Source: Actinokineospora sp. NBRC 105648
GTDB taxonomy: Bacteria; Actinomycetota; Actinomycetes; Mycobacteriales; Pseudonocardiaceae
Direction: 5' to 3'
Assembly: GCF_030269645.1 (NCBI RefSeq)
Contig: NZ_BSTR01000007.1
Coordinates: forward strand, 23,061 to 87,060
DNA length: 64,000 nt
Position numbers and translations under genes: made by a program. The notes under the pieces were generated by a model. That model was not told the origin of the DNA. It was given only the letters and a program-made list of their open reading frames with translations, and searched no databases. Positions 1-64,000 of the stretch are shown piece by piece (positions within the stretch are counted from its first letter, which is position 1; each line of letters starts with the position of its first letter).

Positions 1-224
1 CCGCAGGGCCCCAAGCCCGCAGGGCCGCAGGGCCCCAAGCCCGCAGGGCCGCAGGGCCCCAAGCCCGCAGGGCCGCAGGGCCCCAAGCCCGCAGGGCCGC
101 AGGGCCCCAAGCCCGCAGGGCCGCAGGGCCCCAAGCCCGCAGGGCCGCAGGGCCGCAGGGCCGCAGGGCCGCAGGGCCGCAGGGCCGCAGGGCCGCAGGG
201 CCGCAGGGCCGCAGGGCCGCAGGG
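1..224. repeat. GC-rich tandem repeat array (24-bp then 8-bp units)
   Basis: Positions 1-144 hold six tandem 24-bp units, and 145-224 hold ten tandem copies of the 8-mer CCGCAGGG. The 24-mer itself reads 8-mer A, variant B (CCCCAAGC), 8-mer A, so the whole array derives from one 8-bp unit. The array runs off the left edge of the window. Its plus-strand frame 1 stays open to a stop at 256-258. Such arrays mutate by slippage, so copy number is likely to vary between strains (inference). Confidence 0.95.
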
Positions 225-258
225 AAATGCTCGCGCACTCCCGCCCGCCAACCGGTAG
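1..258 (+). CDS. Possible C-terminal end of a collagen-like repeat protein (partial)
   Basis: Frame 1 is open from the window edge to TAG at 256-258. Over the 24-bp units it would read PQGPKPAG again and again, a Gly/Pro-rich collagen-like pattern. Over the 8-bp units it would read PQGRRAAG, and it ends with a short unique tail. Repeats without stop codons stay open by chance, the 8-bp unit is not a multiple of three, and the 5' end is outside the window, so coding is not proved. The minus strand could instead carry the gene. No domain or signal can be seen in this piece. Confidence 0.3.
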   Translation, partial: PQGPKPAGPQGPKPAGPQGPKPAGPQGPKPAGPQGPKPAGPQGPKPAGPQGRRAAGPQGRRAAGPQGRRAAGPQGNARALPPANR

Positions 259-270
259 CGTCCGGCGACT

Positions 271-1011
271 GTGGACCTTGCCGTGGTGACGCTCGCGGAG
301 CGGCCTGACCTTGACCCGTGGCTGGACGTGTTCCCCGGTGGGTGGCCGGAGTTCATGCTGCACGACCCGATCGCCGCCCTGTACTACAACCTCGCCGGGA
401 AGCACTACGCCGAGCACGTGTTGATCGCCTACGACCGGGACCATCCCGACCGGGCGGTGGCGAAGGCCTACACCGTCCCGTTCCACTGGGACGAGGACGT
501 CCTGCCGCCGGGTGGGTGGGACCGGGTGATCCAGCGGGCGACCCTCAACCGGGGGCAGGGTGACGAGCCGAACCTGGTGTCCGCGTTGGAGATCAGCATC
601 CAGACCGACCACCGCGGTAGCGGGTTGGCCGCGGTGATGCTGGAGGCCATGCGGGCGAACGTGCGCAGGCTCGGGTTCGACACGCTCGTCGCTCCGGTTC
701 GGCCCAATGGGAAGCCGGATCACCCGGATGTGCCGATGGGTCAGTACGCGGCGTGGACGCGGGCGGACGGGTTGCCGGTGGATCCGTGGCTGCGGGTGCA
801 CGTTCGGGCGGGCGGCACGATCGAGGCCGTCGCGGTCCGGTCGATGACGATCGCCGGGACGTTGCCCGAGTGGCGGGCGTGGACTGGGCTGCCGTTCGAC
901 CAGGCCGGGCCGGTGCACGTGCCCGGCGCCCTGGTGCCGGTGCACTGCGACCTCACCCACGACCACGCCGTCTACATCGAGCCCAACGTGTGGGTCCGCC
1001 ACCGGACGTGA
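271..1011 (+). CDS. GNAT-family N-acetyltransferase-like protein
   Basis: A protein of 246 residues. The middle part contains an acetyl-CoA-binding motif A-like stretch ([14 protein letters not shown], about residues 107-120) followed by a helix with [16 protein letters not shown], as in GNAT enzymes. The N-terminal and C-terminal thirds have no motif I recognise, so the acceptor substrate is unknown. The GTG at 271 is taken as start, but GTG codons at 283 and 286 are equally possible because no strong ribosome-binding site precedes any of them. It stands alone, 46 bp upstream of menA on the same strand, and could be co-transcribed with it. Confidence 0.7.
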
Positions 1012-1057
1012 CAAGCCCCTCACTGCCTGGTGCGCTGGATCGGGGAAAGATGAGCCA

Positions 1058-1930
1058 ATGGCGACAGTCGCGGAGTGGGTCCAGGGCGCCCGGGTGCGCA
1101 CGCTGCCGAACTCGGTGGCGCCGGTCCTGGTAGGCGCGGGAGCGGCGGGCGAGATCGGCGCGTTCTCCTGGTCGCGCACCCTGCTGGCGCTATTGGTCGC
1201 GTTGGCCTTCCAGGTCGGGGTGAACTACGCCAACGACTACTCCGACGGCATCCGGGGCACCGACGCCGACCGGGTCGGTCCGCTCCGGTTGGTGGGATCC
1301 GGTGTCGCGTCGCCCGACTCGGTGAAGGCGGCGGCGTTCGCCTGCTTCGGGGTGGGCGCGGTCGCGGGTCTCGTGCTCGTCGCGGTGTCTGGGCACTGGT
1401 GGATGATCGCCATCGGCGTGGGCTGCGTGGCTGGCGCGTGGTTCTACACCGGCGGCTCGAAGCCCTACGGCTACTCCGGCTGGGGCGAGGCGGCGGTGTT
1501 CCTGTTCTTCGGCCTGGTCGCCGTCCTGGGCACCCAGTACGTGCAGGCGGGCCGGACCACCTGGCTCGGCTTGGCGGGAGCGGTCGCGATGGGTTCGTTC
1601 TCCGCCGCCGTGCTGGTCGCCAACAACCTGCGTGACATCCCCACCGACCGCGTCTCGGGCAAGCGCACCATCGCGGTCCGACTAGGCGAACAGCGCACCC
1701 GCGTGCTGTACGAGGTCCTGGTCGCGGTGCCGTTCGTGGTCAGCGCGGCCGCCGCCTTCGTGACGCCCTGGGCCCTGGTGGGCCTGGCTTCGGCCGCCTT
1801 GGTCGTCCCGGCCGTGCGGCGCGTGGGGGGCGGGCAGACCGGGCTGGGGCTGATCCCGGTGCTCAAGGAGACCGGCCTGGCGATGCTCGCTTGGGCCGTC
1901 GTCACCGGCGTCGCGCTCGGCCTGGGCTGA
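1058..1930 (+). CDS. menA: 1,4-dihydroxy-2-naphthoate polyprenyltransferase (MenA)
   Basis: An integral membrane UbiA-type prenyltransferase of 290 residues that joins a polyprenyl chain to 1,4-dihydroxy-2-naphthoate to make demethylmenaquinone, the committed membrane step of menaquinone synthesis. Both Asp-rich motifs that bind Mg-diphosphate are present: [14 protein letters not shown] near residues 66-79 and [16 protein letters not shown] near 188-203. Eight or nine hydrophobic segments span the rest, the usual length and layout for MenA. The ATG at 1058 follows a GGGGAAAG purine stretch. The next gene is convergent, with a possible shared hairpin between them. The locus corresponds to Rv0534c next to the cytochrome c assembly genes in mycobacteria (from memory). 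Confidence 0.95.
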
Positions 1931-1969
1931 CGCCTGCCTGAACGCGCGGTCGCCTGTCGTCGGCGTCAG
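1927..1969. terminator. Hairpin between convergent menA and cds1-like genes
   Basis: CTGACGCC at 1927-1934 pairs with GGCGTCAG at 1962-1969, an 8-bp perfect stem around a 27-nt loop. It covers the stop codons of both convergent genes. There is no T-run, so it may act as a weak bidirectional terminator or be chance pairing in GC-rich DNA. Confidence 0.35.
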
Positions 1970-3057
1970 GCCGTCCACTCACCCCGTTCAAGGAACGTGG
2001 TCAACACCTGATCGTGTGGAGCCAGGTCGATTCCCTGCGCGGTCAGCCACGCGTCGTCGTAGTAGGTGTGGGAGTAGCGCTCGCCGCCGTCGCACAACAG
2101 GGTGACGATGCTGCCCGCGACACCGGCCGCCTTGAGTTCGGCGACGATCTGGAAGGCGCCCCACAGGTTCGTCCCGGTCGATCCCCCCACCCGACGCCCG
2201 AGCAGCGGGGCGACCCGGCGGATGGTGGCGATCGAGGCGGCGTCCGGGACCTTGATCATCCGGTCGATCACCTGCCCCAGGAACGACGGCTCCACCCGCG
2301 GTCGGCCGATGCCCTCGATGCGCGACCCGCGGCAGCCGGTGAGCCCGGGTTCGGTGTCGCGCCAGGCGTCGAAGAAGACCGAGTTCTCCGGGTCCACCAC
2401 GGCCAGCCTGCTGCTGAACGCGCGGTAGCGGACGTAGCGGCCGATGGTGGCGCTGGTGCCGCCGGTGCCCGCGCCGACGACCACCCAGAGCGGTTCGGGG
2501 TTCGGTTCCAGGCTCATCTGACCGAAGATCGACTCGGCGATGTTGTTGTTGCCGCGCCAGTCCGTGGCCCGCTCGGCGTGGGTGAACTGGTCCATGAAGT
2601 GACCGCCCAGCTCACCGGCCAGCCGGTAGGACTCGGTGTAGATCATCCCGGGCTCGTCGACGAAGTGGCAGCGGCCGCCCTGGTGCTCGATCAGCTGCAC
2701 CTTCTCCGGGCTGGTGGTGCGCGGCATGACCGCGATGAACGGCAGCCCCAGCATGCGCGCGAAGTACGCCTCCGACACCGCCGTCGACCCCGAGGAGGCC
2801 TCGATGACCGGTGTCCCCTCGGTGATCCACCCGTTGCACAGCGCGTAGAGGAACAGCGACCGCGCCAACCGGTGCTTCAACGAGCCGGTCGGGTGGGTCG
2901 ACTCGTCCTTGAGGTAGAGCTGCACGTTCCAGTCCACCGGCAGCGGGAACGGCAACAGGTGCGTATCCGCACTGCGGTTGGCGTCGGCCTCGATGATCCG
3001 GACGGCCTCGCAGACCCAGGCCCTGGTCTTGTCGCTACACCGGTCAACCGCAGTCAT
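1966..3057 (-). CDS. PLP-dependent cysteine synthase/desulfhydrase family protein (Cds1-like)
   Basis: A fold-type II PLP enzyme of 363 residues. The Schiff-base lysine lies in [15 protein letters not shown] (about residues 54-68), followed by the substrate-binding [19 protein letters not shown]. The Gly-rich phosphate clamp is [14 protein letters not shown] near residue 197. The overall sequence matches what I recall of mycobacterial Cds1 (Rv3684), an L-cysteine desulfhydrase that releases H2S, pyruvate and ammonia. It lacks the typical CysK octapeptide context, so cysteine breakdown is more likely than synthesis, but the reaction is inferred. Start ATG at 3057, without a strong ribosome-binding site. 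It converges with menA. Confidence 0.85.
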
Positions 3058-3119
3058 GTACCAACATTAGCCCGGAGTAACCGTGATCCGAACAGGGCCA
3101 ACACCACAGTCAACTCGTT

Positions 3120-3936
3120 CGGTCCAGGACGACAGGCCCGGCGACACCACCGCGCACCCCGTGGGCCTGACCGAGTCTCCGCAGGTCATCGACAGCGTGG
3201 GTCAGCGCATGCCCGCCCCACCGGGGCAGTCCAACCCGACAGTCACGCCAGGACCGGGGTGAACCGGTCAAGCCCCGAGCCTCACACGACCACAGCGGCG
3301 ATGCGTAGGTCAGCTCGACGAGGTCACCTCGGGTACCTGCACAGATTCGCTCAGCCACACGGCCATCGTGATGCCCACCGAGGACGGGGGCTCAGGCCGG
3401 ATCACCGGTGGCATCCGCAGCGAGGCGAGCTTGGTCATCCCGATGGACCTCGCGCGCATGCCCTGCAGGCATCGCAACAACGAGACGGTCGCGGAATTCG
3501 GAAACGAACTACCCGGCAACCACCAAGTCCCACAGCGCCAGCCCGATCTGCCCTTCGTGATGGCTTGCAGCAAGCAGCACAACACCTTCGCCGCAAGTGC
3601 CAGTCATCGGCTTCTTCGGCGCAGGACAACGCCAGTTGGAACATCCGCCGAGAACAGGTCGGACCGGACCTCCGGGACCACGCGCGCGCCCAACAACGAC
3701 ACACAATGCTGAAGCTGCGCGCGCACCGCCTGACGAATCACGCCCCCGCCATACAAGGCGTCCTGACTCGCGAGGGCAGCGGCGGTCGTGCGGATAGCAG
3801 CTGCCTCATCGAGTCCCATAGTCGAGGGCGGTGATGCGATCGAGTTCGCAGCGGCCAGTTGGCTGACCGCAAGTCCCGCACCCGCGCCGAGAACGGCGCG
3901 GATGAACCGCTGTCTACCCAAGCCCTCGTGGCTCAC
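3120..3936 (-). pseudogene. Decayed third copy of the TPR-type regulator paralogue
   Basis: The first 97 or so residues from ATG 3936 (SHEGLGRQRFIRAVLGAG...) match the start of the neighbouring 339-residue paralogue closely. The frame then breaks. Compared with that paralogue (4593-4666), a 68-bp segment between two CCGCCG hexamers is missing after the VRSDLFSA region, which shifts the frame. A second gap of roughly 230 bp joins the part corresponding to 4271 with that corresponding to 4504. Recognisable fragments continue in shifting frames (KLASL, DDLRRLGQAHG) to about 3120. Its start overlaps the stop of the intact copy by 4 bp, as in a tandem duplication. Confidence 0.85.
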
Positions 3937-4952
3937 CCGATCACTGTGCCGATGCGGTGGCTCAGCTCGGCGACGTCCTTCCGATCGCCGTGCGCCTGAG
4001 CGAACCCGCGCAGATCACCAAGGTCATCAGCGGCTCGGCGAGAGCGGATCGGGCCCGACCAATCAAGGGCCTGCCTACCAAGGACAGCGGCTTCGGCGGG
4101 ATCACCGGTGGCCATCACCAGCGAGGCGAGCTTGGTCATCCCGATCGACTTCGCGCGCGCATGCCCTGCGGGCATCGCATCAAGCGCGCCAACGAGGCGA
4201 TCGCGGGCCTGGGAAGTGAAACGCCCGGCAACCGCCAAGTCCCACAGCGCCAACCCGATCTGCCCGTCGTGGTGAGCGGAGTTGTAATAGGCAGTCCACG
4301 GCCGCTCGTCCCGCAGCACCCGGCGTGCGAACTCCTCGTCAGCGACACCCACAGCGGCGGCCGCCTCCTGCACCCGCCCCAACTTCGCCAGCGCCCGGGA
4401 GCGGGCGGTGTGCAGCATCGCCCGCTCAGTGGCCGTCACCCGATCCGCGCGGACGAGCGAGAACTCCGTGAAGGTCAACCCGGCATCAGGATCGCCGCAC
4501 CAAGTGGCCTGCAAAGCCAGGCAGTACAACACCTTCGCCCGCAAGTGCCAGTCATCGGCTTCTTCGGCGCAGGACAGCGCCAGTTGGAACATCCGCCGGG
4601 CATCGTCGTGGGCATAGGCGTCGAAGGCCATGAAACCCGCGACATGACTGAAATACCCCACCGCCGAGAACAGCTCGGATCGGACCTCTGGAACCGCACG
4701 GGCACCCAACAACGACACATAATGCTGAAGCTGCACATGCACCGCCTGGCGAATCACACCACCGCCGTAAAGCGCGTCCCAGCTGGCAAAAGCGGCGGCG
4801 GTGGTGCGGATGGCAGCTACCTCGTCGACTCCCATCGTCGAGGGCGGTGATGCGATCGAGTTCGCAGCGGCCAGTTGGCTGACCGCAACTCCTGCGGCCG
4901 CGCCGCAGGCGGCGCGGATGAACCGCTTTCTACTCAAGCCCTCGCTGCTCAC
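3933..4952 (-). CDS. TPR-like regulatory-domain protein lacking the HTH domain (tandem paralogue)
   Basis: A protein of 339 residues nearly identical over most of its length to the C-terminal three-quarters of the XRE-type regulator just upstream, but starting at the point equivalent to MDRQQFIRTTLG. It therefore has no helix-turn-helix. The N-terminus (KRFIRAACGAAAGVAVSQLA) resembles a Tat-type or membrane-inserting segment, although in the parent this stretch is internal. The rest is helical repeats (FQLALSCAEEADDWHLRAK; ALAKLGRVQEAAAAVG) like TPR arms that sense ligands or bind partners. The ATG at 4952 overlaps the upstream stop in an ATGA arrangement, so translation is probably coupled. 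It may modulate the complete paralogue by forming heterodimers (inference). Confidence 0.75.
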   Translation of the reverse strand: MSSEGLSRKRFIRAACGAAAGVAVSQLAAANSIASPPSTMGVDEVAAIRTTAAAFASWDALYGGGVIRQAVHVQLQHYVSLLGARAVPEVRSELFSAVGYFSHVAGFMAFDAYAHDDARRMFQLALSCAEEADDWHLRAKVLYCLALQATWCGDPDAGLTFTEFSLVRADRVTATERAMLHTARSRALAKLGRVQEAAAAVGVADEEFARRVLRDERPWTAYYNSAHHDGQIGLALWDLAVAGRFTSQARDRLVGALDAMPAGHARAKSIGMTKLASLVMATGDPAEAAVLGRQALDWSGPIRSRRAADDLGDLRGFAQAHGDRKDVAELSHRIGTVIG

Positions 4953-6265
4953 CCGATCACTGTGCCGATGCGGTGACTCAGCTCGGCAACATCATCCCGA
5001 TGCCCGTGCGCCTGAGCGAGCCCGCGCAGCTGACCGAGGTCATCAGCGGCTCGGCGAGAGCGGATCGGTCCCGACCAGTCAAGAGCCTGCCCACCGAGAA
5101 CAGCAGCCTCAGCAGGATCACCCGTGGCCATGACCAACGAGGCGAGCTTGATCTGGCTCATGGCGCGCGAGCGGGCATGGCGGTCGGCGTGGCCCTCGGT
5201 CGCGATGGCGAGCCGGTGGCGGGCCGCACCGACGAAGCTGCCACGCAGAGCCGTGTCCCAGAGCGCGTGCCCGGTGTCGCCGTGGTGCTGGGCGTGGTCG
5301 TAGTAGGCCATCCACGGCGGATCCTCGGCAGGCCTGCGGTTGGCGAACTCCTCGTCAGCCACCCCCACCGCGGCGGCGGTCTCCTCGACGCGGCCGAGCT
5401 TCGCCAACGCCCGAGCCCGACCCACGTGCAGCATCGCCCGCTCGGTGGCGGTGAGCCGATCGGCACGGACCATCGCCAGTTCGGTGTAAGTCAGGCCGGT
5501 GTCGGGATCACCGCACCAGATGGCCTGGCGGGCCAGGGAGGAGAGGATCTTGGCTCGCCAATGCCAATCGCCGGCTTCTTCGGCGCAGGACAACGCCAGT
5601 TGGAACATCCGCCGAGCGTCATCATGGGCATAGGCGTCGAAGGCCATGAAACCCGCGACATGACTGAAATACCCCACCGCCGAGAACAGCTCCGATCGAA
5701 CCTCTGGAACCGCACGGGCACCCAACAACGACACATAGTGCTGAAGCTGCACATGCACCGCCTGGCGAATCACGCCACCGCCGTAAAGCGCGTCCCAGCC
5801 AGCGAAAGCGGCGGCGGTGGCGCGGACTTCGGCCACCTCGGCCAGGCCGACAGTCGCGGGTACCGGGAGCGGCTGGGTGGGAGCGATCAGGTTGACCAGA
5901 GCGGACTGTCCGAGCACCGTCCCCGCCGCCACGCCGAGGGTGGTGCGGATGAACTGTTGCCGGTCCATGTCCCCCAGCGTAGAGCCACTTCGGGGTGATC
6001 GGCGGAATCCCAGTTCCACGTCGGTGGGCACTCCCAGAACCGACCGGAACGCCGCCCGGCGGTCGCGGTCCTGCGGGCGGCGGATGATTCCCTGTTCCAG
6101 CTTCCCGATGTAGTTCGCGTCCAGCTCCACCAACCGGCCGGTGTGGTCGTGGAGCCAGGCGTTGACCAGTTCGGCGAGTTCCTGGCGGGTCAGCGGTTCA
6201 CCCGATCCGTACGGCGAGGGCACGGACTCGCGCGCGGTGCGCAGCAGGCGGTTGGGTTCGGCCAC
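4949..6265 (-). CDS. XRE-family transcriptional regulator with C-terminal TPR-like sensor domain
   Basis: A protein of 438 residues. The N-terminal domain (about residues 1-90) contains a helix-turn-helix-like segment, LTRQELAELVNAWLHDHTG...LDANYIGKLEQGIIRRPQDRDR, typical of actinomycete XRE regulators. A hydrophobic stretch around DRQQFIRTTLGVAAG follows, and then a helical-repeat region to the end. The chosen GTG start at 6265 is preceded by GGAGGA at 6271-6276 with 5-nt spacing, which is better than the upstream ATG at 6292. It lies divergent from a two-gene unit, with a perfect inverted repeat in between, so self-regulation and control of the small genes are plausible. It heads a run of tandem copies ending in a pseudogene. 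Confidence 0.85.
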   Translation of the reverse strand: MAEPNRLLRTARESVPSPYGSGEPLTRQELAELVNAWLHDHTGRLVELDANYIGKLEQGIIRRPQDRDRRAAFRSVLGVPTDVELGFRRSPRSGSTLGDMDRQQFIRTTLGVAAGTVLGQSALVNLIAPTQPLPVPATVGLAEVAEVRATAAAFAGWDALYGGGVIRQAVHVQLQHYVSLLGARAVPEVRSELFSAVGYFSHVAGFMAFDAYAHDDARRMFQLALSCAEEAGDWHWRAKILSSLARQAIWCGDPDTGLTYTELAMVRADRLTATERAMLHVGRARALAKLGRVEETAAAVGVADEEFANRRPAEDPPWMAYYDHAQHHGDTGHALWDTALRGSFVGAARHRLAIATEGHADRHARSRAMSQIKLASLVMATGDPAEAAVLGGQALDWSGPIRSRRAADDLGQLRGLAQAHGHRDDVAELSHRIGTVIG

Positions 6266-6296
6266 GGCAGTCCTCCGTTGACAGTCTCGCACCCTT

Positions 6297-6314
6297 GGTA
6301 GTCATCCGACTACC
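6297..6314. promoter_or_regulatory. Inverted repeat in divergent promoter, candidate operator
   Basis: GGTAGTC (6297-6303) and GACTACC (6308-6314) form a perfect 7-bp dyad around ATCC, 32 bp upstream of the XRE regulator start and followed on the plus strand by the AT-rich TTAGAATG (6321-6328), a -10-like sequence. The site sits where a regulator could block both divergent promoters. Which protein binds it is inference; the adjacent XRE regulator is the obvious candidate. Confidence 0.5.
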
Positions 6315-6407
6315 GTCAGATTAGAATGAAATCATCCCCGGTTCCTCCTTCGACCACCCCGCCGCCCGGTAGTGGCTGGTCAGGCCACCCCTGGACAGGC
6401 TGCAGAC

Positions 6408-6605
6408 ATGCCCCAGCGCCCACTTCCGCCAGGCCTGCACAACGTGCACGGCGACCTCTCCGACACCGCCGTCCTCGCTCGCCGGGCTGAGCGGGCGATC
6501 GCCGACCACACGCTCAGCCCGGAGCTGGTGGCGGAGTTCGCCGAGGCCTGCCGGGTCTCCCTACTGGCCTGCTGGTTCATTGTCGACAACGCGGACCGGC
6601 GATGA
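6408..6605 (+). CDS. Small hypothetical protein, first gene of a divergent pair
   Basis: A protein of 65 residues (77 if the GTG at 6372 is used). It contains a short amphipathic helical region (LARRAERAIADHTLSPELVAEFAEACRVSLLACWFIVDNADRR) and no known motif. It is translationally coupled to the next gene by an ATGA overlap at 6602-6605. Such small pairs beside XRE/TPR regulators are common in Streptomyces and Pseudonocardiaceae, where many are annotated only as hypothetical. No function is assigned. Confidence 0.6.
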   Translation: MPQRPLPPGLHNVHGDLSDTAVLARRAERAIADHTLSPELVAEFAEACRVSLLACWFIVDNADRR

Positions 6606-7009
6606 ACGACTGCACCGCGCGGATCCGCACCGACGGGCTGAACAGGCTGGTCTTGGCCCGGCACGCAGGCGTGCGGGCGCACTTCGCCTGCCGGTGGTGC
6701 CTGAAGGGCCGCGACGCTCGCGGGCACCCGATCACGACGATCTTCGACCTGGCCGTGGACCGGCGGTCCGTCCGGGTGCACCCCGGCGCGGTGAGCACGC
6801 ATTCGGTGGAGCTGAACAGGAGCGCGGTGGACGCGTTGGCCCGAGCCTGCGCGGCGGGAAGGGCGCACGTGGTCGACACCGTGCGGCTGGCGTTCGCGGA
6901 GGGTCCACAAGCGACACTCGGGATCGAGGACCTCGCGATCGTCTACCGGGGCGCCGCGTTGCTCGGGTTGGTCGAGGTGTTGGAGGAGCTGAGCCAGGCT
7001 ATGCGTTAG
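6602..7009 (+). CDS. Hypothetical protein coupled to the small upstream gene
   Basis: A protein of 135 residues whose ATG overlaps the upstream TGA (ATGA). It contains one CRWC cysteine pair near residue 30 and is otherwise mixed alpha/beta by eye, with no membrane segment or signal. I do not recognise a family. The 3' end overlaps the convergent DUF1304 gene by 11 bp. Co-expression with the small upstream gene, probably under the divergent XRE regulator, is inferred from the overlap and the shared upstream inverted repeat. Confidence 0.65.
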   Translation: MNDCTARIRTDGLNRLVLARHAGVRAHFACRWCLKGRDARGHPITTIFDLAVDRRSVRVHPGAVSTHSVELNRSAVDALARACAAGRAHVVDTVRLAFAEGPQATLGIEDLAIVYRGAALLGLVEVLEELSQAMR

Positions 7010-7355
7010 CCACGAGCACAGCGGCCAGCGCCAACACCGCGGGCACCGTCTGCACGAACAAGATGCGCCGGGACACCGTGGCCGCCCCGTAGACACCCGC
7101 CACCGCGACGCAGGCCAGGAAGAAGACCTTGAACGGCAACGAGTCCGCCACCAAGCCGTACACCAGGCCCGCGGCGAGGAAACCGTTGTACAGGCCCTGG
7201 TTGGCCGCCAGCACCGCCGACTCCTCGGCGAACTCGGGCGTCGTCCCCAACGCCGCCCGACCCCGGGGTGTGTTCCACAGGAACATCTCCAGGACCAGGA
7301 TGTACAAGTGGATCAGGGCCACGACGCCCACCAGGACCTGCCCGAGCACGGTCAC
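6999..7355 (-). CDS. DUF1304 family small membrane protein
   Basis: A protein of 118 residues with four hydrophobic helices. It opens with the family signature LVGVVALIHLYILVLEMFLWNTPRGR and continues with NQGLYNGFLAAGLVYGL, features of DUF1304 inner-membrane proteins of unknown role. The GTG at 7355 overlaps the upstream TGA (GTGA). A second GTG at 7349 has a well placed AGGAG (7355-7359), so either start may be used. It follows the DUF4229 gene in an operon and converges with the hypothetical gene ending at 7009. Confidence 0.8.
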   Translation of the reverse strand: MTVLGQVLVGVVALIHLYILVLEMFLWNTPRGRAALGTTPEFAEESAVLAANQGLYNGFLAAGLVYGLVADSLPFKVFFLACVAVAGVYGAATVSRRILFVQTVPAVLALAAVLVANA

Positions 7356-7624
7356 TCCTGGTCGCCCCTGAGCTCGGCGCGCAGCCGGTCCCGTTCCGCG
7401 TTGCGACCGGCGTGGCGGGCCGCCAAGCCCGCCGTGACGCGGGTGTTCAAACCGCGGAACAGCAGCAGGCCCAACGGGAAACCGACCACCAGCCCGATGG
7501 CCAGCGCCACCAGGAGCGGGAGGTCGAAGAGCACCAGCACACCCGCGACCGCGCCCACCAGCAGGACGCGCAGCGCCGTGTAGAGCGCGAGGTCGCGCCC
7601 CAGGGTCGCGTCGGCGGTGTCCAC
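7352..7624 (-). CDS. DUF4229 family small membrane protein
   Basis: A protein of 90 residues with two transmembrane helices (ALRVLLVGAVAGVLVLF and LLVALAIGLVVGFPLGLLLF) and a charged C-terminal tail (RHAGRNAERDRLRAELRGDQE). The layout matches actinobacterial DUF4229 proteins, whose function is unknown. GTG start at 7624. It is tightly coupled to the downstream DUF1304 gene by a GTGA overlap and starts 9 bp from the end of the Lrp/AsnC gene, so all three may be one transcript. Confidence 0.75.
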   Translation of the reverse strand: MDTADATLGRDLALYTALRVLLVGAVAGVLVLFDLPLLVALAIGLVVGFPLGLLLFRGLNTRVTAGLAARHAGRNAERDRLRAELRGDQE

Positions 7625-7633
7625 GCCGCGAGA

Positions 7634-8104
7634 TTACCCCTCGTCGGGGTCGTCGACGGTGTTGGGCCTGCCCTCGAACCGAGTGGACAGCACCACCGTC
7701 GAGCGGGTCCTGGCGACGCCCTTGATGCGCCGCAGCCTGCCCAGGGAGCGCTCCAGCTCGTCCACCGTGGCGACCCTGATCTTGACGATGAACGCCTCGT
7801 CGCCCGCCACCCGGTAGCACGACTCGACCTCGTGCAGGCCCGCCAGCGCGTCGGCGACCTCCTCGTCGTCGGCGGTGTCGGTGGGGTGGATGCCGACCAG
7901 CGCCGTCACGCCGAGGCCGACCGCGGTCGGGTCGACCTGGGCGTGGTAGCCGGTGATCACCCCGGACGACTCCAGCTTGCCGACCCGCTCGTGCACGGCG
8001 GAGGCCGAGAGCCCGACCTGTCGGCCCAGGTCGGCGTAGGTGACGCGCCCGTTGGTGCGCAGCGCCGCGATGATGCGGCGATCGACTGTGTCCACGGGGC
8101 GCAA
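7634..8104 (-). CDS. Lrp/AsnC family transcriptional regulator
   Basis: A protein of 156 residues with the two-domain Lrp layout. The N-terminal winged helix-turn-helix (VDTVDRRIIAAL...VTYADLGRQVGLSASAVHERVGKLESSGVI, about residues 4-50) is followed by the RAM/AsnC-type ligand-binding domain (ALVGIHPTDTADDEEVADAL...EAFIVKIRVATVDELERSLGRLRRIKGVARTRSTVVLST). Proteins of this type respond to amino acids and form octamers. The effector cannot be read from sequence. The gene is divergent from bldC, sharing a 147-bp upstream region, and is followed closely by two small membrane protein genes, which it may co-regulate (inference). Confidence 0.9.
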   Translation of the reverse strand: MRPVDTVDRRIIAALRTNGRVTYADLGRQVGLSASAVHERVGKLESSGVITGYHAQVDPTAVGLGVTALVGIHPTDTADDEEVADALAGLHEVESCYRVAGDEAFIVKIRVATVDELERSLGRLRRIKGVARTRSTVVLSTRFEGRPNTVDDPDEG

Positions 8105-8251
8105 GCGTACGGCGTGCGCGTCCGATGTCCGAACAGGCCGATTTGTCCCTTACTACCTCTTTACTAGCACCCAACCGTTCGAGTACCCGATGGTCGAAGT
8201 GCCACGATGCTCCTGGTTTACCCGTTGATCGACCGAGCCAAGGAGGCGGCG

Positions 8252-8461
8252 ATGACCGTCGCGCACGTCGGAGAGCGGCTGCTGACCCCGGGCGAGGTGG
8301 CGGCCCTGTTCCGCGTCGACCCCAAGACCGTGACCCGCTGGGCCACCGCGGGCCGGATCGGCTCGATCCGAACCCCGGGTGGGCACCGGCGCTTCCGCGA
8401 GTCCGAGGTGAAGACCCTGCTGGCCGAGCTCACCACCGAGGCTACCGCCGAGCACGTCTGA
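8252..8461 (+). CDS. bldC: BldC-type MerR-like developmental regulator
   Basis: A protein of 69 residues consisting of a single MerR-type winged helix with no effector domain. The core LLTPGEVAALFRVDPKTVTRWATAGRIGSIRTPGGHRRFRESEVKTLL is nearly the Streptomyces BldC sequence as I recall it. BldC binds cooperatively to direct repeats and delays entry into development in Streptomyces. The ATG at 8252 is chosen over the upstream in-frame start at 8207 because AAGGAGG at 8240-8246 lies 5 nt before it. It is divergent from the Lrp/AsnC gene and followed by a small membrane protein gene. Confidence 0.92.
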   Translation: MTVAHVGERLLTPGEVAALFRVDPKTVTRWATAGRIGSIRTPGGHRRFRESEVKTLLAELTTEATAEHV

Positions 8462-8541
8462 GCGACCGCGAACCGTACGCCCACAAAACCGACAAACGGG
8501 CTAACCTCGAAAGCCTCAGCCGGTTCGGAGGTGGCCACACG

Positions 8542-8733
8542 ATGTTGTACCTGCTCGCCGCGGTCGGTGCGATCACCGTCGCCGTGCTGCTGTGGCGGGC
8601 GTTCGGGGTGCAGACGGCGGGGGTCGCCCCACGCCGCTCGACCTCGATCGCGCCCGACGACGACCCGGAGTTCCTGCGCGGGCTCGACGAGCACCGCAAG
8701 CGCGGGGACGACGAGAAACCGCCGTCCGCCTAG
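8542..8733 (+). CDS. Small single-span membrane protein
   Basis: A protein of 63 residues: one N-terminal transmembrane helix (LYLLAAVGAITVAVLLWRAF) followed by a charged cytoplasmic tail (DDDPEFLRGLDEHRKRGDDEK). The ATG at 8542 has a good GGAGGTGG ribosome-binding site at 8527-8534. It sits 80 bp after bldC and is conserved in position near the cytochrome c assembly genes in related genomes as far as I recall, but has no assigned function. Confidence 0.75.
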   Translation: MLYLLAAVGAITVAVLLWRAFGVQTAGVAPRRSTSIAPDDDPEFLRGLDEHRKRGDDEKPPSA

Positions 8734-8793
8734 GCACCACCGCGAGTCTGGGCGCGCACGGCGCGCGCCCGCCTCGCGGGTGGGCGCCAGGGT

Positions 8794-10512
8794 TCAGTGA
8801 GCCCGGTTGAGCTCGTTGGGGAAGTCGTCGGCCACCGTGGCGGCCATCTCCAGCAGGGCCAACCGGGTCTCCGGTGCCAGCCGCTCGAGCTCGATCTCCG
8901 CGCCCTCCTCCAGGTGCGGGTCGAACGGGATCCGGCACACCGCCCGGCAGCGCGCCCCGAAGTGCTGGGCCAGCTTGTCCAGGTCGACCGAGCCGGACTT
9001 GGGCCGCACCGAGTTGATCACCGCGACCGACCGGGCCACCAGGTTGCGGTAGCCGTGCGCGTCGAGCCAGTCCAGCGTCGCCGAGGCGCTGCGGGCGCCG
9101 TCGACCGAGCCGGAGGAGACGATCACCAGCGAGTCGGCGACGTCGAGCACGCCCTTCATCGCCGAGTGCATCAGACCGGTGCCGCAGTCGGTGAGCACGA
9201 TGTTGTAGAAGTGCTCCAGCAGCGACACGGTGCGCCGGTAGTCGTCCTCGCTGAACGCCTCCGACACCGCCGGGTCCTGCTCGCTGGCGAGCACCTCGAG
9301 CCTGCTCGGGCCCTGCGAGGTGTAGGCGCGGATGTCGCTGTAGCGGCGGATCCTGGTGGCGTCGCGCAGCAGGTGCCGCACCGTCGCGGTGGTCTCCAGC
9401 GGGATCTTCTGGCTCAGCGTGCCGCGGTCGGGGTTCGCGTCGACCGCGATCACCCGGTCGCCGCGCAGCGAGGAGAAGGTGGAGCCGAGCGTGGTGGTGG
9501 TCGTGGTCTTGCCCACACCGCCCTTGAGGCTCAGCATCGCGATCTTGTAGCAGCCGCGTAGCGGCTGGTTCACCCGGGCGATCAGCTCGCGCCTGCGGAT
9601 CTCCGCCGGGCTCTCGCCGACGTTGATCAGGTGGCCGCTGGCCACGTAGACCGCCTTGCGCCAGCCCGACTGCGGGGTGCGCTTGGCCTGCTTGAGCAAC
9701 CGCGCCGAGGACAGCTCGTCGCCACCCGCGCGCTGCTGCGGCGGCTGGTAGGGCTGGCGCTGCTGGTACTGGCCCTGTGCGGGACCCGGGCCGTACGGGT
9801 GCACCTGCTGCGGCCCGGTCTGCGACGGGTTCGCGCCGTAGATCCCGGGATTGGGCTGGTGCGGGTTCAGCGGCTGGGCCTGCTGCGGGCCCCGGTACGG
9901 CCCACCCTGCTGCGGGACCGAGCCGACCTGGTGCGGGCCGGACTGCGCGGGGTTGACCGGGTGCGGACCGGAGCCACCGGGATTGCCCTGCTGGAGCGGA
10001 GTGCCCTGGCGCGCGCCCGCCCCGGACTGGTGCGGACCCGCCTGGGTCGGGTTCACCGGGTGCGGGCCCGACTGCGCCGGGTTGACAGCGGCCGGGTTGA
10101 CAGCGCCCAGGTTGATGGAGTGCGGGCCGGACTGCGCCGGGTTCACCTGGTGCGGACCGGACTGGCCGGGCGCGGGCTGGCCGAGGCCGACCGAGGCGGG
10201 CAGCACCCCGGTCAGGTCCGGGTCGACCGGCGCCGAGACCTCCTGGACCGGCAGCGGCGAGTAGAGATCGGTCTGCACGGCGGGAACCGACTGCTCGGCG
10301 CCCGGGTGGGCGGTGGTGTCGGTGGTGGCCTCTTCGGCCAAGTGGGAATCGGCCAAGTGGGAATCAGCCAGATGGGAATCAGCCAGGTGGGACTCCGCGA
10401 GCTCCGGGGCGGGCCCGAAGTCCTGGGCGTCCGCCCCGTGCTCGGTGCGGGTGGTGTCGCTGACGTTCGGCGGCCGCCAGGCCACCTCGGACTCTTCGTG
10501 GCGTCCAGTCAC
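8794..10512 (-). CDS. MinD/ParA-like ATPase with long proline-rich repeat N-terminus
   Basis: A protein of 572 residues. The first half or so is low complexity: four ADSHL pentapeptides, then many Gln/Pro/Gly-rich motifs such as NPAQSGPHPVNP. The C-terminal half is a deviant-Walker P-loop ATPase (LKGGVGKTTTTTTLGSTF, DANPDRGTLSQKI, LTDCGTGLMHSAMKGVLDVAD). This arrangement resembles ESX-associated ATPases of the EspI type and the mycobacterial homologue near ccsA. A role in positioning or regulating a membrane machine is plausible but not shown. GTG start at 10512. Transcribed alone, downstream of ccsB with a 140-bp gap. Confidence 0.8.
   Translation of the reverse strand: MTGRHEESEVAWRPPNVSDTTRTEHGADAQDFGPAPELAESHLADSHLADSHLADSHLAEEATTDTTAHPGAEQSVPAVQTDLYSPLPVQEVSAPVDPDLTGVLPASVGLGQPAPGQSGPHQVNPAQSGPHSINLGAVNPAAVNPAQSGPHPVNPTQAGPHQSGAGARQGTPLQQGNPGGSGPHPVNPAQSGPHQVGSVPQQGGPYRGPQQAQPLNPHQPNPGIYGANPSQTGPQQVHPYGPGPAQGQYQQRQPYQPPQQRAGGDELSSARLLKQAKRTPQSGWRKAVYVASGHLINVGESPAEIRRRELIARVNQPLRGCYKIAMLSLKGGVGKTTTTTTLGSTFSSLRGDRVIAVDANPDRGTLSQKIPLETTATVRHLLRDATRIRRYSDIRAYTSQGPSRLEVLASEQDPAVSEAFSEDDYRRTVSLLEHFYNIVLTDCGTGLMHSAMKGVLDVADSLVIVSSGSVDGARSASATLDWLDAHGYRNLVARSVAVINSVRPKSGSVDLDKLAQHFGARCRAVCRIPFDPHLEEGAEIELERLAPETRLALLEMAATVADDFPNELNRAH
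10337..10396 (-). repeat. Four 15-bp direct repeats encoding ADSHL
   Basis: Four consecutive 15-bp units (10337-10351, 10352-10366, 10367-10381, 10382-10396) encode the ADSHL pentapeptide on the minus strand within the N-terminus of the MinD-like ATPase. The first two differ by only one base. The unit length is a multiple of three, so copy changes keep the frame. Confidence 0.85.
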
Positions 10513-10652
10513 CCCTGCGACCCCTCCTGCGAACCTCGAGCGGGATTGCCCAATCCGTGCCGGTTGCGACGTTAGTCGCTCACCGCGTCACCCACCGAAA
10601 GGGGGTTGATGCGGTGTGCACAAGCAAGCGCAGGTCGCGGCTGGTGCGCGGC

Positions 10653-11612
10653 CTAGGCGTAGGAGTGCAGCCCGGCGATCACGAGGTTGATGAAGAAGAG
10701 GTTGAACACGACCATCCCGAAGGCCACCGAGTTGATCACCGCGGCCCGGCTGCCGCGCCAGCCCGCGGTGGCCCGGGAGTGCAGGTACCCGGCGTAGACG
10801 ACCCAGGCGACGAAGGCCACGGTCTCCTTCGGGTCCCAGCCCCAGAACCGGCCCCAGGCGGCCTCGGCCCAGATGGCGCCGCAGATGATGCCGAAGGTGT
10901 AGATCGGGAAGGCGAAGATCGTGGTGCGGTAGGCGAGCCGGTCGAGGGCGTCGGCCTCGGGCAGCCGCGGGCCGAGCCGGGCGAACTTGGCCGGGTCGCG
11001 GTCGTGCCGGACCTTGACCAGGTACAGCAGGCTGACCACGCCGGGGACCAGGAACAGGCCGCTGGACAGGATGGCCGCCGAGACGTGGACGACCAGCCAG
11101 TACGACTGGAGCGCGGGCTGCACCGGGGCGGCGGCGGTGTAGAGCGCGGTGCCGCCGAGGAACATCAGGATGACGACCGGGGTGAGCACGAACGCGCCGA
11201 GCCTGCGCACCTCGAACTTGCGCATCAGCACCAGCCAGGTGACGACCGCGACGAACATGGCCGCCGCGCCGTACTCGTACATGTTGCCCCAGGGCGCGCG
11301 GCCGGTGGCCACCCCGCGCAGCACGATCGAGGACAGGTGCAGCAGCGCGCCCAGCACGGTCAGCGCCACGGCCATCCGGCCGAACCGCTCCGGCCGGTCG
11401 CGGCCCGGCTGCTCCTCGATCCGCCCGATCGCGGGCCCGGCGGATTCGACCGGCGCACCGGCGCCGACGAGCTCGCGGGCCTGCTCGGACCTCTTCGCCT
11501 TGCGGGTGAACGCCTGCTCGACGGTGTAGAAGATCATCGCGAACAGGTAGACCAGGGCGGCGGCGCGGTAGAGCCAGTCGCTGTAGTTGGCCAGCGTGTC
11601 GTTGACCGGCAT
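10653..11612 (-). CDS. ccsB: Cytochrome c biogenesis protein CcsB (System II haem transporter)
   Basis: A polytopic membrane protein of 319 residues that with ResB exports haem and attaches it to apocytochrome c on the outer face of the membrane. The conserved WWD-type periplasmic motif is visible (WGRFWGWDPKETVAFVAWV, about residues 246-264), as are His residues in LHLSSIVLRG, VVHVSAAI and GYLHSRA that ligate haem. About eight transmembrane helices, the normal CcsA/CcsB size. Its ATG at 11612 overlaps the resB stop by 1 nt (TGATG), so the two are co-translated. Corresponds to Rv0529. Confidence 0.95.
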   Translation of the reverse strand: MPVNDTLANYSDWLYRAAALVYLFAMIFYTVEQAFTRKAKRSEQARELVGAGAPVESAGPAIGRIEEQPGRDRPERFGRMAVALTVLGALLHLSSIVLRGVATGRAPWGNMYEYGAAAMFVAVVTWLVLMRKFEVRRLGAFVLTPVVILMFLGGTALYTAAAPVQPALQSYWLVVHVSAAILSSGLFLVPGVVSLLYLVKVRHDRDPAKFARLGPRLPEADALDRLAYRTTIFAFPIYTFGIICGAIWAEAAWGRFWGWDPKETVAFVAWVVYAGYLHSRATAGWRGSRAAVINSVAFGMVVFNLFFINLVIAGLHSYA

Positions 11613-13156
11613 CAGGGAACCCTCCTGGGACTGAGCAGCTGCGCTGCGATCCGGTTGAACTCCTCGCCGTAACCCGCCTGGTCGGTGCGAGCGAGGCCGC
11701 CGACGCGCACCACCGTACGGCCCTCACCGTCCGGGGTCGCGCGGACCCACAGCCTGCGCCGCTTGACGGTCAGCGACACGCCCAGCCCCAAGATCATCGT
11801 GAGCGCGCAGACCAGCACCCACAGCTGGGTGGGGTCGTGCGAGACCTGCAGCGAGACCCAGCGCCGCACGCCGTCGAAGCTGACCCTGGTGCCGTCGTCG
11901 AGGGTGATCACGCCGCCGGGCTTGAGGTTCTCCCTGGCGACCCGGGTGAGCCTGCCGTCGTCCACCAGCGACCGGTCGATCTCGAAGATCGACTGGCTGC
12001 GGCCGGACTCGGTGCCCAGGTCGCCGCGCATGACGTCGACCGCGACGGCCGGGTCGCGCAGGTCCGGGTAGACCGAGGTGAGCAGCCGGTCGGTGATCTG
12101 CGCGGTGGGCGCGAACAGCCCGGTGACCGCGATCTGGCGCTTGCGCCGCTCCGCGGGGTCGGTCACCCCCGGCGGGTCGAACTTGGTGGCGCCCTCGGAC
12201 AGCAGGGTCAGCGGGTCCACCGTGCGCCACTGGATGGTCTGGGTGCGCGACTGCCCGTCCGGGAAGGTCACCGTGAACGTCGGCGCGTAGCCCTGGCCGA
12301 GCAGGTATACGCGGTCGCCGACGACCCGCAGCGGGTCGTTGACGCGCAGCTCGTAGGGCCGCCAGGTGTCGGCGTCCAGGTCGGCGCCCGCCTGGTAGTC
12401 GATCTTGGCGGTGAACTGGTCGGCCTGGCCGTTGGGCAGGTACTTGGCCTCGAAGCTGTTGACCCGCACGCAGAACGGGTCCAGGTCGGTGCCGTCGACG
12501 CGCAGCCCGGGGCGGAACGAGTCGTAGCCCGCGGTGCCGGAGTTGCAGAACTGCGAGCCGTCGGCCAGCACGATGACCTGGCCCTCGTAGTTGAGCATCT
12601 TGCCGATCGCCAGCGCCACGATCAGGCCGAGCATCGCGAAGTGGAACACCAGGTTGCCCGCCTCGCGCAGGTAACCGCGCTCGGCGCTGACGCTGCGACC
12701 GCCGTCGTCCTCCGCGCGCTCGACCAGCCGCCACCCCTTGAGCCGGGTCTTGGCCGCGGCCAACACCTGCTCGGGGGTGTCGTCGGTGGTGGCTGTCCCG
12801 TGGTGCGGCAGGCGACTCAAGTTGCGCGGGGTGAGCACGGGCTTGGCCCGCGCGGCCTTGGCGTAGTCGAAGGTGCGCGGCAGCAGGCAGCCGACCAGCG
12901 AGATGAACAGCAGCAGGTAGATCGCGGAGAACCAGACACTGGCGTAGACGTCGAAGAACTCGAACCGGTCGAGCAGCCTGCCCCACCAGCCGTGCGCGGC
13001 GATGTAGTCGTTGACCCTGGGCAGGTTCAGCGACCGCTGCGGCAGCAGCGCGCCGGGCATCGCCGCGAGCGCGAGCAGGAACAGCAGGATCAGCGCGGTG
13101 CGCATGGACGTCAGCCCGCGCCAGGTGTTGCGGGCGAAGGCGAGCGCCCGGTTCAC
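11612..13156 (-). CDS. resB: Cytochrome c biogenesis protein ResB
   Basis: A protein of 514 residues. Three N-terminal transmembrane helices (LILLFLLALAAMPGALLPQ; WFSAIYLLLFISLVGCLLP; LVFHFAMLGLIVALAIG), a large extracytoplasmic domain and a fourth helix near the C-terminus (LWVLVCALTMILGLGVSLTV). This is the ResB/Ccs1 layout: partner of CcsB that holds apocytochrome and haem. GTG start at 13156, overlapping the ccdA stop as GTGA; a much longer open frame upstream is a shadow of ccdA. Operon order is ccdA-resB-ccsB as in Rv0527-Rv0529. Confidence 0.93.
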   Translation of the reverse strand: MNRALAFARNTWRGLTSMRTALILLFLLALAAMPGALLPQRSLNLPRVNDYIAAHGWWGRLLDRFEFFDVYASVWFSAIYLLLFISLVGCLLPRTFDYAKAARAKPVLTPRNLSRLPHHGTATTDDTPEQVLAAAKTRLKGWRLVERAEDDGGRSVSAERGYLREAGNLVFHFAMLGLIVALAIGKMLNYEGQVIVLADGSQFCNSGTAGYDSFRPGLRVDGTDLDPFCVRVNSFEAKYLPNGQADQFTAKIDYQAGADLDADTWRPYELRVNDPLRVVGDRVYLLGQGYAPTFTVTFPDGQSRTQTIQWRTVDPLTLLSEGATKFDPPGVTDPAERRKRQIAVTGLFAPTAQITDRLLTSVYPDLRDPAVAVDVMRGDLGTESGRSQSIFEIDRSLVDDGRLTRVARENLKPGGVITLDDGTRVSFDGVRRWVSLQVSHDPTQLWVLVCALTMILGLGVSLTVKRRRLWVRATPDGEGRTVVRVGGLARTDQAGYGEEFNRIAAQLLSPRRVP

Positions 13157-13923
13157 AGCGGCATCTTCAGGTCGTTGGCCACCGAGTTGCGCAGCCAGGA
13201 CACCAGGTCGCCCCACAGGCCGGTGACCAGCAGGATCCCGACGACCAGCAGCAGCGCGCCGCCGAAGAGCTGGATGCCGCGCCCGTGCGTGCGCAGCCAG
13301 GTGGTGGCCCGCACCGCCCAGCGGGCGCCCAGCGCGATCAGCAGGAACGGCACCCCGAGGCCCAGGCAGTAGACGACCACCAGCAGGTAGCCGCGGGCGG
13401 CGTTGCCGCCGGTGGACGAGGCCAGCAGCAGCACCCCGGACAGCGTCGGGCCCAGGCACGGCGTCCAGCCCAGGGCGAAGATCGCACCGAGAACCGGTGC
13501 CCCGGCGAGGCCGATGCGCGGGGTCTTGTGGATGCGGATGTCCTTCTGCAGACCGGGAACCAGGCCGATGAACACCAGGGCCATGGCGATGGTGACCACA
13601 CCGCCGATGCGCTGGAACAGGTCCTCGTTGAGCAGCAGGCTGTCGGCCAGCCACACCAGGCTGCCGACGGCGGCGGCGAACACCGCGGTGAACCCGAGGA
13701 CGAACAGCGCGACGGCGCCCAGCACCCGGTGGCGGCCCCGTTTGCGGTCCTCCGCGGCGTCGACCGCGGGCGCCTCGGCGCCGACCAGGGCGGCCAGGTA
13801 AGCCAGGTAACCGGGGACCAGCGGGACGACGCACGGCGACGCGAAGGAGATCATCCCCGCCAGCAGCGACACCCCCGCCGCCAGCAGCAGCGGACCGGAT
13901 GTCGCCAGCTCCGTCGGATCCAC
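13153..13923 (-). CDS. ccdA: Cytochrome c biogenesis/thiol transport protein CcdA
   Basis: A six-helix membrane protein of 256 residues that passes electrons from cytoplasmic thioredoxin to extracytoplasmic thiol proteins, keeping apocytochrome cysteines reduced. The two redox cysteines are in FASPCVVPLVPGY (about residue 31) and GWTPCLGPTL (about residue 155). GTG start at 13923. Followed by resB with a GTGA overlap. Upstream, two GAF-ANTAR genes separate it from its usual partner, the TlpA lipoprotein gene. Confidence 0.95.
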   Translation of the reverse strand: MDPTELATSGPLLLAAGVSLLAGMISFASPCVVPLVPGYLAYLAALVGAEAPAVDAAEDRKRGRHRVLGAVALFVLGFTAVFAAAVGSLVWLADSLLLNEDLFQRIGGVVTIAMALVFIGLVPGLQKDIRIHKTPRIGLAGAPVLGAIFALGWTPCLGPTLSGVLLLASSTGGNAARGYLLVVVYCLGLGVPFLLIALGARWAVRATTWLRTHGRGIQLFGGALLLVVGILLVTGLWGDLVSWLRNSVANDLKMPL

Positions 13924-14024
13924 CCGAACAGGGTAAGGACCGGCGGCTGAGAGCCCGTGGTGGGTGGTGGCTTGCCGGGTCGCAGGTCACACCCCGGCTC
14001 GGCCCGGCACCCCGCACAGCGGAC

Positions 14025-14741
14025 TCAGCGACCCGTGCCCGGGGTCCAGGTCGGGTCGGCGACGATGGTCTGGGCCAGGTCGCTGAGCCTGCGGTTCTGG
14101 CTGCGGGCGGACCCGCGCAGCATGTTGAACGCGCTGGTCATGTCCACCCCCATCCGCTCGGCGAGCACCCCCTTGGCCTGCTCGATCACCACCCGGCTGG
14201 TCAGCGCGTGCTGCAGCTGCTCGGTGACGACCTCGTGGCTGCGGATCGAGCGGGCCTGCAGCAGGCCGATGGTGGCCACCCCCACCAGCGCCTTGGCGGT
14301 GCGCGCGGACAGCTCGTCGAGTTTGCCCGGCCGCGCCCGGAACAGGTTGAGCGCGCCGATGGTCTCCGACCGCAGCCGCATCGGCAGCGCGTGCACCGCG
14401 CGGTACCCGGCGGTCGCGGCGGCCCGGGCGAACCGCGCCTCCGACGGGGGGCCGTCGGACAGGTCGGGTCGGAACACCGGCTCGCCGGTCCGGTAGGCGG
14501 TCAGGCACGGGCCGTCCCCGTCGCGCAGCTGGAACAGCTCCAGGTCGCGGACCGCCTCGTTCGAGCTGGCCACCATGTGCAGGTCGCCGTCGGCGGTGGC
14601 GAGCAGGATGCCCGCCCCGTCGATGCCGAGCAGCTCGACGCTGCGGTCGACCAGGACGTGCAGGAACTCGATCACGTCGAAGTCGTCGACCAGGGTGTCG
14701 GCCAACTCGACGAAGGTCTCCACCAAACGTTGCTCCCTCAC
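14025..14741 (-). CDS. GAF-ANTAR RNA-binding antiterminator-type regulator (second of pair)
   Basis: A protein of 238 residues. An N-terminal GAF domain (about residues 10-160, with LLGIDGAGILLATADGDLHMVASSNE and GDGPCLTAYRTGEPV) is followed by a C-terminal ANTAR domain (SRVVIEQAKGVLAERMGVDMTSAFNMLRGSARSQNRRLSDLAQTIV). ANTAR domains bind paired RNA hairpins and stop premature transcription termination; the GAF part senses a small molecule or redox state. The GTG at 14741 has AAGGAGG 9 nt upstream and overlaps the preceding stop (GTGA). It lies about 100 bp upstream of ccdA, inside the normally compact cytochrome c assembly locus. Confidence 0.9.
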   Translation of the reverse strand: MREQRLVETFVELADTLVDDFDVIEFLHVLVDRSVELLGIDGAGILLATADGDLHMVASSNEAVRDLELFQLRDGDGPCLTAYRTGEPVFRPDLSDGPPSEARFARAAATAGYRAVHALPMRLRSETIGALNLFRARPGKLDELSARTAKALVGVATIGLLQARSIRSHEVVTEQLQHALTSRVVIEQAKGVLAERMGVDMTSAFNMLRGSARSQNRRLSDLAQTIVADPTWTPGTGR

Positions 14742-15517
14742 AGGGACGCGCCTCCTTGCCCAGGTCGTGCTCGATTGTCGTCGTCCGGGGTGAACCGGAC
14801 CCGGCGCGCCACCACCTCGCTCGCCAGCTCGGCGAGGCCGCGGCCCTCGACGAAGGCCCGCGCGCGCAGCCGGGCGAAGGCCGCGGACACGTCGGTGCCC
14901 AGCTGCACGGCGATCATGCCGGTGGCCTGGTGGATCTGCGGGCTGGTCAGCGGCGCGGTGTCCGCGGTGACCAGCTCCATGGCGATCCGGGCGAAGACCG
15001 CGGCCTCGGTCAGCGCCCGTTCGGACAGCGGCCGGGGAGCCGAGCAGTAGGCGCCGAACGCGCCCAGGTGGACCGCGCCGAGCGCCATCGGGAACGCGAA
15101 CACCGCCGCGATCCCGAGCACGTCGGGCGGGTGGGCCAGCAGCGGCCACCGGCTGACCGCCGACTGCGCGGCCAGGTCGGGCACCAGCACCGGCAGGCTG
15201 GTCTGGATGGCCGTGGTCAACGGGCCCTCCCCGGAGGTCAGCTCCAACTCGGCGAGCAGCAGTCCCGGCGGCCCGGTCGCGTGCGTGGCCACCGCGCCGG
15301 CGTCGATGGTGACCACCAGCAGCACCCCGTCGACGGCCAGCCTGCGCCGGGCGAACTCGCACAGCAGGTCCGGGGACAGCTCCGCCCCGGTCTCCGCCGC
15401 GGCGGCGGCGATCCAGGCCATGAGCTCCGCGCGGTGGCGTGCCCTGCCGTCGTATGTCACGCCTAGCCGCTTCCCTGGCACTGGTCGACGCGGCCTTTGG
15501 GCGCCGGTGTCGGTCAT
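14738..15517 (-). CDS. GAF-ANTAR domain protein (first of pair)
   Basis: A protein of 259 residues with a GAF domain (about 50-190: LAVDGVLLVVTIDAGAVATHATG, TSGEGPLTTAIQTSLPVLVPDL) and a C-terminal ANTAR domain (SPQIHQATGMIAVQLGTDVSAAFARLRARAFVEGRGLAELASEVVARRVRF). It shares its layout with the coupled downstream gene but little direct sequence, so the pair is not a recent duplication. Many actinomycetes have such GAF-ANTAR pairs. ATG start at 15517. The upstream 458-bp region is shared divergently with a small sigma-like gene, which suggests joint control. Confidence 0.85.
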   Translation of the reverse strand: MTDTGAQRPRRPVPGKRLGVTYDGRARHRAELMAWIAAAAAETGAELSPDLLCEFARRRLAVDGVLLVVTIDAGAVATHATGPPGLLLAELELTSGEGPLTTAIQTSLPVLVPDLAAQSAVSRWPLLAHPPDVLGIAAVFAFPMALGAVHLGAFGAYCSAPRPLSERALTEAAVFARIAMELVTADTAPLTSPQIHQATGMIAVQLGTDVSAAFARLRARAFVEGRGLAELASEVVARRVRFTPDDDNRARPGQGGASL

Positions 15518-15975
15518 GGTAGCCCTACCAGCGGTGCAGGGGTGTTCACCCGTTCCATCGTTCGAGTGTCTTCAGTGGAACCAGGGACCCACCTGTGGGA
15601 ATAGTGGAAGCGCGCTCGAGACCCCGGTGCCTAGTCCGTACGGCTCCGGGAGCGACAAATGGCCCACATCACACCGGCTGTGTGCGCATGGCCTCTTGCG
15701 CCACACGCCTTTGCCGCGTATCGCGCACCGAGAATTCGGCGCCCGCGGCAATTCATCCGAAAAGACCAGGCAACCAACACCTGGCGAGAACAACCTTTGT
15801 GCCACCGCCGCCCGCCGGGCGATGATGATCACCGACACGAGGTCGGTGTCCGGGGTATCTGCAGGGAATACCCCGATCGGTGCGGGGACACCGGCGACGG
15901 CGACGCGAGCGCCCGACAGTCTCCTTTCGCCCCCGGCGTCCCCGCACCGCCCCGGCGGAGTCCACAGGTGCGGAA
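15518..15975. other. Divergent intergenic region, GAF-ANTAR pair / sigma-like gene
   Basis: These 458 bp separate the divergent starts and are less GC-rich than the flanking genes. I see short inverted repeats (for example CCACCTGTGG near 15589) and several GGAAT-like pentamers but no convincing -35/-10 pair or paired ANTAR-type hexaloop hairpins. Short open frames here lack ribosome-binding sites and codon bias. Confidence 0.5.
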
Positions 15976-16497
15976 ATGAGCGAGAACGCGGGGTTGCTGA
16001 CCAGCACCCAGGCCTGGACCAGATGCCTGCAGCGCCGGACGCGGCTGCGCGGCACGGTCGCCCGCTACGGCCTCTCCGACCAGGCCGACGACATCGTGCA
16101 CGACGTCTTCGTCGCGGTGATGGGCATGCCGCGGCTCTACCCGGACGGGTTCGACGCGCTGCTGGACACCGTGCTGTGGCGGCGGTGCCGGATGGTGGCC
16201 ACTTTCGAGGCCCTCCAGGACAAGCTGCGCCGCAAGACCGTGCTGCACCCGGGCGACGCGGGCGACCACGCCGACACCGTGCTCGAGCAGGTGCACGCGG
16301 GCTGGGTGCTGAACCACATCGGCGCGCTGAGCGAGCCGGACATCTGGATGCTGCACATGATGAGCCTGGGCTACCGCCGCACGGACATCGCCACGCTGTC
16401 CGGGCGGACCGTCACCGACATCGACCGGGCGGTCCGCGGGATACGCAGGCGAACCCGGGACCGCGCATACGCCCGGGCCGGGCACTCGCCCGGTTGA
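15976..16497 (+). CDS. Small sigma-70-like protein (ECF-type regions 2 and 4)
   Basis: A protein of 173 residues. The N-terminal half resembles a region 2 (VARYGLSDQADDIVHDVFVAVMGMPRLYPDGFDALLDTVLWRRCRM). The C-terminal half resembles a region 4 helix-turn-helix (GALSEPDIWMLHMMSLGYRRTDIATLSGRTVTDIDRAVRGIRRRTRDRAY). The match is partial, and the family is degenerate relative to canonical ECF factors. ATG start at 15976 chosen because codon bias begins there; its ribosome-binding site is weak. Divergent from the GAF-ANTAR pair and convergent with tlpA. It has no adjacent anti-sigma gene. Confidence 0.7.
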   Translation: MSENAGLLTSTQAWTRCLQRRTRLRGTVARYGLSDQADDIVHDVFVAVMGMPRLYPDGFDALLDTVLWRRCRMVATFEALQDKLRRKTVLHPGDAGDHADTVLEQVHAGWVLNHIGALSEPDIWMLHMMSLGYRRTDIATLSGRTVTDIDRAVRGIRRRTRDRAYARAGHSPG

Positions 16498-16698
16498 CCC
16501 TGGGAAAGGCAGTGGGGCGGTTCCCGGGAATCATCCCACCATTTTTGGCCGCGGGTGGGCGGAAGCGCAGACCGCTCACCCGCGACCATTTCCGACATTG
16601 CCGAGCCCCCAGAACGGTAAAAATTCCGGTGACAGCCGAAACCCCCCGAAATCAACAACGGAGGTACGGGACCCGATTCCGGCCGGGCCCGGGCGCGG

Positions 16699-17277
16699 TC
16701 ACCGCTCGGCGGTCAGCTTGTCCAGGATGGCCGTGAGGTCCGGGGCCAGCAGGTCGCGCATGTACGCCGCCGCCACCCGGCCCTGGCGGTCGACCACGAA
16801 GGTGGCGGGCACGACCGAGCGCGGGTACCCCTTGAGCGCCAGCAGCGTCTTGCCCGGCGGGTCGTAGATGGACGGGTAGGTCAGCTTCCGGTCGCGCATG
16901 AAGTCCTGCGGTACGTCGCGCTGGTTGTCCCGGAAGTCGATGCCGAGCACCTGCACCCCCCGGTCGCCGTAGGCGTCCTGGACCTTCTGCAGCTCCGGTG
17001 CCTCGGTACGGCACGGCCCGCACCACTGGCCCCAGACGTTGAGCACCACGACCTTGCCGCGGTAGTCGCTCAGCGCGATGCGCTTGCCCTCGTCCATCAG
17101 GTCGCTGCCCGAGATCTCCGGCAGCGCCTTGCGGTCGGGACCGTCGTAGGTGATGGTCGTCTGGCCGCCCGGGGAGACGAAGACGAACTCGGTGCCACTG
17201 GCCACCGCGTCCTTCTCCGCCGAGCAGCCCGAGACGAGCAGCCCCAGGGTGAGCAGGCCGAGCACCGCGCGGCGCAC
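16699..17277 (-). CDS. TlpA/ResA-like thioredoxin lipoprotein
   Basis: A protein of 192 residues with a lipoprotein signal (LGLLTLGLLVSGC, Cys about residue 18) and a thioredoxin fold carrying the redox motif WGQWCGPCRTEAPELQ (about residues 82-97) and a cis-Pro loop (RSVVPATFVVDRQG). It is tethered outside the membrane, where it reduces apocytochrome c cysteines with electrons from CcdA. GTG start at 17277, immediately after the TAG of the phosphatase gene. Corresponds to Rv0526. Here it is separated from ccdA by a sigma-like gene and two GAF-ANTAR genes. Confidence 0.92.
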   Translation of the reverse strand: MRRAVLGLLTLGLLVSGCSAEKDAVASGTEFVFVSPGGQTTITYDGPDRKALPEISGSDLMDEGKRIALSDYRGKVVVLNVWGQWCGPCRTEAPELQKVQDAYGDRGVQVLGIDFRDNQRDVPQDFMRDRKLTYPSIYDPPGKTLLALKGYPRSVVPATFVVDRQGRVAAAYMRDLLAPDLTAILDKLTAER

Positions 17278-17907
17278 CTACGCCCCCGTGTTCTTCGGGT
17301 CGCTGGACCCGGCGGGCTCGCTGTAGCCGATCCCGACGAGCTGCTCGTCGTCGAACACCAGCGTGGTCAGCGACGCCAGCGAGCACTCGCGCTGGGAGGG
17401 GTTGTGCCACAGGCGCTTGCCCTCCAGGTAGCGCCGCACCGTCCACACCGGGAGCTGGTGCGAGACGCACACCGCCTCGTGGCCCGCGGCCGCGGCGCGG
17501 GCGCGGTGCACGGCGCCGAGCATCCGGTGGGCGATCTTCAGGTACGCCTCGCCCCACGACGGGGTGAACGGGTCGCGCAGGTGCGGCCAGTTGCGCGGGG
17601 AGCGCAGCGCGCCGTCGCCGACCGAGACCCGCTGGCCCTCGAAGACGTTGGCCGACTCGATCAGCCGGTCATCGGTGGCCAGTTCCAGGCGGTGCGAGGC
17701 GGCGATCGGCGTGGCCGTCTCCTGGGCCCGTTGCAGCGGGGAGGCCACCACGTGGGTGATGTCGCGCTCGCTCAGGTACTCCGCCACCGTCAGGGCCTGG
17801 CGCTTGCCGGTGTCCGACAGGCGGAAGTTGGGCAGGCGGCCGTAGAGGATGCCGTCGGGATTGTGCACCTCGCCGTGGCGCAGCAGGTGGACCGTCGTGC
17901 GGGTCAC
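17278..17907 (-). CDS. Histidine phosphatase family protein
   Basis: A protein of 209 residues with the RHG motif [27 protein letters not shown] near the N-terminus and a second catalytic histidine in [18 protein letters not shown] (about residues 140-157). A one-step phosphoryl-transfer enzyme of the phosphoglycerate-mutase superfamily; substrate unknown. The GTG at 17907 overlaps the hemL stop (GTGA). The order hemL-phosphatase-tlpA equals Rv0524-Rv0526, implying some link to haem and cytochrome c supply. Confidence 0.9.
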
Positions 17908-19226
17908 GCCTTCTCCTCCGCGGCGGCGGCCGCGCGGGCGGCGTGCGGCAGGGCGGCGGCGATCTGCTCGAACGCCGAGTCGTCCAGGGCGGCGCTGACG
18001 AACCACGCCTCGAAGGCACTGGGCGGCGGGTAGATGCCGTGGTCGAGCAGCGCGTGGAAGAACGGCGGGAAGCGCCAGGTCTGCGCGGCCTTGGCCCCGG
18101 CGTAATCGATGACCGGGTCCTCGGTGAAGAACACGCTGACCAGGTTGCCCGCGAACTGGACCCGGTGCGGCACACCGGCTTCGGTGAGCGCGCCGGTGAT
18201 CAGCGCGCCGAGCCGCTCGGCGTTGACGTCGAGTGCGCGGTAGACGTCCTCGTCGGCGGCGCGCAGCGTGGCCAGGCCCGCCGCGACGGCCACCGGGTTA
18301 CCGGAGAGCGTGCCCGCCTGGTAGACCGGGCCGGACGGCGCGAGGTGGGCCATCACGTCCGCGCGGCCGCCGAACGCGGCCGCGGGCAGACCGCCGGACA
18401 TGACCTTGCCGAAGGTGTACAGGTCGCCCTCGACCCCCTCGAGGCCGTACCAACCGGCCGCCGAGACCCGGAAGCCGGTCATCACCTCGTCCATGACCAG
18501 CAGCGCGCCGTGCGCGCGGGTGATCTCCCGCAGGCCCGCGTTGAACCCCTCGACCGGGGCCACCGCGCCCATGTTGCCCGCCGCCGCCTCGGTGATCACC
18601 GCGGCGATGGTCGGGCCGTGCTCGGCGAAGGTGGCGCGCACCGCGTCGAGGTCGTTGTAGGGCAGCACCAGGGTGTCCTCGGCCTGCGCGCCGGTGACCC
18701 CCGGCGTGGTCGGCAGGCCCAGCGTGGCCACCCCGGAGCCCGCCTCGGCCAGCAGCGCGTCGACGTGGCCGTGGTAGCAACCCGCGAACTTCACGATCCG
18801 GCTGCGGCCGGTGAACCCGCGGGCCAACCGGATCGCGCTCATCGTGGCCTCGGTGCCGGAGTTGACCAGCCGCACCTGCTGGACCGGGGCGACCCGGCGG
18901 ATGATCTCCTCGGCCAGGTCGATCTCACCGGCGGTCGGCGTGCCGAACGAGAGCCCGTTGACCGCCGCCGCCCGGACCGCCTCGACCACGGCCGGGTGCG
19001 CGTGGCCCAGGATCATCGGCCCCCACGACGACACCAGGTCGACGTAGCGGTTGTCGTCGGCGTCCCACAGGTAGGCGCCCAGCCCGCTGACCATGAACCG
19101 CGGCGTCCCGCCGACGGCGGAGAAGGCCCGCACCGGGGAGTTGACCCCGCCGGGCGTGACCGCCTTCGCGCGGTCGAACAGGGCGGCCGAACCACGCACG
19201 TGTGCCTGAACCTCAGCTGTCACCAC
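17904..19226 (-). CDS. hemL: Glutamate-1-semialdehyde 2,1-aminomutase (HemL)
   Basis: A PLP enzyme of 440 residues that converts glutamate-1-semialdehyde, the product of HemA, into 5-aminolevulinate. Signature parts: [12 protein letters not shown] (substrate gate), [51 protein letters not shown] and the PLP-lysine in [17 protein letters not shown] (about residue 267). Full family length. First gene of the operon with the histidine phosphatase and tlpA. It is separated from the rest of the haem genes (hemB, hemACD) by about 2.5 kb of small membrane protein genes. Confidence 0.97.
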
Positions 19227-19259
19227 CCCAGTGTCCCAAACGCCGGGCAGTGGCCGCGC

Positions 19260-19586
19260 TCACGCCTTGCGCGAGCCCGTCCGCACGGCCAGCACCAGCT
19301 GGCGCAGGGCGTCGAGCAGGAGCAGACCGGCCACCGTCGCGGCGGCCACCGCGCCGCCGACCCAGTTGCCCGCGTAGTGCTCGAAGTCCAGGTCGGGGCG
19401 GGCCTCGACCCGGCTCAGCGGCTGGATGCCGCGGCCGTAGAGCCACACCGCGAGCCACACCAGCAGCGCGGCGACCACGACCTCACCGGCGGCCAGCAGG
19501 GCCCGGCGCGGCTGGTTGACCGCGCCCGCGGGCGCGGGCCAGCCCAGGTGCGGGGCCTCGGGCCCGGTCGTCTCCGCCGCTGTCAC
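19260..19586 (-). CDS. Two-helix membrane protein of unknown function
   Basis: A protein of 108 residues with two hydrophobic helices (ALLAAGEVVVAALLVWLAVWLYG and VGGAVAAATVAGLLLLDALRQLVL) joined by a short extracytoplasmic loop, and short charged ends. GTG start at 19586. It lies 33 bp upstream of hemL and 12 bp downstream of the next membrane protein gene, consistent with co-transcription with hemL. No family is recognised with confidence. Confidence 0.65.
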   Translation of the reverse strand: MTAAETTGPEAPHLGWPAPAGAVNQPRRALLAAGEVVVAALLVWLAVWLYGRGIQPLSRVEARPDLDFEHYAGNWVGGAVAAATVAGLLLLDALRQLVLAVRTGSRKA

Positions 19587-19598
19587 CCGGTCAGCCTC

Positions 19599-20006
19599 TC
19601 ATGCCTCGCCGGTGGGCAGCGCGGCGGCGAAGTACTCGCGCGAGTCCAGCCGCAGCAACAGGGTCACCACCGCGATCCAGAGGACGATCAGCACCCCGCC
19701 CAGGTAGGGCGCCATGGCCCCGGTGTGCGCGTTGGCGGCGGCGGGCGCGCACAGCGCGCCGAGCAGCGCGGTGGCCATCAGCGCCAGCCGGGCCCAGTTG
19801 CGGCCCGCGCGCAGCGGCAGCGCGAGCACGAGCGCCACCAGCGCCGACAGGCCCGCACCGAGGCCGAGGTAGCCCAGTGAGCGGTCGGCGAAGACCAGCA
19901 GCAGACCCGAGAGCCCGGCACCGCCCACCGCCCCGCAGACGGCGCCGGTGACCGCGACGGGCCTGCGGCTGGGACTGGTCGGTTCGGGCAGCGGCGGCAC
20001 GGTCAC
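19599..20006 (-). CDS. Four-helix membrane protein, paralogue A
   Basis: A protein of 135 residues with four predicted transmembrane helices. It shares the motif LRAGRNWARLAL between helices 2 and 3, and a C-terminal LDSREYF, with the 182-residue neighbour (there MRAGRNWARLTL and KEAKAYF), so both belong to one family. GTG start at 20006, without a clear ribosome-binding site. The function is unknown. The hairpin at 20106-20138 isolates it from the upstream paralogue. Confidence 0.7.
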   Translation of the reverse strand: MTVPPLPEPTSPSRRPVAVTGAVCGAVGGAGLSGLLLVFADRSLGYLGLGAGLSALVALVLALPLRAGRNWARLALMATALLGALCAPAAANAHTGAMAPYLGGVLIVLWIAVVTLLLRLDSREYFAAALPTGEA

Positions 20007-20105
20007 GGGGGATATGTAGTCCCAGCCCGCCCCGGCGTTACGAGGCGATCGCCACGCGCCGCGCGGCGTCCCGCCCGGGTGTGAACCACCTCTGGCGCAA
20101 CGAAA

Positions 20106-20138
20106 ACGCCCGCGACGGCGGGTGGCCGTCGCGGGCGT
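20106..20138 (-). terminator. Rho-independent terminator
   Basis: A perfect 13-bp stem (ACGCCCGCGACGG, 20106-20118, with its complement at 20126-20138) and 7-nt loop, followed on the minus strand by TTTTCG. It lies 23 bp beyond the stop of the 182-residue membrane protein gene, whose transcript it should end. Confidence 0.85.
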
Positions 20139-20160
20139 GGGAGTGCGTCCCCCGGATGGA

Positions 20161-20709
20161 TCAGTACTGCGCGCGGGGCGCCTCGAAGTACGCCTTGGCT
20201 TCCTTGGTGAACATGTAGTAGATCGCGCCGACCACCAGCAGGATCTGGACGATGCCCACGACGGTGTCGAGCACGGCCTGGTCGCCACCCACCACGCCGA
20301 GGACGTTGAGCAGCACGTAGAGCAGCCCCAGGATCGCCAGCGTCAGCCGGGCCCAGTTGCGGCCCGCGCGCATCTTGAACGCGAACAGCAGGAACAGGCC
20401 GAAGGACAGCACCGCGATGACCCCGGCGAAGATCAGGCTGGCGTTGACCGCGGTGTCGAGCTGCGACGGGGTGAACGCGGTGTTGGACTGCTGCAGGCTC
20501 TTGCGGGCCGCCTCGCGCATGGCGTCCTTGCCCAGCACCAGGACCAGCACGAAGCCGACCACGCCGAGGATGGCGGAGGCGAGCCAGAGGTTGAACGCCA
20601 GGTCGACCGACTTCGGCCGGGCGGGCGCGGGCGGGTGGTTCACCTGGGGCGCGGCGGGCATGCGCTCGTAGGGCTCGTTGGACTGGGGACCGGGTCCGCT
20701 GGTCGTCAT
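20161..20709 (-). CDS. Four-helix membrane protein, paralogue B
   Basis: A protein of 182 residues. A proline-rich cytoplasmic N-terminus (MTTSGPGPQSNEPYERMPAAPQ) is followed by four transmembrane helices with KMRAGRNWARLTLAILGLLY between helices 2 and 3, and a short tail ending AYFEAPRAQY. ATG 20709 is taken as start over 20772 because proline-rich cytoplasmic leaders of this type are typical. Related to the genes at 19599 and, more distantly, 21205. Role unknown. Confidence 0.75.
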   Translation of the reverse strand: MTTSGPGPQSNEPYERMPAAPQVNHPPAPARPKSVDLAFNLWLASAILGVVGFVLVLVLGKDAMREAARKSLQQSNTAFTPSQLDTAVNASLIFAGVIAVLSFGLFLLFAFKMRAGRNWARLTLAILGLLYVLLNVLGVVGGDQAVLDTVVGIVQILLVVGAIYYMFTKEAKAYFEAPRAQY

Positions 20710-20752
20710 GGGTAGAGAAGTTATTGGTTCCTGAGAACGATCGCACGCCGGT

Positions 20753-21208
20753 TCACCTGGGTTTCTCCGCAACGAGACCCTGGAGCACCTCGATTAGGCC
20801 ATCCGGGTGGCGCGCCCAGGCCAGCACGACCGTCCCGTCGTCGAGCTCGAGCGGGACCTCGGTGGTCTTCCTGGGCACCGTCCACCCGCCGCCCAGCGGC
20901 TTGGCCGAGACCGGGGCGTCCACGTCGGCGGCACGGGCGATCTTGGCCACGGCGAGCCGGTCCTGCCCTTGGTGCAGGTACACCGGGGTCACCGAGACCG
21001 CGCAGACCTTCCGCCGGGCGTTCACCCAGGCGGCGGTCATCCCGGCCAGCACCACCGCGACCAAGATCCAGGCTAGGCCGTGGACCGGCCCGGTGAGCGC
21101 CTCCAAGCCCGCGCCGACCGCGCAGAAGACCGGCCCCCACAGCACCGGCCACCAGGACGAGCCGGGCTCGGCGTAGAGCACCGGGCCCTCCTCGGCCCCG
21201 GTGGTCAC
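20753..21208 (-). CDS. DUF3093 family membrane protein
   Basis: A protein of 151 residues: an N-terminal YAEPGSSWWPVLWGPVFCAVGAGLEAL helix, a second helix (GLAWILVAVVLAGMTAAWVNA), then a soluble domain with VTPVYLHQGQDRLAVAKIARAADVDA. This matches actinobacterial DUF3093 as I recall it. The GTG at 21208 overlaps the upstream stop (GTGA). The function is unknown. Synteny with Rv0513/Rv0514-type small membrane proteins after hemB suggests a long-standing association with haem synthesis. Confidence 0.75.
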   Translation of the reverse strand: MTTGAEEGPVLYAEPGSSWWPVLWGPVFCAVGAGLEALTGPVHGLAWILVAVVLAGMTAAWVNARRKVCAVSVTPVYLHQGQDRLAVAKIARAADVDAPVSAKPLGGGWTVPRKTTEVPLELDDGTVVLAWARHPDGLIEVLQGLVAEKPR

Positions 21209-21687
21209 CGCTCGCCGTCGTGCCGGTAGAACCGCCGCGCCGACCCGCTGTAGAGCATGCCGACCGCCACGATCGTGGACAGCGCGCTGGCCAGTCCGTA
21301 GACGGTCACCCGACCGGCGGCGTACTCGAACAGCGTCGCGAACACGCCCAGCACCAGCAGCAGCGTGCGTGCCTTGCGCACCCCGCGCCGGGCCTGGTGG
21401 GCCAGCAGCAGGAAGAAGCCGAAGAACATGATCGAACCGACCAGCAGCCACCACGACAGGCCGGTGGCGGTCTGCTCGACGTCGACCGAGCGCAGCTGCG
21501 GGTAGAGCTCGACCTGCCTGCGCGCCCACTCCTCGCGCAGGGCGAAGAACAGCACCGCGCCGACGACACCGAGCACCCCGGCGAGCACCCAGATCCAGAA
21601 CGCGGCGCGCACCACGCGCGGGGCGTCCGTCCGGGCATCGGCCTCGTCGGCCGTCGGCATCACCGGGGGTTCTTCTGGGACGGTCAC
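21205..21687 (-). CDS. Four-helix membrane protein, divergent paralogue C
   Basis: A protein of 160 residues with four transmembrane helices. The third begins with RKARTLLLVLGV where paralogues A and B have RNWARL, and the end is ARRFYRHDG where they have REYF or KAYF. The extracytoplasmic loop between helices 1 and 2 (REEWARRQVELYPQLRSVDVEQTATG) is longer. Start at 21687, 16 bp after hemB, so it is probably in the hemB transcript. Coupled to the DUF3093 gene by GTGA. Confidence 0.7.
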   Translation of the reverse strand: MTVPEEPPVMPTADEADARTDAPRVVRAAFWIWVLAGVLGVVGAVLFFALREEWARRQVELYPQLRSVDVEQTATGLSWWLLVGSIMFFGFFLLLAHQARRGVRKARTLLLVLGVFATLFEYAAGRVTVYGLASALSTIVAVGMLYSGSARRFYRHDGER

Positions 21688-21703
21688 CCGGCGAACATAC
21701 CGG

Positions 21704-22681
21704 TCAAGACTCCCGCAACCAGGCCGCGGCCTCGGCGGCCCAGTAGGTCAGCACCACGTCGGCGCCCGCGCGGCGGATCGAGGTGAGCGCCTCCAGCACG
21801 GTGCGCCTGCGGTCGAGCCAGCCGTTGGCGGCGGCCGCCTCGACCATCGCGTACTCACCGGACACCTGGTACGCCGCGACCGGCACGTCGGAGATCTCGC
21901 GCACCGCGCGGATCACGTCGAGGTAGGCCAGCGCGGGCTTGACCATCACCAGGTCGGCGCCCTCGGTGAGGTCGAGGGTGACCTCCCGCAGCGCCTCCCG
22001 GACGTTGCCCGGGTCCTGCTGGTAGGTCATCCGGTCGCCGGTGAGCTGGGACTCCACCGCCTCCCGGAACGGGCCGTAGAACGCCGAGGCGAACTTCGCC
22101 GAGTACGCCAGCAGCCCGGTGTCGGTGTGGCCCGCGGTGTCGAGCGCCTCGCGGACGACGCCGACCTGGCCGTCCATCATCCCGCTGGGGCCGAGCAGGT
22201 GGGCCCCGGCGTCGGCCTGGGCCAGCGCCATGTCGGCGTAGACGGCCAGCGTGGCGTCGTTGTCGACGTCGCCGTGCGCGTCGAGCACGCCGCAGTGGCC
22301 GTGGTCGGTGAACTCGTCGAGGCACAGGTCCGACATCAGCACGGTGTCGTCGCCGAGCTCGGCGCGCAGGTCGCGCAGCGCCACGTTGAGGATGCCGTCG
22401 GGGTCGACGCCGCCGGAGCCGACCGCGTCGCGGACCTCGGGCACCCCGTAGAGCATGATCCCGCCGACCCCGGCCGCGACCGCCTCGACGGCGGCCTTGC
22501 GCAGCGTGTCGCGGGTGTGCTGGACGACGCCCGGCATGCTCAAGATCGGCGTCGGCTCGGCCGCGCCCTCCTTGACGAACATGGGCAGCACCAACTGGTG
22601 CGGGCGCAACGTGGTCTCGGTGACCAGGCGCCGCAACGCGGGGGTGCGGCGCAGCCTGCGCGGGCGGTGGTTCGGGAACAT
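21704..22681 (-). CDS. hemB: Porphobilinogen synthase (5-aminolevulinate dehydratase, HemB)
   Basis: An enzyme of 325 residues that condenses two 5-aminolevulinates to porphobilinogen in the cytoplasm. Recognisable parts are [28 protein letters not shown], the Schiff-base lysines in [14 protein letters not shown] and [12 protein letters not shown], and QVSGEYAM near the end. Length is standard. The metal-binding loop has Cys and His in [12 protein letters not shown] but is not the full triple-Cys zinc site, suggesting Mg use (inference). ATG 22681. Separated from hemD by a terminator-like hairpin, so it has its own promoter. Confidence 0.96.
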
Positions 22682-22703
22682 CAGTGCCTCTCCACAAAAC
22701 GAG

Positions 22704-22735
22704 CGCGGGCGGCGTGCGAGTGCACACCGCCCGCG
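22704..22735 (-). terminator. Hairpin after hemD
   Basis: CGCGGGCGG (22704-22712) pairs with CCGCCCGCG (22727-22735), a 9-bp stem with a 14-nt loop, followed on the minus strand by GCTCGTTTTG. It sits 8 bp beyond the hemD stop and should end the rex-hemACD transcript before hemB. Confidence 0.75.
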
Positions 22736-22742
22736 GGCAGTT

Positions 22743-24275
22743 CTAGCGCCTTGCGCGCTTGGTCTTGCGCGGGGGCGGTAGCGCGCCCTCCGCGCGTAGT
22801 CGTGCGGCGTGCTCGGCGAGCGCGTCGACCAGGGCGGGCACGGTGGCGTGCTCGGGCTGGACGTCGACCCGCAGGCCGAACTCGCGCGCGGTCTCGGCCG
22901 TCTTCGGGCCGATGCAGGCCACCAGGGTCCGCGCGTGCGGCTTGCCCGCGATCCCGACCAGGTTCCGCACGGTCGACGAGGAGGTGAAGCACACCGCGTC
23001 GAAACCGCCGGTCTTGATCATCTCGCGGGTGTCGGCGGGCGGCGGCGCGGCGCGCACCGTGCGGTACGCGGTCACGTCGTCGATCTCCCAGCCGCGGTCG
23101 CGCAGACCGGCGGCGAGGGTCTCGGTGGCGATGTCCGCGCGCGGCAGCAGCACCCGCTCGACCGGGTCGAGGATGTCGTCGTAGGGCGGGAAGTCCGCTA
23201 GCAGGCCCTCACTGGACTGCTCACCGGAGGGCACAAGCTCGGGGTTGATGCCGAACGAGCGCACCTTCGCCGCGGTCGCCTCGCCGACGCAGGCGATCTT
23301 CACACCGGAGAACGCGCGGGCGTCGAGGCCGAACTCGGCGAACTTCTCCCACACCGCGCGCACGGCGTTGGTCGAGGTGAAGATGACCCACTGGTAGCGG
23401 CCGTCGACCAGGCCCTTGACCGAGCGCTCCATCTGCGCCGGGCTGCGCGGCGGCTCGACCGAGATGGTCGGCACCTCGCTCGGGATGGCGCCGTGCAGGT
23501 GCAGGCGCTCGCTCATCTCCCCGGCCTGGTCCTTGGTGCGCGGCACCAGCACGCGCCACCCGTAGAGCGCGCGCGACTCCCACCAGGACAGCTTCGAGCG
23601 CTGCGACACCGCCTGGCCGACGGTGACCACCAGGTGCCCGGACATCTCGCCCGCGTCGGCCGCGAGCGCGGCCAGCGTGGTGTCGATGGTGCGCTGGCTG
23701 GTGTTGGTGCCGTCGGCGGTGACCGCCACCGGGGTCTGCGCGGCCAAGCCGTGCTCGACCAGCGAGGACGCCGCCTCGGCCAGGTGGCTCGCGCTGGCGT
23801 GCAGCACGATCGGGCCGGGCACCGCGGCCAGGCCCGCCCAGTCGATGTCGCCGCGGACGTCGACCTCGGTGTGCGTGGAGCCCAGCGCGATCCCCGCGTA
23901 CGCCGGGACCGCGGTGGCCGCCGAGACGCCGGGGATCACGTCGAACACCGCACTGGTGCGCGCCACGGCCTGGGCCTCGGCGACGACGGCGGAGTGCGTG
24001 AGCGGGTCGCCCGCGACCAGCCGCACCACGACGCGGCCGGACTTGGCCTCGGCGGCCAGGTCCTTGGCGACGTCGGCGGGCTGGCCGACCGCGGGGCGGA
24101 CCTCGGCGCCCGGGCGGGCGAACGCCAGTACGCCGGGGGGCACATCGGGGTCGGTCACCACGAGCTCCGCGCGTTCGAGCAGCTCTTTCGCGCGGACGGT
24201 GAGCAGTCCCGCGTCGCCTGGGCCGGAGCCCACGAAGGCGACGCGTCCGGGGGACTTTCGTGCACGGGTGGTCAT
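22743..24275 (-). CDS. hemD: Fused uroporphyrinogen-III C-methyltransferase / uroporphyrinogen-III synthase
   Basis: A protein of 510 residues. The N-terminal half (about 10-245) is a SAM-dependent tetrapyrrole methylase ([63 protein letters not shown]). The C-terminal half (about 250-495) is HemD, which closes hydroxymethylbilane with ring-D inversion ([46 protein letters not shown]). The same fusion occurs in mycobacteria (Rv0511) and Streptomyces. The methylase half diverts uroporphyrinogen III to sirohaem or cobalamin, if active. ATG 24275. Last gene of the rex-hemACD operon. Confidence 0.95.
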
Positions 24276-24296
24276 GTCAGGCCACTTCCCATCAAC

Positions 24297-25253
24297 TTAC
24301 GCCTCGGGACCGGAGAGCACCCCGGCCCCGAGTTCCAGCAGCTCGGCGGCCAGCGCGCGACCGAGCTGCTCTCCTGCGGTCAGGTCACCGGTGGCCGATG
24401 CGCGCACGATGTCGACGGCCCCGGCGGGGTCGGCGACGTCGTAGGCGGCGGCGACCCCGCGCAACGACAGGCGGTAGACCACCTTGTCGTCGCGGTCGAG
24501 GTCCTCGACTACATCGGCCAGAGCGCCAACCGGCGCGCTGCAGCCCGCCTCGAGCGCGGCCAGCATGGCCCGCTCGGCGGCCACCGCGACGCGGGTGGCT
24601 TCATCGTCCACAGTGGACTGGAGAAGGTGCTCGACGTCGACGTCGTCGACGCGGCACTCGACCGCCAGGGCCCCCTGCGCGGGCGCGGGCAGCATCTGGA
24701 TCGGGTCGAGGGTCTCGGTGATCTCGGCCGTGCGGCCGAGTCGGGCCAGGCCCGCGCGGGCGAGGACGACGGCGTCCAGCGCGCCCGAGGTGACCATGGC
24801 GATCCGGGTGTCCACGTTGCCCCGGATCGGCACGATCTCGTGCCCGAAGCCCAGCGCGCGCAGCTGCGCGGCCCGCCGGGGCGACCCGGTGCCGATCCGC
24901 GCGCCCGGGGGCAGCTCGCCCAGGGTGAGCCCGTCGCGGGCGATCAGCGCGTCGCGCGGGTCCGCGCGCGGCGGGACCGCGGCCAGCGACAGGCGCGGGT
25001 CGGGCGCGGTGGGCAGGTCCTTGTAGGAGTGCACGGCCACGTCGACCTCGCCGTCGGCGAGCGCGTCGCGCAGCGCCGAGGTGAACACCCCGACGCCGAT
25101 CTCGGCGATCGGCGCGGACGAGCGGTCGCCCGGGGTGGACACCGTGACGATCTCGACGGTGGCCCCCGCCTTCTCCAGCGCGTCGGCGATCGTGCCGGTC
25201 TGCGCCAGGGCGAGCGCGCTGCCCCGGGTGCCGATCCGAATCGTGCGGTCCAT
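24297..25253 (-). CDS. hemC: Hydroxymethylbilane synthase (HemC)
   Basis: An enzyme of 318 residues that polymerises four porphobilinogens into hydroxymethylbilane. It opens with [22 protein letters not shown]. It also has [42 protein letters not shown] and the cofactor-binding cysteine in [13 protein letters not shown] (about residue 243). The ATG at 25253 overlaps the hemA stop by 1 nt (TGATG). Second haem gene of the rex operon. Confidence 0.97.
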
Positions 25254-26572
25254 CAGCTACCACCGTCCACAGGAGACTCCGCGGGCACCGACACGGCCGT
25301 GGGCAGCTGCGGGTCGAGCTGGAACAGCTCGCGCAGCGCCTCGGCGTACCCGGTGCCCTGCGGTCCGGAGGCGAGTTCCTTCACCCGGACCGTCGGGGTG
25401 TGCAAGAGCTTGTCGACCACGCGGCGCACGGTGCGGGCGAGCTCGTCGCGCACCGGCGCGTCCAGCTCGGGCAGCCGCGCGTCCAGGCGCAGCAGTTCGG
25501 CGTCGACGACCTCGGCGGCGCGCTTGCGCAGCGCCGTCACGGTCGGGGTCACCTCGGCCGAGCGCTGCGCGGCCAGGTAGGCGCGCACCTCCTCGGCGAC
25601 GATCTCACCGGCGCGGCGGGTGTCGAGCCCGCTGGGCGCCTCGGCGAGCCTGCGCTGCAGGCTCTCCAAGTCGACCACGCGCACGCCCGCGACCGCGGCG
25701 ACCCCGTCGGCCACATCGCGCGGCAGGCCCAGGTCGCAAAGCACGAGCGGCCGGTCGGCGGGGCGCGGGGCGATCGCGTCCTCGGCGATCACCGCCCCGA
25801 CGGCGCCGGTGCAGGACACCACGACGTCGGCCTCGGCGATCCGCGCGCGCAGCCCGTCGAGCCCGGTGGACAGCGCGGCCACCCCCTGCTCGCGCAGCGC
25901 GGCGGCCAGCCTGGCGCCGTTGCCCTCGGTGCGGTTGGCGACCACCACGCGGCCGATCCCGGCCCGGCGCAGCGCGGCGGCGGACAGCCCGCCCATCGAT
26001 CCGGCGCCGACGATCAGCGCCGAGCGGCCCGCGAGGCCACCGAGCGCGGCGTCGGCGTCGGCCAGCGCCTCGGCGACGACCGAGCCGCCGACCTGGTCCA
26101 GACCGGTGTCGGTGTGCACCCGCTTGCCGATCCGCAGCGCCTGCTGGACCAGCTCGTGCAGCGTGCGCCCGACGGTGCCCGCCTCGCGGGCGGCACCGTA
26201 GGCCAACCGCACCTGGCCGAGGATCTGCGACTCGCCCACGACCATCGAGTCCAGGCCCGCGGCGACGGTGAACAGGTGCTGCGCCGCGGCGGCGGCGTAG
26301 TGCACGTAGAGGTGGTCGTAGAGCCCGGCGACGTCCTCACCGGAGTGCCGCGACAGCACGCCCGCGATGTCGGCCAGGCCGGCGTGGAACGCCTCGACCA
26401 CGGCGTAGACCTCGACCCGGTTGCACGTGGAGACCAGCACGGCCTCGGACACGTTCGGGCAGGCCAGCAGCTCGGCGAGCACCTTGGGCACGTCGACGGC
26501 GGCGACCGTGACCCGCTCCAGCACCCGCATGTCGGCGGTGCGGTGCGACATCCCGACGGCGAGGACGCTCAC
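25253..26572 (-). CDS. hemA: Glutamyl-tRNA reductase (HemA)
   Basis: An enzyme of 439 residues that reduces glutamyl-tRNA to glutamate-1-semialdehyde with NADPH, the first committed step of C5-pathway tetrapyrrole synthesis. The catalytic cysteine is in [17 protein letters not shown] (about residue 50), the NADPH domain in [20 protein letters not shown], and the conserved [21 protein letters not shown] precedes it. The GTG at 26572 overlaps the rex stop (GTGA); the longer open frame upstream is a shadow of rex. Coupling to rex means haem synthesis tracks the NADH/NAD+ ratio (inference from family knowledge). Confidence 0.97.
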
Positions 26573-27411
26573 GACACCACCATCCCGTTGACCCCGTTCC
26601 CGCTGACCGTGCTGCTGACCCCGTTGACGTGCTGGTGCGCCGCGGCCAACCGGGTGGCCTCGAGCGCGCTGTCCGCCCGCCGCGCCACGTGGAAGGACAG
26701 GACCTGCAGCTCGACCGCGAGGTCGACCTTGCGGACCTCGACGTGGTCGGGGACCTGCAGCACGACGGGGGCGAAGTTCAGGATGCACGCAACCCCGGCC
26801 TCGACCAAACGGTCGCAGACGATCTGCGCGGCGGGCGGCGGCGTCGCGATGACCCCGATCGACACCTCGCGCTCGGCGCAGATGCGCGGGATGTCGTCGA
26901 TGTGCTCCACCGGCAGACCGCCGACGGGCACGCCGAGCAGGTCCGGGTCGACGTCGAACAAGCAGGTCACGGGAAAACCTCGTCCTGGGAACCCCCCGTA
27001 GTTGGCCAGGGCGTGTCCCAGGTTACCGATCCCGACGACCGCGACGCTGTGCTTTCGGGTCAGCCCGAGGATGCGCTCGATCTCCTCGATCAGCACCACG
27101 ACCTCGTAGCCGACGCCGCGGGTGCCGTAGGAGCCGATGTAGGACAGGTCCTTGCGCAGCTTCGCCGAGTTGACCCCGGCGGCGACGGCGAGCTCCTCGC
27201 TGGAGACGGTGCCCACGCCCTGCTCCTGGATACCGGAGAGGACGCGCAGGTAGACGGCCAGCCGTGCCACGGCTGCCTCTGGGATGGCTCGCGCCCGCTC
27301 ACGCGCGGCGGGAACCTCGGCCACCCGGGGGATCGGGGTGGTGATCTCCGCGGCGGTGGGGGCGGGCGGGGTGACGCCGACCCCGTTCCGCTGGCCTCGC
27401 TGTGCCGCCAC
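26569..27411 (-). CDS. rex: Redox-sensing transcriptional repressor Rex
   Basis: A protein of 280 residues. The N-terminal winged helix ([60 protein letters not shown], about residues 42-100) is joined to a Rossmann domain that binds NADH ([19 protein letters not shown]) and a C-terminal domain-swapped helix region. Rex leaves DNA when NADH rises. Both ends are extended: a proline-rich leader of about 40 residues, and a Gly/Asn/Val tail. ATG 27411, 50 bp downstream of a near-perfect Rex operator. Followed by hemA (GTGA), hemC and hemD, the rex-hemACD order known from Streptomyces. Confidence 0.97.
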
Positions 27412-27461
27412 GCTACTGCTCCTCGACAGAAATCGTCTCCGGGTCGAGACCTACGGTACCG

Positions 27462-27479
27462 CTTGTGAACGCGTGCACA
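27462..27479 (-). promoter_or_regulatory. Rex operator (ROP) upstream of rex-hemACD
   Basis: TTGTGAACGCGTGCACAA matches the Rex consensus TTGTGAA-N4-TTCACAA except for one base in the second half-site. It lies 50 bp upstream of the rex start codon, where repression of the operon promoter is expected. Autoregulation of rex by Rex is established in Streptomyces coelicolor; here it follows from the site. Confidence 0.9.
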
Positions 27480-27603
27480 AAGTCGGTGGCCAGGGGCTTG
27501 ATCTAGCCCACACCGTGTCCCGCGCCACGTGGTCGCCCCGGGTCGTCCGGCCGACCCGCACGGGCTCGGCCACGGCCGCCGCGCGACCCCGCGGACGCCG
27601 CCG

Positions 27604-27633
27604 GCCCCGTCACCCCTGGCGGGGGTGCGGGGC
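27604..27633 (-). terminator. GC-rich hairpin downstream of the fasciclin gene
   Basis: An imperfect hairpin in which CACCCC (27611-27616) pairs with GGGGTG (27622-27627), extended by GCCCC (27604-27608) with GGGGC (27629-27633). It lies about 35 bp past the fasciclin gene stop on the minus strand. No T-run, so termination strength is uncertain. The rest of the 27480-27666 interval holds nothing else I can recognise. Confidence 0.45.
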
Positions 27634-27666
27634 TGGCGGAGCGAGCGGGGACCGTACCGGCGAAGA

Positions 27667-28347
27667 TCAGGCCTTCGGGGTCAGCACGGTGTCGATCACG
27701 AACACGGTGGCGTTCTTGGTCGGGATGTTGCCGCAGAGGATCTTGGCGCCGTTGATCGTCATGTTGTCGCCGGTGCCCTCGATCTTGATGTCGCCGCCCG
27801 CCGCGTTCAGCGACTGGACGGTGCCCGCGGCCTGCAGGCCCTTGGCGTCGTAGCGCTTGCCCAGGACGTGGAACTGCAGGATCGGGCCGAGCACGGCGGG
27901 CTGGCCCGCGAGCTCGGCGAACTTGGCGTCGCCCAGCTTCGCGAAGGCCGGGTCGGCCGGGGCGAAGACGGTGATCGCGGGAGCGGTGTTGAGGGTGTCG
28001 CCCAGGCCGTTGACGGCACCGACGGCGGCGACGAGCTTGGTCAGCAGCGGGTTGGTGCTCGCCGCGGTGGCGACCGGCTGCGGGCCCATGGCGGTCAGGC
28101 CACCCGGGGCGTCGGCCGCGGGCAGGTCCTTGCAGTTGGGGCCGAAGGTGTCGGCGGCGGTGGTGACGCCGTCGCCACCCGAGGCGGCCGAGGTGGTCGG
28201 CGCCGCCATCGAGGCGGTGGTCGTCGTGGTGGCGGCCGGGGCGGCCGAGCTGCCCGACGCGCTACCGGTGTCGTTGCTGCTGCACGCGGTCAGGGTCAGC
28301 GCCGTGACGGCGAGGGCGGCACCTGCGGCCAGCTTGATCTTGCTCAC
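27667..28347 (-). CDS. Fasciclin (FAS1) domain lipoprotein
   Basis: A protein of 226 residues with a lipoprotein signal (KLAAGAALAVTALTLTAC, Cys about residue 22), a low-complexity Ser/Ala/Thr linker, and one FAS1 domain (NPLLTKLVAAVGAVNGLGDTLNTAPAITVFAPADPAFAKLG ... ILCGNIPTKNATVFVIDTVLTPKA). It resembles the mycobacterial MPT83/MPT70 surface antigens. FAS1 domains mediate adhesion or ligand binding at the cell surface. The GTG at 28347 is chosen because GGAG lies 8 nt upstream, and because the signal peptide starts there. Downstream of the molybdopterin oxidoreductase gene, separated by a strong terminator. Confidence 0.9.
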   Translation of the reverse strand: MSKIKLAAGAALAVTALTLTACSSNDTGSASGSSAAPAATTTTTASMAAPTTSAASGGDGVTTAADTFGPNCKDLPAADAPGGLTAMGPQPVATAASTNPLLTKLVAAVGAVNGLGDTLNTAPAITVFAPADPAFAKLGDAKFAELAGQPAVLGPILQFHVLGKRYDAKGLQAAGTVQSLNAAGGDIKIEGTGDNMTINGAKILCGNIPTKNATVFVIDTVLTPKA

Positions 28348-28430
28348 CAGGATCACTCCGTTCCGAACTTGGACAGTCATGGGTACTTCGCGACCGGTTG
28401 GCCGGTGGATTGGTTGGCCGGGAATAAAAA

Positions 28431-28457
28431 CAGGGACTTTCGAAGCGAAAGTCCCTG
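28431..28457 (-). terminator. Rho-independent terminator after the molybdopterin oxidoreductase gene
   Basis: A perfect 12-bp stem, CAGGGACTTTCG (28431-28442) with CGAAAGTCCCTG (28446-28457), and a 3-nt loop, followed on the minus strand by TTTTTATTCC. This is the most classical intrinsic terminator in the window, 21 bp past the stop codon. Confidence 0.95.
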
Positions 28458-28477
28458 CCTCCCAAGCGGTTTTGAAA

Positions 28478-30043
28478 CTACTTCACGGTGAACAGTGACG
28501 AGTGCCACCCGGTGGCGCCGTCGGGGATGGGCGGAACCCGTTCCTCCCCTTGGGTTCTCCCACTCCGGTCGGTGGCGCGCACCTGCGCCTGGTGGCTACC
28601 CGCGGGCAGGTCGAAGTCCACCTTCCACTGGCGCCAGGTCTGGTTGTTGACCTCGACGGCCAACTCGGCCGCGCGCCACGGCCCGCCATCGATGCGGACC
28701 TCGACCTTGTCGATCCCGGTGTTCTGCGCCCAGGCGATACCGGCGACGGTGACCTTGCCCGCCGGGACGGTCGCGAACCCCTGCGGCACGTCGATGCGCG
28801 ACTGGGTCTTGATCGGCGCGCGCTCGGCCCAGCCGCGGTCGAGCCAGTAGAAGGACTTGGCGCCGAAGCGGGTGACCTCCATGTCGACCACCCACTTGGT
28901 GGCCGAGACGTAGCCGTACAGACCGGGGACCACCATCCGGGCCGGGAAACCGTGCTCGACCGGCAGTGCCTCGCCGTTCATCCCGATGGCCAGCAGCGCA
29001 CCGCGCTTCTCGTCCATCAGGGCGTCGAGCGGGGTGCCGGTGTTCCAGCCGTCGACGCTGGTGGAGAACAACTGGTCGGCGCCGGGGCGCACGCCCGCCT
29101 CCATCAGCAGCTCGCGGATCGGCACGCCGATGAAGTTCGAGGTGCCGATGTAGGGACCACCGACCTCATTGGACACACAGGTCATGGTGATCGTCTTCTC
29201 GACCAGCTTGCGGCCCCGGATGTCGCCGAAGTCGAGGGACAACTCGTTGTCCACCATGCCGTGGATCTTGAGGTGCCAGTCCTCGGCCCGCACCCGTGGC
29301 ACGGTCAGCGCGGTGTCGATCCGGTAGAACTCGCGGTTGCTGGTGATGAACTTCGTGGTACCCAGCGAGGAGAACTCCGCACCGGTCGGGATGGCGGGCG
29401 CGGGGACGGCGGGCTTGAGCACGCCGACCGCGGCCCGCGAACCCTCGACGTCGACCCGTCCCGCGAGGAACTGCCCGAGGCCGCCGAAGACCCCAGCGCC
29501 GACGGCGACGCCCGCGGAGGTCACCAGGAACTTGCGCCGGGACGTGCCGTCACCGTCCGAAGTAGACAGTCGGGCCATGGCCAACCCGTGCAGGTAGCAG
29601 AAACTCCCGACCCCGGCACCCAGGCTGGCGATCGGCGCGAGCACGGCGAGCTGGCCCAGGTCGGGCCGGTTGAGCACCGCGATGACGCCGAGCACGCCCA
29701 GCACCCCGGCCAGCACCATGCCGGGCAGCGGGCGGCGGCGGGAGAGCAGACCCGCCACGACCGCGAACAGCAGGATGGTCAGCGCCATCCCGCTGAGCAG
29801 CACCAGCTTGTCGTAGGTGCCGAAGGTCTCGACGGCGAAGTTCTTCAGCGCGGGCGGGGTCAGGTCGATCGCCGAGTTGCCGACAGCCAGGAACGGCGAG
29901 GCGTTCGGTCCGATGAAACCCGCCACCAGGTGCCCGGCGGCCAGCGCCGCGGCCACCGCGAGCACGCCGATCAGCGCCGCGACCCGCTTAGGCAGCCGCG
30001 CGGCCCGCTGTTCAGTGCGTTCGAGGGTGTCCACACCACCCAT
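28478..30043 (-). CDS. Membrane-anchored sulfite oxidase-type molybdopterin oxidoreductase
   Basis: A protein of 521 residues. The N-terminal part (about 20-155) has four or five transmembrane helices. A twin-arginine-like RRKFLVTSAGVAVGAGVFGG follows (about residue 167), then a sulfite oxidase fold with the Mo-coordinating cysteine in TMTCVSNEVGGPYIGTSNFIGVPIRELL (about residue 290) and a C-terminal dimerisation domain (GKVTVAGIAWAQNTGIDKVEVRIDGGPW). Likely substrate: sulfite or another small oxyanion outside the membrane; electron acceptor unknown. Start ATG 30043 or GTG 30034. It neighbours a fasciclin gene, a pairing I recall from other actinomycetes. Confidence 0.9.
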   Translation of the reverse strand: MGGVDTLERTEQRAARLPKRVAALIGVLAVAAALAAGHLVAGFIGPNASPFLAVGNSAIDLTPPALKNFAVETFGTYDKLVLLSGMALTILLFAVVAGLLSRRRPLPGMVLAGVLGVLGVIAVLNRPDLGQLAVLAPIASLGAGVGSFCYLHGLAMARLSTSDGDGTSRRKFLVTSAGVAVGAGVFGGLGQFLAGRVDVEGSRAAVGVLKPAVPAPAIPTGAEFSSLGTTKFITSNREFYRIDTALTVPRVRAEDWHLKIHGMVDNELSLDFGDIRGRKLVEKTITMTCVSNEVGGPYIGTSNFIGVPIRELLMEAGVRPGADQLFSTSVDGWNTGTPLDALMDEKRGALLAIGMNGEALPVEHGFPARMVVPGLYGYVSATKWVVDMEVTRFGAKSFYWLDRGWAERAPIKTQSRIDVPQGFATVPAGKVTVAGIAWAQNTGIDKVEVRIDGGPWRAAELAVEVNNQTWRQWKVDFDLPAGSHQAQVRATDRSGRTQGEERVPPIPDGATGWHSSLFTVK

Positions 30044-30076
30044 TCGGAGCCAGGGCGGCGGCGGATCGGACCAACA

Positions 30077-30319
30077 TCAGCCCGGTTGGCCCAGCGCGGC
30101 GCGCAGCCGCGGCTCCTCGACCTTCCAGTAACCGTGCTCAGCACCGTCGACCAGGATCACCGGCACCCGGTCGCCGTACTCCGCGCGCAGCTCCGGATCG
30201 GTGTCCACGTCCTCGGTGCCCCACCCGACCCCGAGCTCGGCGCAGATCCGCGCGACATCGGCCTCGGCCACCTCGCACGCGTGGCAGCCCTGCCTGCTCA
30301 TCACGGTCACCCGGGTCAC
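30077..30319 (-). CDS. Glutaredoxin-like thiol protein (DUF836 type)
   Basis: A protein of 80 residues with a thioredoxin-like fold and the redox pair CHAC in VTVMSRQGCHACEVAEADVARICAELG, plus the cis-Pro strand RVPVILVDG. It corresponds to the small protein next to hemA in mycobacteria (Rv0508) and Streptomyces. Probable role: thiol-disulfide exchange, perhaps with mycothiol. Its start overlaps the stop of the AMP-ligase gene by 4 bp (30316-30319), so the two are coupled. Confidence 0.88.
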   Translation of the reverse strand: MTRVTVMSRQGCHACEVAEADVARICAELGVGWGTEDVDTDPELRAEYGDRVPVILVDGAEHGYWKVEEPRLRAALGQPG

Positions 30320-31821
30320 GCGGTGAAACTACCGCGCAGCGCCACCCGCCGGAGCTTGCCGGTGACCGAGTGCGGCAGCGAGTCGGTGAACCGCACCACG
30401 GCGGGCACCTTGAACCGGGCCAGGTGCTCGGCGCAGTGCGCGAGCAACCGCTCCTCGGTCAGCTCGGCGTCCGGGCGCAGCACCACCACGACCGCGACCC
30501 GCTCGCCCGCCCGGTCGTCCGGGACACCGACCGCGGCCACCTCGGCGACCTCGGGCAGCTCCCCGACGACCTGCTCCACCTCGTGCGGGTAGACGTTGAA
30601 CCCGTTGACGATGACCAGGTCGCCCGCCCGGTCGACCAGCCGCAGGTCGCCGTCGGCGTCGAGGTAGCCGACGTCGCCGGTGCGGAACCAGCCCTCGGCG
30701 TCCGGGCCGTGCGCGCCGTCGGGCCAGTAGCCGCTGAACAGGTTGCCGCCCCGGGCGGCCACCAGGCCGGTCTCCGAGCCGTCGTCGAGGAAGTCGTCGG
30801 CGAGCATCTCCTCGGGGTCGCTCGCCGTCACCAGCGGCCTGCCGTCGCTGTCGACCAGCCGGATCTCGACGCCCGGGATCGGCCGCCCGACCGAGCCCGC
30901 CTTGGCCACACCGCCCACCAGGGTCGAGGTGAGCACCGGGCCGGTCTCGGTGAGCCCGTACCCCTCGAAGATCGACAGCCCGGTCTCCCGGCGGAACAGC
31001 GCCAGCACACGCGGGTCGAGCGGGGCGGCGCCGGAGGTGAGCAGGCCGACGGTGGCCAGCGCCTCGCCGAGCCGGTCCGCGCCCGCGGTGGCCAGCGCCT
31101 GGTACATCGCGGGCACGCCGATCAGCGTGGTCACCCGGTGGTCGCGGCAGGCGTCGAGCGCCCGGTCGACCCCGAAGCGCTCCAGCAGCACCCCGGTGGC
31201 CCCGGCGGCGGCGACCTGCCAGAGACCGGAGAGCCCGTAGGCGTGCGCGAGCGGGACGGCGAGCAGCACCCGGTCGGTCGCGCCCACCGGGGCGGGCCGC
31301 AGCCCGGCGCACTGCTCCACATTGGTCAGCAGCGCGCGGTGGGAGAGCATCACCCCGCGCGGGGTACCGCCGGTGCCGGAGGTGTAGCTGAGCAACGCGA
31401 TGTCCTCGCCGCCGCCGACGGACGGAAACCGTTCGCCCGCTTCGCCGGAGAGTTCGGGAGAAGGCAACTCGGCGACCCCCGGTACGCCGAGCGCGAACCG
31501 CGCGCCGCTGTGGTCGAGGACACGCTCGACCTCGCGCGGTGCGGCGTCCAGTCCAACCGGTACGGCGACCGCACCCACCTTCACTACGGCGAACAGCGCA
31601 ACGCACGCCGCCACGGTGTTGGTCATCCGCAGCGCGACCCGGTCCCCCGCCTCGACACCTGCCCGGACCAGGGCGTTCGCATAGCGGTCGATCACCGCGT
31701 CGACCTGCTGCCAGGAGAGTGAACAGGCACCCGGGGCATCGACCAGCCCGCGGTGGGCGGGTACCTTCTCGCTCGCTCGGACCACCAGGTCGGCGACGTT
31801 GCCGGGGGGCGACTCGACCAT
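30316..31821 (-). CDS. Acyl-CoA synthetase / AMP-dependent ligase
   Basis: An ANL-superfamily enzyme of 501 residues that adenylates a carboxylic acid and usually transfers it to CoA. Motifs: the phosphate-binding loop LLSYTSGTGGTPRGVMLSH (about residues 147-165), GYGLTETGPVLTS, GWFRTGDVGYLDADGDLRLVDR and the C-terminal catalytic lysine in LPHSVTGKLRRVALR. The substrate, probably a medium or long fatty acid, cannot be assigned. Divergent from the BldN-like sigma gene across a region with palindromes, and translationally coupled to the glutaredoxin-like gene. Confidence 0.88.
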   Translation of the reverse strand: MVESPPGNVADLVVRASEKVPAHRGLVDAPGACSLSWQQVDAVIDRYANALVRAGVEAGDRVALRMTNTVAACVALFAVVKVGAVAVPVGLDAAPREVERVLDHSGARFALGVPGVAELPSPELSGEAGERFPSVGGGEDIALLSYTSGTGGTPRGVMLSHRALLTNVEQCAGLRPAPVGATDRVLLAVPLAHAYGLSGLWQVAAAGATGVLLERFGVDRALDACRDHRVTTLIGVPAMYQALATAGADRLGEALATVGLLTSGAAPLDPRVLALFRRETGLSIFEGYGLTETGPVLTSTLVGGVAKAGSVGRPIPGVEIRLVDSDGRPLVTASDPEEMLADDFLDDGSETGLVAARGGNLFSGYWPDGAHGPDAEGWFRTGDVGYLDADGDLRLVDRAGDLVIVNGFNVYPHEVEQVVGELPEVAEVAAVGVPDDRAGERVAVVVVLRPDAELTEERLLAHCAEHLARFKVPAVVRFTDSLPHSVTGKLRRVALRGSFTA

Positions 31822-31923
31822 CGGGTGGACCTTCCGCTCGGGGGCACTGGGAAGCGCAGTGTGGCACGGGTCACCCGCGTCACGGTTAACTACCTACTCC
31901 GTCTCATGCTTGGACCAGGACTT

Positions 31924-31943
31924 GTTACCTACTGATAAGTAAC
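31924..31943. promoter_or_regulatory. Imperfect palindrome in the AMP-ligase/bldN intergenic region
   Basis: GTTACCTACTGATAAGTAAC is an imperfect 20-bp palindrome (7 of 10 positions paired) in an AT-rich island between two divergent genes. Its core CTACTGATAAGTA differs by one base from CTACTGATCAGTAG upstream of senX3 (46983-46996). The size and symmetry suit a TetR-type operator, but the regulator is unknown. Confidence 0.4.
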
Positions 31944-32015
31944 TACACGTAAGCTGCCAACGAATGCCCAACGTCAGGCGCGACCGTTGGGAACGAGGGA
32001 GTGTGCGGCTGCCCG

Positions 32016-32690
32016 ATGACCCGCCAGACGCGATCCGACACGGCCGCCGCCGCCGTGCCCGAAGCCCGACCGGCCACCGATCGGGCCGATGGCGGGCGCG
32101 CGCCTGAGGGTGGACCGCCCGGAGCCGAGCCGCTCGACGCCGCGCACAGCGAGTCCTGGGAGCTGGTGCACCTCGCCCAGGAGGGCGACACGGTCGCCTT
32201 CGGCGCCCTCTACGACCGCTACGTGGACGTGGTCTTCCGCTACGTGCTCTTCCGGGTCGGCGACCGCGAGCTCGCCGAGGACGTCACCAGCGAGACCTTC
32301 CTGCGCGCACTGCGGCGGATCACCTCGGTCACCTACCAGGGCCGCGACGTCGGCGCGTGGTTCGTCACCATCGCCCGCAACCTGGTGCTCGACCACGTCA
32401 AGTCCAGCCGGTTCCGGCTCGAGGTCAGCACCCCGGAGATCCGCGACTCCGAGCGGCTCGAGGCCGGGCCGGAGCAGCAGGTGATGACCAAGGTCACCCG
32501 GGAGGCGCTGCTGGCCTGCGTCGACCAGCTCGGCGACGACCAGCGCGAGTGCATCGTGCTGCGCTTCCTGCAAGGCTTGTCCGTCGCCGAGACGGCGGAG
32601 ATCATGAACCGGAACGAGGGCGCGGTGAAGGCACTGCAACACCGGGCCGTGCGCAGACTGGGGCAGCTCTTGCCGACCGAGCTGCGTTGA
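32016..32690 (+). CDS. bldN: BldN-like ECF RNA polymerase sigma factor
   Basis: A protein of 224 residues. A disordered Ala/Pro/Gly-rich N-terminal extension of about 45 residues precedes sigma region 2 (DTVAFGALYDRYVDVVFRYVLFRVGDRELAEDVTSETFLRALRRI) and region 4 (LGDDQRECIVLRFLQGLSVAETAEIMNRNEGAVKALQHRAVRRLGQLL). The stretch WFVTIARNLVLDHVKSSRFRLEVSTPE is what I recall from Streptomyces BldN, which is made as a pro-protein with an N-terminal extension. The next gene is a DUF5667 membrane protein as with RsbN, and the haem genes are nearby as in Streptomyces. GTG at 32001 is an alternative start. Confidence 0.82.
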   Translation: MTRQTRSDTAAAAVPEARPATDRADGGRAPEGGPPGAEPLDAAHSESWELVHLAQEGDTVAFGALYDRYVDVVFRYVLFRVGDRELAEDVTSETFLRALRRITSVTYQGRDVGAWFVTIARNLVLDHVKSSRFRLEVSTPEIRDSERLEAGPEQQVMTKVTREALLACVDQLGDDQRECIVLRFLQGLSVAETAEIMNRNEGAVKALQHRAVRRLGQLLPTELR

Positions 32691-32789
32691 CCCGATGGGG
32701 TCAATCGGTGTGCTGCCCGCGACCGGGCCGTAACCCCGAGACGGACGACTCGTTTCACCCACAGCGAGACCCACAGGAGTCGGAGCGGG

Positions 32790-34097
32790 ATGGTGGACAG
32801 CGGAGCGGGGCCCTCTGGCCCCCGAGGTGAGCGTGCGGACAGCCCGCACGCGGGCCGGTCGCATCCCGGGCTCGTCGACGACCTGGGCCCTGAGTTCAGC
32901 GACGACGACCGCGCCATCGTCGAGCTGCTCGCCGGTCTCGGCCCGCTCTCCGCGCCGGACGCGGGCTCGCGGGACCGGATGCGGGCCAAAGTCATGGCGA
33001 GTCTGGCCGCCGACCCGGTCGAGGCCGCGCCGCCGCCCCCGGCCCGTCCTCCCCGGGCCGGGCGCGCGCCGCGCGGCAGACCCGACCCCGGGACCAGCAG
33101 TGCGACGCGCCCGGCACCGGTCCGCGGGAGACCCGACCGACCGGCGAACAGACCCGGGGCGGGCTCCGGGGCCCGGGCCCGGTTCGCCGTGGCCGCGGTC
33201 GCGGTGCTCGCGCTCGTGTTCTCGCTGACCGGCATGAGCCTGCTGCTGGCCCGCGACGCGCTGCCCGGCGACGCCCTCTACGGCGTCAAGCGCACCGGTG
33301 AGGCCGCCTCCCTCGGACTCACCTTCGGCGACGAGGAGAAGGCGTTCAAGCACCTGGAGTTCGCCACCGCGCGGATCACCGAGATCGAGACCCTGGCGCT
33401 GCGCTCGGCCGACCCGGCCGACGCCCCCACCGACGGCTACGTCTCCGCGCTCAGCGACTTCGACAACGACGCCACCGCGGGCACCCGCGCGCTCACCGCC
33501 GTCGCCATCGCCGGTGACGGCCGCCAACTGCCCACCCTGCGCACCTGGGCCGACCAGCAGGGCGCCCGGCTGGCCGCGCTGCGGCCCCGGTTCCCGGCCC
33601 CGGCGGAGAGCAGGCTGGCCGCGTCGCTGGCGCTGCTGGACAAGATCGAGTCCCGGTCGGCCGGGCTGATCAGCCGGTTCCCGTGCTACCAGGTCGTCTC
33701 CGGCGACTCCGACGAGATCGGCGTGCTGCCCGCCACGGCCACCTGCCAGATCCGCCCGGGCGCCCCGCAGGTCCTGCCCGCGCCCGACTCCCAGGCGGGC
33801 AACGCCCCCGCCACCGGTAGCCCGGGTACCCCCGCGGGCACCGTCGCGCCGCCGCAGACGACCGGCGCCAACCCGCCGGGCCAGGCCACCACCACGGCGC
33901 CCACGGCATCGCCGACGACGAGCACGCGCCCCCCGGTCGTGCCGATCCCGCCGATCATCGGCGGGCCGACGACCACCCGGCCGCCCGGCAGCACCACCAC
34001 CGCGCCGCCGCCGGTCCAGGTGCCGGTTCCGTTGCCACTGCCCACGATCGCGCTGCCCCCGCTGCTGCCGGGGCTACCCGGGATCGTGATCGGTTGA
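32790..34097 (+). CDS. DUF5667 membrane protein, probable anti-sigma factor of the BldN-like sigma
   Basis: A protein of 435 residues. The cytoplasmic N-terminal region (about 1-130) includes EFSDDDRAIVELLAGLGPLSAPDAGSRDRMRAKVMASLA, then a proline/arginine-rich linker. One transmembrane helix follows (FAVAAVAVLALVFSLTGMSLLLA, about 133-155), and then the DUF5667 domain (LPGDALYGVKRTGEAASLGLTFGDEEKAFKHLEFATARITEIE). The C-terminal 120 residues are Pro/Thr-rich, like a wall-spanning segment. Streptomyces RsbN has this arrangement and inhibits BldN. ATG 32790, 99 bp after the sigma gene. The sigma-binding activity is inferred from position. Confidence 0.82.
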   Translation: MVDSGAGPSGPRGERADSPHAGRSHPGLVDDLGPEFSDDDRAIVELLAGLGPLSAPDAGSRDRMRAKVMASLAADPVEAAPPPPARPPRAGRAPRGRPDPGTSSATRPAPVRGRPDRPANRPGAGSGARARFAVAAVAVLALVFSLTGMSLLLARDALPGDALYGVKRTGEAASLGLTFGDEEKAFKHLEFATARITEIETLALRSADPADAPTDGYVSALSDFDNDATAGTRALTAVAIAGDGRQLPTLRTWADQQGARLAALRPRFPAPAESRLAASLALLDKIESRSAGLISRFPCYQVVSGDSDEIGVLPATATCQIRPGAPQVLPAPDSQAGNAPATGSPGTPAGTVAPPQTTGANPPGQATTTAPTASPTTSTRPPVVPIPPIIGGPTTTRPPGSTTTAPPPVQVPVPLPLPTIALPPLLPGLPGIVIG

Positions 34098-34178
34098 GGT
34101 CCGCGCGAAAGCGGTTGCCGGATCGCTACGCTGTGCCTTGTACGGGCCGGTAGGCCAGAACCACCGGGGAGGCGTGCG

Positions 34179-35081
34179 GTGTCGTTGCGGCGTGGGGCGA
34201 AGAACCAGAACCCCGAACTCGAACGCCTTGCCGCGCTCGCGGGCGAGGCGAGCGCGGAGGCGGCTGTCGCGATGGGACCGTCGAGTCCCAGCCACGCACC
34301 GGCACCGGTCGACCTCACCGCCGCCGCCTTCTTCGACGTCGACAACACGATCATGATGGGCGCGTCCATCTTCCACTTCGCCCGCGGCCTGGCCGCGCGC
34401 AAGTTCTTCTCCAACTCCGACCTGGTCAAGTTCGCCCTGCAGCAGGTGATGTTCCGCGTCGGCGGCCGGGAGACCGCCGACGGCATCCGCAGCAGCCGCG
34501 AACAAGCGCTGTCCTTTGTGGCCGGCCACACGGTCGCCGAACTGACCTCCCTCGGCGAGGAGATCTTCGACGAGCTGATGGCCGACAAGATCTGGCCCGG
34601 CACCCGAGCCCTGGCCCAGATGCACCTCGACGCGGGCCAACGGGTCTGGCTCGTCACCGCCACCCCGGTCGAACTGGCCACCATCATCGCCCGCCGACTC
34701 GGCCTCACCGGCGCCCTGGGCACAGTCGCCGAGAGCAACGACGGCGTCTTCACCGGCAAACTGGTCGGCGAAATGCTGCACGGCCCAGCCAAAGCCCACG
34801 CCGTCCGCTCACTGGCGGCCCGGGAAGGCCTGGACCTGCGCCGCTGCACGGCATACTCGGACTCGTCCAACGACGTACCGATGCTGTCCGTGGCAGGCAC
34901 GGCGGTCGCGGTCAACCCGGACAGCACCCTGAGGGAACTGGCCCGCAAACGAGGCTGGGAAATCCGCGACTTCCGCACCGGCAGGCGCGCGGCGAAGATC
35001 GGCGTGCCGTCGGTGCTCGGTGCAGGGGCACTGGCTGGAGCGGTAGCGGCAGGATTGGCCTACCGCAAACGCGCGATCTAA
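34179..35081 (+). CDS. HAD-IB family phosphatase (SerB-like) with C-terminal membrane helix
   Basis: A protein of 300 residues. HAD motifs: nucleophile [16 protein letters not shown] (about residues 48-63), motif [12 protein letters not shown], motif III lysine in [18 protein letters not shown] and the final acidic motif [15 protein letters not shown]. Homologues are annotated as SerB-like phosphatases or HAD-IB hydrolases. The C-terminus ends in a hydrophobic helix ([26 protein letters not shown]), suggesting membrane association. GTG start at 34179 with GGGGAGG upstream. Third gene after bldN, an arrangement also seen in Streptomyces from memory; corresponds to Rv0505c in mycobacterial order. 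Confidence 0.88.
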
Positions 35082-35226
35082 CCAGGCCCACCGGCCTGAT
35101 CAGACCCGCCACCCAATCCAATCCTTCAGTTCTTCAGCCGCAACGACCCTCAATTCCCTCCCTTAATCCCTATCCCTAAATCTCTAAATGCCGAGCCCGC
35201 TGGTACGCAACACCCGTTACGTTTGT

Positions 35227-35366
35227 GCTCGATTGGTTGGACTGCCTTCGTGTGGGGGGAGGCGACCGCTAAACTTGCCTCGGTGGTGGGGATGCCCTTC
35301 TCCCCACGCTTTTTCCCCACGCGGTCGCCTAGGGGCCCCACGCGAAGGCAGTCCAACCAATCGAGC
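35227..35366 (+). ncRNA. Candidate structured RNA / palindromic element, copy 1
   Basis: A 140-bp segment whose ends pair over 31 bp: 35227-35257 with 35336-35366, including one U-G pair. A 2/5-nt internal loop (GG opposite AGGGG) and a 10-bp inner stem (35260-35269 with 35321-35330) come next, then a 5' bulge beginning TAAACTTGCC and a small apical GTGGGG/CCCCAC stem. The loop contains ATGCCCTTC and CTTTTT. The same architecture and loop motifs recur at 35468-35607 and 47165-47305, although the stem sequences differ. No open frame. Identity as RNA is inferred; a non-autonomous mobile repeat is the main alternative. Flanks show no target duplication. Confidence 0.6.
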
Positions 35367-35467
35367 CCCGCTCTTACTTGGGCAACTCGGACCGTGTGCC
35401 GCACGCCGACCTACGGTCGACTGTCTTCGGCGGCCCATCGCTGGGGCTGCCCGAGGAAAAGATGGGG

Positions 35468-35607
35468 GCTCGATCTAGTGAACTCACTTCGTGCGGGGCC
35501 CCTAGAGCACCGCGGTGGTGAAAAAAGGGCGGGTGAAGGGCATTCCCCACCACCGGCGAGTTTAGCGGTGCTCTCCCCCCACACGAAGCGAGTCCACTAG
35601 ATCGAGC
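35468..35607 (-). ncRNA. Candidate structured RNA / palindromic element, copy 2
   Basis: A 140-bp copy in inverted orientation, 101 bp from copy 1. The 31-bp outer stem contains three G-U pairs when read on the minus strand, which would be A-C mismatches on the plus strand. The inner stem is AGAGCACCGC with its complement. Loop motifs TAAACTCGCC, ATGCCCTTC and CTTTTTT, and the CTAGGGGCCCC strand, are the same as in the other copies. Outer-stem positions 8-11, 18 and 19 differ from copy 1, with pairing retained at every one. It lies between convergent genes, so it could be a 3' UTR element of either, or an independent transcript. Confidence 0.6.
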
Positions 35608-35628
35608 ATCCGTAGCGGGCCTTGTGTT

Positions 35629-35785
35629 CCAGCGGGGTTGGCCTCACCGCTGCGGTTTGCCGGGGGGCGGGGAACCACTTGGGCGCCAACGGGGCTGGCC
35701 TGTCCGCTGCGGCTTGCCGAGGGGCGGGATTCACTTGGATGCCAGCGAGGTCGTCCTCTCCGCTGCGGTACCAGCGGAAGGAGAG
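35629..35785. repeat. 57-bp imperfect tandem repeat, nearly three copies
   Basis: Copies start at 35629, 35686 and 35742 (periods 57 and 56). Each starts with CCARCGRGG and contains TCCGCTGCGG or CACCGCTGCGG; the first two also contain GGGGCGGG and CACTTGG, and the third is truncated. The array sits between the palindromic element and the end of the acyltransferase gene. Nothing suggests that it is translated. The other gene-free sequence from 35082 to 35226 and 35367 to 35467 shows no recognisable signal. Confidence 0.75.
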
Positions 35786-35843
35786 AAGGGGTGGCGGGAT
35801 CCTGTCGGGTACCACCAGCGGGCTCATTTGTCCAATGTGGATG

Positions 35844-36824
35844 TTATCCGAAGAAGGGGTTTCCGCGCTGGTCCAGCATTCGGTACAGGGTCTGCTGGAT
35901 TGTCTCGCGGACCTGGTCGGTCAGTGTGAAGACCAGCATCGGGTCGTCCTGCGCGTCTTCCGCGTAGCCGTCTGTCTTGACTGGTTCGCCGAAGCGGATG
36001 TGCCACTTCGACGGGAGCGGGATTGCGCCGAGTGGGCCCAGTAGTGGGAAGAACGGGGTGATCGGGAAGTATGGGAGGCCGAAGAGCCTGGCCAGTGCCT
36101 TCACATCCCCGATCTTCGGGTAGATCTCTTCCGCGCCCACGATCGAGCACGGGATGATGGGGACTCCCGTACGCAGTGCCGCTGACACAAATCCGCCACG
36201 GCCGAAGCGTTGGAGTTTGTAGCGGTCTGTGAATGGTTTTCCGACGCCCTTGAAGCCCTCTGGCCACACGCCGACCAGTTCGCCGGAGCGCAGTAGTTGT
36301 TCGGCGTCGGGGTTGCAGGCCAGGGTTTGGCCGGACTTGCGGGCCAGCGCTCCCAGCATCGGTACCTGGAAGACCAGGTCCGCGCCGAGCATCCGCAGGT
36401 AGCGCTGCTGCGGGTGGTTGTCGTGCACGGCCACGGCGGTCATCAGGGCGTCGATGGGCAGGGTGCCGGAGTGGTTGGACACGATCAGTGCGCCGCCCTC
36501 GGCGGGGAGGTTCTCGATTCCGCTGACCTCGACTCGGAACCACTTCTGGTACAGCGCGCGCAGTGGTGGCAGCAGCAGGGTGTCCGTGAGCTCCTGGTCG
36601 AAGCCGAACTCGTCGACGGTGTAGTCGCCGCTGAGCCTGCGCCGGGCGAAGGCGAGGAGGTCGACTGCGCCCTTGCGCAGGCCCACGGGCTCCGTGCGGG
36701 CCGGGGCGGGGCGCAACGGGGTCGGCTGCACCGGTGGGCCCTCCACCGGCTGTGGGCGCCGGTGGTGGTCGGCCCGCTGGAGGGGGATCACGCGTGCTTC
36801 CTGCATACCTCTCGCCGCCTCCAT
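35844..36824 (-). CDS. Lysophospholipid acyltransferase family protein
   Basis: A protein of 326 residues with a PlsC-like domain: IVSNHSGTLPIDALMTAVAVHD (catalytic His), VFQVPMLGALARKSGQTLACNPDAEQLL, GVWPEGFKGVGKPFTDRYKLQRFGRGGFVSAA (GxxEGxK-type motif) and VPIIPCSIVGAEEIYP. The His and Asp are six residues apart (HSGTLPID) rather than four as in classical HX4D enzymes, as in the Rv0502 group. Likely role: acyl transfer onto a membrane lipid, acceptor unknown. ATG 36824 overlaps the epimerase stop by 1 nt; the much longer open frame upstream is a shadow. Confidence 0.85.
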   Translation of the reverse strand: MEAARGMQEARVIPLQRADHHRRPQPVEGPPVQPTPLRPAPARTEPVGLRKGAVDLLAFARRRLSGDYTVDEFGFDQELTDTLLLPPLRALYQKWFRVEVSGIENLPAEGGALIVSNHSGTLPIDALMTAVAVHDNHPQQRYLRMLGADLVFQVPMLGALARKSGQTLACNPDAEQLLRSGELVGVWPEGFKGVGKPFTDRYKLQRFGRGGFVSAALRTGVPIIPCSIVGAEEIYPKIGDVKALARLFGLPYFPITPFFPLLGPLGAIPLPSKWHIRFGEPVKTDGYAEDAQDDPMLVFTLTDQVRETIQQTLYRMLDQRGNPFFG

Positions 36825-37852
36825 CAGGTACGGGTCCCCGTGAGCCCGCGTTCCAGTCCGGCGAGCAGGGCCGGGTCGACGATCGGGCGCAGGCCGCTGC
36901 CGTGCACGAAGTCGTCGAAGGCCTGCCGGGTGGTCCAGCGCGGGGTGAAGCCGAAGACCGCGCGCAGCCTGGTCGTGTCCAGGACGCGGCCGTGGTTGAG
37001 GTAGCGCACGTGGTCCGGGGAGAAGTCGACCAGTCGTGCGCCGCGCAGCAGGCGGCCCGCTGAGGGCATCGCCGAGCGGGGGACCGGCAGCTGGAGCCTG
37101 CCCGCGCGGCGGATGGCCTGGGACAGCATCAGCACGCCGTCGCCGCCCGCGTTGAAGACGCCGGGCACCGGGTGCGTCGCCGCCCGCTCCAGCACGGCCA
37201 GGGCGTCCTCGGAGTGCAGCAGCTGGATGCGGGCGTCGTAGCCCAGCACCGTGGGCACCACCGGCAGCGAGAAGTACCGGGTGAGCACCGTGTCCACCCG
37301 GGGGCCGATCAGGTTGGTCAGCCGGATCACCGTGACGTCGATGTCCGGGCGCCTGCGGGCGAAGCCGCGCACGTAGCCCTCGACCTCGACGGCGTCCTTG
37401 GCGTAGCCGCTCGAGGAGATGTCGCGGGGGGCGTCGTCCTCGGTGAACACCGCGGGGGAACGGGCACCCGCACCGTAGACCGCGGCGGTCGACTTGACCA
37501 CCAGCCTGCGCACCGACGGTGCCCGCTGGCAGGCCGCCAGCAGCTGCATGGCGCCGATGACGTTCATCTCCTTGACCGCGCTGCGCCGGGACGGCCCGGG
37601 CGGGTGGGCCGCGAGCGAGGCGTGCACGACGGTGTCGACCTCGGCCGAGGTGATCACCTTCGCGATCAGCGGGTTGCGGATGTCGGCGCGGACGAACTCG
37701 GCGCGCCCCAGGGTGCGCGCCACGTCGCGGTTCGGGGCGGTGGTGTCCACGCCGAGCACGCGGTGGATCTCGGGGTTGGCCGCCAGCCGGGCGGCCAGGT
37801 GACCGCCGAGGTAGCCGCCGACCCCGGTGACCAGGACGACTTTGGGCGTCAT
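36824..37852 (-). CDS. NAD-dependent epimerase/dehydratase (GalE2/Rv0501-like)
   Basis: An extended SDR protein of 342 residues. The dinucleotide-binding motif is VLVTGVGGYLGGHLAARL at the N-terminus. In the active-site region, SSSGYAKDAVEVEGYV keeps Tyr but has no Lys four residues later, so the classical YxxxK pair is altered and ordinary epimerase chemistry is doubtful. It is co-translated with the acyltransferase (TGATG overlap), the same pair as Rv0501-Rv0502, which hints at lipid or envelope metabolism. ATG 37852. Confidence 0.85.
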   Translation of the reverse strand: MTPKVVLVTGVGGYLGGHLAARLAANPEIHRVLGVDTTAPNRDVARTLGRAEFVRADIRNPLIAKVITSAEVDTVVHASLAAHPPGPSRRSAVKEMNVIGAMQLLAACQRAPSVRRLVVKSTAAVYGAGARSPAVFTEDDAPRDISSSGYAKDAVEVEGYVRGFARRRPDIDVTVIRLTNLIGPRVDTVLTRYFSLPVVPTVLGYDARIQLLHSEDALAVLERAATHPVPGVFNAGGDGVLMLSQAIRRAGRLQLPVPRSAMPSAGRLLRGARLVDFSPDHVRYLNHGRVLDTTRLRAVFGFTPRWTTRQAFDDFVHGSGLRPIVDPALLAGLERGLTGTRT

Positions 37853-37980
37853 GGGCTCCCCTGGGGGCAGTGGGCGCTGGAGCCACCGACTCTACGCGCG
37901 GCGCAGCGGGCCACCGGCCCGGGCAACACACTCTTAACGCAGGTCACACGGGTTGTTCGCGACCGCCCCAACACGCGGCA

Positions 37981-38010
37981 GCGCCCGCTCCGGAAGGACC
38001 GGGCGGGCGC
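37981..38010 (-). terminator. Nested hairpin downstream of bS22
   Basis: GCGCCCG (37981-37987) pairs with CGGGCGC (38004-38010), enclosing a second small CGG/CCG pairing. It lies 19 bp past the bS22 stop on the minus strand. It lacks a T-run; termination here would separate bS22 from the epimerase gene. Confidence 0.5.
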
Positions 38011-38028
38011 CGCGCTTGCCGGGAGCAG

Positions 38029-38130
38029 CTACTTCTTGAGCTTGCGACGCTGGACGCGAGTCTTGCGCAGCAGCTTGCGGTGCTTCTTCTTCGACATGCG
38101 CTTGCGACGCTTCTTGATGACCGAGCCCAT
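38029..38130 (-). CDS. Small ribosomal protein bS22 (33 residues)
   Basis: A very short, highly basic protein of 33 residues, starting [20 protein letters not shown] after the initiator Met and ending in KLKK. This is nearly identical to mycobacterial Rv0500B as I recall it, now named bS22 and found bound to the 30S subunit. GAAGGA lies 5 nt upstream of the ATG at 38130. It follows the helix-turn-helix gene as in mycobacteria (Rv0500A-Rv0500B). Easily missed because of its size. Confidence 0.93.
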
Positions 38131-38294
38131 GTGTGTCCTTCGTGATCTAGAGCGGTCCCGCTCGCGCGTTACCGCCGTGGTCGTTCCGATGTCCGGCGCT
38201 CCGGTGTGGCGACGTCACGGACGCACGCCAGGACACCAGGCACAACGGCTGACCAGAGTACCCGCTCGTGTTCACCCCTTCGTCGCCGGGCGGC

Positions 38295-38513
38295 TCAGCC
38301 CGCGTCGAAGTAGGCGTTCTGCAGGTAGTCGTGCACGGCCTTCTCCGGCACGCGGAAGGACTTGCCGACCCGCACGGCGGGCAGTTCGCCGCTGTGCACG
38401 AGCCGGTAAACCGTCATCTTCGAGACCCGCATCAGGGTCGCCACCTCGGCCACCGTCAGGAATTGCACCTGCGGTAGTCCGTGGGGATCTTGGTCGCGCT
38501 TGCTCGCAGGCAT
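38295..38513 (-). CDS. Small helix-turn-helix (excisionase/MerR-like) DNA-binding protein
   Basis: A protein of 72 residues consisting of one winged helix: VQFLTVAEVATLMRVSKMTVYRLVHSGELPAVRVGKSFRVPEKAVHDYLQ. It is related in fold to BldC and to phage excisionases, but is a conserved chromosomal gene located between proC and bS22 (equivalent to Rv0500A). It probably binds DNA as a transcriptional or nucoid factor. ATG 38513. It is preceded by a 120-bp gap after proC. Confidence 0.88.
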   Translation of the reverse strand: MPASKRDQDPHGLPQVQFLTVAEVATLMRVSKMTVYRLVHSGELPAVRVGKSFRVPEKAVHDYLQNAYFDAG

Positions 38514-38633
38514 GATCCACCGCGTCCTTAACCACGCGTCGCGCCGCCGGCTTCCCCACCGACGGTTTCGACACGCACGTGTACCGATCGAGAGTAGCGG
38601 GACACGTGTGACTGGTGCGACGTCACTTTCGGC

Positions 38634-39464
38634 TCAATCTGCGTCGTGCGCCGCGCCGAGCTCGCGGGAGCGGTCGCGGGCGGCCTCGATGGCGGCCAGC
38701 AGCGCGGCCCGCACGCCGTGCCGCTCCAGCTCCCGGATGGCCATGATCGTGGTGCCCGCGGGCGAGGTCACGGCCTCGCGCAGGGTCACCGGGTGCTCGC
38801 CGGTCTCGACCAGCATCGCCGCGGCGCCCACCGCCGACTGCACGATCAGCTTCTCGGCCACCGCGCGCGGCAGGCCGAGCAGGATGCCCGCGTCGATCAT
38901 GGCCTCGACCAGGAAGAAGAAGTACGCCGGACCGGAACCCGAGAGCGCGGTCACCGCGTCCTGCTGCGACTCGGGCACCCGCACGACCTTGCCGACCACG
39001 GAGAGGATCTCCTCGACCACGGCCAGGTGCTCGGCCCCGGCGTGCGCGCCGGGGGAGATCGCGCTCATCGCCTCGCCGACCAGCATCGGGGTGTTCGGCA
39101 TGACCCGGACGACCGGCACCCCGGGCGGCAGCCGCCGCTCGAACAGCGCCGTGGGCAGCCCCGCGCACAGCGAGACGACGAGGGTGTCCGCGGTCACAGC
39201 GGGGGCCAGGTCGTCCAGCAGCGGCTCGATGTCCTGCGGCTTGACGGCCACGACCAGCACGTCGGCGCTCTTGGCCGCGGTCGGCACGTCGACGCCGCGG
39301 ATGCCGTAGGTGGCGGTCAGCTGCGCGGCGCGCTCGGCCGAGCGCTCAGTGAACAGCAGCTGCTCGGCCTGCCTGCCGCCGTGCAGCAGCCCGGACAGCA
39401 GCGCCTCGCCGATCTTGCCCGCGCCGAGCACGGCGATCACGGGCCGGGGGTTCGCCTCAGTCAT
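38634..39464 (-). CDS. proC: Pyrroline-5-carboxylate reductase (ProC)
   Basis: An enzyme of 276 residues that makes proline from pyrroline-5-carboxylate with NAD(P)H. The N-terminal Rossmann motif VIAVLGAGKIGEALLSGLL, VVAVKPQDIEPLLDDL, PVVRVMPNTPMLVGEAMSAISPG and the C-terminal family signature VTALSGSGPAYFFFLVEAMIDAGILLGLPR are all present. ATG 39464 is chosen over 39506 because the Rossmann domain normally starts within 10 residues. A proline dehydrogenase gene lies 1.2 kb upstream on the same strand. Confidence 0.97.
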   Translation of the reverse strand: MTEANPRPVIAVLGAGKIGEALLSGLLHGGRQAEQLLFTERSAERAAQLTATYGIRGVDVPTAAKSADVLVVAVKPQDIEPLLDDLAPAVTADTLVVSLCAGLPTALFERRLPPGVPVVRVMPNTPMLVGEAMSAISPGAHAGAEHLAVVEEILSVVGKVVRVPESQQDAVTALSGSGPAYFFFLVEAMIDAGILLGLPRAVAEKLIVQSAVGAAAMLVETGEHPVTLREAVTSPAGTTIMAIRELERHGVRAALLAAIEAARDRSRELGAAHDAD

Positions 39465-39512
39465 GCCGATCAGGCTAACGACCCTGCGCCGGACAGTCGC
39501 CGACAACCGGCG

Positions 39513-39743
39513 CTAGCAGTCCGAACCCGAGACCAGCCGGATCAGCGTCTCGTACGCCGGGTCGAGGTCCGGCGCGGTCGAGCAGACGACCACCCCGGGG
39601 TCGTCGCCCGCCAGCGCGACCGCCCAGGTCGCACCGGCGGCGACCAGCAGGGCGGCACCGGTCAGCACCAGCAGGCGGCGGGCCCGGCGCCGGTCCGGCG
39701 GCGGCCCCGGCGCGGGCACCAGCCAGTCGGGGGGTTCGGTCAT
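39513..39743 (-). CDS. Small single-span membrane protein
   Basis: A protein of 76 residues: a proline-rich cytoplasmic start (EPPDWLVPAPGPPPDRRRARR), one transmembrane helix (LLVLTGAALLVAAGATWAVAL) and a short outer segment with two cysteines (VVVCSTAPDLDPAYETLIRLVSGSDC) that could form a disulfide. The ATG at 39743 overlaps the upstream thioesterase stop as ATGA. No known family. Confidence 0.65.
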   Translation of the reverse strand: MTEPPDWLVPAPGPPPDRRRARRLLVLTGAALLVAAGATWAVALAGDDPGVVVCSTAPDLDPAYETLIRLVSGSDC

Positions 39744-40597
39744 CCGATCGCCGAGAGGGCCAGCTGGCGGGCCTGGCAGACCAGCCTGCCGGTGGCGTCG
39801 ACGACGGTGGCGTCGGAGTCGAACCACATCCCGTGCACCGCCTTGGACTCCACCTGGATGCGCAGCCAGCCCGGCGCCGGGCGGGACCGCAGGTGCGCGG
39901 TCAGCTGCACCGTGGGCGACCAGCCCAGCCTGCCCAGGTTGAACGTCACCGGCATCGAGATGTCGCCCGCCACCAGCGCGAACAGCGGGTCGGCGTGCTC
40001 ACCGCGCGGCCGCGCCCACAGCCGCAGCCGCAGCGGGTCGCCGATGTGGCCGTGCAGGAACCCGGCGCCGTTGGGGTCCAGGCGCACGTCGCAGACCTCG
40101 CTGAGCTTGAACGCCGAGGCCGACGGGACCGCGGCCAGGTCGATGGCGTTGCCGGGCGGCTCGGCGGGCTGGTTGGGCAGGTCGGCCCAGGCCGCCCGCT
40201 CCCGAGGCAGCCGACCGGTGGTGACCACGCCCTCGACGCAGCTGTGCCCGCTCTGCTCCAGGTGCACGGCCACCACCGTGGTGCGCCTGCCCGATTTGCG
40301 CACGTCGGTGCGCAGCAGCACCGGGCCGACCCCCGGCGGGCGCAGGAACTGCGCGCTCACCGACAGCGGGTCGACCAGCGGTGCGCCCGCGCCGCTATGC
40401 GTCGCGACCGCGGCCTTGGCCAGCAAGGCCATCAGGAAACCCCCGTGCGGGCGCCCACCGACCGTCCAGGGCGCCGGGAGATCGGCGGTGAATGTGCCGT
40501 CTCCCAGCGGTCGCACCCGAACGGCCGCGGCGAACGCCCCGCCTGCGGGGGCCGGACCGCCCGCCCGGACGTCGCCGTGCCCAGCAGCACTACTCAT
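39740..40597 (-). CDS. Thioesterase family protein (double hotdog, TesB-like)
   Basis: A protein of 285 residues with two hotdog-like halves: FTADLPAPWTVGGRPHGGFLMALLAKAAVATH ... LSVSAQFLRPPGVGPVLLRTDVRKSGRRTTVVAVHLEQ in the first, and FNLGRLGWSPTVQLTAHLRSRPAPGWLRIQVESKAVHGMWFDSDATVVDATGRLVCQARQLAL in the second. This is the actinobacterial acyl-CoA thioesterase domain type (PF13622). The acyl substrate is unknown. ATG 40597 is chosen over the upstream 40651. Coupled to the next small membrane protein gene by an ATGA overlap. Confidence 0.85.
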   Translation of the reverse strand: MSSAAGHGDVRAGGPAPAGGAFAAAVRVRPLGDGTFTADLPAPWTVGGRPHGGFLMALLAKAAVATHSGAGAPLVDPLSVSAQFLRPPGVGPVLLRTDVRKSGRRTTVVAVHLEQSGHSCVEGVVTTGRLPRERAAWADLPNQPAEPPGNAIDLAAVPSASAFKLSEVCDVRLDPNGAGFLHGHIGDPLRLRLWARPRGEHADPLFALVAGDISMPVTFNLGRLGWSPTVQLTAHLRSRPAPGWLRIQVESKAVHGMWFDSDATVVDATGRLVCQARQLALSAIG

Positions 40598-40658
40598 GGG
40601 CGATAGCCTGCCACGCCCGCGCTCGCGATTTTGCGCTGTGCCACGGATCAAGCGCGAC

Positions 40659-41585
40659 TCAGCTCTTGGACACCAGCGCGCGCAGGAAGAAGACCGTGTT
40701 GGCCGGGCGCTCGGCCATCCTGCGCATGAGGTACCCGTACCACTCGCCGCCGTAGGGGACGTACACCCGCACGGTGTGGCCGAGCTGGGCCAACCGGAGC
40801 TGCTCCTCGGGTCGGATGCCGAAGAGCATCTGGTGCTCGAAGGTCCCGGGCTTGCGGCCGTGCGCCTCCGCGCGCTCGCCGATGATCCGCACCAGGCGCG
40901 GGTCGTGGGTGGCGAACTTCGGGTAGCCCTCGCCCGCCAGCAGCGCGTTCATGCAGCGCACGTAGCTCTTGTCGACCTCTTCCATCTCCTGGAAGGCGAC
41001 GCTCTCGGGCTCCTTGTAGGCGCCCTTGCACAGCCGCACCCGCGACCCCTCGGTCGCCAGCGCGGTGGCGTCGTCGAGGGTGCGGTGCAGGTAGGACTGG
41101 ATCACCGCGCCGACCCACGGCCAACTGGTCCGCAGCTGGGCCAGGATGCGCAGGGTCGAGTCGGTGGTGGTGTGGTCCTCCATGTCGAGGGTGACCGTCG
41201 TGCCCGCCGCCTCGGCCGCCCGGCAGATGCGCGAGGCGTTCTCCAGCGCCAGGTCCTCGTCCAGGAGCTGTCCGACGGCCGAGAGCTTGACACTGACCTC
41301 AGCCCGGTCGGACAGGCCCTCGGCGTGCAACTGGCCCAGCAGGTCCAGGTAGGCCTGCACGGTGTGCTCGGCCAGGGACGCGTCGGTGGTGTCCTCACCG
41401 AGGTAGTCGAGGGTGACGGTGAGACCGGACTGGACGAGCCGCCGGGTGACGGCGACCGCCTCGGCGGTGGTCTCGCCCGCCACGAAGCGGCGGACCACGT
41501 CCCGGCTGACGGGAGCGGTCGCCACCAGACGGCGGATGGTGCCGTTTCGGGCGGCAGCCAGGATCAACGAGCGCAACGGGTTCAC
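40659..41585 (-). CDS. Proline dehydrogenase
   Basis: An FAD-dependent TIM-barrel enzyme of 308 residues that oxidises proline to pyrroline-5-carboxylate and passes electrons to the quinone pool. Characteristic segments: DTTDASLAEHTVQAYLDLLGQL, VSVKLSAVGQLLDEDLALENASRICRAAEAAGTTVTLDMEDHTTTDSTL, QSYLHRTLDDA, RLCKGAYKEPESVAF and FEHQMLFGIRPEEQ. A single-domain enzyme, not the PutA fusion. GTG 41585 as start. It lies beside proC, so the genes for making and degrading proline are close together; no P5C dehydrogenase gene is in the window. Confidence 0.93.
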   Translation of the reverse strand: MNPLRSLILAAARNGTIRRLVATAPVSRDVVRRFVAGETTAEAVAVTRRLVQSGLTVTLDYLGEDTTDASLAEHTVQAYLDLLGQLHAEGLSDRAEVSVKLSAVGQLLDEDLALENASRICRAAEAAGTTVTLDMEDHTTTDSTLRILAQLRTSWPWVGAVIQSYLHRTLDDATALATEGSRVRLCKGAYKEPESVAFQEMEEVDKSYVRCMNALLAGEGYPKFATHDPRLVRIIGERAEAHGRKPGTFEHQMLFGIRPEEQLRLAQLGHTVRVYVPYGGEWYGYLMRRMAERPANTVFFLRALVSKS

Positions 41586-41643
41586 GAGCGGAACTGTACG
41601 GCCCGATCGCCCGCGCGCAACCATCCGTCCGGTCGTCCTACGT

Positions 41644-42444
41644 TTAGGCCGTTTCGCCTAGGTGCAGGCGGGCGAACAGCAGCGCCTCGGCCAGGTCGCG
41701 CACCCGGTCGGCCGGGTCGCGGGCCCGCCGGGTGCTGATCTCGACCACCACCTGGCCGGTGAAGCCCCGCTCGACCAGCCACTCGCACAGCCGCGCGCAC
41801 GGCTGGTCGCCGCGGCCGGGCACCAGGTGCTCGTCCTTGCGCAGGCCGGTGCCGTCGGCCAGGTGGACGTGCCGCAGGTTGTCGCCCATCCGGCCGGCCA
41901 GCGCCATCGCGTCCATCCGCGCGGCCGAGGTGTGCGACAGGTCGATGGTGTAGTTGCGGTGCCCGACGTCGGTCGGGTCGATCGAGGGCCGGAACGCGGT
42001 CATCTCCACCGACCGCACACCCAGCTCGCGCCGCACCGGGAACATGTTCTCCACCGCGACGGCGACCCCGCTGGTGTCCTCCAGCCCGGTGACCAGGTCG
42101 GCGAACCCGTCGGCGTAGCGGCGCTGCCAGCGGAACGGCGGGTGCACCACGACGGTCGGCGCGCCCAGGTCCTGCGCGGCCTCCACCGCTCGGCGCAACC
42201 GCACCTCGGGGTCCGGCGACCAGATCCGCTGGGTGATCAACAAGCACGGCGCGTGCACCGCCATGACCGGGACCCCGGTGCGCCGGGCGCGGCGGGCCAG
42301 CGCGGGCACGTCCTGGCTGAGCGGGTCGGCCCAGACCATCACCTCGACGCCGTCGTAGCCCAGCTCGCCCGCCAGCTCGAAGGCCGCCGAGGCCGTCCGC
42401 GGCCACACCGACGCCGTGGACAGGCCGATCGGGACCCGGGTCAA
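41644..42444 (-). CDS. Sugar phosphate isomerase/epimerase family protein
   Basis: A TIM-barrel protein of 266 residues of the AP-endonuclease 2/xylose-isomerase-like family. It starts RVPIGLSTASVWPRTASAAFELAGELGYDGVEVMVW. Candidate metal ligands are in VMAVHAPCL, TVVVHPPFRWQ, AVENMFPVR, IDLSHTSAARMD and VVVEIS. The substrate is unknown (Rv0498-like). The start is inferred as TTG at 42444, which overlaps the upstream TGA as TTGA, matching the overlap style of other gene pairs here. Probably in one operon with the proline-rich membrane protein and the Ppx/GppA gene. Confidence 0.82.
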   Translation of the reverse strand: MTRVPIGLSTASVWPRTASAAFELAGELGYDGVEVMVWADPLSQDVPALARRARRTGVPVMAVHAPCLLITQRIWSPDPEVRLRRAVEAAQDLGAPTVVVHPPFRWQRRYADGFADLVTGLEDTSGVAVAVENMFPVRRELGVRSVEMTAFRPSIDPTDVGHRNYTIDLSHTSAARMDAMALAGRMGDNLRHVHLADGTGLRKDEHLVPGRGDQPCARLCEWLVERGFTGQVVVEISTRRARDPADRVRDLAEALLFARLHLGETA

Positions 42445-43886
42445 CGCCCCAGCAGCAGCAGGGCGGCCGGGGAGACCGTCGCGAGCAGGCCGACCAGCAC
42501 GGCCAGCACGGTGGTCTGCAGGTCCTCGGCCTTGCGGACCTTGCGCACGATCAGCACCAGTCCGACGATCACGACCAGCGCGCCGATCAGGGCGGCGGCG
42601 GGCAGCACCCGCCAGAGCCAGTTGAAGCCCAGCCAGACGGCCGCGCCGCCGACCACGCCCAGGGCCAGCTGCCCGGCCATGATCAGCCACTCGCGCCCGG
42701 GCGAGCCCTCGGCCGCGGGCTCGGCCTCCTCGGCCCGCTCCCGGTCGTCCTCGTCGTCCCGGTCGTCGAGGTCGGTGCGCTCGTCCCGGTCGTCGAAGTC
42801 GTCGAACTCGTCATCGAGGTCGGCGCCCGCGGCCCGGCCGCGCGGCGGCCGCCCGGCGGGGAACTCGTCGTGCGCCTCGTAGTCGGTGAACCGGCCCGCA
42901 GCCTTGTCGTCGAAGCCCTCGAACTCCTCGTGGAACTCCGGCGGCGGGCCGCTCGCGTCGACCGCGGTCTCGGCCGAGTCACCTGCGAACTCCGGCCTGC
43001 CGCGCTGCGGCCCGAACCCGGGCCTGCCGGGGCCGGGCGCGTCCGGCGGCGGGGCGGGCAACTGCTGCGAGGGCTGTTGCTGCTGGGCGGGTTGCTGCTG
43101 GGACGGCTGGGGCCCGCGAGCTGTGCCGGGCGCCCGGCGGGGCAGCAGCGGGGCGCGGTTGGGCGCCTTGGCCAGCCCGGCGGGGGGCTCGGCCGGGTCC
43201 GGACCGCGGTCGTCGACGGGCACCGGCGGCAGCCGCCCCGGCGGCGGGCCGACGGGTCGGTCGGGTTCGGGTGGGCGCGTCCGGTCGACGGCCGGGCCGG
43301 GCTCACCGAGCGGGCGCGGCGGCCCGCCGGGTTCGGCGGGCACCCGGGGCAGCTGCTCGGTGTGCGGTTCGGCCTGGTCGAGCCGGGCGGCGGGCGGGCG
43401 CTGGTCGACCGGCGGCATGACCCGCTGCGGGGCGTGCGGCGGCGGCGCGACCGGGCGGTGCTGCTCGGTCGGCGGCTGGACCGGGTCGACCCGCGGCGGC
43501 CGCTGCCCCGGGCGGGGCGGGACGACCGGGCGGTGCTGCTCGGTGGGCGGCTGCTCGACCCGGCCGTTGACCGGGCCCCGGCGCTCGGTGGGGGGCAGCT
43601 CGACCGGCGGCCGCGGCTGGGCCTGCGGGGGGACGGGCAGCTGCTGGGACGGCTGCGGGCGGCCCTGCCGGTGCGAGGTGCGCTCGTGCGGGCCCTGGTC
43701 CTCGCGGATCGGCAGCAGCTTGCCGCTGTCGGACATGACCCGCTCGATGATCGCCTGCGGAGCGGTCTCCGAGGCGTCGTCTGGCTTGCGCCGACGACGC
43801 CTGGGGGCGCTCTCACCCGAGCTGCCGCCGTACTTGGCCAGCAACTCGGCGACAGTGCGCTGTTCCGAACCGCCTTCTTGACTCAT
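42441..43886 (-). CDS. Proline-rich membrane protein (Rv0497-like)
   Basis: A protein of 481 residues. The N-terminus SEQRTVAELLAKYGG and the RRRRRKP cluster match the start of mycobacterial Rv0497 as I recall it. A long Pro/Gln/Arg-rich disordered stretch (about 60-310) has recurring PPTEQHRPV units, followed by an acidic segment (DLDDEFDDFDDRDERTDLD). Three C-terminal helices follow (about 400-481). The role is unknown. GTG 43895 is an alternative start three codons upstream. Confidence 0.75.
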   Translation of the reverse strand: MSQEGGSEQRTVAELLAKYGGSSGESAPRRRRRKPDDASETAPQAIIERVMSDSGKLLPIREDQGPHERTSHRQGRPQPSQQLPVPPQAQPRPPVELPPTERRGPVNGRVEQPPTEQHRPVVPPRPGQRPPRVDPVQPPTEQHRPVAPPPHAPQRVMPPVDQRPPAARLDQAEPHTEQLPRVPAEPGGPPRPLGEPGPAVDRTRPPEPDRPVGPPPGRLPPVPVDDRGPDPAEPPAGLAKAPNRAPLLPRRAPGTARGPQPSQQQPAQQQQPSQQLPAPPPDAPGPGRPGFGPQRGRPEFAGDSAETAVDASGPPPEFHEEFEGFDDKAAGRFTDYEAHDEFPAGRPPRGRAAGADLDDEFDDFDDRDERTDLDDRDDEDDRERAEEAEPAAEGSPGREWLIMAGQLALGVVGGAAVWLGFNWLWRVLPAAALIGALVVIVGLVLIVRKVRKAEDLQTTVLAVLVGLLATVSPAALLLLGR

Positions 43887-43973
43887 CCACTCCACCGTGC
43901 CCCGTGCTGGCCGATCCGTCCAGTGCCGGCACGCTCCGCGGGTGACCGCGCTGGCGCGGCCACCCCGATCATG

Positions 43974-44927
43974 TCAGTCCGAGAGGACAGTGTGGTCCTC
44001 ACCATTCGTCTGGTCCAGCCGTCGGAGGATGACGCCCTCGCGCAGCGCCCACGGCCCGATCTCCACCTCGGGCAGTGACAACGCTCGCATAGTGGCCTGC
44101 GCCACCAGCGCCCCGGCCACCAGTTGGTGCGCCCGGCTGGGGCTCACGCCCTCCAGCTGGGCCAGGTCCGCGGCCGACATCCGGGTGACGAAGGCGATCA
44201 GCTGGCTCAGCCCGGTCTCGGTGAGCACCCGGCGCACCCGGGGCCCGGCCGAGGACGGCGCGGCACCGGTGAGCCGGGCCAGGGTGCGGAAGGTCTTGGA
44301 GGTGGCCACCGCGCGGTCGGGCACGCCGAACTTGGCCGCGCGCCGGGCGACCGGGGCGAGCTGGTCGGCCAGCCACTCCGCGGTGCGCCCCACCTGCTCG
44401 CGGGTCGGCGGGTCGCTGGTGAACCGGGTCCGGGTGAGCCTGCCCGCGCCCAGCGGCAGCGACCAGGCGAAGTCGGGGTCCTCGTCGATCCCGGCGGCGA
44501 TCTCCAGCGAGCCGCCGCCGATGTCGAGGACCAGCAGGTTGCCCGCCGACCAGCCGTACCAGCGGCGGGCGGCGAGGAAGGTGTAGCGGGCCTCGTCCTC
44601 CCCGGAGAGGACCTTGAGCTCGACCCCGGTCTCCTTGGCCACCCGGCGCAGCACCGCGGCGGAGTTGCCCGCCTCGCGCACCGCCGAGGTGGCGAAGGCC
44701 ATCAGGTCCTCGCAGCCCAACCGGACCGAGGACTCCTTGGCCGCGGCCACCGTCCGGACCAGCTCGTCGGCGCCCACCCGGGACAGCTGGCCGGAGGCGG
44801 TGATCCGCTCGGCCAGCCGCAGCACGGTCTTCTCCGACCGGGCGGGCGTCGGGTGGGCACCCCGACGAGCGTCCACCACGAGCAGGTGGACGGTGTTGGA
44901 GCCGACGTCAAGCACACCTAGGCGCAC
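43974..44927 (-). CDS. Ppx/GppA family phosphatase
   Basis: A protein of 317 residues of the ASKHA fold: LGVLDVGSNTVHLLVVDA (phosphate 1), MAFATSAVREAGNS, LSGEDEARYTFLAARRWYG and LVLDIGGGSLEIAAGID (phosphate 2). These enzymes hydrolyse exopolyphosphate or pppGpp. The short one-domain form equals Rv0496 (an exopolyphosphatase), which lies next to senX3-regX3, linking it to phosphate homeostasis. GTG start at 44927. 24 bp downstream of the regX3-like gene, thus probably in the same transcript. Confidence 0.92.
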   Translation of the reverse strand: MRLGVLDVGSNTVHLLVVDARRGAHPTPARSEKTVLRLAERITASGQLSRVGADELVRTVAAAKESSVRLGCEDLMAFATSAVREAGNSAAVLRRVAKETGVELKVLSGEDEARYTFLAARRWYGWSAGNLLVLDIGGGSLEIAAGIDEDPDFAWSLPLGAGRLTRTRFTSDPPTREQVGRTAEWLADQLAPVARRAAKFGVPDRAVATSKTFRTLARLTGAAPSSAGPRVRRVLTETGLSQLIAFVTRMSAADLAQLEGVSPSRAHQLVAGALVAQATMRALSLPEVEIGPWALREGVILRRLDQTNGEDHTVLSD

Positions 44928-44951
44928 GGCAGAACCGTACAGGTCGGGTGA

Positions 44952-45641
44952 TCAGGACTCGAACTTGTAACCCAGGCCGCGCACCGTGACCAGGTGCCGC
45001 GGCGAGGCCGGGTCGGGCTCGATCTTGGACCGCAGCCGCTTGACGTGCACGTCCAGGGTCTTGGTGTCCCCGACGTAGTCCGCGCCCCACACCCGGTCGA
45101 TGAGCTGGCCGCGGGTGAGCACCCGGCCGACGTTGCGCAGCAGGTACTCCAGCAGGTCGAACTCCTTGAGCGGCAACGGGATGTCGGTGCCGTCCACAGT
45201 GACCACGTGCCGCTCGACGTCCATTCGGACCGGTCCGGCCGCGAGCACCTGGGGCAGCAGCTCGCCGTCGCCACCGGCCTCGCCGCCGCGGCGCAGCACC
45301 GCGCGGACCCGGGCGATCAGCTCGCGCGCGGAGTACGGCTTGGTGACGTAGTCGTCGGCGCCGAGCTCGAGCCCGACCACCTTGTCGATCTCGCTGTCCC
45401 GGGCGGTCACCATGATCACCGGCACGGCCGAGCGCTGGCGCAGCGCCTTGCAGACGTCGGTGCCGCTCATCCCGGGCAGCATCAGGTCCAGCAGCACGAT
45501 GTCGGCGCCGTTGCGGTCGAACTCCTCCAGCGCCTGCTGGCCGGTCGCGGCCACCGCGGCGGTGAAGCCCTCCTTGCGCAGCAGGAAGGCAAGCGGGTCG
45601 GCGAAGGACTCCTCGTCCTCGACGATCAGCACTCTCGTCAT
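44952..45641 (-). CDS. regX3: Response regulator RegX3 (OmpR/PhoB type)
   Basis: A protein of 229 residues. Receiver domain: TRVLIVEDEESFADPLAF, phosphoacceptor Asp in DIVLLDLMLPGMSG (about residue 52), VTARDSE and DYVTKPYSARELIARVRAVLRR. A winged-helix effector domain follows (PLKEFDLLEYLLRNVGRVLTRGQLIDRVWGADYVGDTKTLDVHVKRLRSKIE). Partner of SenX3 and regulator of phosphate-starvation genes. The ATG at 45641 has GGAGGA upstream and overlaps the kinase stop (ATGA). Confidence 0.93.
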   Translation of the reverse strand: MTRVLIVEDEESFADPLAFLLRKEGFTAAVAATGQQALEEFDRNGADIVLLDLMLPGMSGTDVCKALRQRSAVPVIMVTARDSEIDKVVGLELGADDYVTKPYSARELIARVRAVLRRGGEAGGDGELLPQVLAAGPVRMDVERHVVTVDGTDIPLPLKEFDLLEYLLRNVGRVLTRGQLIDRVWGADYVGDTKTLDVHVKRLRSKIEPDPASPRHLVTVRGLGYKFES

Positions 45642-46858
45642 GCCATTCCTCCGTGATCGGTAACCGCGCCGTCGGCTTTCGACGGTGCGCTCCCCCGGCC
45701 GCCCACCTTGATGAGCTCCACGCCGTTGGTGGTCTCCGCCGGGGTGTCGATGTGCGCGGGTATGCGCAGGGTGAAGGTCGACCCGAGACCGGGCTTGCTC
45801 CACAGCCGCACCTCGCCGCCGTGGTTGGCCGCGACGTGCTTGACGATCGCCAGCCCGAGGCCGGTGCCGCCGGTGGCGCGCGAGCGGGCCTTGTCGACGC
45901 GGTAGAACCGCTCGAACACCCGCTGCTGCTCCTCCTCGGCGATGCCGATGCCGCGGTCGGTCACCGCGATCTCGATGAACCCGCCCGCGCGGGTGCGGCT
46001 CACCGACACCGGACTGCCCGGTGGCGAGTAGGCCAGCGCGTTCTCCAGCAGGTTCGACAGGGCCGTCACCAGCAGCGTGCGGTCGCCCTCGACCAGCAGG
46101 CCGCTGTCCTCGTCGGTGGTGACCTCGATGCCGGTGGACTCCATGACCAGCTGGGCGCGGCCCATGGCCTCGCGCACCACGGCGTCGACGTCGACGGTGT
46201 TCATCTCCGGCAGCCGCTCGGCGCCCTGCAGCCGCGACAGCGCGATCAGCTCGGTGACCAGCAGCCCGAGCCGGTTGCCCTCGCGCAGGATCTTGGCGGT
46301 GAACCGGCGCACCTCGACCGGGTCGTCCGCGGCGTCGAGGACGGCCTCGGCCAGCAGGGCCATCGCGCCGACCGGGGTCTTGAGCTCGTGGCTGACGTTG
46401 GCCACGAAGTCGCGCCGGGTGGCCTCCAGCCGGACCGCCTCGGACTGGTCGTCGGCGTCGACGGCGGTGAACCCGTCGCCGAGCGGCCGGACCTCGCCGA
46501 GCACCGCCTCCGGCGTGCGGCCGCCGCGCGACTCCAACGGCGAGAGATCGATCTCGATCGGCTCGTTGGTCTCGACCACCACCTCGGCGGCCTTGCGGGC
46601 GCGGTCGTCGACCCGGTTGTTGCGCACCAGGCCGAGCTCCTCGGCGCGCGGGTTGTGGATCACCACGTCACCGAAGTGGTTGAGCACCACCACGCCGGTG
46701 TGGGTGGAGTGGATGATCCGTTGGACCAGGTCGGCGACGGTGGGGCCGGTCGGCGTGCGGCCGGTGTTCCGCGGCCGGGAGCGGCCGATCAGGAAACCGA
46801 CGAACAGGCCGATCAGCAGGATGCCGAGCGACAGCGCGAAATAGACCGGGGCGGCCAC
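45638..46858 (-). CDS. senX3: Sensor histidine kinase SenX3
   Basis: A protein of 406 residues. N-terminal membrane helix (PVYFALSLGILLIGLFVGFLIGR), a PAS-like region (about 45-140: IHSTHTGVVVLNHFGDVVIHNPRAEELG), a dimerisation/H-box (VANVSHELKTPVGAMALLAEAV) and the ATPase domain (NLLENALAYSP, DRGIGIAEEEQQRVFERFYRVDKARSRATGGTGLGLAIVKHVAANHGG). Phosphate-sensing partner of RegX3. GTG 46858 is the best available start although it has no clear ribosome-binding site. A longer open frame upstream lacks codon bias. The leader contains a palindrome and a copy of the 140-bp hairpin element. Confidence 0.9.
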   Translation of the reverse strand: MAAPVYFALSLGILLIGLFVGFLIGRSRPRNTGRTPTGPTVADLVQRIIHSTHTGVVVLNHFGDVVIHNPRAEELGLVRNNRVDDRARKAAEVVVETNEPIEIDLSPLESRGGRTPEAVLGEVRPLGDGFTAVDADDQSEAVRLEATRRDFVANVSHELKTPVGAMALLAEAVLDAADDPVEVRRFTAKILREGNRLGLLVTELIALSRLQGAERLPEMNTVDVDAVVREAMGRAQLVMESTGIEVTTDEDSGLLVEGDRTLLVTALSNLLENALAYSPPGSPVSVSRTRAGGFIEIAVTDRGIGIAEEEQQRVFERFYRVDKARSRATGGTGLGLAIVKHVAANHGGEVRLWSKPGLGSTFTLRIPAHIDTPAETTNGVELIKVGGRGSAPSKADGAVTDHGGMA

Positions 46859-46982
46859 GCCATGGATCGTAAGCAGTCGGACCGGCCCTTTGACCAGCCC
46901 GGACGGCGCATTGGTGACCGTGCCGACACCGTTGCGCCTGCTTGTTCCCCGACCGGCCAAGCCTCGTTCACTCGATCGTGTC

Positions 46983-46996
46983 CTACTGATCAGTAG
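46983..46996. promoter_or_regulatory. Perfect palindrome upstream of senX3
   Basis: CTACTGATCAGTAG is a perfect 14-bp palindrome 125 bp upstream of the senX3 start, in the most AT-rich part of the region. It is almost the same as the core of the palindrome between the AMP-ligase and bldN genes. It does not look like a RegX3 or PHO-box direct repeat. The binding protein is unknown. Confidence 0.45.
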
Positions 46997-47164
46997 CTTT
47001 CGGGGGTGCTGCGGGCGTTGCTGCCGTCCATTCCCTGTTCGGGGGATCACACCCGGGCGTATGGGTCTTGGTCGTGTCGGGCTCTTGGTGGACGCGCCTC
47101 GGGGCTTGCTTGCGTGCGGCTTGCCTGGGGGTGGGGTGCGCCTCGGGGTTTGCTCGGGCGGGGT

Positions 47165-47305
47165 GCTGGATTGGGTGGAGTGGCTTTGCCCGGGGCCCCT
47201 AGGGGCGATCGTCGTGGGAAAAGCGGGTGGGGAAGGGCATCCCACGACCACAGCAAGTTTACGATCGCCCCTCCCCCCAGACAAAGCCACTCCACCCAAT
47301 CCAGC
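47165..47305 (-). ncRNA. Candidate structured RNA / palindromic element, copy 3
   Basis: A 141-bp element on the minus strand. Arms of 24 bp pair perfectly (47165-47188 with 47282-47305), and seven further pairs, two of them U-G, complete the 31-bp outer stem. The inner stem is 11 bp (AGGGGCGATCG). The apical stem GTCGTGGGA/TCCCACGAC is the longest of the three copies. TAAACTTGC, ATGCCCTTC, CTTTT and CTAGGGGCCCC are conserved. It lies between gpmA and senX3, on the same strand as both, so it could be in the gpmA 3' UTR or the senX3 leader. Confidence 0.6.
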
Positions 47306-47553
47306 AGGTGGGTTGTGAGGTGCGGTTGTGTTGGGAGACAAGGGTTGCTGGAGTTTTTGGGCGTCCGCGATGGGGCTTGGCGTGGGGCTTGAGCAAGCTC
47401 GGGCGGGCGAGGCAGAAGGGGCACTCGGCTCGCGGAGGCAAAAGCGGCGGGGTGCGTTCACCCGTGCTGTCGTGCGGCGGGGGTGTCGGTGCAGCCGGGG
47501 TGTCGCGCCAACCGGTTGGGTTAGTCGGGTTGGTCGAAGTGGATGACCAGGGC

Positions 47554-47594
47554 CCTCCCCGCCTGCGTGGCGGTGGCCAGCGCGGGCGGGGAGG
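47554..47594 (-). terminator. Hairpin after gpmA
   Basis: CCTCCCCGCC (47554-47563) pairs perfectly with GGCGGGGAGG (47585-47594) around a 21-nt loop, 21 bp beyond the gpmA stop on the minus strand. No T-run. Between it and the hairpin element (47306-47553) I see nothing else of note. Confidence 0.55.
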
Positions 47595-47615
47595 TGCGGC
47601 TCGTGGTCGTGGCTG

Positions 47616-48362
47616 CTAGCGGCCCTGATTGGCGACCTTGTTGATCGCGGCGGCGGCGGCCTCGGGGTCGAGGTATTCGCCGCCGGGGGTGGTGGGTTTG
47701 AGGGTGTCGTCCAGGTCGTAGCGCAGCGGGATGCCGGTGGGGATGTTCAGGCCGGCGATGGCCTCGTCGGAGATGCCGTCGAGGTGCTTGACCAGGGCGC
47801 GCAGCGAGTTGCCGTGTGCGGCGACCAGCACCGTCTTGCCCGCGCGGAGGTCGGGGACGATCTCGTCCTCCCAGTACGGGATCAGCCGGGCGAAGACGTC
47901 CTTGAGGCACTCGGACAGCGGTGCGCGGTCGCCGAGGTGGGCGTAGCGGGGGTCGGCGTCCTGGCTGAACTCGCTGCCCTTCTCGATCGGGGGCGGCGGG
48001 ACGTCGTAGGAGCGGCGCCAGAGCATGAACTGCTGCTCGCCGAACTCCGCGAGGGTCTGCTTCTTGTCCTTGCCCTGCAGCGCCCCGTAGTGCCGCTCGT
48101 TGAGCCGCCAGTCGCGCTTGACCGGGATCCAGTGCCGGTCGGCGGCGTCGAGGGCCAGGTTCGCCGTGGTGATCGCGCGCCGCTGCAGGGAGGTGTGCAC
48201 GACGTCGGGGAGGACGTTCGCGGCGCGCAGCAGTTCGCCGCCCCGGGTCGCCTCGGTGACGCCCTTGTCGGATAGCTGGACGTCAACCCAGCCGGTGAAC
48301 AGGTTCTGTGCGTTCCACACGCTCTCGCCGTGGCGGAGCAGCACCAGGGTTGCGATGGCCAT
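47616..48362 (-). CDS. gpmA: 2,3-bisphosphoglycerate-dependent phosphoglycerate mutase
   Basis: A glycolytic enzyme of 248 residues that interconverts 3- and 2-phosphoglycerate. Phospho-His is in [29 protein letters not shown] (about residue 12). It also has [41 protein letters not shown] and the second His in [19 protein letters not shown]. Equivalent to Rv0489 (gpm1), directly upstream of senX3 as in mycobacteria. ATG 48362 is chosen over 48410. Confidence 0.96.
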
Positions 48363-48800
48363 GGCGGAAGCCTGCCAGACGGGCCGCCGACCCCCGGCGG
48401 AGCCGCACACCGGGCGGGCTTGACACGACCGCCAAACAGTTGTTCTGGACTAAAGGGCGGCAGTGGCTGGACCGCCCGGCGCAGCAGGTGTCATGCACAC
48501 CACACTCGATAGCCCGTTCGGGCTAACTTGCCGCCGCCATCTGCGCGTCTTCGCACCGATAGTTGTTAGATCACACAATTCCGTAACCGAATAGTTACTC
48601 ACTGGCAGCAACATCCACGAATGGTGTAACAGTCGGCCTTGTGCAGTTGTCCGGCATCTGACAAGTTGACCTAAGCCGCACTGGACCAGCTCCCACGCAC
48701 TCCCTGGTCCGGGCGGCGTCCCGCGCGGCTCGACTCCCCTGCCGAGCCGCCGGGCCCGCGCTGTCCCGGGCTCCCCCCGCCACGGGACGCAGCGGGCTGG
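48363..48800. other. Intergenic region upstream of gpmA
   Basis: About 440 bp without a gene. The segment 48540-48620 is clearly AT-rich (GATCACACAATTCCGTAACC, AATAGTTACTC) and probably contains the gpmA promoter or a bound regulator site. No convincing -35/-10 pair, tRNA or conserved RNA could be assigned. The short open frame at 48595-48783 has no ribosome-binding site. Confidence 0.5.
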
Positions 48801-48851
48801 CGCGGGGCGGTTCGGGATCTACGACTCCCCCCTCGCTCGAACCGCCCCGCG
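48801..48851 (-). terminator. Long hairpin after the DUF4349 lipoprotein gene
   Basis: CGCGGGGCGGTTCG (48801-48814) pairs perfectly with CGAACCGCCCCGCG (48838-48851), a 14-bp stem with a 23-nt loop, 4 bp beyond the stop of the lipoprotein gene. No T-run, but position and stability suggest a terminator. Confidence 0.7.
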
Positions 48852-48855
48852 ACTC

Positions 48856-49776
48856 TTAAGCCGGGATCTCCGCAGGCTTGGGCCGCGCGCGCCGCCTAGA
48901 CCGCCACCACAGGTAAGCGGGCACCGCGAGGACCACCGCGAACGGCAGCACCGTCCCGACCACACGCAGGACGAACCCACCCGCGTCCAGGAACGCGTTC
49001 CACCCCACTGCCAGTGCGCCGAGGAACGAGTCGTCGTCCTCCTCCCGCACCGGCGCGGGCGCTCCGTCCTGGCTGATCCGCACAGTCACCGTCGACATCG
49101 CCACACTTCCCGCGAGCGCCTGCTGCCGCTTGAGAAGCGACTCCAGGTCGGCCTCGCGGCGGGTCACCTCGGACTCCAGCTGGACGATCTCGGAGATCCC
49201 GGTCGCCCGGTCGAGCAGCAGCCGGACCCGGTTGAGGCTGGCCCGCTGGGTCTGGATCCGGCTGTCCACGTCGACGACCTGCTCGGTGACGTCCTGCGCG
49301 GTCTGCGACTGCGACCGGACCTTGCCCGCACCGCCCACCTGGGTGAGCACGGAGTCGAGCCGGTCGGAGGGCACGAACAGGGTCAGCGTCGCGTACCGCT
49401 CGGAGACCTGTTCCTGCCCGGTGTAGCCGCCGACGACCACCACGGCGTTCTTGGCCTTGCCGACAGCCTCGAACACCGAGTCCGCCGATAGCTCTACCGT
49501 CGCCGTGCGGACCAGCTTGCGGTCAACTCCAGGCTGGCTTACCGGGTCGGTCTTGGGCTGGTCAGCGCCGCTGGCCGTTGGTGCGGCCGCCTTCGCCCCC
49601 GAGCCGCTGGTAGCGCTGTTGTCGCTCTCGGCGGCGGCGTCACCGGGCAGTGCTGGCGCCACCGCGCGCGCGGGCGCGCCTCCCGACGAGCTGCTGTCCT
49701 GCGACGAGCACCCGGCCATCCCCACGGCCGTCATGGCTATCAGCAACCCGGCTAAGCGGGCTCGTCTCGCGGTCAT
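48856..49776 (-). CDS. DUF4349 domain lipoprotein
   Basis: A protein of 306 residues: lipoprotein signal ending VGMAGC (about residue 22), an Ala/Ser-rich linker, then the DUF4349 domain (KLVRTATVELSADSVFEAVGKAKNAVVVVGGYTGQEQVSERYATLTLFVPSDRLDSVLTQV) with a coiled-coil part (RASLNRVRLLLDRATGISEIVQLESEVTRREADLESLLKRQQALAG), and a C-terminal membrane helix (VVGTVLPFAVVLAVPAYLWW). It is thus anchored at both ends. Function unknown. ATG 49776 has GGAGGGG upstream. It interrupts the mycobacterial order between gpm1 and Rv0487. Confidence 0.85.
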   Translation of the reverse strand: MTARRARLAGLLIAMTAVGMAGCSSQDSSSSGGAPARAVAPALPGDAAAESDNSATSGSGAKAAAPTASGADQPKTDPVSQPGVDRKLVRTATVELSADSVFEAVGKAKNAVVVVGGYTGQEQVSERYATLTLFVPSDRLDSVLTQVGGAGKVRSQSQTAQDVTEQVVDVDSRIQTQRASLNRVRLLLDRATGISEIVQLESEVTRREADLESLLKRQQALAGSVAMSTVTVRISQDGAPAPVREEDDDSFLGALAVGWNAFLDAGGFVLRVVGTVLPFAVVLAVPAYLWWRSRRRARPKPAEIPA

Positions 49777-49857
49777 TGGTCCCCTCCGAGTCCGACACAG
49801 TCCCAAGCGTCTGTCTCCCAGACGTGGTCAGTGCGAAGGGGCGTTGCCAGATGCCGG

Positions 49858-50379
49858 TTACGAGTCGGCCTCGGCTGTGCCACCACCCGGACTCGTCGGC
49901 AGGAGGAGGTGCTCGAACGCCTTGAGGTTGGCCAGCGACTCCCCGCGCGAGGTGCGCCAGTCCCACTCCCGCCGGATCGCGGTGGCGAAGCCGATCTCCA
50001 GCAGCGTGTTGAAGTCGCCGTCGGCGGTCTCCAGGACCTGGCCGAGGACGCGGTCGAGCTCGTCGGCGGTCACCGCCGCGTGGCTCATCCGGCCGGTCAG
50101 GTAGATGTCGCCCAACCGGTCGACGGTGTAGTGCACGCCGTAGAGGCGGGCGTTGCGGCGCAGCAGGAAGCGGTAGACCGCCTCGTGCGCCTCGTCCGGG
50201 GCTCGGCAGACGAACGCCTCGACCAGCAGGGCGTGGTTGCCCACGACCAGCCTGCAGTTGGTCTGCTGCTTCTTGGTCCCCGGCAGCGTCAGGGTGAAGT
50301 GGCCCGGCTGCGGGTGCTCGTAGGGGACCTCGCGCTCGTCGAGCGCGGCGGAGATGACCTGGTCGAGTGAATCCGTCAC
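49858..50379 (-). CDS. YbjN domain-containing protein (Rv0487-like)
   Basis: A protein of 173 residues with a YbjN/type III secretion chaperone-like fold: [84 protein letters not shown]. The role is unknown; chaperone-like binding of a protein partner is suggested by the fold. GTG at 50379 overlaps the mshA stop (GTGA), and the mshA-YbjN pair is conserved in mycothiol-producing bacteria (Rv0486-Rv0487). Confidence 0.88.
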
Positions 50380-51668
50380 ACCGCAACCTCAGCACGCAGC
50401 AGCGAGTACCGCAGTGCGTGCCCGGCCTCGACGTAACCCGCGACGAGCGCGTCGGTGGTCCGGTCCCAGGAGAACTCGTGCGCGTGCCGCAGTGCGCCCG
50501 CGCCCAGCTCGGCGCGCAGCCCTGGGGCGGCGGCGAGCCTGCCGAGCGCGTCCGCCCAGTCGGCGGTCGCGTGCCCGTCGACCAGCAGGCCGGAGCTGCG
50601 GTCGGCCACCGCCACCGGCAGCCCGCCGACAGCGGCCGCAACGACCGGGGTACCGCAGGCCTGGGCCTCCAGGGCGACCAGGCCGAAGCTCTCGTTGTGG
50701 CTGGGCACGGCCACGATGTCCGCCGCGCGGTAGACCGCCGCCAGCGCGGCGCCCGCCTGCGGCGGGATGAACCGGACCACGTCGCTGATGCCCAGCGCGG
50801 CGGCGAGGTCCTGGAGCGCGGCGGGCTGGTCCAGACCCGTGCCCGAAGGTCCGCCCGCGACCAGCACGACCAGCCGCGACCGGGCGACGGTGCCCCGGGC
50901 CAGCAGCTCGGCCGCGGCGCGCAGCAGCACGTCGGGGGCCTTGAGCGGCTGGATCCGGCCGACGAAGGCGATCACCAGCGCGTCCGGCGGCAGCCCCAGC
51001 CCGGCCCGGGCGGCGCGCCGGTCGCCGGGGCGGAAGCGGTCGAGGTCGACACCGGGGGCGATGGTCCGCACCTTCTCCGGCGCGGCGTCGTAGAGGTCGA
51101 CGAGCTGCGCGGCCTCGACGGCGGTGTTGGCGATGAGCTGGTCGGCCTCGTCGACCACCTGCTGCTCGCCGATCACCCGCACCCGCGGCTCCGGGGTGTC
51201 ACCCGCGGCCAGCGCGGCGTTCTTGACCTTGGCCAGGGTGTGCGCGGTGTGCACCAGCGGCACCCCCCAGCGCTCGCGGGCCAGCCAGCCGACCTGCCCG
51301 GAGAGCCAGTAGTGCGAGTGCACCAGGTCGTAGTAGCCGGGCTCGTGGCGGGCCTCGGCGCGCAGCACGCCCGCGGTGAACGCGCACAGCTGACCGGGCA
51401 GCTCGGCGCGCTGCAGCCCCTCGAACGGGCCCGCGGACACGTGCCGGACCAGCACGCCGGGGGCCAGCTCGGCGACCGGGGGCAGGTCCGAGGAGGTGGC
51501 CCGGGTGAACACCTCGACGGCGATGCCGCGCCGGGCCATCCGGGTGGTGGTCTCGGTGATGTAGACGTTCATGCCGCCCGCGTCACCGGTGCCGGGTTGC
51601 TCCAGCGGGGACGTGTGGACCGACAGCACCGCGACCCTGCGCGGACTGCGCAGCTGCCTGGGACCCAC
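50376..51668 (-). CDS. mshA: D-inositol-3-phosphate glycosyltransferase (MshA)
   Basis: A GT4 retaining glycosyltransferase of 430 residues that transfers GlcNAc from UDP-GlcNAc to 1-L-inositol-1-phosphate, the first step of mycothiol synthesis. It opens [38 protein letters not shown] and has [59 protein letters not shown] and the nucleotide-sugar ExxxE region [33 protein letters not shown] 51668 with AAGGGG 9 nt upstream. Confidence 0.96.
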
Positions 51669-51674
51669 CCCGGT

Positions 51675-52496
51675 TCACCCCTTCCGACCCACCGCGAACT
51701 CGCGCAGGGCCCGGTTGAACCCGTCGGCGCGCTCGGCGAAGGGCGCGTGCCCCCCGCCCTGGAACCAACGCGCCGCCGCACCCGGAATCTTCCCGAGGGC
51801 GTAGTCGGCGGCGGCCGGGGCGACCACCGCGTCGTCGGTCCCGTGCGCGACCAGGGTGGGCACGGTAATACCCGCGAGCACCTCGGCGCTGCCGACGTCT
51901 CGCCTGAACAGGGCGCCGCGGACCGCCGGGGGCACCCGCAGGGTGGCCCCGATCCAGGCCTGGACCTGGGCACCGTCGGCGGGCTCGGCGGTCATCGCGA
52001 GTGTGAGCGAGGTGACAGCGGGCACCGCCACAGCCGGGTCGGCGGAGAGCACACCGGGGATTGCCGCGCGCATCGCCGCACCGATCGTGCCGCCCGGGTG
52101 ACCTCGACCGATCTCGGTGAGCGCGCCCACCAGGACGATGCCCGCCAGGCTGGCGCAGCCGCGCTCGCGGACGTAGTCGGTGACGACCAGACCGCCGTAG
52201 GACCAGCCGACGACCACGGCGGGTGCCCCGGCGAAGTCGAGCACGGCGGCGAGGTCCTCAGCCCAGACGGCCGGGTCGTCGTAGCCGTCCGGCGGGACGT
52301 CGGACTCGCCGTGACCGCGCAGGTCGAGGGCGATCAGGTGGTGGTCACGGGCCACGTCGGCGTCGCCGAGCTGCCGCTCCCAGCACCGGCGGGACTGCGC
52401 CCAGCCGTGCACCAGGACGATCGGCGGCCGCTCCGGGTCGCCCGCGGTGCGCAGTGCCAGGCGCGCGCCCCGGGCACCGGTGACCGCGTGGATCAA
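51675..52496 (-). CDS. Alpha/beta hydrolase
   Basis: A protein of 273 residues with the alpha/beta-hydrolase fold: oxyanion region IVLVHGWAQSRRCWERQL, nucleophile elbow VVGWSYGGLV (Ser about residue 101), acid in LVAHGTDDAVVAP and catalytic His in FQGGGHAPFAERADGFNRAL. The substrate is unknown; related to esterases and haloperoxidase-like hydrolases. The start is inferred as TTG 52496, overlapping the L,D-transpeptidase stop as TTGA; the open frame extends further but reads the shadow of that gene. Inserted between lprQ- and mshA-equivalents. Confidence 0.85.
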   Translation of the reverse strand: MIHAVTGARGARLALRTAGDPERPPIVLVHGWAQSRRCWERQLGDADVARDHHLIALDLRGHGESDVPPDGYDDPAVWAEDLAAVLDFAGAPAVVVGWSYGGLVVTDYVRERGCASLAGIVLVGALTEIGRGHPGGTIGAAMRAAIPGVLSADPAVAVPAVTSLTLAMTAEPADGAQVQAWIGATLRVPPAVRGALFRRDVGSAEVLAGITVPTLVAHGTDDAVVAPAAADYALGKIPGAAARWFQGGGHAPFAERADGFNRALREFAVGRKG

Positions 52497-53698
52497 CGCA
52501 GCGCCGACATCTTCTGCCACTGGCCCCACGGGATCAGCCAGTCGTAGACGTCCGAGGTGGTCGGCATGGACGCCTTCGAGCCGGTGATCTCCACCGGGTC
52601 GCCGATCAGCGCGCTGTCGAAGTACGCCTTGGCGTCGGCCTCGAGCAGGTTGACGCAGCCGTGCGAGGTGTTGGCCTTGCCGATGTTGGCCCGGTTGTCG
52701 TTGTTCTCGTGGATGAACTCGCCGTGGTTGGAGATCCGCACGGCCCACTTCTTCATCACGTTGGTGTAGCCGTACTTCGGGTTCGAGAAGTCGCCGACCG
52801 GGTCCTTCTGCATGACGATCAACGTGCCGTTGGGCGTGTTCAGGTCCGGGTCGGCGTCCTTGCCGTTGCTCGAGGGGTAGGTCGCGACCACGGCGCCGTC
52901 GCGGTAGACGTTCATCTTGTGGTCCGGGGTGTTGACCTTGACCACCTGGTTGCGCCCGATGGTGAACTTCGTGCTCAGGTCGGCCTTGCCGTAGGCGCCA
53001 CCGCCGTAGGCCAGGCCGTAGAGCTTCGCGGTGACGGTGACCTTGGTGCCCGCGGGCCAGTACTCCTGCGGCCGCCAGTCGACCTGCTGGTCGTTGAGCC
53101 ACGCCCACGAGCCCTCGACCGGGCTGGAGGTGTCGACCTTGAGCGCCTTCTCGACCGCGGCCTTGTCGGTGACCTTGCCCTCGGGGAACTTGACGCTGAT
53201 CGGCATCCCGACGCCCACCGTGGCGTTGTCGGCCGGGTTGATCGTCGCGCGCGGGGTCTTGGCGGGCTTGAGGGTGGTGAACGCGCCCTTGAGCTCCACC
53301 TTCTTGCCGTCGGAGCCGGTGGCCGCGGCGGCGTAGGAGTACTTCTTCGCGTAGCCGAGCACCTCGGCGGAGGTCCAGCTGAGCTTGTCGGCCGCGACCT
53401 TGCCGGGGACCGCCTTGCCCTCCGGGGAGAGCAGCTCGACCGAGTCGATGGCGCCCTCGGTGACGGTGATCTTGACCGGCTCACCGGGCGGCACGTCGAC
53501 GGCGTCCACGGCCGGGCTGGCGACCAGCTTGGCCTTCGCGGGCTCCTCGGCCTGGGTGCCCCCGCCGGACCCGCCCGGCGCGCCCTGCCCGCCCGCGGTG
53601 CCCGGTTGCTCGGAGGTGCAGGCGGCGAGCAGCGCGAGAACCAGGAAGAGGAGCCCGATCAGGCCGCGCGTCCGGGTCGTCGAAGCCGTTCGTCTCAC
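52493..53698 (-). CDS. L,D-transpeptidase lipoprotein (YkuD domain, LprQ-like)
   Basis: A protein of 401 residues: lipoprotein signal (GLIGLLFLVLALLAAC, Cys about residue 26), two Ig-like domains (about 60-270) and a C-terminal YkuD domain with HGEFIHENNDNRANIGKANTSHGCVNLLEADAKAYFD, where SHGCVN holds the catalytic His and Cys. It forms 3-3 peptidoglycan cross-links outside the membrane and resists most beta-lactams except carbapenems by family knowledge. GTG 53698 is chosen because GGAGG lies 6 nt upstream and it yields a proper signal peptide. Equivalent to Rv0483. Confidence 0.93.
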   Translation of the reverse strand: MRRTASTTRTRGLIGLLFLVLALLAACTSEQPGTAGGQGAPGGSGGGTQAEEPAKAKLVASPAVDAVDVPPGEPVKITVTEGAIDSVELLSPEGKAVPGKVAADKLSWTSAEVLGYAKKYSYAAAATGSDGKKVELKGAFTTLKPAKTPRATINPADNATVGVGMPISVKFPEGKVTDKAAVEKALKVDTSSPVEGSWAWLNDQQVDWRPQEYWPAGTKVTVTAKLYGLAYGGGAYGKADLSTKFTIGRNQVVKVNTPDHKMNVYRDGAVVATYPSSNGKDADPDLNTPNGTLIVMQKDPVGDFSNPKYGYTNVMKKWAVRISNHGEFIHENNDNRANIGKANTSHGCVNLLEADAKAYFDSALIGDPVEITGSKASMPTTSDVYDWLIPWGQWQKMSALR

Positions 53699-53835
53699 CG
53701 TGGACCTCCAATGTGTAGTGCTGTCCCCACCGATGAGGACGCCTGAGCGGCGGTGGGGTGTAGCCACCTCAGGTGTGACTGTGCTCATAACCCCTTCGCG
53801 CCCCACGGGGATACCCGCAGGAGAGGATCAGGGCC

Positions 53836-54570
53836 GTGAACAACCCCATTGCAGTAGTGACCGGAGCCAGCGCGGGCATCGGGGCGGCGACCGCCCACCA
53901 CCTCGCGGCGGCCGGGTTCGACGTCGTGCTCGGCGCCCGGCGGCTCGACCGGCTGGCCGAGGTCGCGCGGGCGGTCGGCGGCGTCGCGATCGAGCTGGAC
54001 GTGACCGACCCCGCGTCGGTCGAGGCGTTCACCGACCAGGTCCCAGGGTGCCACGTGCTCGTCAACAACGCCGGGGGCGCCAAGGGCCTCGACCGGGTGG
54101 TCGAGGCCGACGAGGAGCGCTTCCGCTGGATGTTCGAGGCCAACGTGCTGGGCACGCTGCGGGTCACCAAGGCCCTGCTGCCCAAGCTCATCGCGTCCGG
54201 GAACGGGCACGTGGTGACCGTCACCTCGATCGCCGCGCAGGAGGTCTACGACGGCGGATCCGGCTACACCGCGGCCAAGCACGCGCAGTCGGCGCTGCAC
54301 CGCACCCTGCGCGGGGAGCTGCTGGGCGAGCCGGTGCGGTTCACCGAGGTCCTCCCGGGCATGGTCGAGACCGACTTCTCGGTGACCCGCTTCGACGGCG
54401 ACGCCGAGAAGGCCGCGAAGGTCTACGACGGCATCGACCCGCTCACCGCCGACGACGTCGCCGAGGTGATCGCCTTCGCGGTCACCCGGCCCGCGCACGT
54501 GAACCTGGACCAGATCGTGCTCAAGCCGCGCGCCCAGGCCTCGGCGACCCGGGCGCACCGGGTCAGCTGA
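53836..54570 (+). CDS. Short-chain dehydrogenase/reductase (SDR)
   Basis: A classical SDR of 244 residues: cofactor motif VVTGASAGIGAATAHHLAAAGFDVVLGARR (the Arg pair suggests NADPH), NNAGGAKG, VTSIAAQEVYDGGSGYTAAKHAQSALHRTL with the catalytic Ser/Tyr-x3-Lys, and VLPGMVETDF. Similar to YdfG-type 3-hydroxy acid dehydrogenases and to Rv0484c. The substrate is unknown. GTG 53836 follows an AGGAGAGGA stretch. Divergent from the L,D-transpeptidase and convergent with murB, whose end it overlaps by 8 bp. Confidence 0.92.
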   Translation: MNNPIAVVTGASAGIGAATAHHLAAAGFDVVLGARRLDRLAEVARAVGGVAIELDVTDPASVEAFTDQVPGCHVLVNNAGGAKGLDRVVEADEERFRWMFEANVLGTLRVTKALLPKLIASGNGHVVTVTSIAAQEVYDGGSGYTAAKHAQSALHRTLRGELLGEPVRFTEVLPGMVETDFSVTRFDGDAEKAAKVYDGIDPLTADDVAEVIAFAVTRPAHVNLDQIVLKPRAQASATRAHRVS

Positions 54571-55657
54571 GCGCGCAGTTGACCAGCACCGGCTCGGGGT
54601 GCAGGTCGACGCCGAAGGCCGCCCGCACGCCGTCGCGGACCTGCAGGGCCAGCCCGAGCAGGTCCGCGGTGGTGGCCTCGCCGCGGTTGGTGAGCGCCAG
54701 GGTGTGCTTGCTGGACAGCGCGGCCCGGCCCCGGGTGTAGCCCTTGGCGAAGCCCGCCCGCTCGATCAGCCAGGCCGCGGACAGCTTCGAGGTCCCCGGG
54801 CCCGCCGGGTAGCGCGGGACCGGGACGTCCGGGCCGACGGTGGCCACGATCCGGGCCAGCACGTCGTCGATGGCGGCGTCCGGGACGATCGGGTTGGTGA
54901 AGAACGAGCCCGCGCTCCAGGTGTCGTGGTCGGCCGGGTCGAGCACCATGCCCTTGCCCCGGCGCAGCGCCAGCACGGCCTCGCGGGCGGCGGCCACCGG
55001 GACGCGCTCCTCCTGGCGCACGCCCAGCGCCCGGGCCAGCTCGGTGTAGCGGATCGGCGCGGACAGGCCGTCGTCGGCCAGCTCGAACCGGGCGCGCAGC
55101 ACGACGGCGCGGTCGGTGCCCTTGAGGATGCTGGTGCGGTAGTCCATGCCCAGCTCGTCGGCGCGCAGGGTGCGGACCTCGCCGGTCGCCCGGTCGAACA
55201 GGTCGACCGAGAGGAGCACCTGGGCCACCTCGACCCCGTAGGCGCCGACGTTCTGCACCGGCGTCGCGCCGACCAGGCCGGGGATGCCGGACAGGCACTC
55301 CAGCCCGCCCAGACCGGCCTCCACGGTGCCCGCGACGACGGTGTCCCAGTCCTCACCCGCCTCGACGGTGAGCTGGACCCGGCCCGCCTCGGTGCAGTCG
55401 ATCTTGCTGCCGTGGTTGGCCACGTGCACCACGGTGCCGTCGAAGCCGAGGTCGCCGACCACCAGGTTGGAGCCGCCGCCGACGACGAGCAGCGGGGTGC
55501 CCGCCAGGTCGGCCGCGCGCACCGCGTCGACCACCTCGGCCGCGGTGGCGGCGGAGACGAATCTGGCGGCCGGTCCGCCCAGGCGCAGGGTCGTGTAGCC
55601 GCTGAGCGGGACGCCGGTGCGGACGTCGGCACCGAGGGGGAGGCTGGTCACGGGCAC
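54563..55657 (-). CDS. murB: UDP-N-acetylmuramate dehydrogenase (MurB)
   Basis: An FAD enzyme of about 364 residues that reduces UDP-GlcNAc-enolpyruvate to UDP-MurNAc in peptidoglycan precursor synthesis. FAD motif LLVVGGGSNLVVGDLGFDGTVVHV, GLECLSGIPGLVGATPVQNVGAYGVEV, the YRTSILKGT stretch and the catalytic serine in WSAGSFFTNPIVPD. GTG 55657 is preferred to the ATG at 55678 because AGGAGG lies 9 nt upstream of it and inside the longer version; TTG 55660 is also possible. Divergent from the DUF2505 gene with overlapping 5' ends. Confidence 0.94.
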   Translation of the reverse strand: MPVTSLPLGADVRTGVPLSGYTTLRLGGPAARFVSAATAAEVVDAVRAADLAGTPLLVVGGGSNLVVGDLGFDGTVVHVANHGSKIDCTEAGRVQLTVEAGEDWDTVVAGTVEAGLGGLECLSGIPGLVGATPVQNVGAYGVEVAQVLLSVDLFDRATGEVRTLRADELGMDYRTSILKGTDRAVVLRARFELADDGLSAPIRYTELARALGVRQEERVPVAAAREAVLALRRGKGMVLDPADHDTWSAGSFFTNPIVPDAAIDDVLARIVATVGPDVPVPRYPAGPGTSKLSAAWLIERAGFAKGYTRGRAALSSKHTLALTNRGEATTADLLGLALQVRDGVRAAFGVDLHPEPVLVNCALS

Positions 55658-55676
55658 CAACGGTAACCTCCTGCGC

Positions 55677-56165
55677 ATGGCCAGCCGTATCGAGCACCGC
55701 GCGGAGTTCACCGCGCCCGCCGCCACCGTGCACGCCCGACTGGTCGACCGGGCGTTCCTGGAGGAGCGGCTGCGGGTGCTCGGCGGGAAGGACGCGGCCC
55801 TGGTCTCCTACACCGAGACCGGCGGCGCGGTGGAGTACCGGCTGCGCCAGGGCATCGACGCGGCCCGCCTGCCCTCGATCGTGCGCAGCCTGGTCAAGGG
55901 CGACCTGGTGGTCGAGCGGACCGAGACCTGGCGGCCGGACGGCGACGCCTTCGCGGGCACGACGGCCGCGTCCGTGGCCGGGGTGCCGGGTGAGATCAAG
56001 GGCACCTACCGGCTGGCCGACGCGGCGGGCGGGAGCGCGCTGCGCACCGACGCCGAGGTGAAGGTCCGGGTGCCGCTGATCGGCGGCAAGATCGAGTCGG
56101 TCATCGCCGAGCAGGTGCGCAGGCTGCTGGCCAGTGAGGCCGAGTTCGCCGCCACCCGGGTCTGA
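55677..56165 (+). CDS. DUF2505 family protein (Rv0481c-like)
   Basis: A protein of 162 residues with a START/SRPBCC-like pattern: ASRIEHRAEFTAPAATVHARLVDRAFLEERLRVLGGKDAALVSYTE at the start, and LIGGKIESVIAEQVRRLLASEAEF at the C-terminus. Members of DUF2505 probably bind a hydrophobic ligand, but none is characterised to my knowledge. ATG 55677; it lacks a good ribosome-binding site and may be leaderless, because the divergent murB start is only 20 bp away. Followed 3 bp later by a methyltransferase gene. Confidence 0.85.
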   Translation: MASRIEHRAEFTAPAATVHARLVDRAFLEERLRVLGGKDAALVSYTETGGAVEYRLRQGIDAARLPSIVRSLVKGDLVVERTETWRPDGDAFAGTTAASVAGVPGEIKGTYRLADAAGGSALRTDAEVKVRVPLIGGKIESVIAEQVRRLLASEAEFAATRV

Positions 56166-56168
56166 CCC

Positions 56169-56972
56169 GTGGCACGCGTTCCCCGGCTCGCCGCGGGCCG
56201 GGCCCGGGCGCTGGGCGCGCCCACCCGCGGCACCACCAACCCCAACCGGCTGCGCCGGGTCGACCGGTGGCTGGTCGGGTCGCCGCTGGTGCGCGCGGTG
56301 CTCGACGGCGAGCCGCTGGTGGTCGACCTCGGGTACGGCGCGAACCCGGTGACCACCGTGGAGATGGCCCGCAGGCTGCGGGCGGTGTGCCCGGGCGTGC
56401 GGGTGCTGGGCCTGGAGATCGACCCGGAGCGGGTGGCGGCGGCCCGACCGTCGGCGGACCCCCCGTTCGTGGACTTCCGCCGCGGCGGGTTCGAGCTCGC
56501 GGGGGCGCGGCCGGTGCTGCTGCGGGCGTTCAACGTGCTGCGCCAGTACACCGAGGCCGAGGCGTGGTCGTCGTGGGAGACGATGCGGGCGCGACTGGCG
56601 CCGGGCGGCCTGCTCGTCGAGGGCACGTGTGACGAGATCGGCCGCCGGTGCACGTGGGTGACCCTCACGGCGGACGGCCCGCTCACCTTCACCCTGGCGT
56701 GTCTGCCCGCCGGGATCGACCGGCCGTCAGACCTCGCGGAGCGACTGCCGAAGGTCCTGATTCACCGGAACGTGGCAGGCGAGCGGGTCTGGGACCTCCT
56801 GCGCGCCCTGGACGCCTGCTGGGCGACCGCCGCCCCGTACGCCCCCTTCGGCCCCCGGGCGCGGTGGGTGGAGACGATCAGGCTGCTCTCGGCGGAGGGC
56901 TGGCCGGTCCTCGACGACCGCCGCCGGTGGCGCCTGGGCGAGGTCACCCTGCCGTGGTCAGCCGTGGCTTGA
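56169..56972 (+). CDS. Class I SAM-dependent methyltransferase-like protein
   Basis: A protein of 267 residues. The SAM-binding motif I is VVDLGYGANPVTTVEMARRL (about residues 56-75), with an acidic motif II in VLGLEIDPERVAAARP and a later LLRAFNVLRQYTEAEAWSSWETMRARLAPGGLLVEGTCDE. DLGYGANP replaces the usual DLGxGxG, a variant found in a conserved actinobacterial group. The substrate is unknown. GTG 56169 starts 3 bp after the DUF2505 stop, so the two are co-expressed. Confidence 0.82.
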   Translation: MARVPRLAAGRARALGAPTRGTTNPNRLRRVDRWLVGSPLVRAVLDGEPLVVDLGYGANPVTTVEMARRLRAVCPGVRVLGLEIDPERVAAARPSADPPFVDFRRGGFELAGARPVLLRAFNVLRQYTEAEAWSSWETMRARLAPGGLLVEGTCDEIGRRCTWVTLTADGPLTFTLACLPAGIDRPSDLAERLPKVLIHRNVAGERVWDLLRALDACWATAAPYAPFGPRARWVETIRLLSAEGWPVLDDRRRWRLGEVTLPWSAVA

Positions 56973-56999
56973 CTCTGCCGTTACGTCAACTTCTACGGT
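56969..56999 (+). promoter_or_regulatory. MerR-type promoter with 19-bp spacer
   Basis: TTGACT (56969-56974) and TACGGT (56994-56999) form a -35/-10 pair with a 19-bp spacer, the over-long spacing typical of promoters activated by MerR-family proteins. A dyad TTGAC/GTCAA (56969-56973 and 56985-56989) overlaps the spacer. It lies 42 bp upstream of the TipA-like MerR gene and overlaps the end of the methyltransferase gene. Confidence 0.65.
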
Positions 57000-57040
57000 G
57001 GTCCCAGGCCGGACGGACCGGCCGTGAGGGAGACGGACCG

Positions 57041-57805
57041 ATGGCCTGGTCGATCGCGCAGGTGGCCCGGATGTCGAAGGTGACGTCGCGGACGCTGCGG
57101 CACTACGACGAGATCGGCCTGCTGCCACCCGCGTGGGTGGGCGACAACGGCTACCGGTTCTACGAGCAGGAACAACTGCTGCGGTTGCAGCAGATCCTGG
57201 TGCTGCGCTCGCTGGGCCTCGGCTTGGACACCATCGCCGAGATCGTCCGCGAGGGCCGCGACCAGGCGGCGGTGCTGCGCCTGCACCACCGCTGGCTGCT
57301 CGCCGAACGCGACCGCTTCGACCGGTTGGCGCGCACAGTCTCCCGAACGATCACGGATGTGGAGGCAGGCAAGGAGATGACCAAGAAGTCAGCCGAGCAC
57401 TGGTTCGACGGGTTCGACGCCGGGCAGCAGGAGAAGCTGCGGGAGGAGGCCCGCGAACGCTGGGGCGCCGAACAGGTGGACGCGGCCAACGCCGAGATCA
57501 CGGCCAAGGGCGCGGACTGGTGGGCCGAACACGGCCAGGAGTGGGTGAACATCCTGGACGCACTGGTGGGCCACCTCGACGCTGGCCGAGCACCGACCGA
57601 CCCGGCGGTGCAGGAGACGGTGGACCGGCACTACCACTGGATCAAGGGTGGACACTGGACACCCAACCGCGAGTCCTACACGGGCCTGGGCGACCTCTAC
57701 GCCGACGACCCACGCTTCCGGGCGAACTTCGACAAGACAGACCCCCGCCTGGCGGACTACTTCCGCATGGCGATGGCCGAGTACGCCCAGACGCGACTGA
57801 ACTAG
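57041..57805 (+). CDS. MerR-family regulator with TipAS antibiotic-binding domain (TipA-like)
   Basis: A protein of 254 residues. An N-terminal MerR winged helix (SIAQVARMSKVTSRTLRHYDEIGLLPPAWVGDNGYRFYEQEQLLRLQQILVLRSLGLGLDTIAEIV), a coiled coil (about 75-110), then a TipAS domain (MTKKSAEHWFDGFDAGQQEKLREEARERWG ... DRHYHWIKGGHWTPNRESYTGLGDLYADDPRFRANFDKTDPRLADYFRMAMAEYA). TipAS traps thiopeptides and other ligands; TipAL activates its own promoter. An alternative internal start at MTKKSAEHW would give a free TipAS-like protein as in Streptomyces lividans. ATG 57041. Confidence 0.9.
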   Translation: MAWSIAQVARMSKVTSRTLRHYDEIGLLPPAWVGDNGYRFYEQEQLLRLQQILVLRSLGLGLDTIAEIVREGRDQAAVLRLHHRWLLAERDRFDRLARTVSRTITDVEAGKEMTKKSAEHWFDGFDAGQQEKLREEARERWGAEQVDAANAEITAKGADWWAEHGQEWVNILDALVGHLDAGRAPTDPAVQETVDRHYHWIKGGHWTPNRESYTGLGDLYADDPRFRANFDKTDPRLADYFRMAMAEYAQTRLN

Positions 57806-58754
57806 TGGGGTTGGGGAGCTGCAGATCCCCAACCCTGTCCAGCCAAACGACTCGCGATTGTCCACACCGGACAACAATCTCGACAATCCTGACCACGTCG
57901 CGCTCTCGCACATGACTGTCGACCAACCAAGCAGACCACCGGAACAGCGCCATCCGCAGTGCAGCCCTGGCACCCACGCCCAACCAACGCGGCGTGGACC
58001 TTTGTTGGCCACCACCAGGCCCCCGGCGACCCAGCCACCACCAAGACCTCAGCGGCCCGGCACCCCGAAGATCTCGCTGGCCCAACCGCCCCCTGAGATC
58101 CTCGCCAGCCCAACCCCCTGGAGATCCCCACCAGCCTGACGCCCCCTGGGATGCTCGCCAGCCTGGCCGACACCTGGAAGCCTCGCCGGTCTAGCCGCCC
58201 TCCGAGATAACCGCTGGCCTAACCGCCCCTTCAGATTTCCGCCAGCTTGGCCGCCAACCTGGGATCCCGCCAGCCTGGCCGGCACCTGGGAACCTCGCCA
58301 GCCTGGCCGCCCCCGAGATGCTCGCTGGCTCAACCGCCCCTTGAGATTCCCGCCGGCTTGGCCGCCACCTGCGAAACCTCGCCAGCCCGGCCGCCCTGAG
58401 AAACCCGCTGGCCTAACCGCCCCTGAGATCTCCCGCCAGCCTGGCAACCCACCTAGGATCCCCGCCAGCCTGGCCGCCACCTGCGAACCTCGCCAACCCG
58501 GCCGCTCCTTGAGATCCTCGCTGGCTCAACCGCCTCCTGAGATCTTCACTGGCCTGGCCCCCGAGATCGTCGCCGGCCAGCCCCGCCTCGGCCGCCAACC
58601 AGCCCACTCCGGCACCACCTCAGGCCACTCCCTTACCACGTCGCCCCTGGCAGCCACACCCCGAGCGCTGCCACCAGCCCAATCCGCAGCCGCGCGCCAC
58701 AAACTCCCCTTGCCGACTACTCCCGCCCCTGCATCCCATACGCAGCCCAAAACA
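57806..58754. repeat. Degenerate minisatellite and unique spacer
   Basis: From about 58050 to 58590 the sequence consists of many imperfect units of about 30-35 bp built from CGCCAGCCTGGCCGCC, CCTGAGATC and CGCTGGCYTAACCGCC blocks in varying order. The remaining parts (57806-58049 and 58591-58754) are unique but without ribosome-binding sites or consistent codon bias. Open frames on the minus strand in the repeats (RLAGG-type peptides) are by-products of the repeats. Confidence 0.8.
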
Positions 58755-58811
58755 CGGACTGGTCGGGCGTGTCAAGGCATCTTTCCCGCCTTGACACGCC
58801 CGACCAGTCCG
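58755..58811. terminator. 24-bp perfect inverted repeat, hairpin element
   Basis: Arms at 58755-58778 and 58788-58811 are perfectly complementary over 24 bp with a 9-nt loop (ATCTTTCCC). The inner part GTGTCAAGGC/GCCTTGACAC is AT-richer than the surroundings. It could terminate transcription of the ArsR-type gene (ends 58985) or be a dispersed repeat. No T-run follows on either strand. I recall similar GTGTCAAGGC palindromes in related genomes, but cannot verify that here. Confidence 0.7.
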
Positions 58812-58984
58812 TTGTCACACTTGTGGGTTGGGAAGCAGGACCCCCGAGAAACCGCCAAGGGCGCACCCTTGCGAGGCGCCGGCGGGCAAGCGCCGAGCGG
58901 TCACGTGCAGCCGAGCGGTCGCGTGCACAAGCGCTTGATCTCGCGCGCGGCGGCGCCGGATGGCAGGCGCCGAGCGATGACCGT

Positions 58985-59584
58985 TCAGTCCTCGGACTCG
59001 TCCACCGGCACCAGTCCCGGCCCGTTGTCAGGCACGACGATGAGGCGGACAGCCATCCGGCGGGCGGCGGGATCGCGCGTGCCGGGCTCGGTGGCGTACT
59101 TCCAGACCAGGGTTTGGTACTCGTCGATGAAGGCGTCGATTTGCGGGCGGGTCAGGTGCAGGCCCGCCCGCATGATCTGGTTCCAGCCGTCGGCGGCGTC
59201 GTAGCCGGAGTAGGCGCTGACGACGAGGTTGACGTCGTGGCTCATCTTGAGGGCGCCGAGCTTGGTGGCGGCCTCACGTTCGTCCGGGGTCATCGGGAGA
59301 CCGGGTGGGGTGTGGAGGTCGGTCATCACGGACTTCCACCAGCGCTCCCGCCCGGTGGAGCGCTCCTCGACCTCGGCGATGAGGTCGAGGTCGGCGAGCT
59401 TGCGCAGGTGGTAACTGGTGGTCCCGGTGCTCTCGCCGAGCGCCTTGGCGACGCTGGTCGAGTTCGCCTGACCGTGTTCGCCCAGGTAGGACAGGATCGC
59501 GCGGCGTACCGGGTTGGACAGGGCCTTGTAGAAGGCCTTGAGGTCCGCACCGGTGAGCACGCGCTTCTCGGGCCGCTCGACCAT
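58985..59584 (-). CDS. ArsR-type winged-helix transcriptional regulator
   Basis: A protein of 199 residues. The N-terminal winged helix is LKAFYKALSNPVRRAILSYLGEHGQANSTSVAKALGESTGTTSYHLRKLADLDLIAEVEERSTGRERWWKSV (about residues 14-86). The C-terminal half is helical, with DGWNQIMRAGLHLTRPQIDAFIDEYQTLVWKY, and is common in actinomycete 'helix-turn-helix domain' proteins with unknown ligand. No metal-binding Cys motif. ATG 59584. A nested palindrome 16 bp upstream is likely its operator and also controls the divergent membrane protein gene. Confidence 0.88.
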   Translation of the reverse strand: MVERPEKRVLTGADLKAFYKALSNPVRRAILSYLGEHGQANSTSVAKALGESTGTTSYHLRKLADLDLIAEVEERSTGRERWWKSVMTDLHTPPGLPMTPDEREAATKLGALKMSHDVNLVVSAYSGYDAADGWNQIMRAGLHLTRPQIDAFIDEYQTLVWKYATEPGTRDPAARRMAVRLIVVPDNGPGLVPVDESED

Positions 59585-59599
59585 GACCGCGAGCCTATC

Positions 59600-59641
59600 G
59601 CAGAGAACGACTGCAAAGAAAGTTTGCAGAACCTCTCTGCG
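59600..59641. promoter_or_regulatory. Nested palindromes, candidate operator of the ArsR-type regulator
   Basis: CTGCAAAGAAAGTTTGCAG (59611-59629) has two perfect 7-bp arms around GAAAG. An outer pair, CGCAGAGA (59600-59607) and TCTCTGCG (59634-59641), is centred within 1 bp of the same axis. The symmetry, AT-rich core and position 16 bp upstream of the regulator start make autoregulation likely. Confidence 0.7.
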
Positions 59642-59685
59642 AGCGGCTGACGTTGGTGGTGGCTGCCTAGGACTTGGGGGTCCGG

Positions 59686-60156
59686 ATGCGAAACGCCCAC
59701 CTCAGCCGCGTGTTGCTGGTCGCCGGGTGCGCCCTGGTGCCGTGGATCGTGGTGCTCTGGTTCACCGCCTCGGACGCGCCCGAGTGGCGGCTGGCCTGGG
59801 TCGGCTTCGACACCCTGGAGGCCACGGGCCTGCTCGTCTCGGCCCACCTCCTGCGCCGGGGCGGCCCACGAGCGGCATTCGCCACAATCGCCACCGCAAC
59901 CCTGCTATTCGCCGACGCCTGGTTCGACGTCACCACGGCGGCCAGCGGGTTCGCCACCTCACTCGCCTTGGCCGTGGCCCTGGAACTACCACTGACCGCG
60001 GTGTGCGTACTCGCCGCGCTCCAAGCCCTGGCCGAACCGACCCCACCCTTCCAGCCCGCACCCACCAGAAGCCTTGCAGGCCAAGAGGTACAAGCACCGA
60101 ACAACGGCGAGCAGTACATGACCCCCTACGACGCGCAGCAGCCAGCCGCAACCTGA
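59686..60156 (+). CDS. Four-helix membrane protein
   Basis: A protein of 156 residues with four transmembrane helices (LLVAGCALVPWIVVLWFTA; WVGFDTLEATGLLVSAHLL; AAFATIATATLLFADAWFDVTTA; FATSLALAVALELPLTAVCVLAAL) and a cytoplasmic Gln/Pro-rich tail. The LAWVGFD and FADAWFDVTTA motifs recur in a widespread actinobacterial family of unknown function. ATG 59686; an in-frame TTG at 59674 is possible. Divergent from the ArsR-type regulator, so probably its target. Confidence 0.8.
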   Translation: MRNAHLSRVLLVAGCALVPWIVVLWFTASDAPEWRLAWVGFDTLEATGLLVSAHLLRRGGPRAAFATIATATLLFADAWFDVTTAASGFATSLALAVALELPLTAVCVLAALQALAEPTPPFQPAPTRSLAGQEVQAPNNGEQYMTPYDAQQPAAT

Positions 60157-61170
60157 TCGCACGTCTAGAACACACCACCAGGGCAACCCCCAGCGACCAA
60201 GCCACAACGCTGCCGCGACTCACCTGCCGACGACACCAGACCTCGCCCCGGCCCCCCACCTTTGACCTGGCCCAGCCCAAGCTCGCCTGGCCGTCCCCCA
60301 AGCTCGCCCGGCCGTCCCCGTCGCCTAGCCCCGCCTGACCCAACGTCACCCACCTCGCCGCCCCTGGCCCCATCGAGCCCGGGCCCGCCTGACCCACATG
60401 GCCCGCCCGCTTCACCCGGCTGACCTCACCTGGCCTGACCTCACCCGGCGTGAGCCCGCCTCGCCTCGCCTCGCGTAGCCCGCCCCCGCCTCGCCTGACC
60501 TCATCGCCACCTCGCCCGGCCCAGTCTCGCGCGCGCCGGAACCCGTCTAGCCGACCTGACCTCACCCGCCCGCTTCGCCTCGTCGGACCTGACCTCACCA
60601 CCCGCTGCCTCGCCCGACCTGGTGTCGTACGACCCAGCCCCGTCTAACTCGACCTGACCTCGGCCACCCGGCCGTCCGGTCACACCTAGCCCGGCCCGAC
60701 ATTGCCCGCCCAGCCTGATCCTCACCACCCGCCTCGCCCGACCTCGTCTCGTGCCCCCGGACCGTCTGGCCGGCCCGACCTCGCCCGCCCCGCCCGGTAG
60801 CGCCTAACCCAGCCCGACATTGCCCGCCCGGCCCGACCTCACCGCCCGCCTCACCCGGCCCGGTCTCGCACGACCCAGCCCCGTCTAGCCCGACCTGACC
60901 TCGCCCGACCTGACCTCGCCCGCCCGCTCGGCCACGCCTAGCCCCGGCCGGTCTGGCGCCCCGCCTCGCCCGGCCTGGCCCCACCCGCCCTAGCCCCGCC
61001 GCCTCTGACCCGCCCCGCTTGATCGCGCCTAGCCCGGCCCGTCTGGCCCCCTTGGCCCGCCCGCCTCGCCCAGCGTGACCCCACCAGCCCGTCCGGCCCG
61101 TCCGACCTGACCTGTGACCTCACCTTGCCTTGCCCGGCCCCGGCCAGCACGTCCCCCGCCCGACCTGACC
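60157..61170. repeat. Degenerate C-rich repeat tract upstream of purU
   Basis: About 1 kb of very low complexity sequence on the plus strand built from GACCTGACCTCACC, GCCCGCCTCGCC and CCCGGCC variants with no regular period. It passes directly into the pentanucleotide array. Open frames on both strands (Arg/Gly/Pro-rich) reflect composition only. Guanines are almost all on the minus strand, a strong strand asymmetry. Confidence 0.8.
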
Positions 61171-61310
61171 TCGCCTCGCCTCGCCTCGCCTCGCCTCGCC
61201 TCGCCTCGCCTCGCCTCGCCTCGCCTCGCCTCGCCTCGCCTCGCCTCGCCTCGCCCCGCCCCGCCCCGCCCCGCCCCGCCCCGCCCCGCCCCGCCCCGCC
61301 CCGCCCCGCC
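61171..61310. repeat. Pentanucleotide microsatellite (TCGCC)17(CCGCC)11
   Basis: Seventeen perfect TCGCC units (61171-61255) followed by eleven perfect CCGCC units (61256-61310). The minus strand of the second block is a run of GGGGC-like tracts able to form G-quadruplexes. The array ends 240 bp upstream of the purU start. Five-base units change frame and spacing with each slippage event. Confidence 0.97.
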
Positions 61311-61550
61311 CCGAAGATGTTGCCAGCCGATAGCGCTTTGCTGGCTCGGCGCGATAACGCCATCCCGGCCCGAGGACGCGTCGAACGCCGACGGCGCACC
61401 GCCGTGGTTGTTCAGCTAGGGGTCATCGGTGTTCCTCCTGGTGAGACGTTGATCTTGGCCGTCCGGCGGGCGGTGCCAGGGGCTGCGAGTCGGGTGTGGA
61501 CACGGGTGTTGGCGGTGGGTCGGGTGGACAGGAGCTGCGAGGATTGGTGG

Positions 61551-62423
61551 GTGGCGAATGAGCGTCGGTATGTGATCAGGCTGGGGTGTCCGGACCGGAC
61601 CGGCATCGTGGCGAGGATTTCGTCGTTCGTGGCGGAGTCGGGCGGGTGGATCGTCGAGGCGGCCTACCACACCGATCCGGAGACGAACTGGTTCTTCACC
61701 AGGCAGGAGGTTCGGGCGGACTCACTTCCGTTCGGGGTCGAGGAGCTTCGGGCGCGTTTCGGCGACGTGGCGAGGGCGCTCAGCCCGATGTCGGACTGGA
61801 GCGTGACCGACACCGGGGTGCGGCCACGGGTGGTGATCCTGGTGTCGAAGGAGGGCCACTGCCTCTACGACCTGCTCGGCCGGGTGCAGAGCAGCGAGCT
61901 CGACGTGGACGTCCGAGCCGTGGTGGGCAACCACGCGGACCTGGCGAACATCACCCGGGCGCACGGGATCCCCTTCCACCACGTCCCCTTCCCGGCCGCC
62001 GACCCGGAGGGGAAGGCGGCCGCGTTCGCCCAGTTGCGGCAGCTGGTGAACGCCGCGTCCCCGGACGCGATCGTGCTGGCCCGGTTCATGCAGGTGGTGC
62101 CGCCCGAGCTGTGCGCGGAGTGGTCGGGTCGGGCGCTCAACATCCACCACAGCTTCCTGCCCTCCTTCATCGGGGCGCGCCCCTACCACCAGGCCCACAA
62201 GCGCGGGGTGAAGCTGATCGGCGCGACCTGCCACTACGTGACCGCCGAGCTGGACCAGGGGCCGATCGTGGAGCAGGGCGTGATCCGGGTGGACCACGGC
62301 GACTCGGTCGCGGACATGGTGCGCAAGGGCCGCGACATCGAGAAGGTGGTGTTGGCGCGCGCGCTGCGCGCACACCTGGAGAGCCGGGTTCTGGTGCACG
62401 GGAACAAGACCGTGGTGCTCTGA
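61551..62423 (+). CDS. purU: Formyltetrahydrofolate deformylase (PurU)
   Basis: An enzyme of 290 residues that hydrolyses 10-formyltetrahydrofolate to formate and tetrahydrofolate, balancing one-carbon pools and feeding formate to PurT. The N-terminal ACT domain (YVIRLGCPDRTGIVARISSFVAESGGWIVEAAYHTD) is followed by the formyltransferase domain (RVVILVSKEGHCLYDLL ... LNIHHSFLPSFIGARPYHQAHKRGVKLIGATCHYVTAELDQGPIVEQ), with catalytic Asn/His/Asp. GTG 61551 has AGGA 7 nt upstream and gives the normal family length; upstream in-frame sequence runs into the microsatellite. Confidence 0.95.
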   Translation: MANERRYVIRLGCPDRTGIVARISSFVAESGGWIVEAAYHTDPETNWFFTRQEVRADSLPFGVEELRARFGDVARALSPMSDWSVTDTGVRPRVVILVSKEGHCLYDLLGRVQSSELDVDVRAVVGNHADLANITRAHGIPFHHVPFPAADPEGKAAAFAQLRQLVNAASPDAIVLARFMQVVPPELCAEWSGRALNIHHSFLPSFIGARPYHQAHKRGVKLIGATCHYVTAELDQGPIVEQGVIRVDHGDSVADMVRKGRDIEKVVLARALRAHLESRVLVHGNKTVVL

Positions 62424-62626
62424 GACGGACATGTGCCCGCCCGGGCCGGGGAAGTATTGGGGCATCTGGGTTTCCTCTCGGGATCTGTGTCCACCGTACG
62501 GTTGGGTTCGGTGGCTGTCATTGCCCCGATAGCATGGGGATAGCCGTTTGACGGGGATTGGTTTATGCGCTACGGGGCCGCTAATTCGGTTGCCGCACAA
62601 CGCATGCGGGGAGGAACATTCCTCGT

Positions 62627-63475
62627 GTGAGCACTGGGGATGTCCGCACCGCGACCGTGAGACCGCTGTCCACTACCGACCTCGATGCCTGCCTGGCGCT
62701 GGCGCAGGACCGGGAGTGGCCCTACGAAGACCGCAAGTGGGAGTACCTGCTCCGGGTTGGCCAGGGCTACGGCATCGACGGGCCGGACGGCCTGGCCGCC
62801 TCCGCGATCCGCACCACCTCGGGCGACCTGGCGGCCATCAGCATGGTGCTGGTGGCCGCCCGGTTCGCCGGGCGCGGGCTGGGCGAGCGGATCATGCGGC
62901 ACGCGGTCGCCGAGTCCGGCTCGGCGACCGTCCACCTGCACGCGACGCCCGCGGGCAGGCGCCTCTACGAGAAGTTGGACTTCCGCGTCCTCGCCGACGT
63001 CACGGCGTTCACCGGGACGCTGCGAGCCCCGGCCACCGACCGAACCCGCCGGGCGACGCCCGCGGACCTGCCCGCCATCCTCGACCTCGACCGCCCGGCG
63101 TTCGGCGCGGACCGGTCCAACGTCCTCTCCGGACTCTTCGACTTCGCCGACCACGTGCGCGTGCTGGAGCGCGGCGGCCGGATCACCGGCTACGCCGCGG
63201 CGTGGCGCGCGGGCGAGTCCCTGCCCACCACGATCATCGGACCGGTCGTCGCCGACGACGTGGCCGAAGCCCGCGCCCTGATCACCGACCTGGCCGCCGA
63301 CTCCGGCGGCCCGGTCCGGATCGATCTCGACCGCGCGAACACCGGCCTGGTCGACTGGGCCGCCGAGCACGGGCTGGCCCCGAGTTTCCACGTCAACCTG
63401 ATGAGTGTCGACGGTCGCCCGCTACCGGGCGACCGTCGTCGCGTTCACGCCCCGTTCATGCAGGCGCTCGGCTAA
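62627..63475 (+). CDS. GNAT-family N-acetyltransferase with C-terminal second domain
   Basis: A protein of 282 residues. The N-terminal GNAT domain (about 8-135) has LAAISMVLVAARFAGRGLGERIMRHAVAE (acetyl-CoA motif RGLG) and ATPAGRRLYEKLDFRVL. The second half (about 140-275) resembles the C-terminal acetyltransferase-like domain often fused to such enzymes (ATPADLPAILDLDRPAFGADRSNVLSGLF ... RIDLDRANTGLVDWAAEHGLAPSFHVNLMS). The substrate is unknown. GTG 62627 follows GGGGAGG at 62608-62614, a slightly long spacing. It stands alone. Confidence 0.87.
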   Translation: MSTGDVRTATVRPLSTTDLDACLALAQDREWPYEDRKWEYLLRVGQGYGIDGPDGLAASAIRTTSGDLAAISMVLVAARFAGRGLGERIMRHAVAESGSATVHLHATPAGRRLYEKLDFRVLADVTAFTGTLRAPATDRTRRATPADLPAILDLDRPAFGADRSNVLSGLFDFADHVRVLERGGRITGYAAAWRAGESLPTTIIGPVVADDVAEARALITDLAADSGGPVRIDLDRANTGLVDWAAEHGLAPSFHVNLMSVDGRPLPGDRRRVHAPFMQALG

Positions 63476-63512
63476 GCGCCTTCCTGAGGGTCAGAGACTC
63501 GTTCCAACGCCA

Positions 63513-64000
63513 CTAGACCAGCGACACCAGCATCTTGCCGGTGTTGGCCCCGCCCAACATGTCGGTGAACGCCGTAGGCGCGTTCCGCAAGCCCTCGACG
63601 ACGGTCTCGGCGTACCGCAGCTCCCCGGACCGCACCCACGCGCCGACCTCCCGCAAGAACTCCGCGCGGCGGTCGTAGTGGTCGCGCACCAGCATCCCGC
63701 GGATGGTGAGCCGCTTGCCGACCACCTTCATCAGGTTGCGGGGCGCGGCAGGGGGTTCGGCGGCGTTGTACTGGGAGATCATCCCGCAGACCGTGACCCG
63801 CCCGTGCAGCGTCAGCGACTCGATCGCGGCTTCCAGGTGGTGACCACCGACGTTGTCGAAGTACAGGTCGATGCCGTCCGGCGCCGCGGCGGCCAGTTGC
63901 TCCACCACTGGGGCGGTCCGGTAGTTGAATGCGGCGTCGAAGCGCAGTTCATCGAGCAGGTAACGCACCTTGTCGTCACTACCGGCGCTACCGATGACCC
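63513..64000 (-). CDS. NADP-dependent MDR oxidoreductase, C-terminal part (truncated by window edge)
   Basis: About 162 C-terminal residues of a zinc-independent medium-chain reductase. The start lies beyond 64000. Visible: the end of the Rossmann fold (GSAGSDDKVRYLLDELRFDAAFNYRT), DGIDLYFDNVGGHHLEAAIESLTLHGRVTVCGMISQYN and RGMLVRDHYDRRAEFLREVGAWVRSGEL ... ALNGANTGK-like GGANTGKMLVSLV. These are hallmarks of the NADP-dependent alkenal/one oxidoreductase (CurA, leukotriene B4 dehydrogenase) family, which reduce alpha,beta-unsaturated carbonyls. Confidence 0.88.
   Translation of the reverse strand, partial: VIGSAGSDDKVRYLLDELRFDAAFNYRTAPVVEQLAAAAPDGIDLYFDNVGGHHLEAAIESLTLHGRVTVCGMISQYNAAEPPAAPRNLMKVVGKRLTIRGMLVRDHYDRRAEFLREVGAWVRSGELRYAETVVEGLRNAPTAFTDMLGGANTGKMLVSLV

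Follow-up and report, generated by a model that had tools for sequence, protein, structure and literature searches.

Dispersed folded repeats of an apparently undescribed family in Actinokineospora and related soil bacteria

Three hairpins of the window and their fold

The window, a 64,000-nt stretch of the genome of Actinokineospora sp. NBRC 105648 (G000), contains three similar hairpins that raise the question of whether they represent a selected RNA structure or a mobile DNA repeat. They lie where a preliminary description had placed them: hairpin A (type A) at 35227..35366 on the plus strand, hairpin B (type B), facing A, at 35468..35607 on the minus strand, and hairpin C at 47165..47305, also on the minus strand, each delimited by sequence and fold. 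The spacer between A and B (35367..35467, 101 bp) is weakly self-complementary, with fold z-scores of -2.1 and -2.5 on its two strands. Column conservation and aligned flanks indicate that the 5' flank of A, about 50 nt long (35173..35226, plus strand), is conserved among type-A copies. The 5' flank of B (35608..35784, minus strand) contains degenerate tandem repeats (repeat family D2) whose unit is about 57 bp long, with an array of 2.5 copies and period 57 at 35629-35768. According to the aligned flanks, short sequences on the 5' side of C (47306..47326, minus strand; 13 C-like copies) and on its 3' side (47139..47164, minus strand) are conserved in type-C copies.

The fold also agrees with the one first proposed, namely a 31-bp outer stem, a 2/5-nt internal loop, an inner stem (10 to 12 bp across the three hairpins), a 5' bulge containing TAAACTYGC and an apical part. 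With DNA parameters, the fold z-scores of A, B and C are -11.2, -9.6 and -9.1, and none of 200 shuffles of each folded as well; the inverted arms of 31 bp correspond to the terminal inverted repeats of a MITE. The ten outer-stem positions said to vary with pairing always kept (4, 8, 9, 10, 11, 16, 18, 19, 23 and 26) do differ between A, B and C and retain a standard pair in each, but this does not extend to all copies, pair 11 being a G-G mismatch in 26 of the 77 complete ones. Likewise, the loop motifs are almost invariant among the types of G000, whereas family-wide it is the architecture and shorter motifs that persist. Hairpin length is 139-149 nt in the examples from the genus and about 115-165 nt elsewhere.

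No described family was known to match these motifs, and this still stands: over the whole window Rfam 15 gave no match at gathering scores, and in the A/B region its only hits, two miRNA families with long hairpins, were at chance level (E 0.009 and 0.38) and fell far short of their gathering scores. NCBIfam gave none, solved structures gave one meaningless match (E 0.008), and our literature search found no publication on this hairpin family.

Copy number and genomic placement

The family had been described as having three copies; it occupies at least 113 distinct places in G000, a minimum that is the union of three lists from 40, 40 and 53 scored candidates and includes a few copies cut at contig ends. 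Reading 52 of the G000 loci yielded 79 hairpins, 38 of type A and 28 of type B; for type C, nine copies with 90-100% identity, C itself included, were listed in this genome. In all 27 A/B-type pairs read, the two hairpins face inward across a spacer of 92-102 bp, mostly between convergent genes. Such inverted doublets in extragenic space are the arrangement of REPINs, and clusters of hairpins also occur (loci L062 and L075). By a hand count in which the origin was taken as coordinate 1, 27 of 45 hairpins in G006 and G014 were oriented as expected for their replichore.

According to a GC3 ORF rule, all 39 classifiable G000 loci are intergenic (of the remainder, 12 were at edges and one was inside an over-long open frame). 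Convergent genes surround 22 of them, tandem genes 14 and divergent genes 3, compared with 45 convergent and 37 divergent among 245 neighbouring ORF pairs. This bias would be expected of REP/BIME-like elements that are kept in fold and position by selection for terminating transcription, or for shielding the 3' ends of mRNAs, where genes converge; an inward pair would then act for both of the genes. We nevertheless consider this explanation unlikely: the tandem loci do not fit it, the conserved bulge and loop motifs and the three-helix form exceed what a terminator needs, in other genera the hairpins flank a nuclease gene and point outward, and the same placement would result if insertion elsewhere were harmful.

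Covariation, strand asymmetry and spread

Among 12 types of G000 aligned by MAFFT without reference to the structure, 17 of 44 predicted pairs showed two-sided change. RNAalifold misplaced the inner stem on this alignment; inner stems were supplied for models R2 and R3. In the model-fitted set from the genus (38 hairpins, 14 genomes), 41 of 48 pairs covary and 98.5% of the cells are paired, with a covariation of 0.755 compared with 0.202 after shuffling and at most 0.106 after sliding; for the 41 model-fitted hairpins of other genera the values are 46 of 48 pairs, 96.1%, 0.707, 0.164 and at most 0.088. Three helices covary. Weak rows that were reverse-strand shadows of hairpins already in the count were removed beforehand by an E-value limit, which removed L067 as well. 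Wobbles are biased to one strand (88 G-T versus 4 A-C; 144 versus 4 and 38 versus 16 in other counts), which means that one strand is selected in folded form. The family clearly illustrates that a dispersed repeat can show strand-specific covariation.

The proposal of a selected RNA structure is therefore borne out as regards a selected secondary structure, well beyond the data of A, B and C, but not as regards RNA, since an ssDNA hairpin with a function would produce an identical pattern, down to the G-T wobbles. Nor is the choice between structure and mobile repeat a clean one, as features of both are present: the copies are dispersed, those of one genome often being almost identical, and a strong covariation specific to one strand is seen across types and species.

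A covariance model found relatives of the hairpins in 58 of 390 Pseudonocardiaceae genomes (12 of 46 genera), and a class-wide sample of 394 genomes gave matches in two, both Actinokineospora; copies per genome range from 1 to 107 in 20 chosen genomes. Phages and plasmids gave no match by DNA similarity to A, and a pattern search of viral contigs gave none. Six hairpin sites are orthologous between G227 and G228, so that the hairpins there have been stable; core identity at these sites is 0.93-0.98, compared with 0.61-0.96 in the adjoining flanks, and orthologous copies are barely closer than paralogous ones (0.88-0.98). Loci L058 and L067 hold a hairpin at an orthologous place and in the same orientation with different stems. 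The 20 copies compared in G409 were taken from the best-scoring ones, and their likeness is partly due to that choice.

Stable sites with a core more identical than its flanks, the L058/L067 pair and strand-specific covariation with conserved loops are what one would expect of a structured RNA serving the host, either a gene for a small RNA or an element acting in cis within transcripts, multiplied and kept for its function, with mobility incidental. The widely differing copy numbers, the patchy presence and the small distance advantage of orthologous over paralogous copies point the other way; moreover, among the 15 other genus genomes the A/B site is occupied in one and the C site in none, and ORF clustering of sampled loci revealed no gene family recurrent beside the Actinokineospora hairpins. 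We regard such an RNA as improbable.

Both genes next to the A/B locus are readable in five of the 15 relatives, and none offers a clean empty site: in G013 the gap is 197 bp, versus 762 in G000, and no junction can be aligned, and the remaining four have an additional gene in between, P450-like by sequence reading. No target duplication was found at the hairpins, whose flanks are degenerate arrays without a clean empty site for comparison. In a further explanation, the hairpins would be MITE-like repeats of an ordinary DDE transposon, their long terminal inverted repeats being recognised as duplex and kept complementary by correction between the arms. Near-identical short non-coding copies with long inverted ends suit it; however, duplex correction predicts no strand preference, whereas the wobbles fall on one strand, and covariation in three helices and conserved loops argue against it as well; no target duplication was seen. 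It seems to us slightly less probable than the two preceding explanations.

DUF222-HNH genes and a proposed origin of the hairpins

In some other genera, the hairpins stand on both sides of a DUF222-HNH gene and point outward. Starting from hairpins, we fetched 199 loci by score or pattern, some overlapping, 152 from Actinokineospora (L069 being assigned there) and 47 from elsewhere. The gene was present in 10 of the 47; an apparent DUF222 match in L186 was false, consisting of 24 residues inside hairpin DNA. In G247 all four hairpin-flanked loci have the gene: L237 and L238 show DUF222 and HNH, the HNH of L238 scoring just below the cut-off (20.9 of 21.4 bits), and L235 shows DUF222 only. Starting instead from 30 DUF222 loci not chosen by hairpin, we found hairpins at E <= 1e-5 in nine, namely 6/7 in G281, 3/8 in G261 and 0/15 in the rest, and all 12 hairpins point away from the gene (2 of 14 rows were dropped as reverse-strand shadows). 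G261 also has another class of hairpin, 91 nt in length. The R3 hairpin is absent at the other five loci of G261 and at all 15 of G000, G006, G228, G189 and G029, including the single DUF222 gene of G000. An earlier clustering of 494 ORFs, which outside Actinokineospora covered one or two loci per genome, gave no cluster in more than five loci and missed this link. A reverse transcriptase was discarded as universal mobiliser, since RVT_1 matched 3 of 16 genus genomes, including G000 (3 matches).

The reading we favour, tentatively and at slightly less than an even chance, is that of a REPIN-like mobile family whose hairpin forms the terminus of a DUF222-HNH element and of which the window copies are derivatives. 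The full element would consist of a DUF222-HNH nuclease gene between two outward hairpins, the hairpin being the recognised terminal part; solitary hairpins and inward pairs, as in the window, would be non-autonomous derivatives with a REPIN-like organisation, though of several times the size and with another enzyme as putative partner. The hairpin strand would fold in single-stranded form, which could be RNA or the ssDNA of replication or repair; the DUF222-HNH protein would recognise the fold via the internal loop, the 5' bulge and the apical hairpin and then cut, and a copy would land in intergenic DNA. Selection would purge copies in genes and promoters, which would leave most of them between convergent genes.

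This reading is supported by the covariation, the strand asymmetry, the dispersal, the inward pairs and the outward hairpins beside DUF222 genes, and also by the homology between paralogous elements of G261, which stops 15-31 nt outside the hairpins. In G247 the ends are less sharp, homology continuing 40 to about 160 nt beyond the hairpins into array-like flanks. The L241 hairpin is 99% identical to the element ends of G247 and adjoins a DUF222 fragment only 33% identical, a pattern that also fits hairpins exchanged between, or inserted beside, DUF222 genes. Against a DUF222-HNH element, no DUF222 gene lies nearby at any of the 152 Actinokineospora loci read; the inward pairs have the reverse of the order around the nuclease gene; neither an empty site nor a target duplication was found; the orthologous sites of G227 and G228 speak for stable hairpins there; and G003 and G010 have hairpins though PF02720 is absent (G012 also has no match, G000 has one and G006 two). 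Because of those 152 loci, movement of the window copies in trans by such an enzyme is something that we infer, as are recognition, cutting and transposition as such. A search of plasmids for DUF222-HNH gave 7 remote records. The strongly selected structure on both sides of such genes, together with its gene-less derivatives in high copy, offers a concrete substrate on which the action of the nuclease can be tested.

It is also conceivable, albeit quite unlikely, that the DUF222-HNH nuclease uses its own structured RNA, the transcribed hairpin being a putative cofactor or guide analogous to OMEGA RNA and the gene-less hairpins non-autonomous RNA genes; if true, this would be a new class of mobile system independent of OMEGA. 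True REPINs moved in trans by a Y1 (HUH) RAYT-type transposase would share the extragenic location of inverted doublets and singlets as well as the clusters of L062 and L075, but they are very improbable here: the length is 140 versus 20-40 bp for REPs, and among 16 genus genomes PF01797 matched two, G006 and G014, and not G000, where a RAYT/Y1 mobiliser is unsupported; this absence is credible since the search finds matches in 5 of 14 control genomes. The family points to the existence of REPIN-like populations in genomes where no Y1 transposase can be detected.

Compared with known systems, the mobile family that we favour shares features with several. IscB combines RuvC and HNH domains, and its HEARO/OMEGA RNA is a structured element that adjoins the HNH nuclease gene and also occurs without it. 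The hairpins resemble it in both respects; however, the gene here combines DUF222 with HNH, and the HEARO covariance model of Rfam 15 has no match in the window or in the A/B region. MITEs are similarly dispersed, short and non-coding with long inverted ends, but the hairpins differ from them in strand-specific covariation across three helices, in conserved loops and in that target duplication was not found. The DUF222-HNH (REP13E12, 13E12) genes of actinobacteria are likewise multi-copy and stand between hairpins in G247, G261, G281 and others, whereas most hairpins here are without a gene; our literature search found neither structured ends of these repeats nor a function or mobility mechanism of the genes in print. 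REPINs are described as singlets and inverted doublets located in extragenic DNA (PMC3116915), and REPs as measuring 20-40 bp (PMC3733652). With REPIN/REP sequences and their RAYT (TnpA-REP) the family has in common high-copy extragenic hairpins, spaced inverted doublets, singlets, clusters and species-own types; it differs in that the unit is a 140-bp three-helix hairpin and that, in place of the Y1 enzyme, not found in G000, a DUF222-HNH gene sits between the hairpins in other genera.

Hairpins in the window and its relatives

Hairpins A (35227-35366, + strand), B (35468-35607, − strand) and C (47165-47305, − strand) lie where the preliminary description had placed them, and the sequence of each gives the fold described. 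A and B face each other across a spacer of 101 bp, with a HAD-hydrolase gene (34179-35081, + strand) and an acyltransferase gene (− strand, ending at 35844) as neighbours; C is flanked by a His_Phos_1 gene (47616-48410, − strand) and a histidine-kinase gene, also on the − strand. The window also contains a 24-bp unit repeated 9.3 times with 98% matches (1-224), a degenerate array with a 28-bp unit in 15.7 copies (58086-58521) and 28 tandem copies of CCTCG (61169-61310); no hairpin of the family was found in the latter two.

The proposal that the family has three copies was not upheld: the union of DNA searches with A and C and a model search gave at least 113 places in G000, the 8.43-Mb genome (149 contigs) from which the window comes. 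The search with A gave at least 40 near-full-length places in the type-A orientation, with 89-100% identity and in a few cases truncated by the end of a contig, together with about 20 partners on the opposite strand at 75-78% identity; type-C copies numbered nine including C itself (90-100% identity). The 52 loci that we read contain 79 hairpins (38 of type A, 28 of type B and 13 C-like), the 77 complete ones falling into 11 types at 93% identity. All 27 pairs read point inward with a spacing of 92-102 bp; 25 hairpins are alone within the stretches read, some at contig ends. In L012 (1-160), a type-B hairpin is apparently broken at the contig end by a coding sequence that, by eye, resembles a transposase gene end.

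A pattern scan of named genomes gave at least 53 stretches, all from Actinokineospora among the matches listed. The covariance model R1 matched 17 of 61 genomes (16/16 Actinokineospora and 1/21 others of the bacterial family), the match in G012 being a single weak partial one. Model R3 (E ≤ 1e-4) matched 58 of the 390 genomes of the bacterial family, in 12 of 46 genera and in 15/16 Actinokineospora; across the class it matched 2/394, both Actinokineospora. Twenty chosen genomes carry from 1 to 107 hairpins each.

Pairing and the selected strand

When 12 G000 sequences were aligned without fitting to the structure, two-sided changes were present in 17 of 44 predicted pairs. In model-fitted alignments, whose pairing percentages are biased upward, 98.5% of cells were paired with two-sided change in 41/48 pairs (38 hairpins, 14 Actinokineospora genomes), and 96.1% with two-sided change in 46/48 pairs (41 hairpins of other genera); shuffled and slid controls gave far lower values than both sets. 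Stems clearly different between species were still complementary when each hairpin was folded singly. Pairing is not strict at every position: pair 11 is G-G in 26 of the 77 complete G000 copies. At outer-stem pair 23, 21 of the 41 other-genera hairpins are unpaired, mostly T-C, and this is perhaps a recognition feature.

Counted as alignment cells rather than independent events, wobbles in the 77 G000 copies (outer stems) comprise 144 G-T and 4 A-C. The corresponding counts are 88 and 4 for the Actinokineospora alignment, and 38 and 16 for that of other genera, where some A-C cells resemble alignment slips. Taken per pair position, G-T occurs at 26/48 and A-C at 4/48 in the Actinokineospora alignment. 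Since the wobbles lie on one strand, they fit selection on a single strand and not correction between the arms of duplex DNA. One strand is selected in its folded state, which may be that of an RNA or of ssDNA.

Dispersal, stability and flanks

Twenty copies from the genome G409, picked among the best-scoring, have nearly identical cores and similar short flanks, and diverge further out. G227 and G228 contain 7 and 8 hairpins, and six sites are orthologous, with identities of 0.93-0.98 in the core and 0.61-0.96 in the adjoining flanks; paralogous cores are 0.88-0.98 identical. L058 and L067 share an orthologous place and hairpin orientation, with very different stems. At the A/B place a hairpin pair is present in one of the 15 other Actinokineospora genomes, G001, whose pair belongs to a type of its own; none of the 15 has a hairpin of the family at the C place.

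The 39 classifiable G000 loci comprise 22 convergent, 14 tandem and 3 divergent ones, against 45, 163 and 37 among 245 neighbouring ORF pairs, with ORFs called by a GC3 rule and hairpin-bearing loci included in the baseline; unclassified are 12 loci reaching an edge and the C locus, inside an over-long open frame. A different long hairpin, its arms about 40 bp in length if two mismatches are tolerated, lies beside a gpm-like gene in G010 (L161, 1375-1488), where model R2 gave no match.

Degenerate short arrays are found on both sides of the hairpins, the 5' ones differing from the 3' ones and both between species (including L276-L315); in L241 (1784-2150) the 3' array is built of repeats of the terminal part of the hairpin arm. 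Such arrays could arise when replication stalls at the hairpin. In G228, one hairpin directly adjoins a perfect, roughly 56-bp tandem repeat (L215, 4200-4534).

A nuclease gene between hairpins

Inverted hairpin pairs 1.2-2.1 kb apart were noticed in G247 during a genome survey, and all four loci fetched have a DUF222-HNH nuclease gene between the hairpins, intact in L235 and L238, split over two frames in L236 and with a duplication in L237. In a test without hairpin-based choice, PF02720 (DUF222) was searched in 12 genomes and was present in 7; hairpins (E ≤ 1e-5) occur in 9/30 PF02720 loci (G281 6/7, G261 3/8), and in 0/15 from G000, G006, G228, G189 and G029 at that threshold. Each of the 12 hairpins that these nine loci contain is oriented away from the gene. 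Counting from the hairpins, the gene is present at 10/47 loci of other genera and at 0/152 Actinokineospora loci; it is the sole gene found repeatedly beside these hairpins, in other genera. Homology between paralogous elements ends 15-31 nt beyond the hairpins in G261 and extends 40 to about 160 nt beyond them, into array-like flanks, in G247. The ORFs of L219, L234 and L271 are intact and, read by eye, keep HNH-type residues. A second hairpin class, of 91 nt, lies 5' of the DUF222 gene in four G261 loci (L253 and L259, 2549-2639; L262, 2562-2652; L265, 2540-2630), both its arms differing between copies yet complementary.

We propose that DUF222-HNH elements end in this hairpin, which would be the part recognised, and that the window copies are derivatives. 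L241, in which a 99%-identical hairpin adjoins a DUF222 fragment only 33% identical, also allows hairpin exchange between DUF222 genes or insertion beside them. The weak point of a DUF222-HNH origin is Actinokineospora, with few or no DUF222 matches and none beside the hairpins read; PF02720 has one match in G000, two in G006 and none in G003, G010 and G012. There, the enzyme might have been lost after the copies spread, or another enzyme might act. In the inward pairs, the ends presumed to be the outer ones face one another, in the opposite order to that round the nuclease gene.

The family differs from REPINs in that their defining Y1 enzyme is absent from G000, PF01797 being present in 2/16 Actinokineospora genomes. 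It is like them in organisation, REPINs being described as inverted doublets and singlets in extragenic space (PMC3116915).
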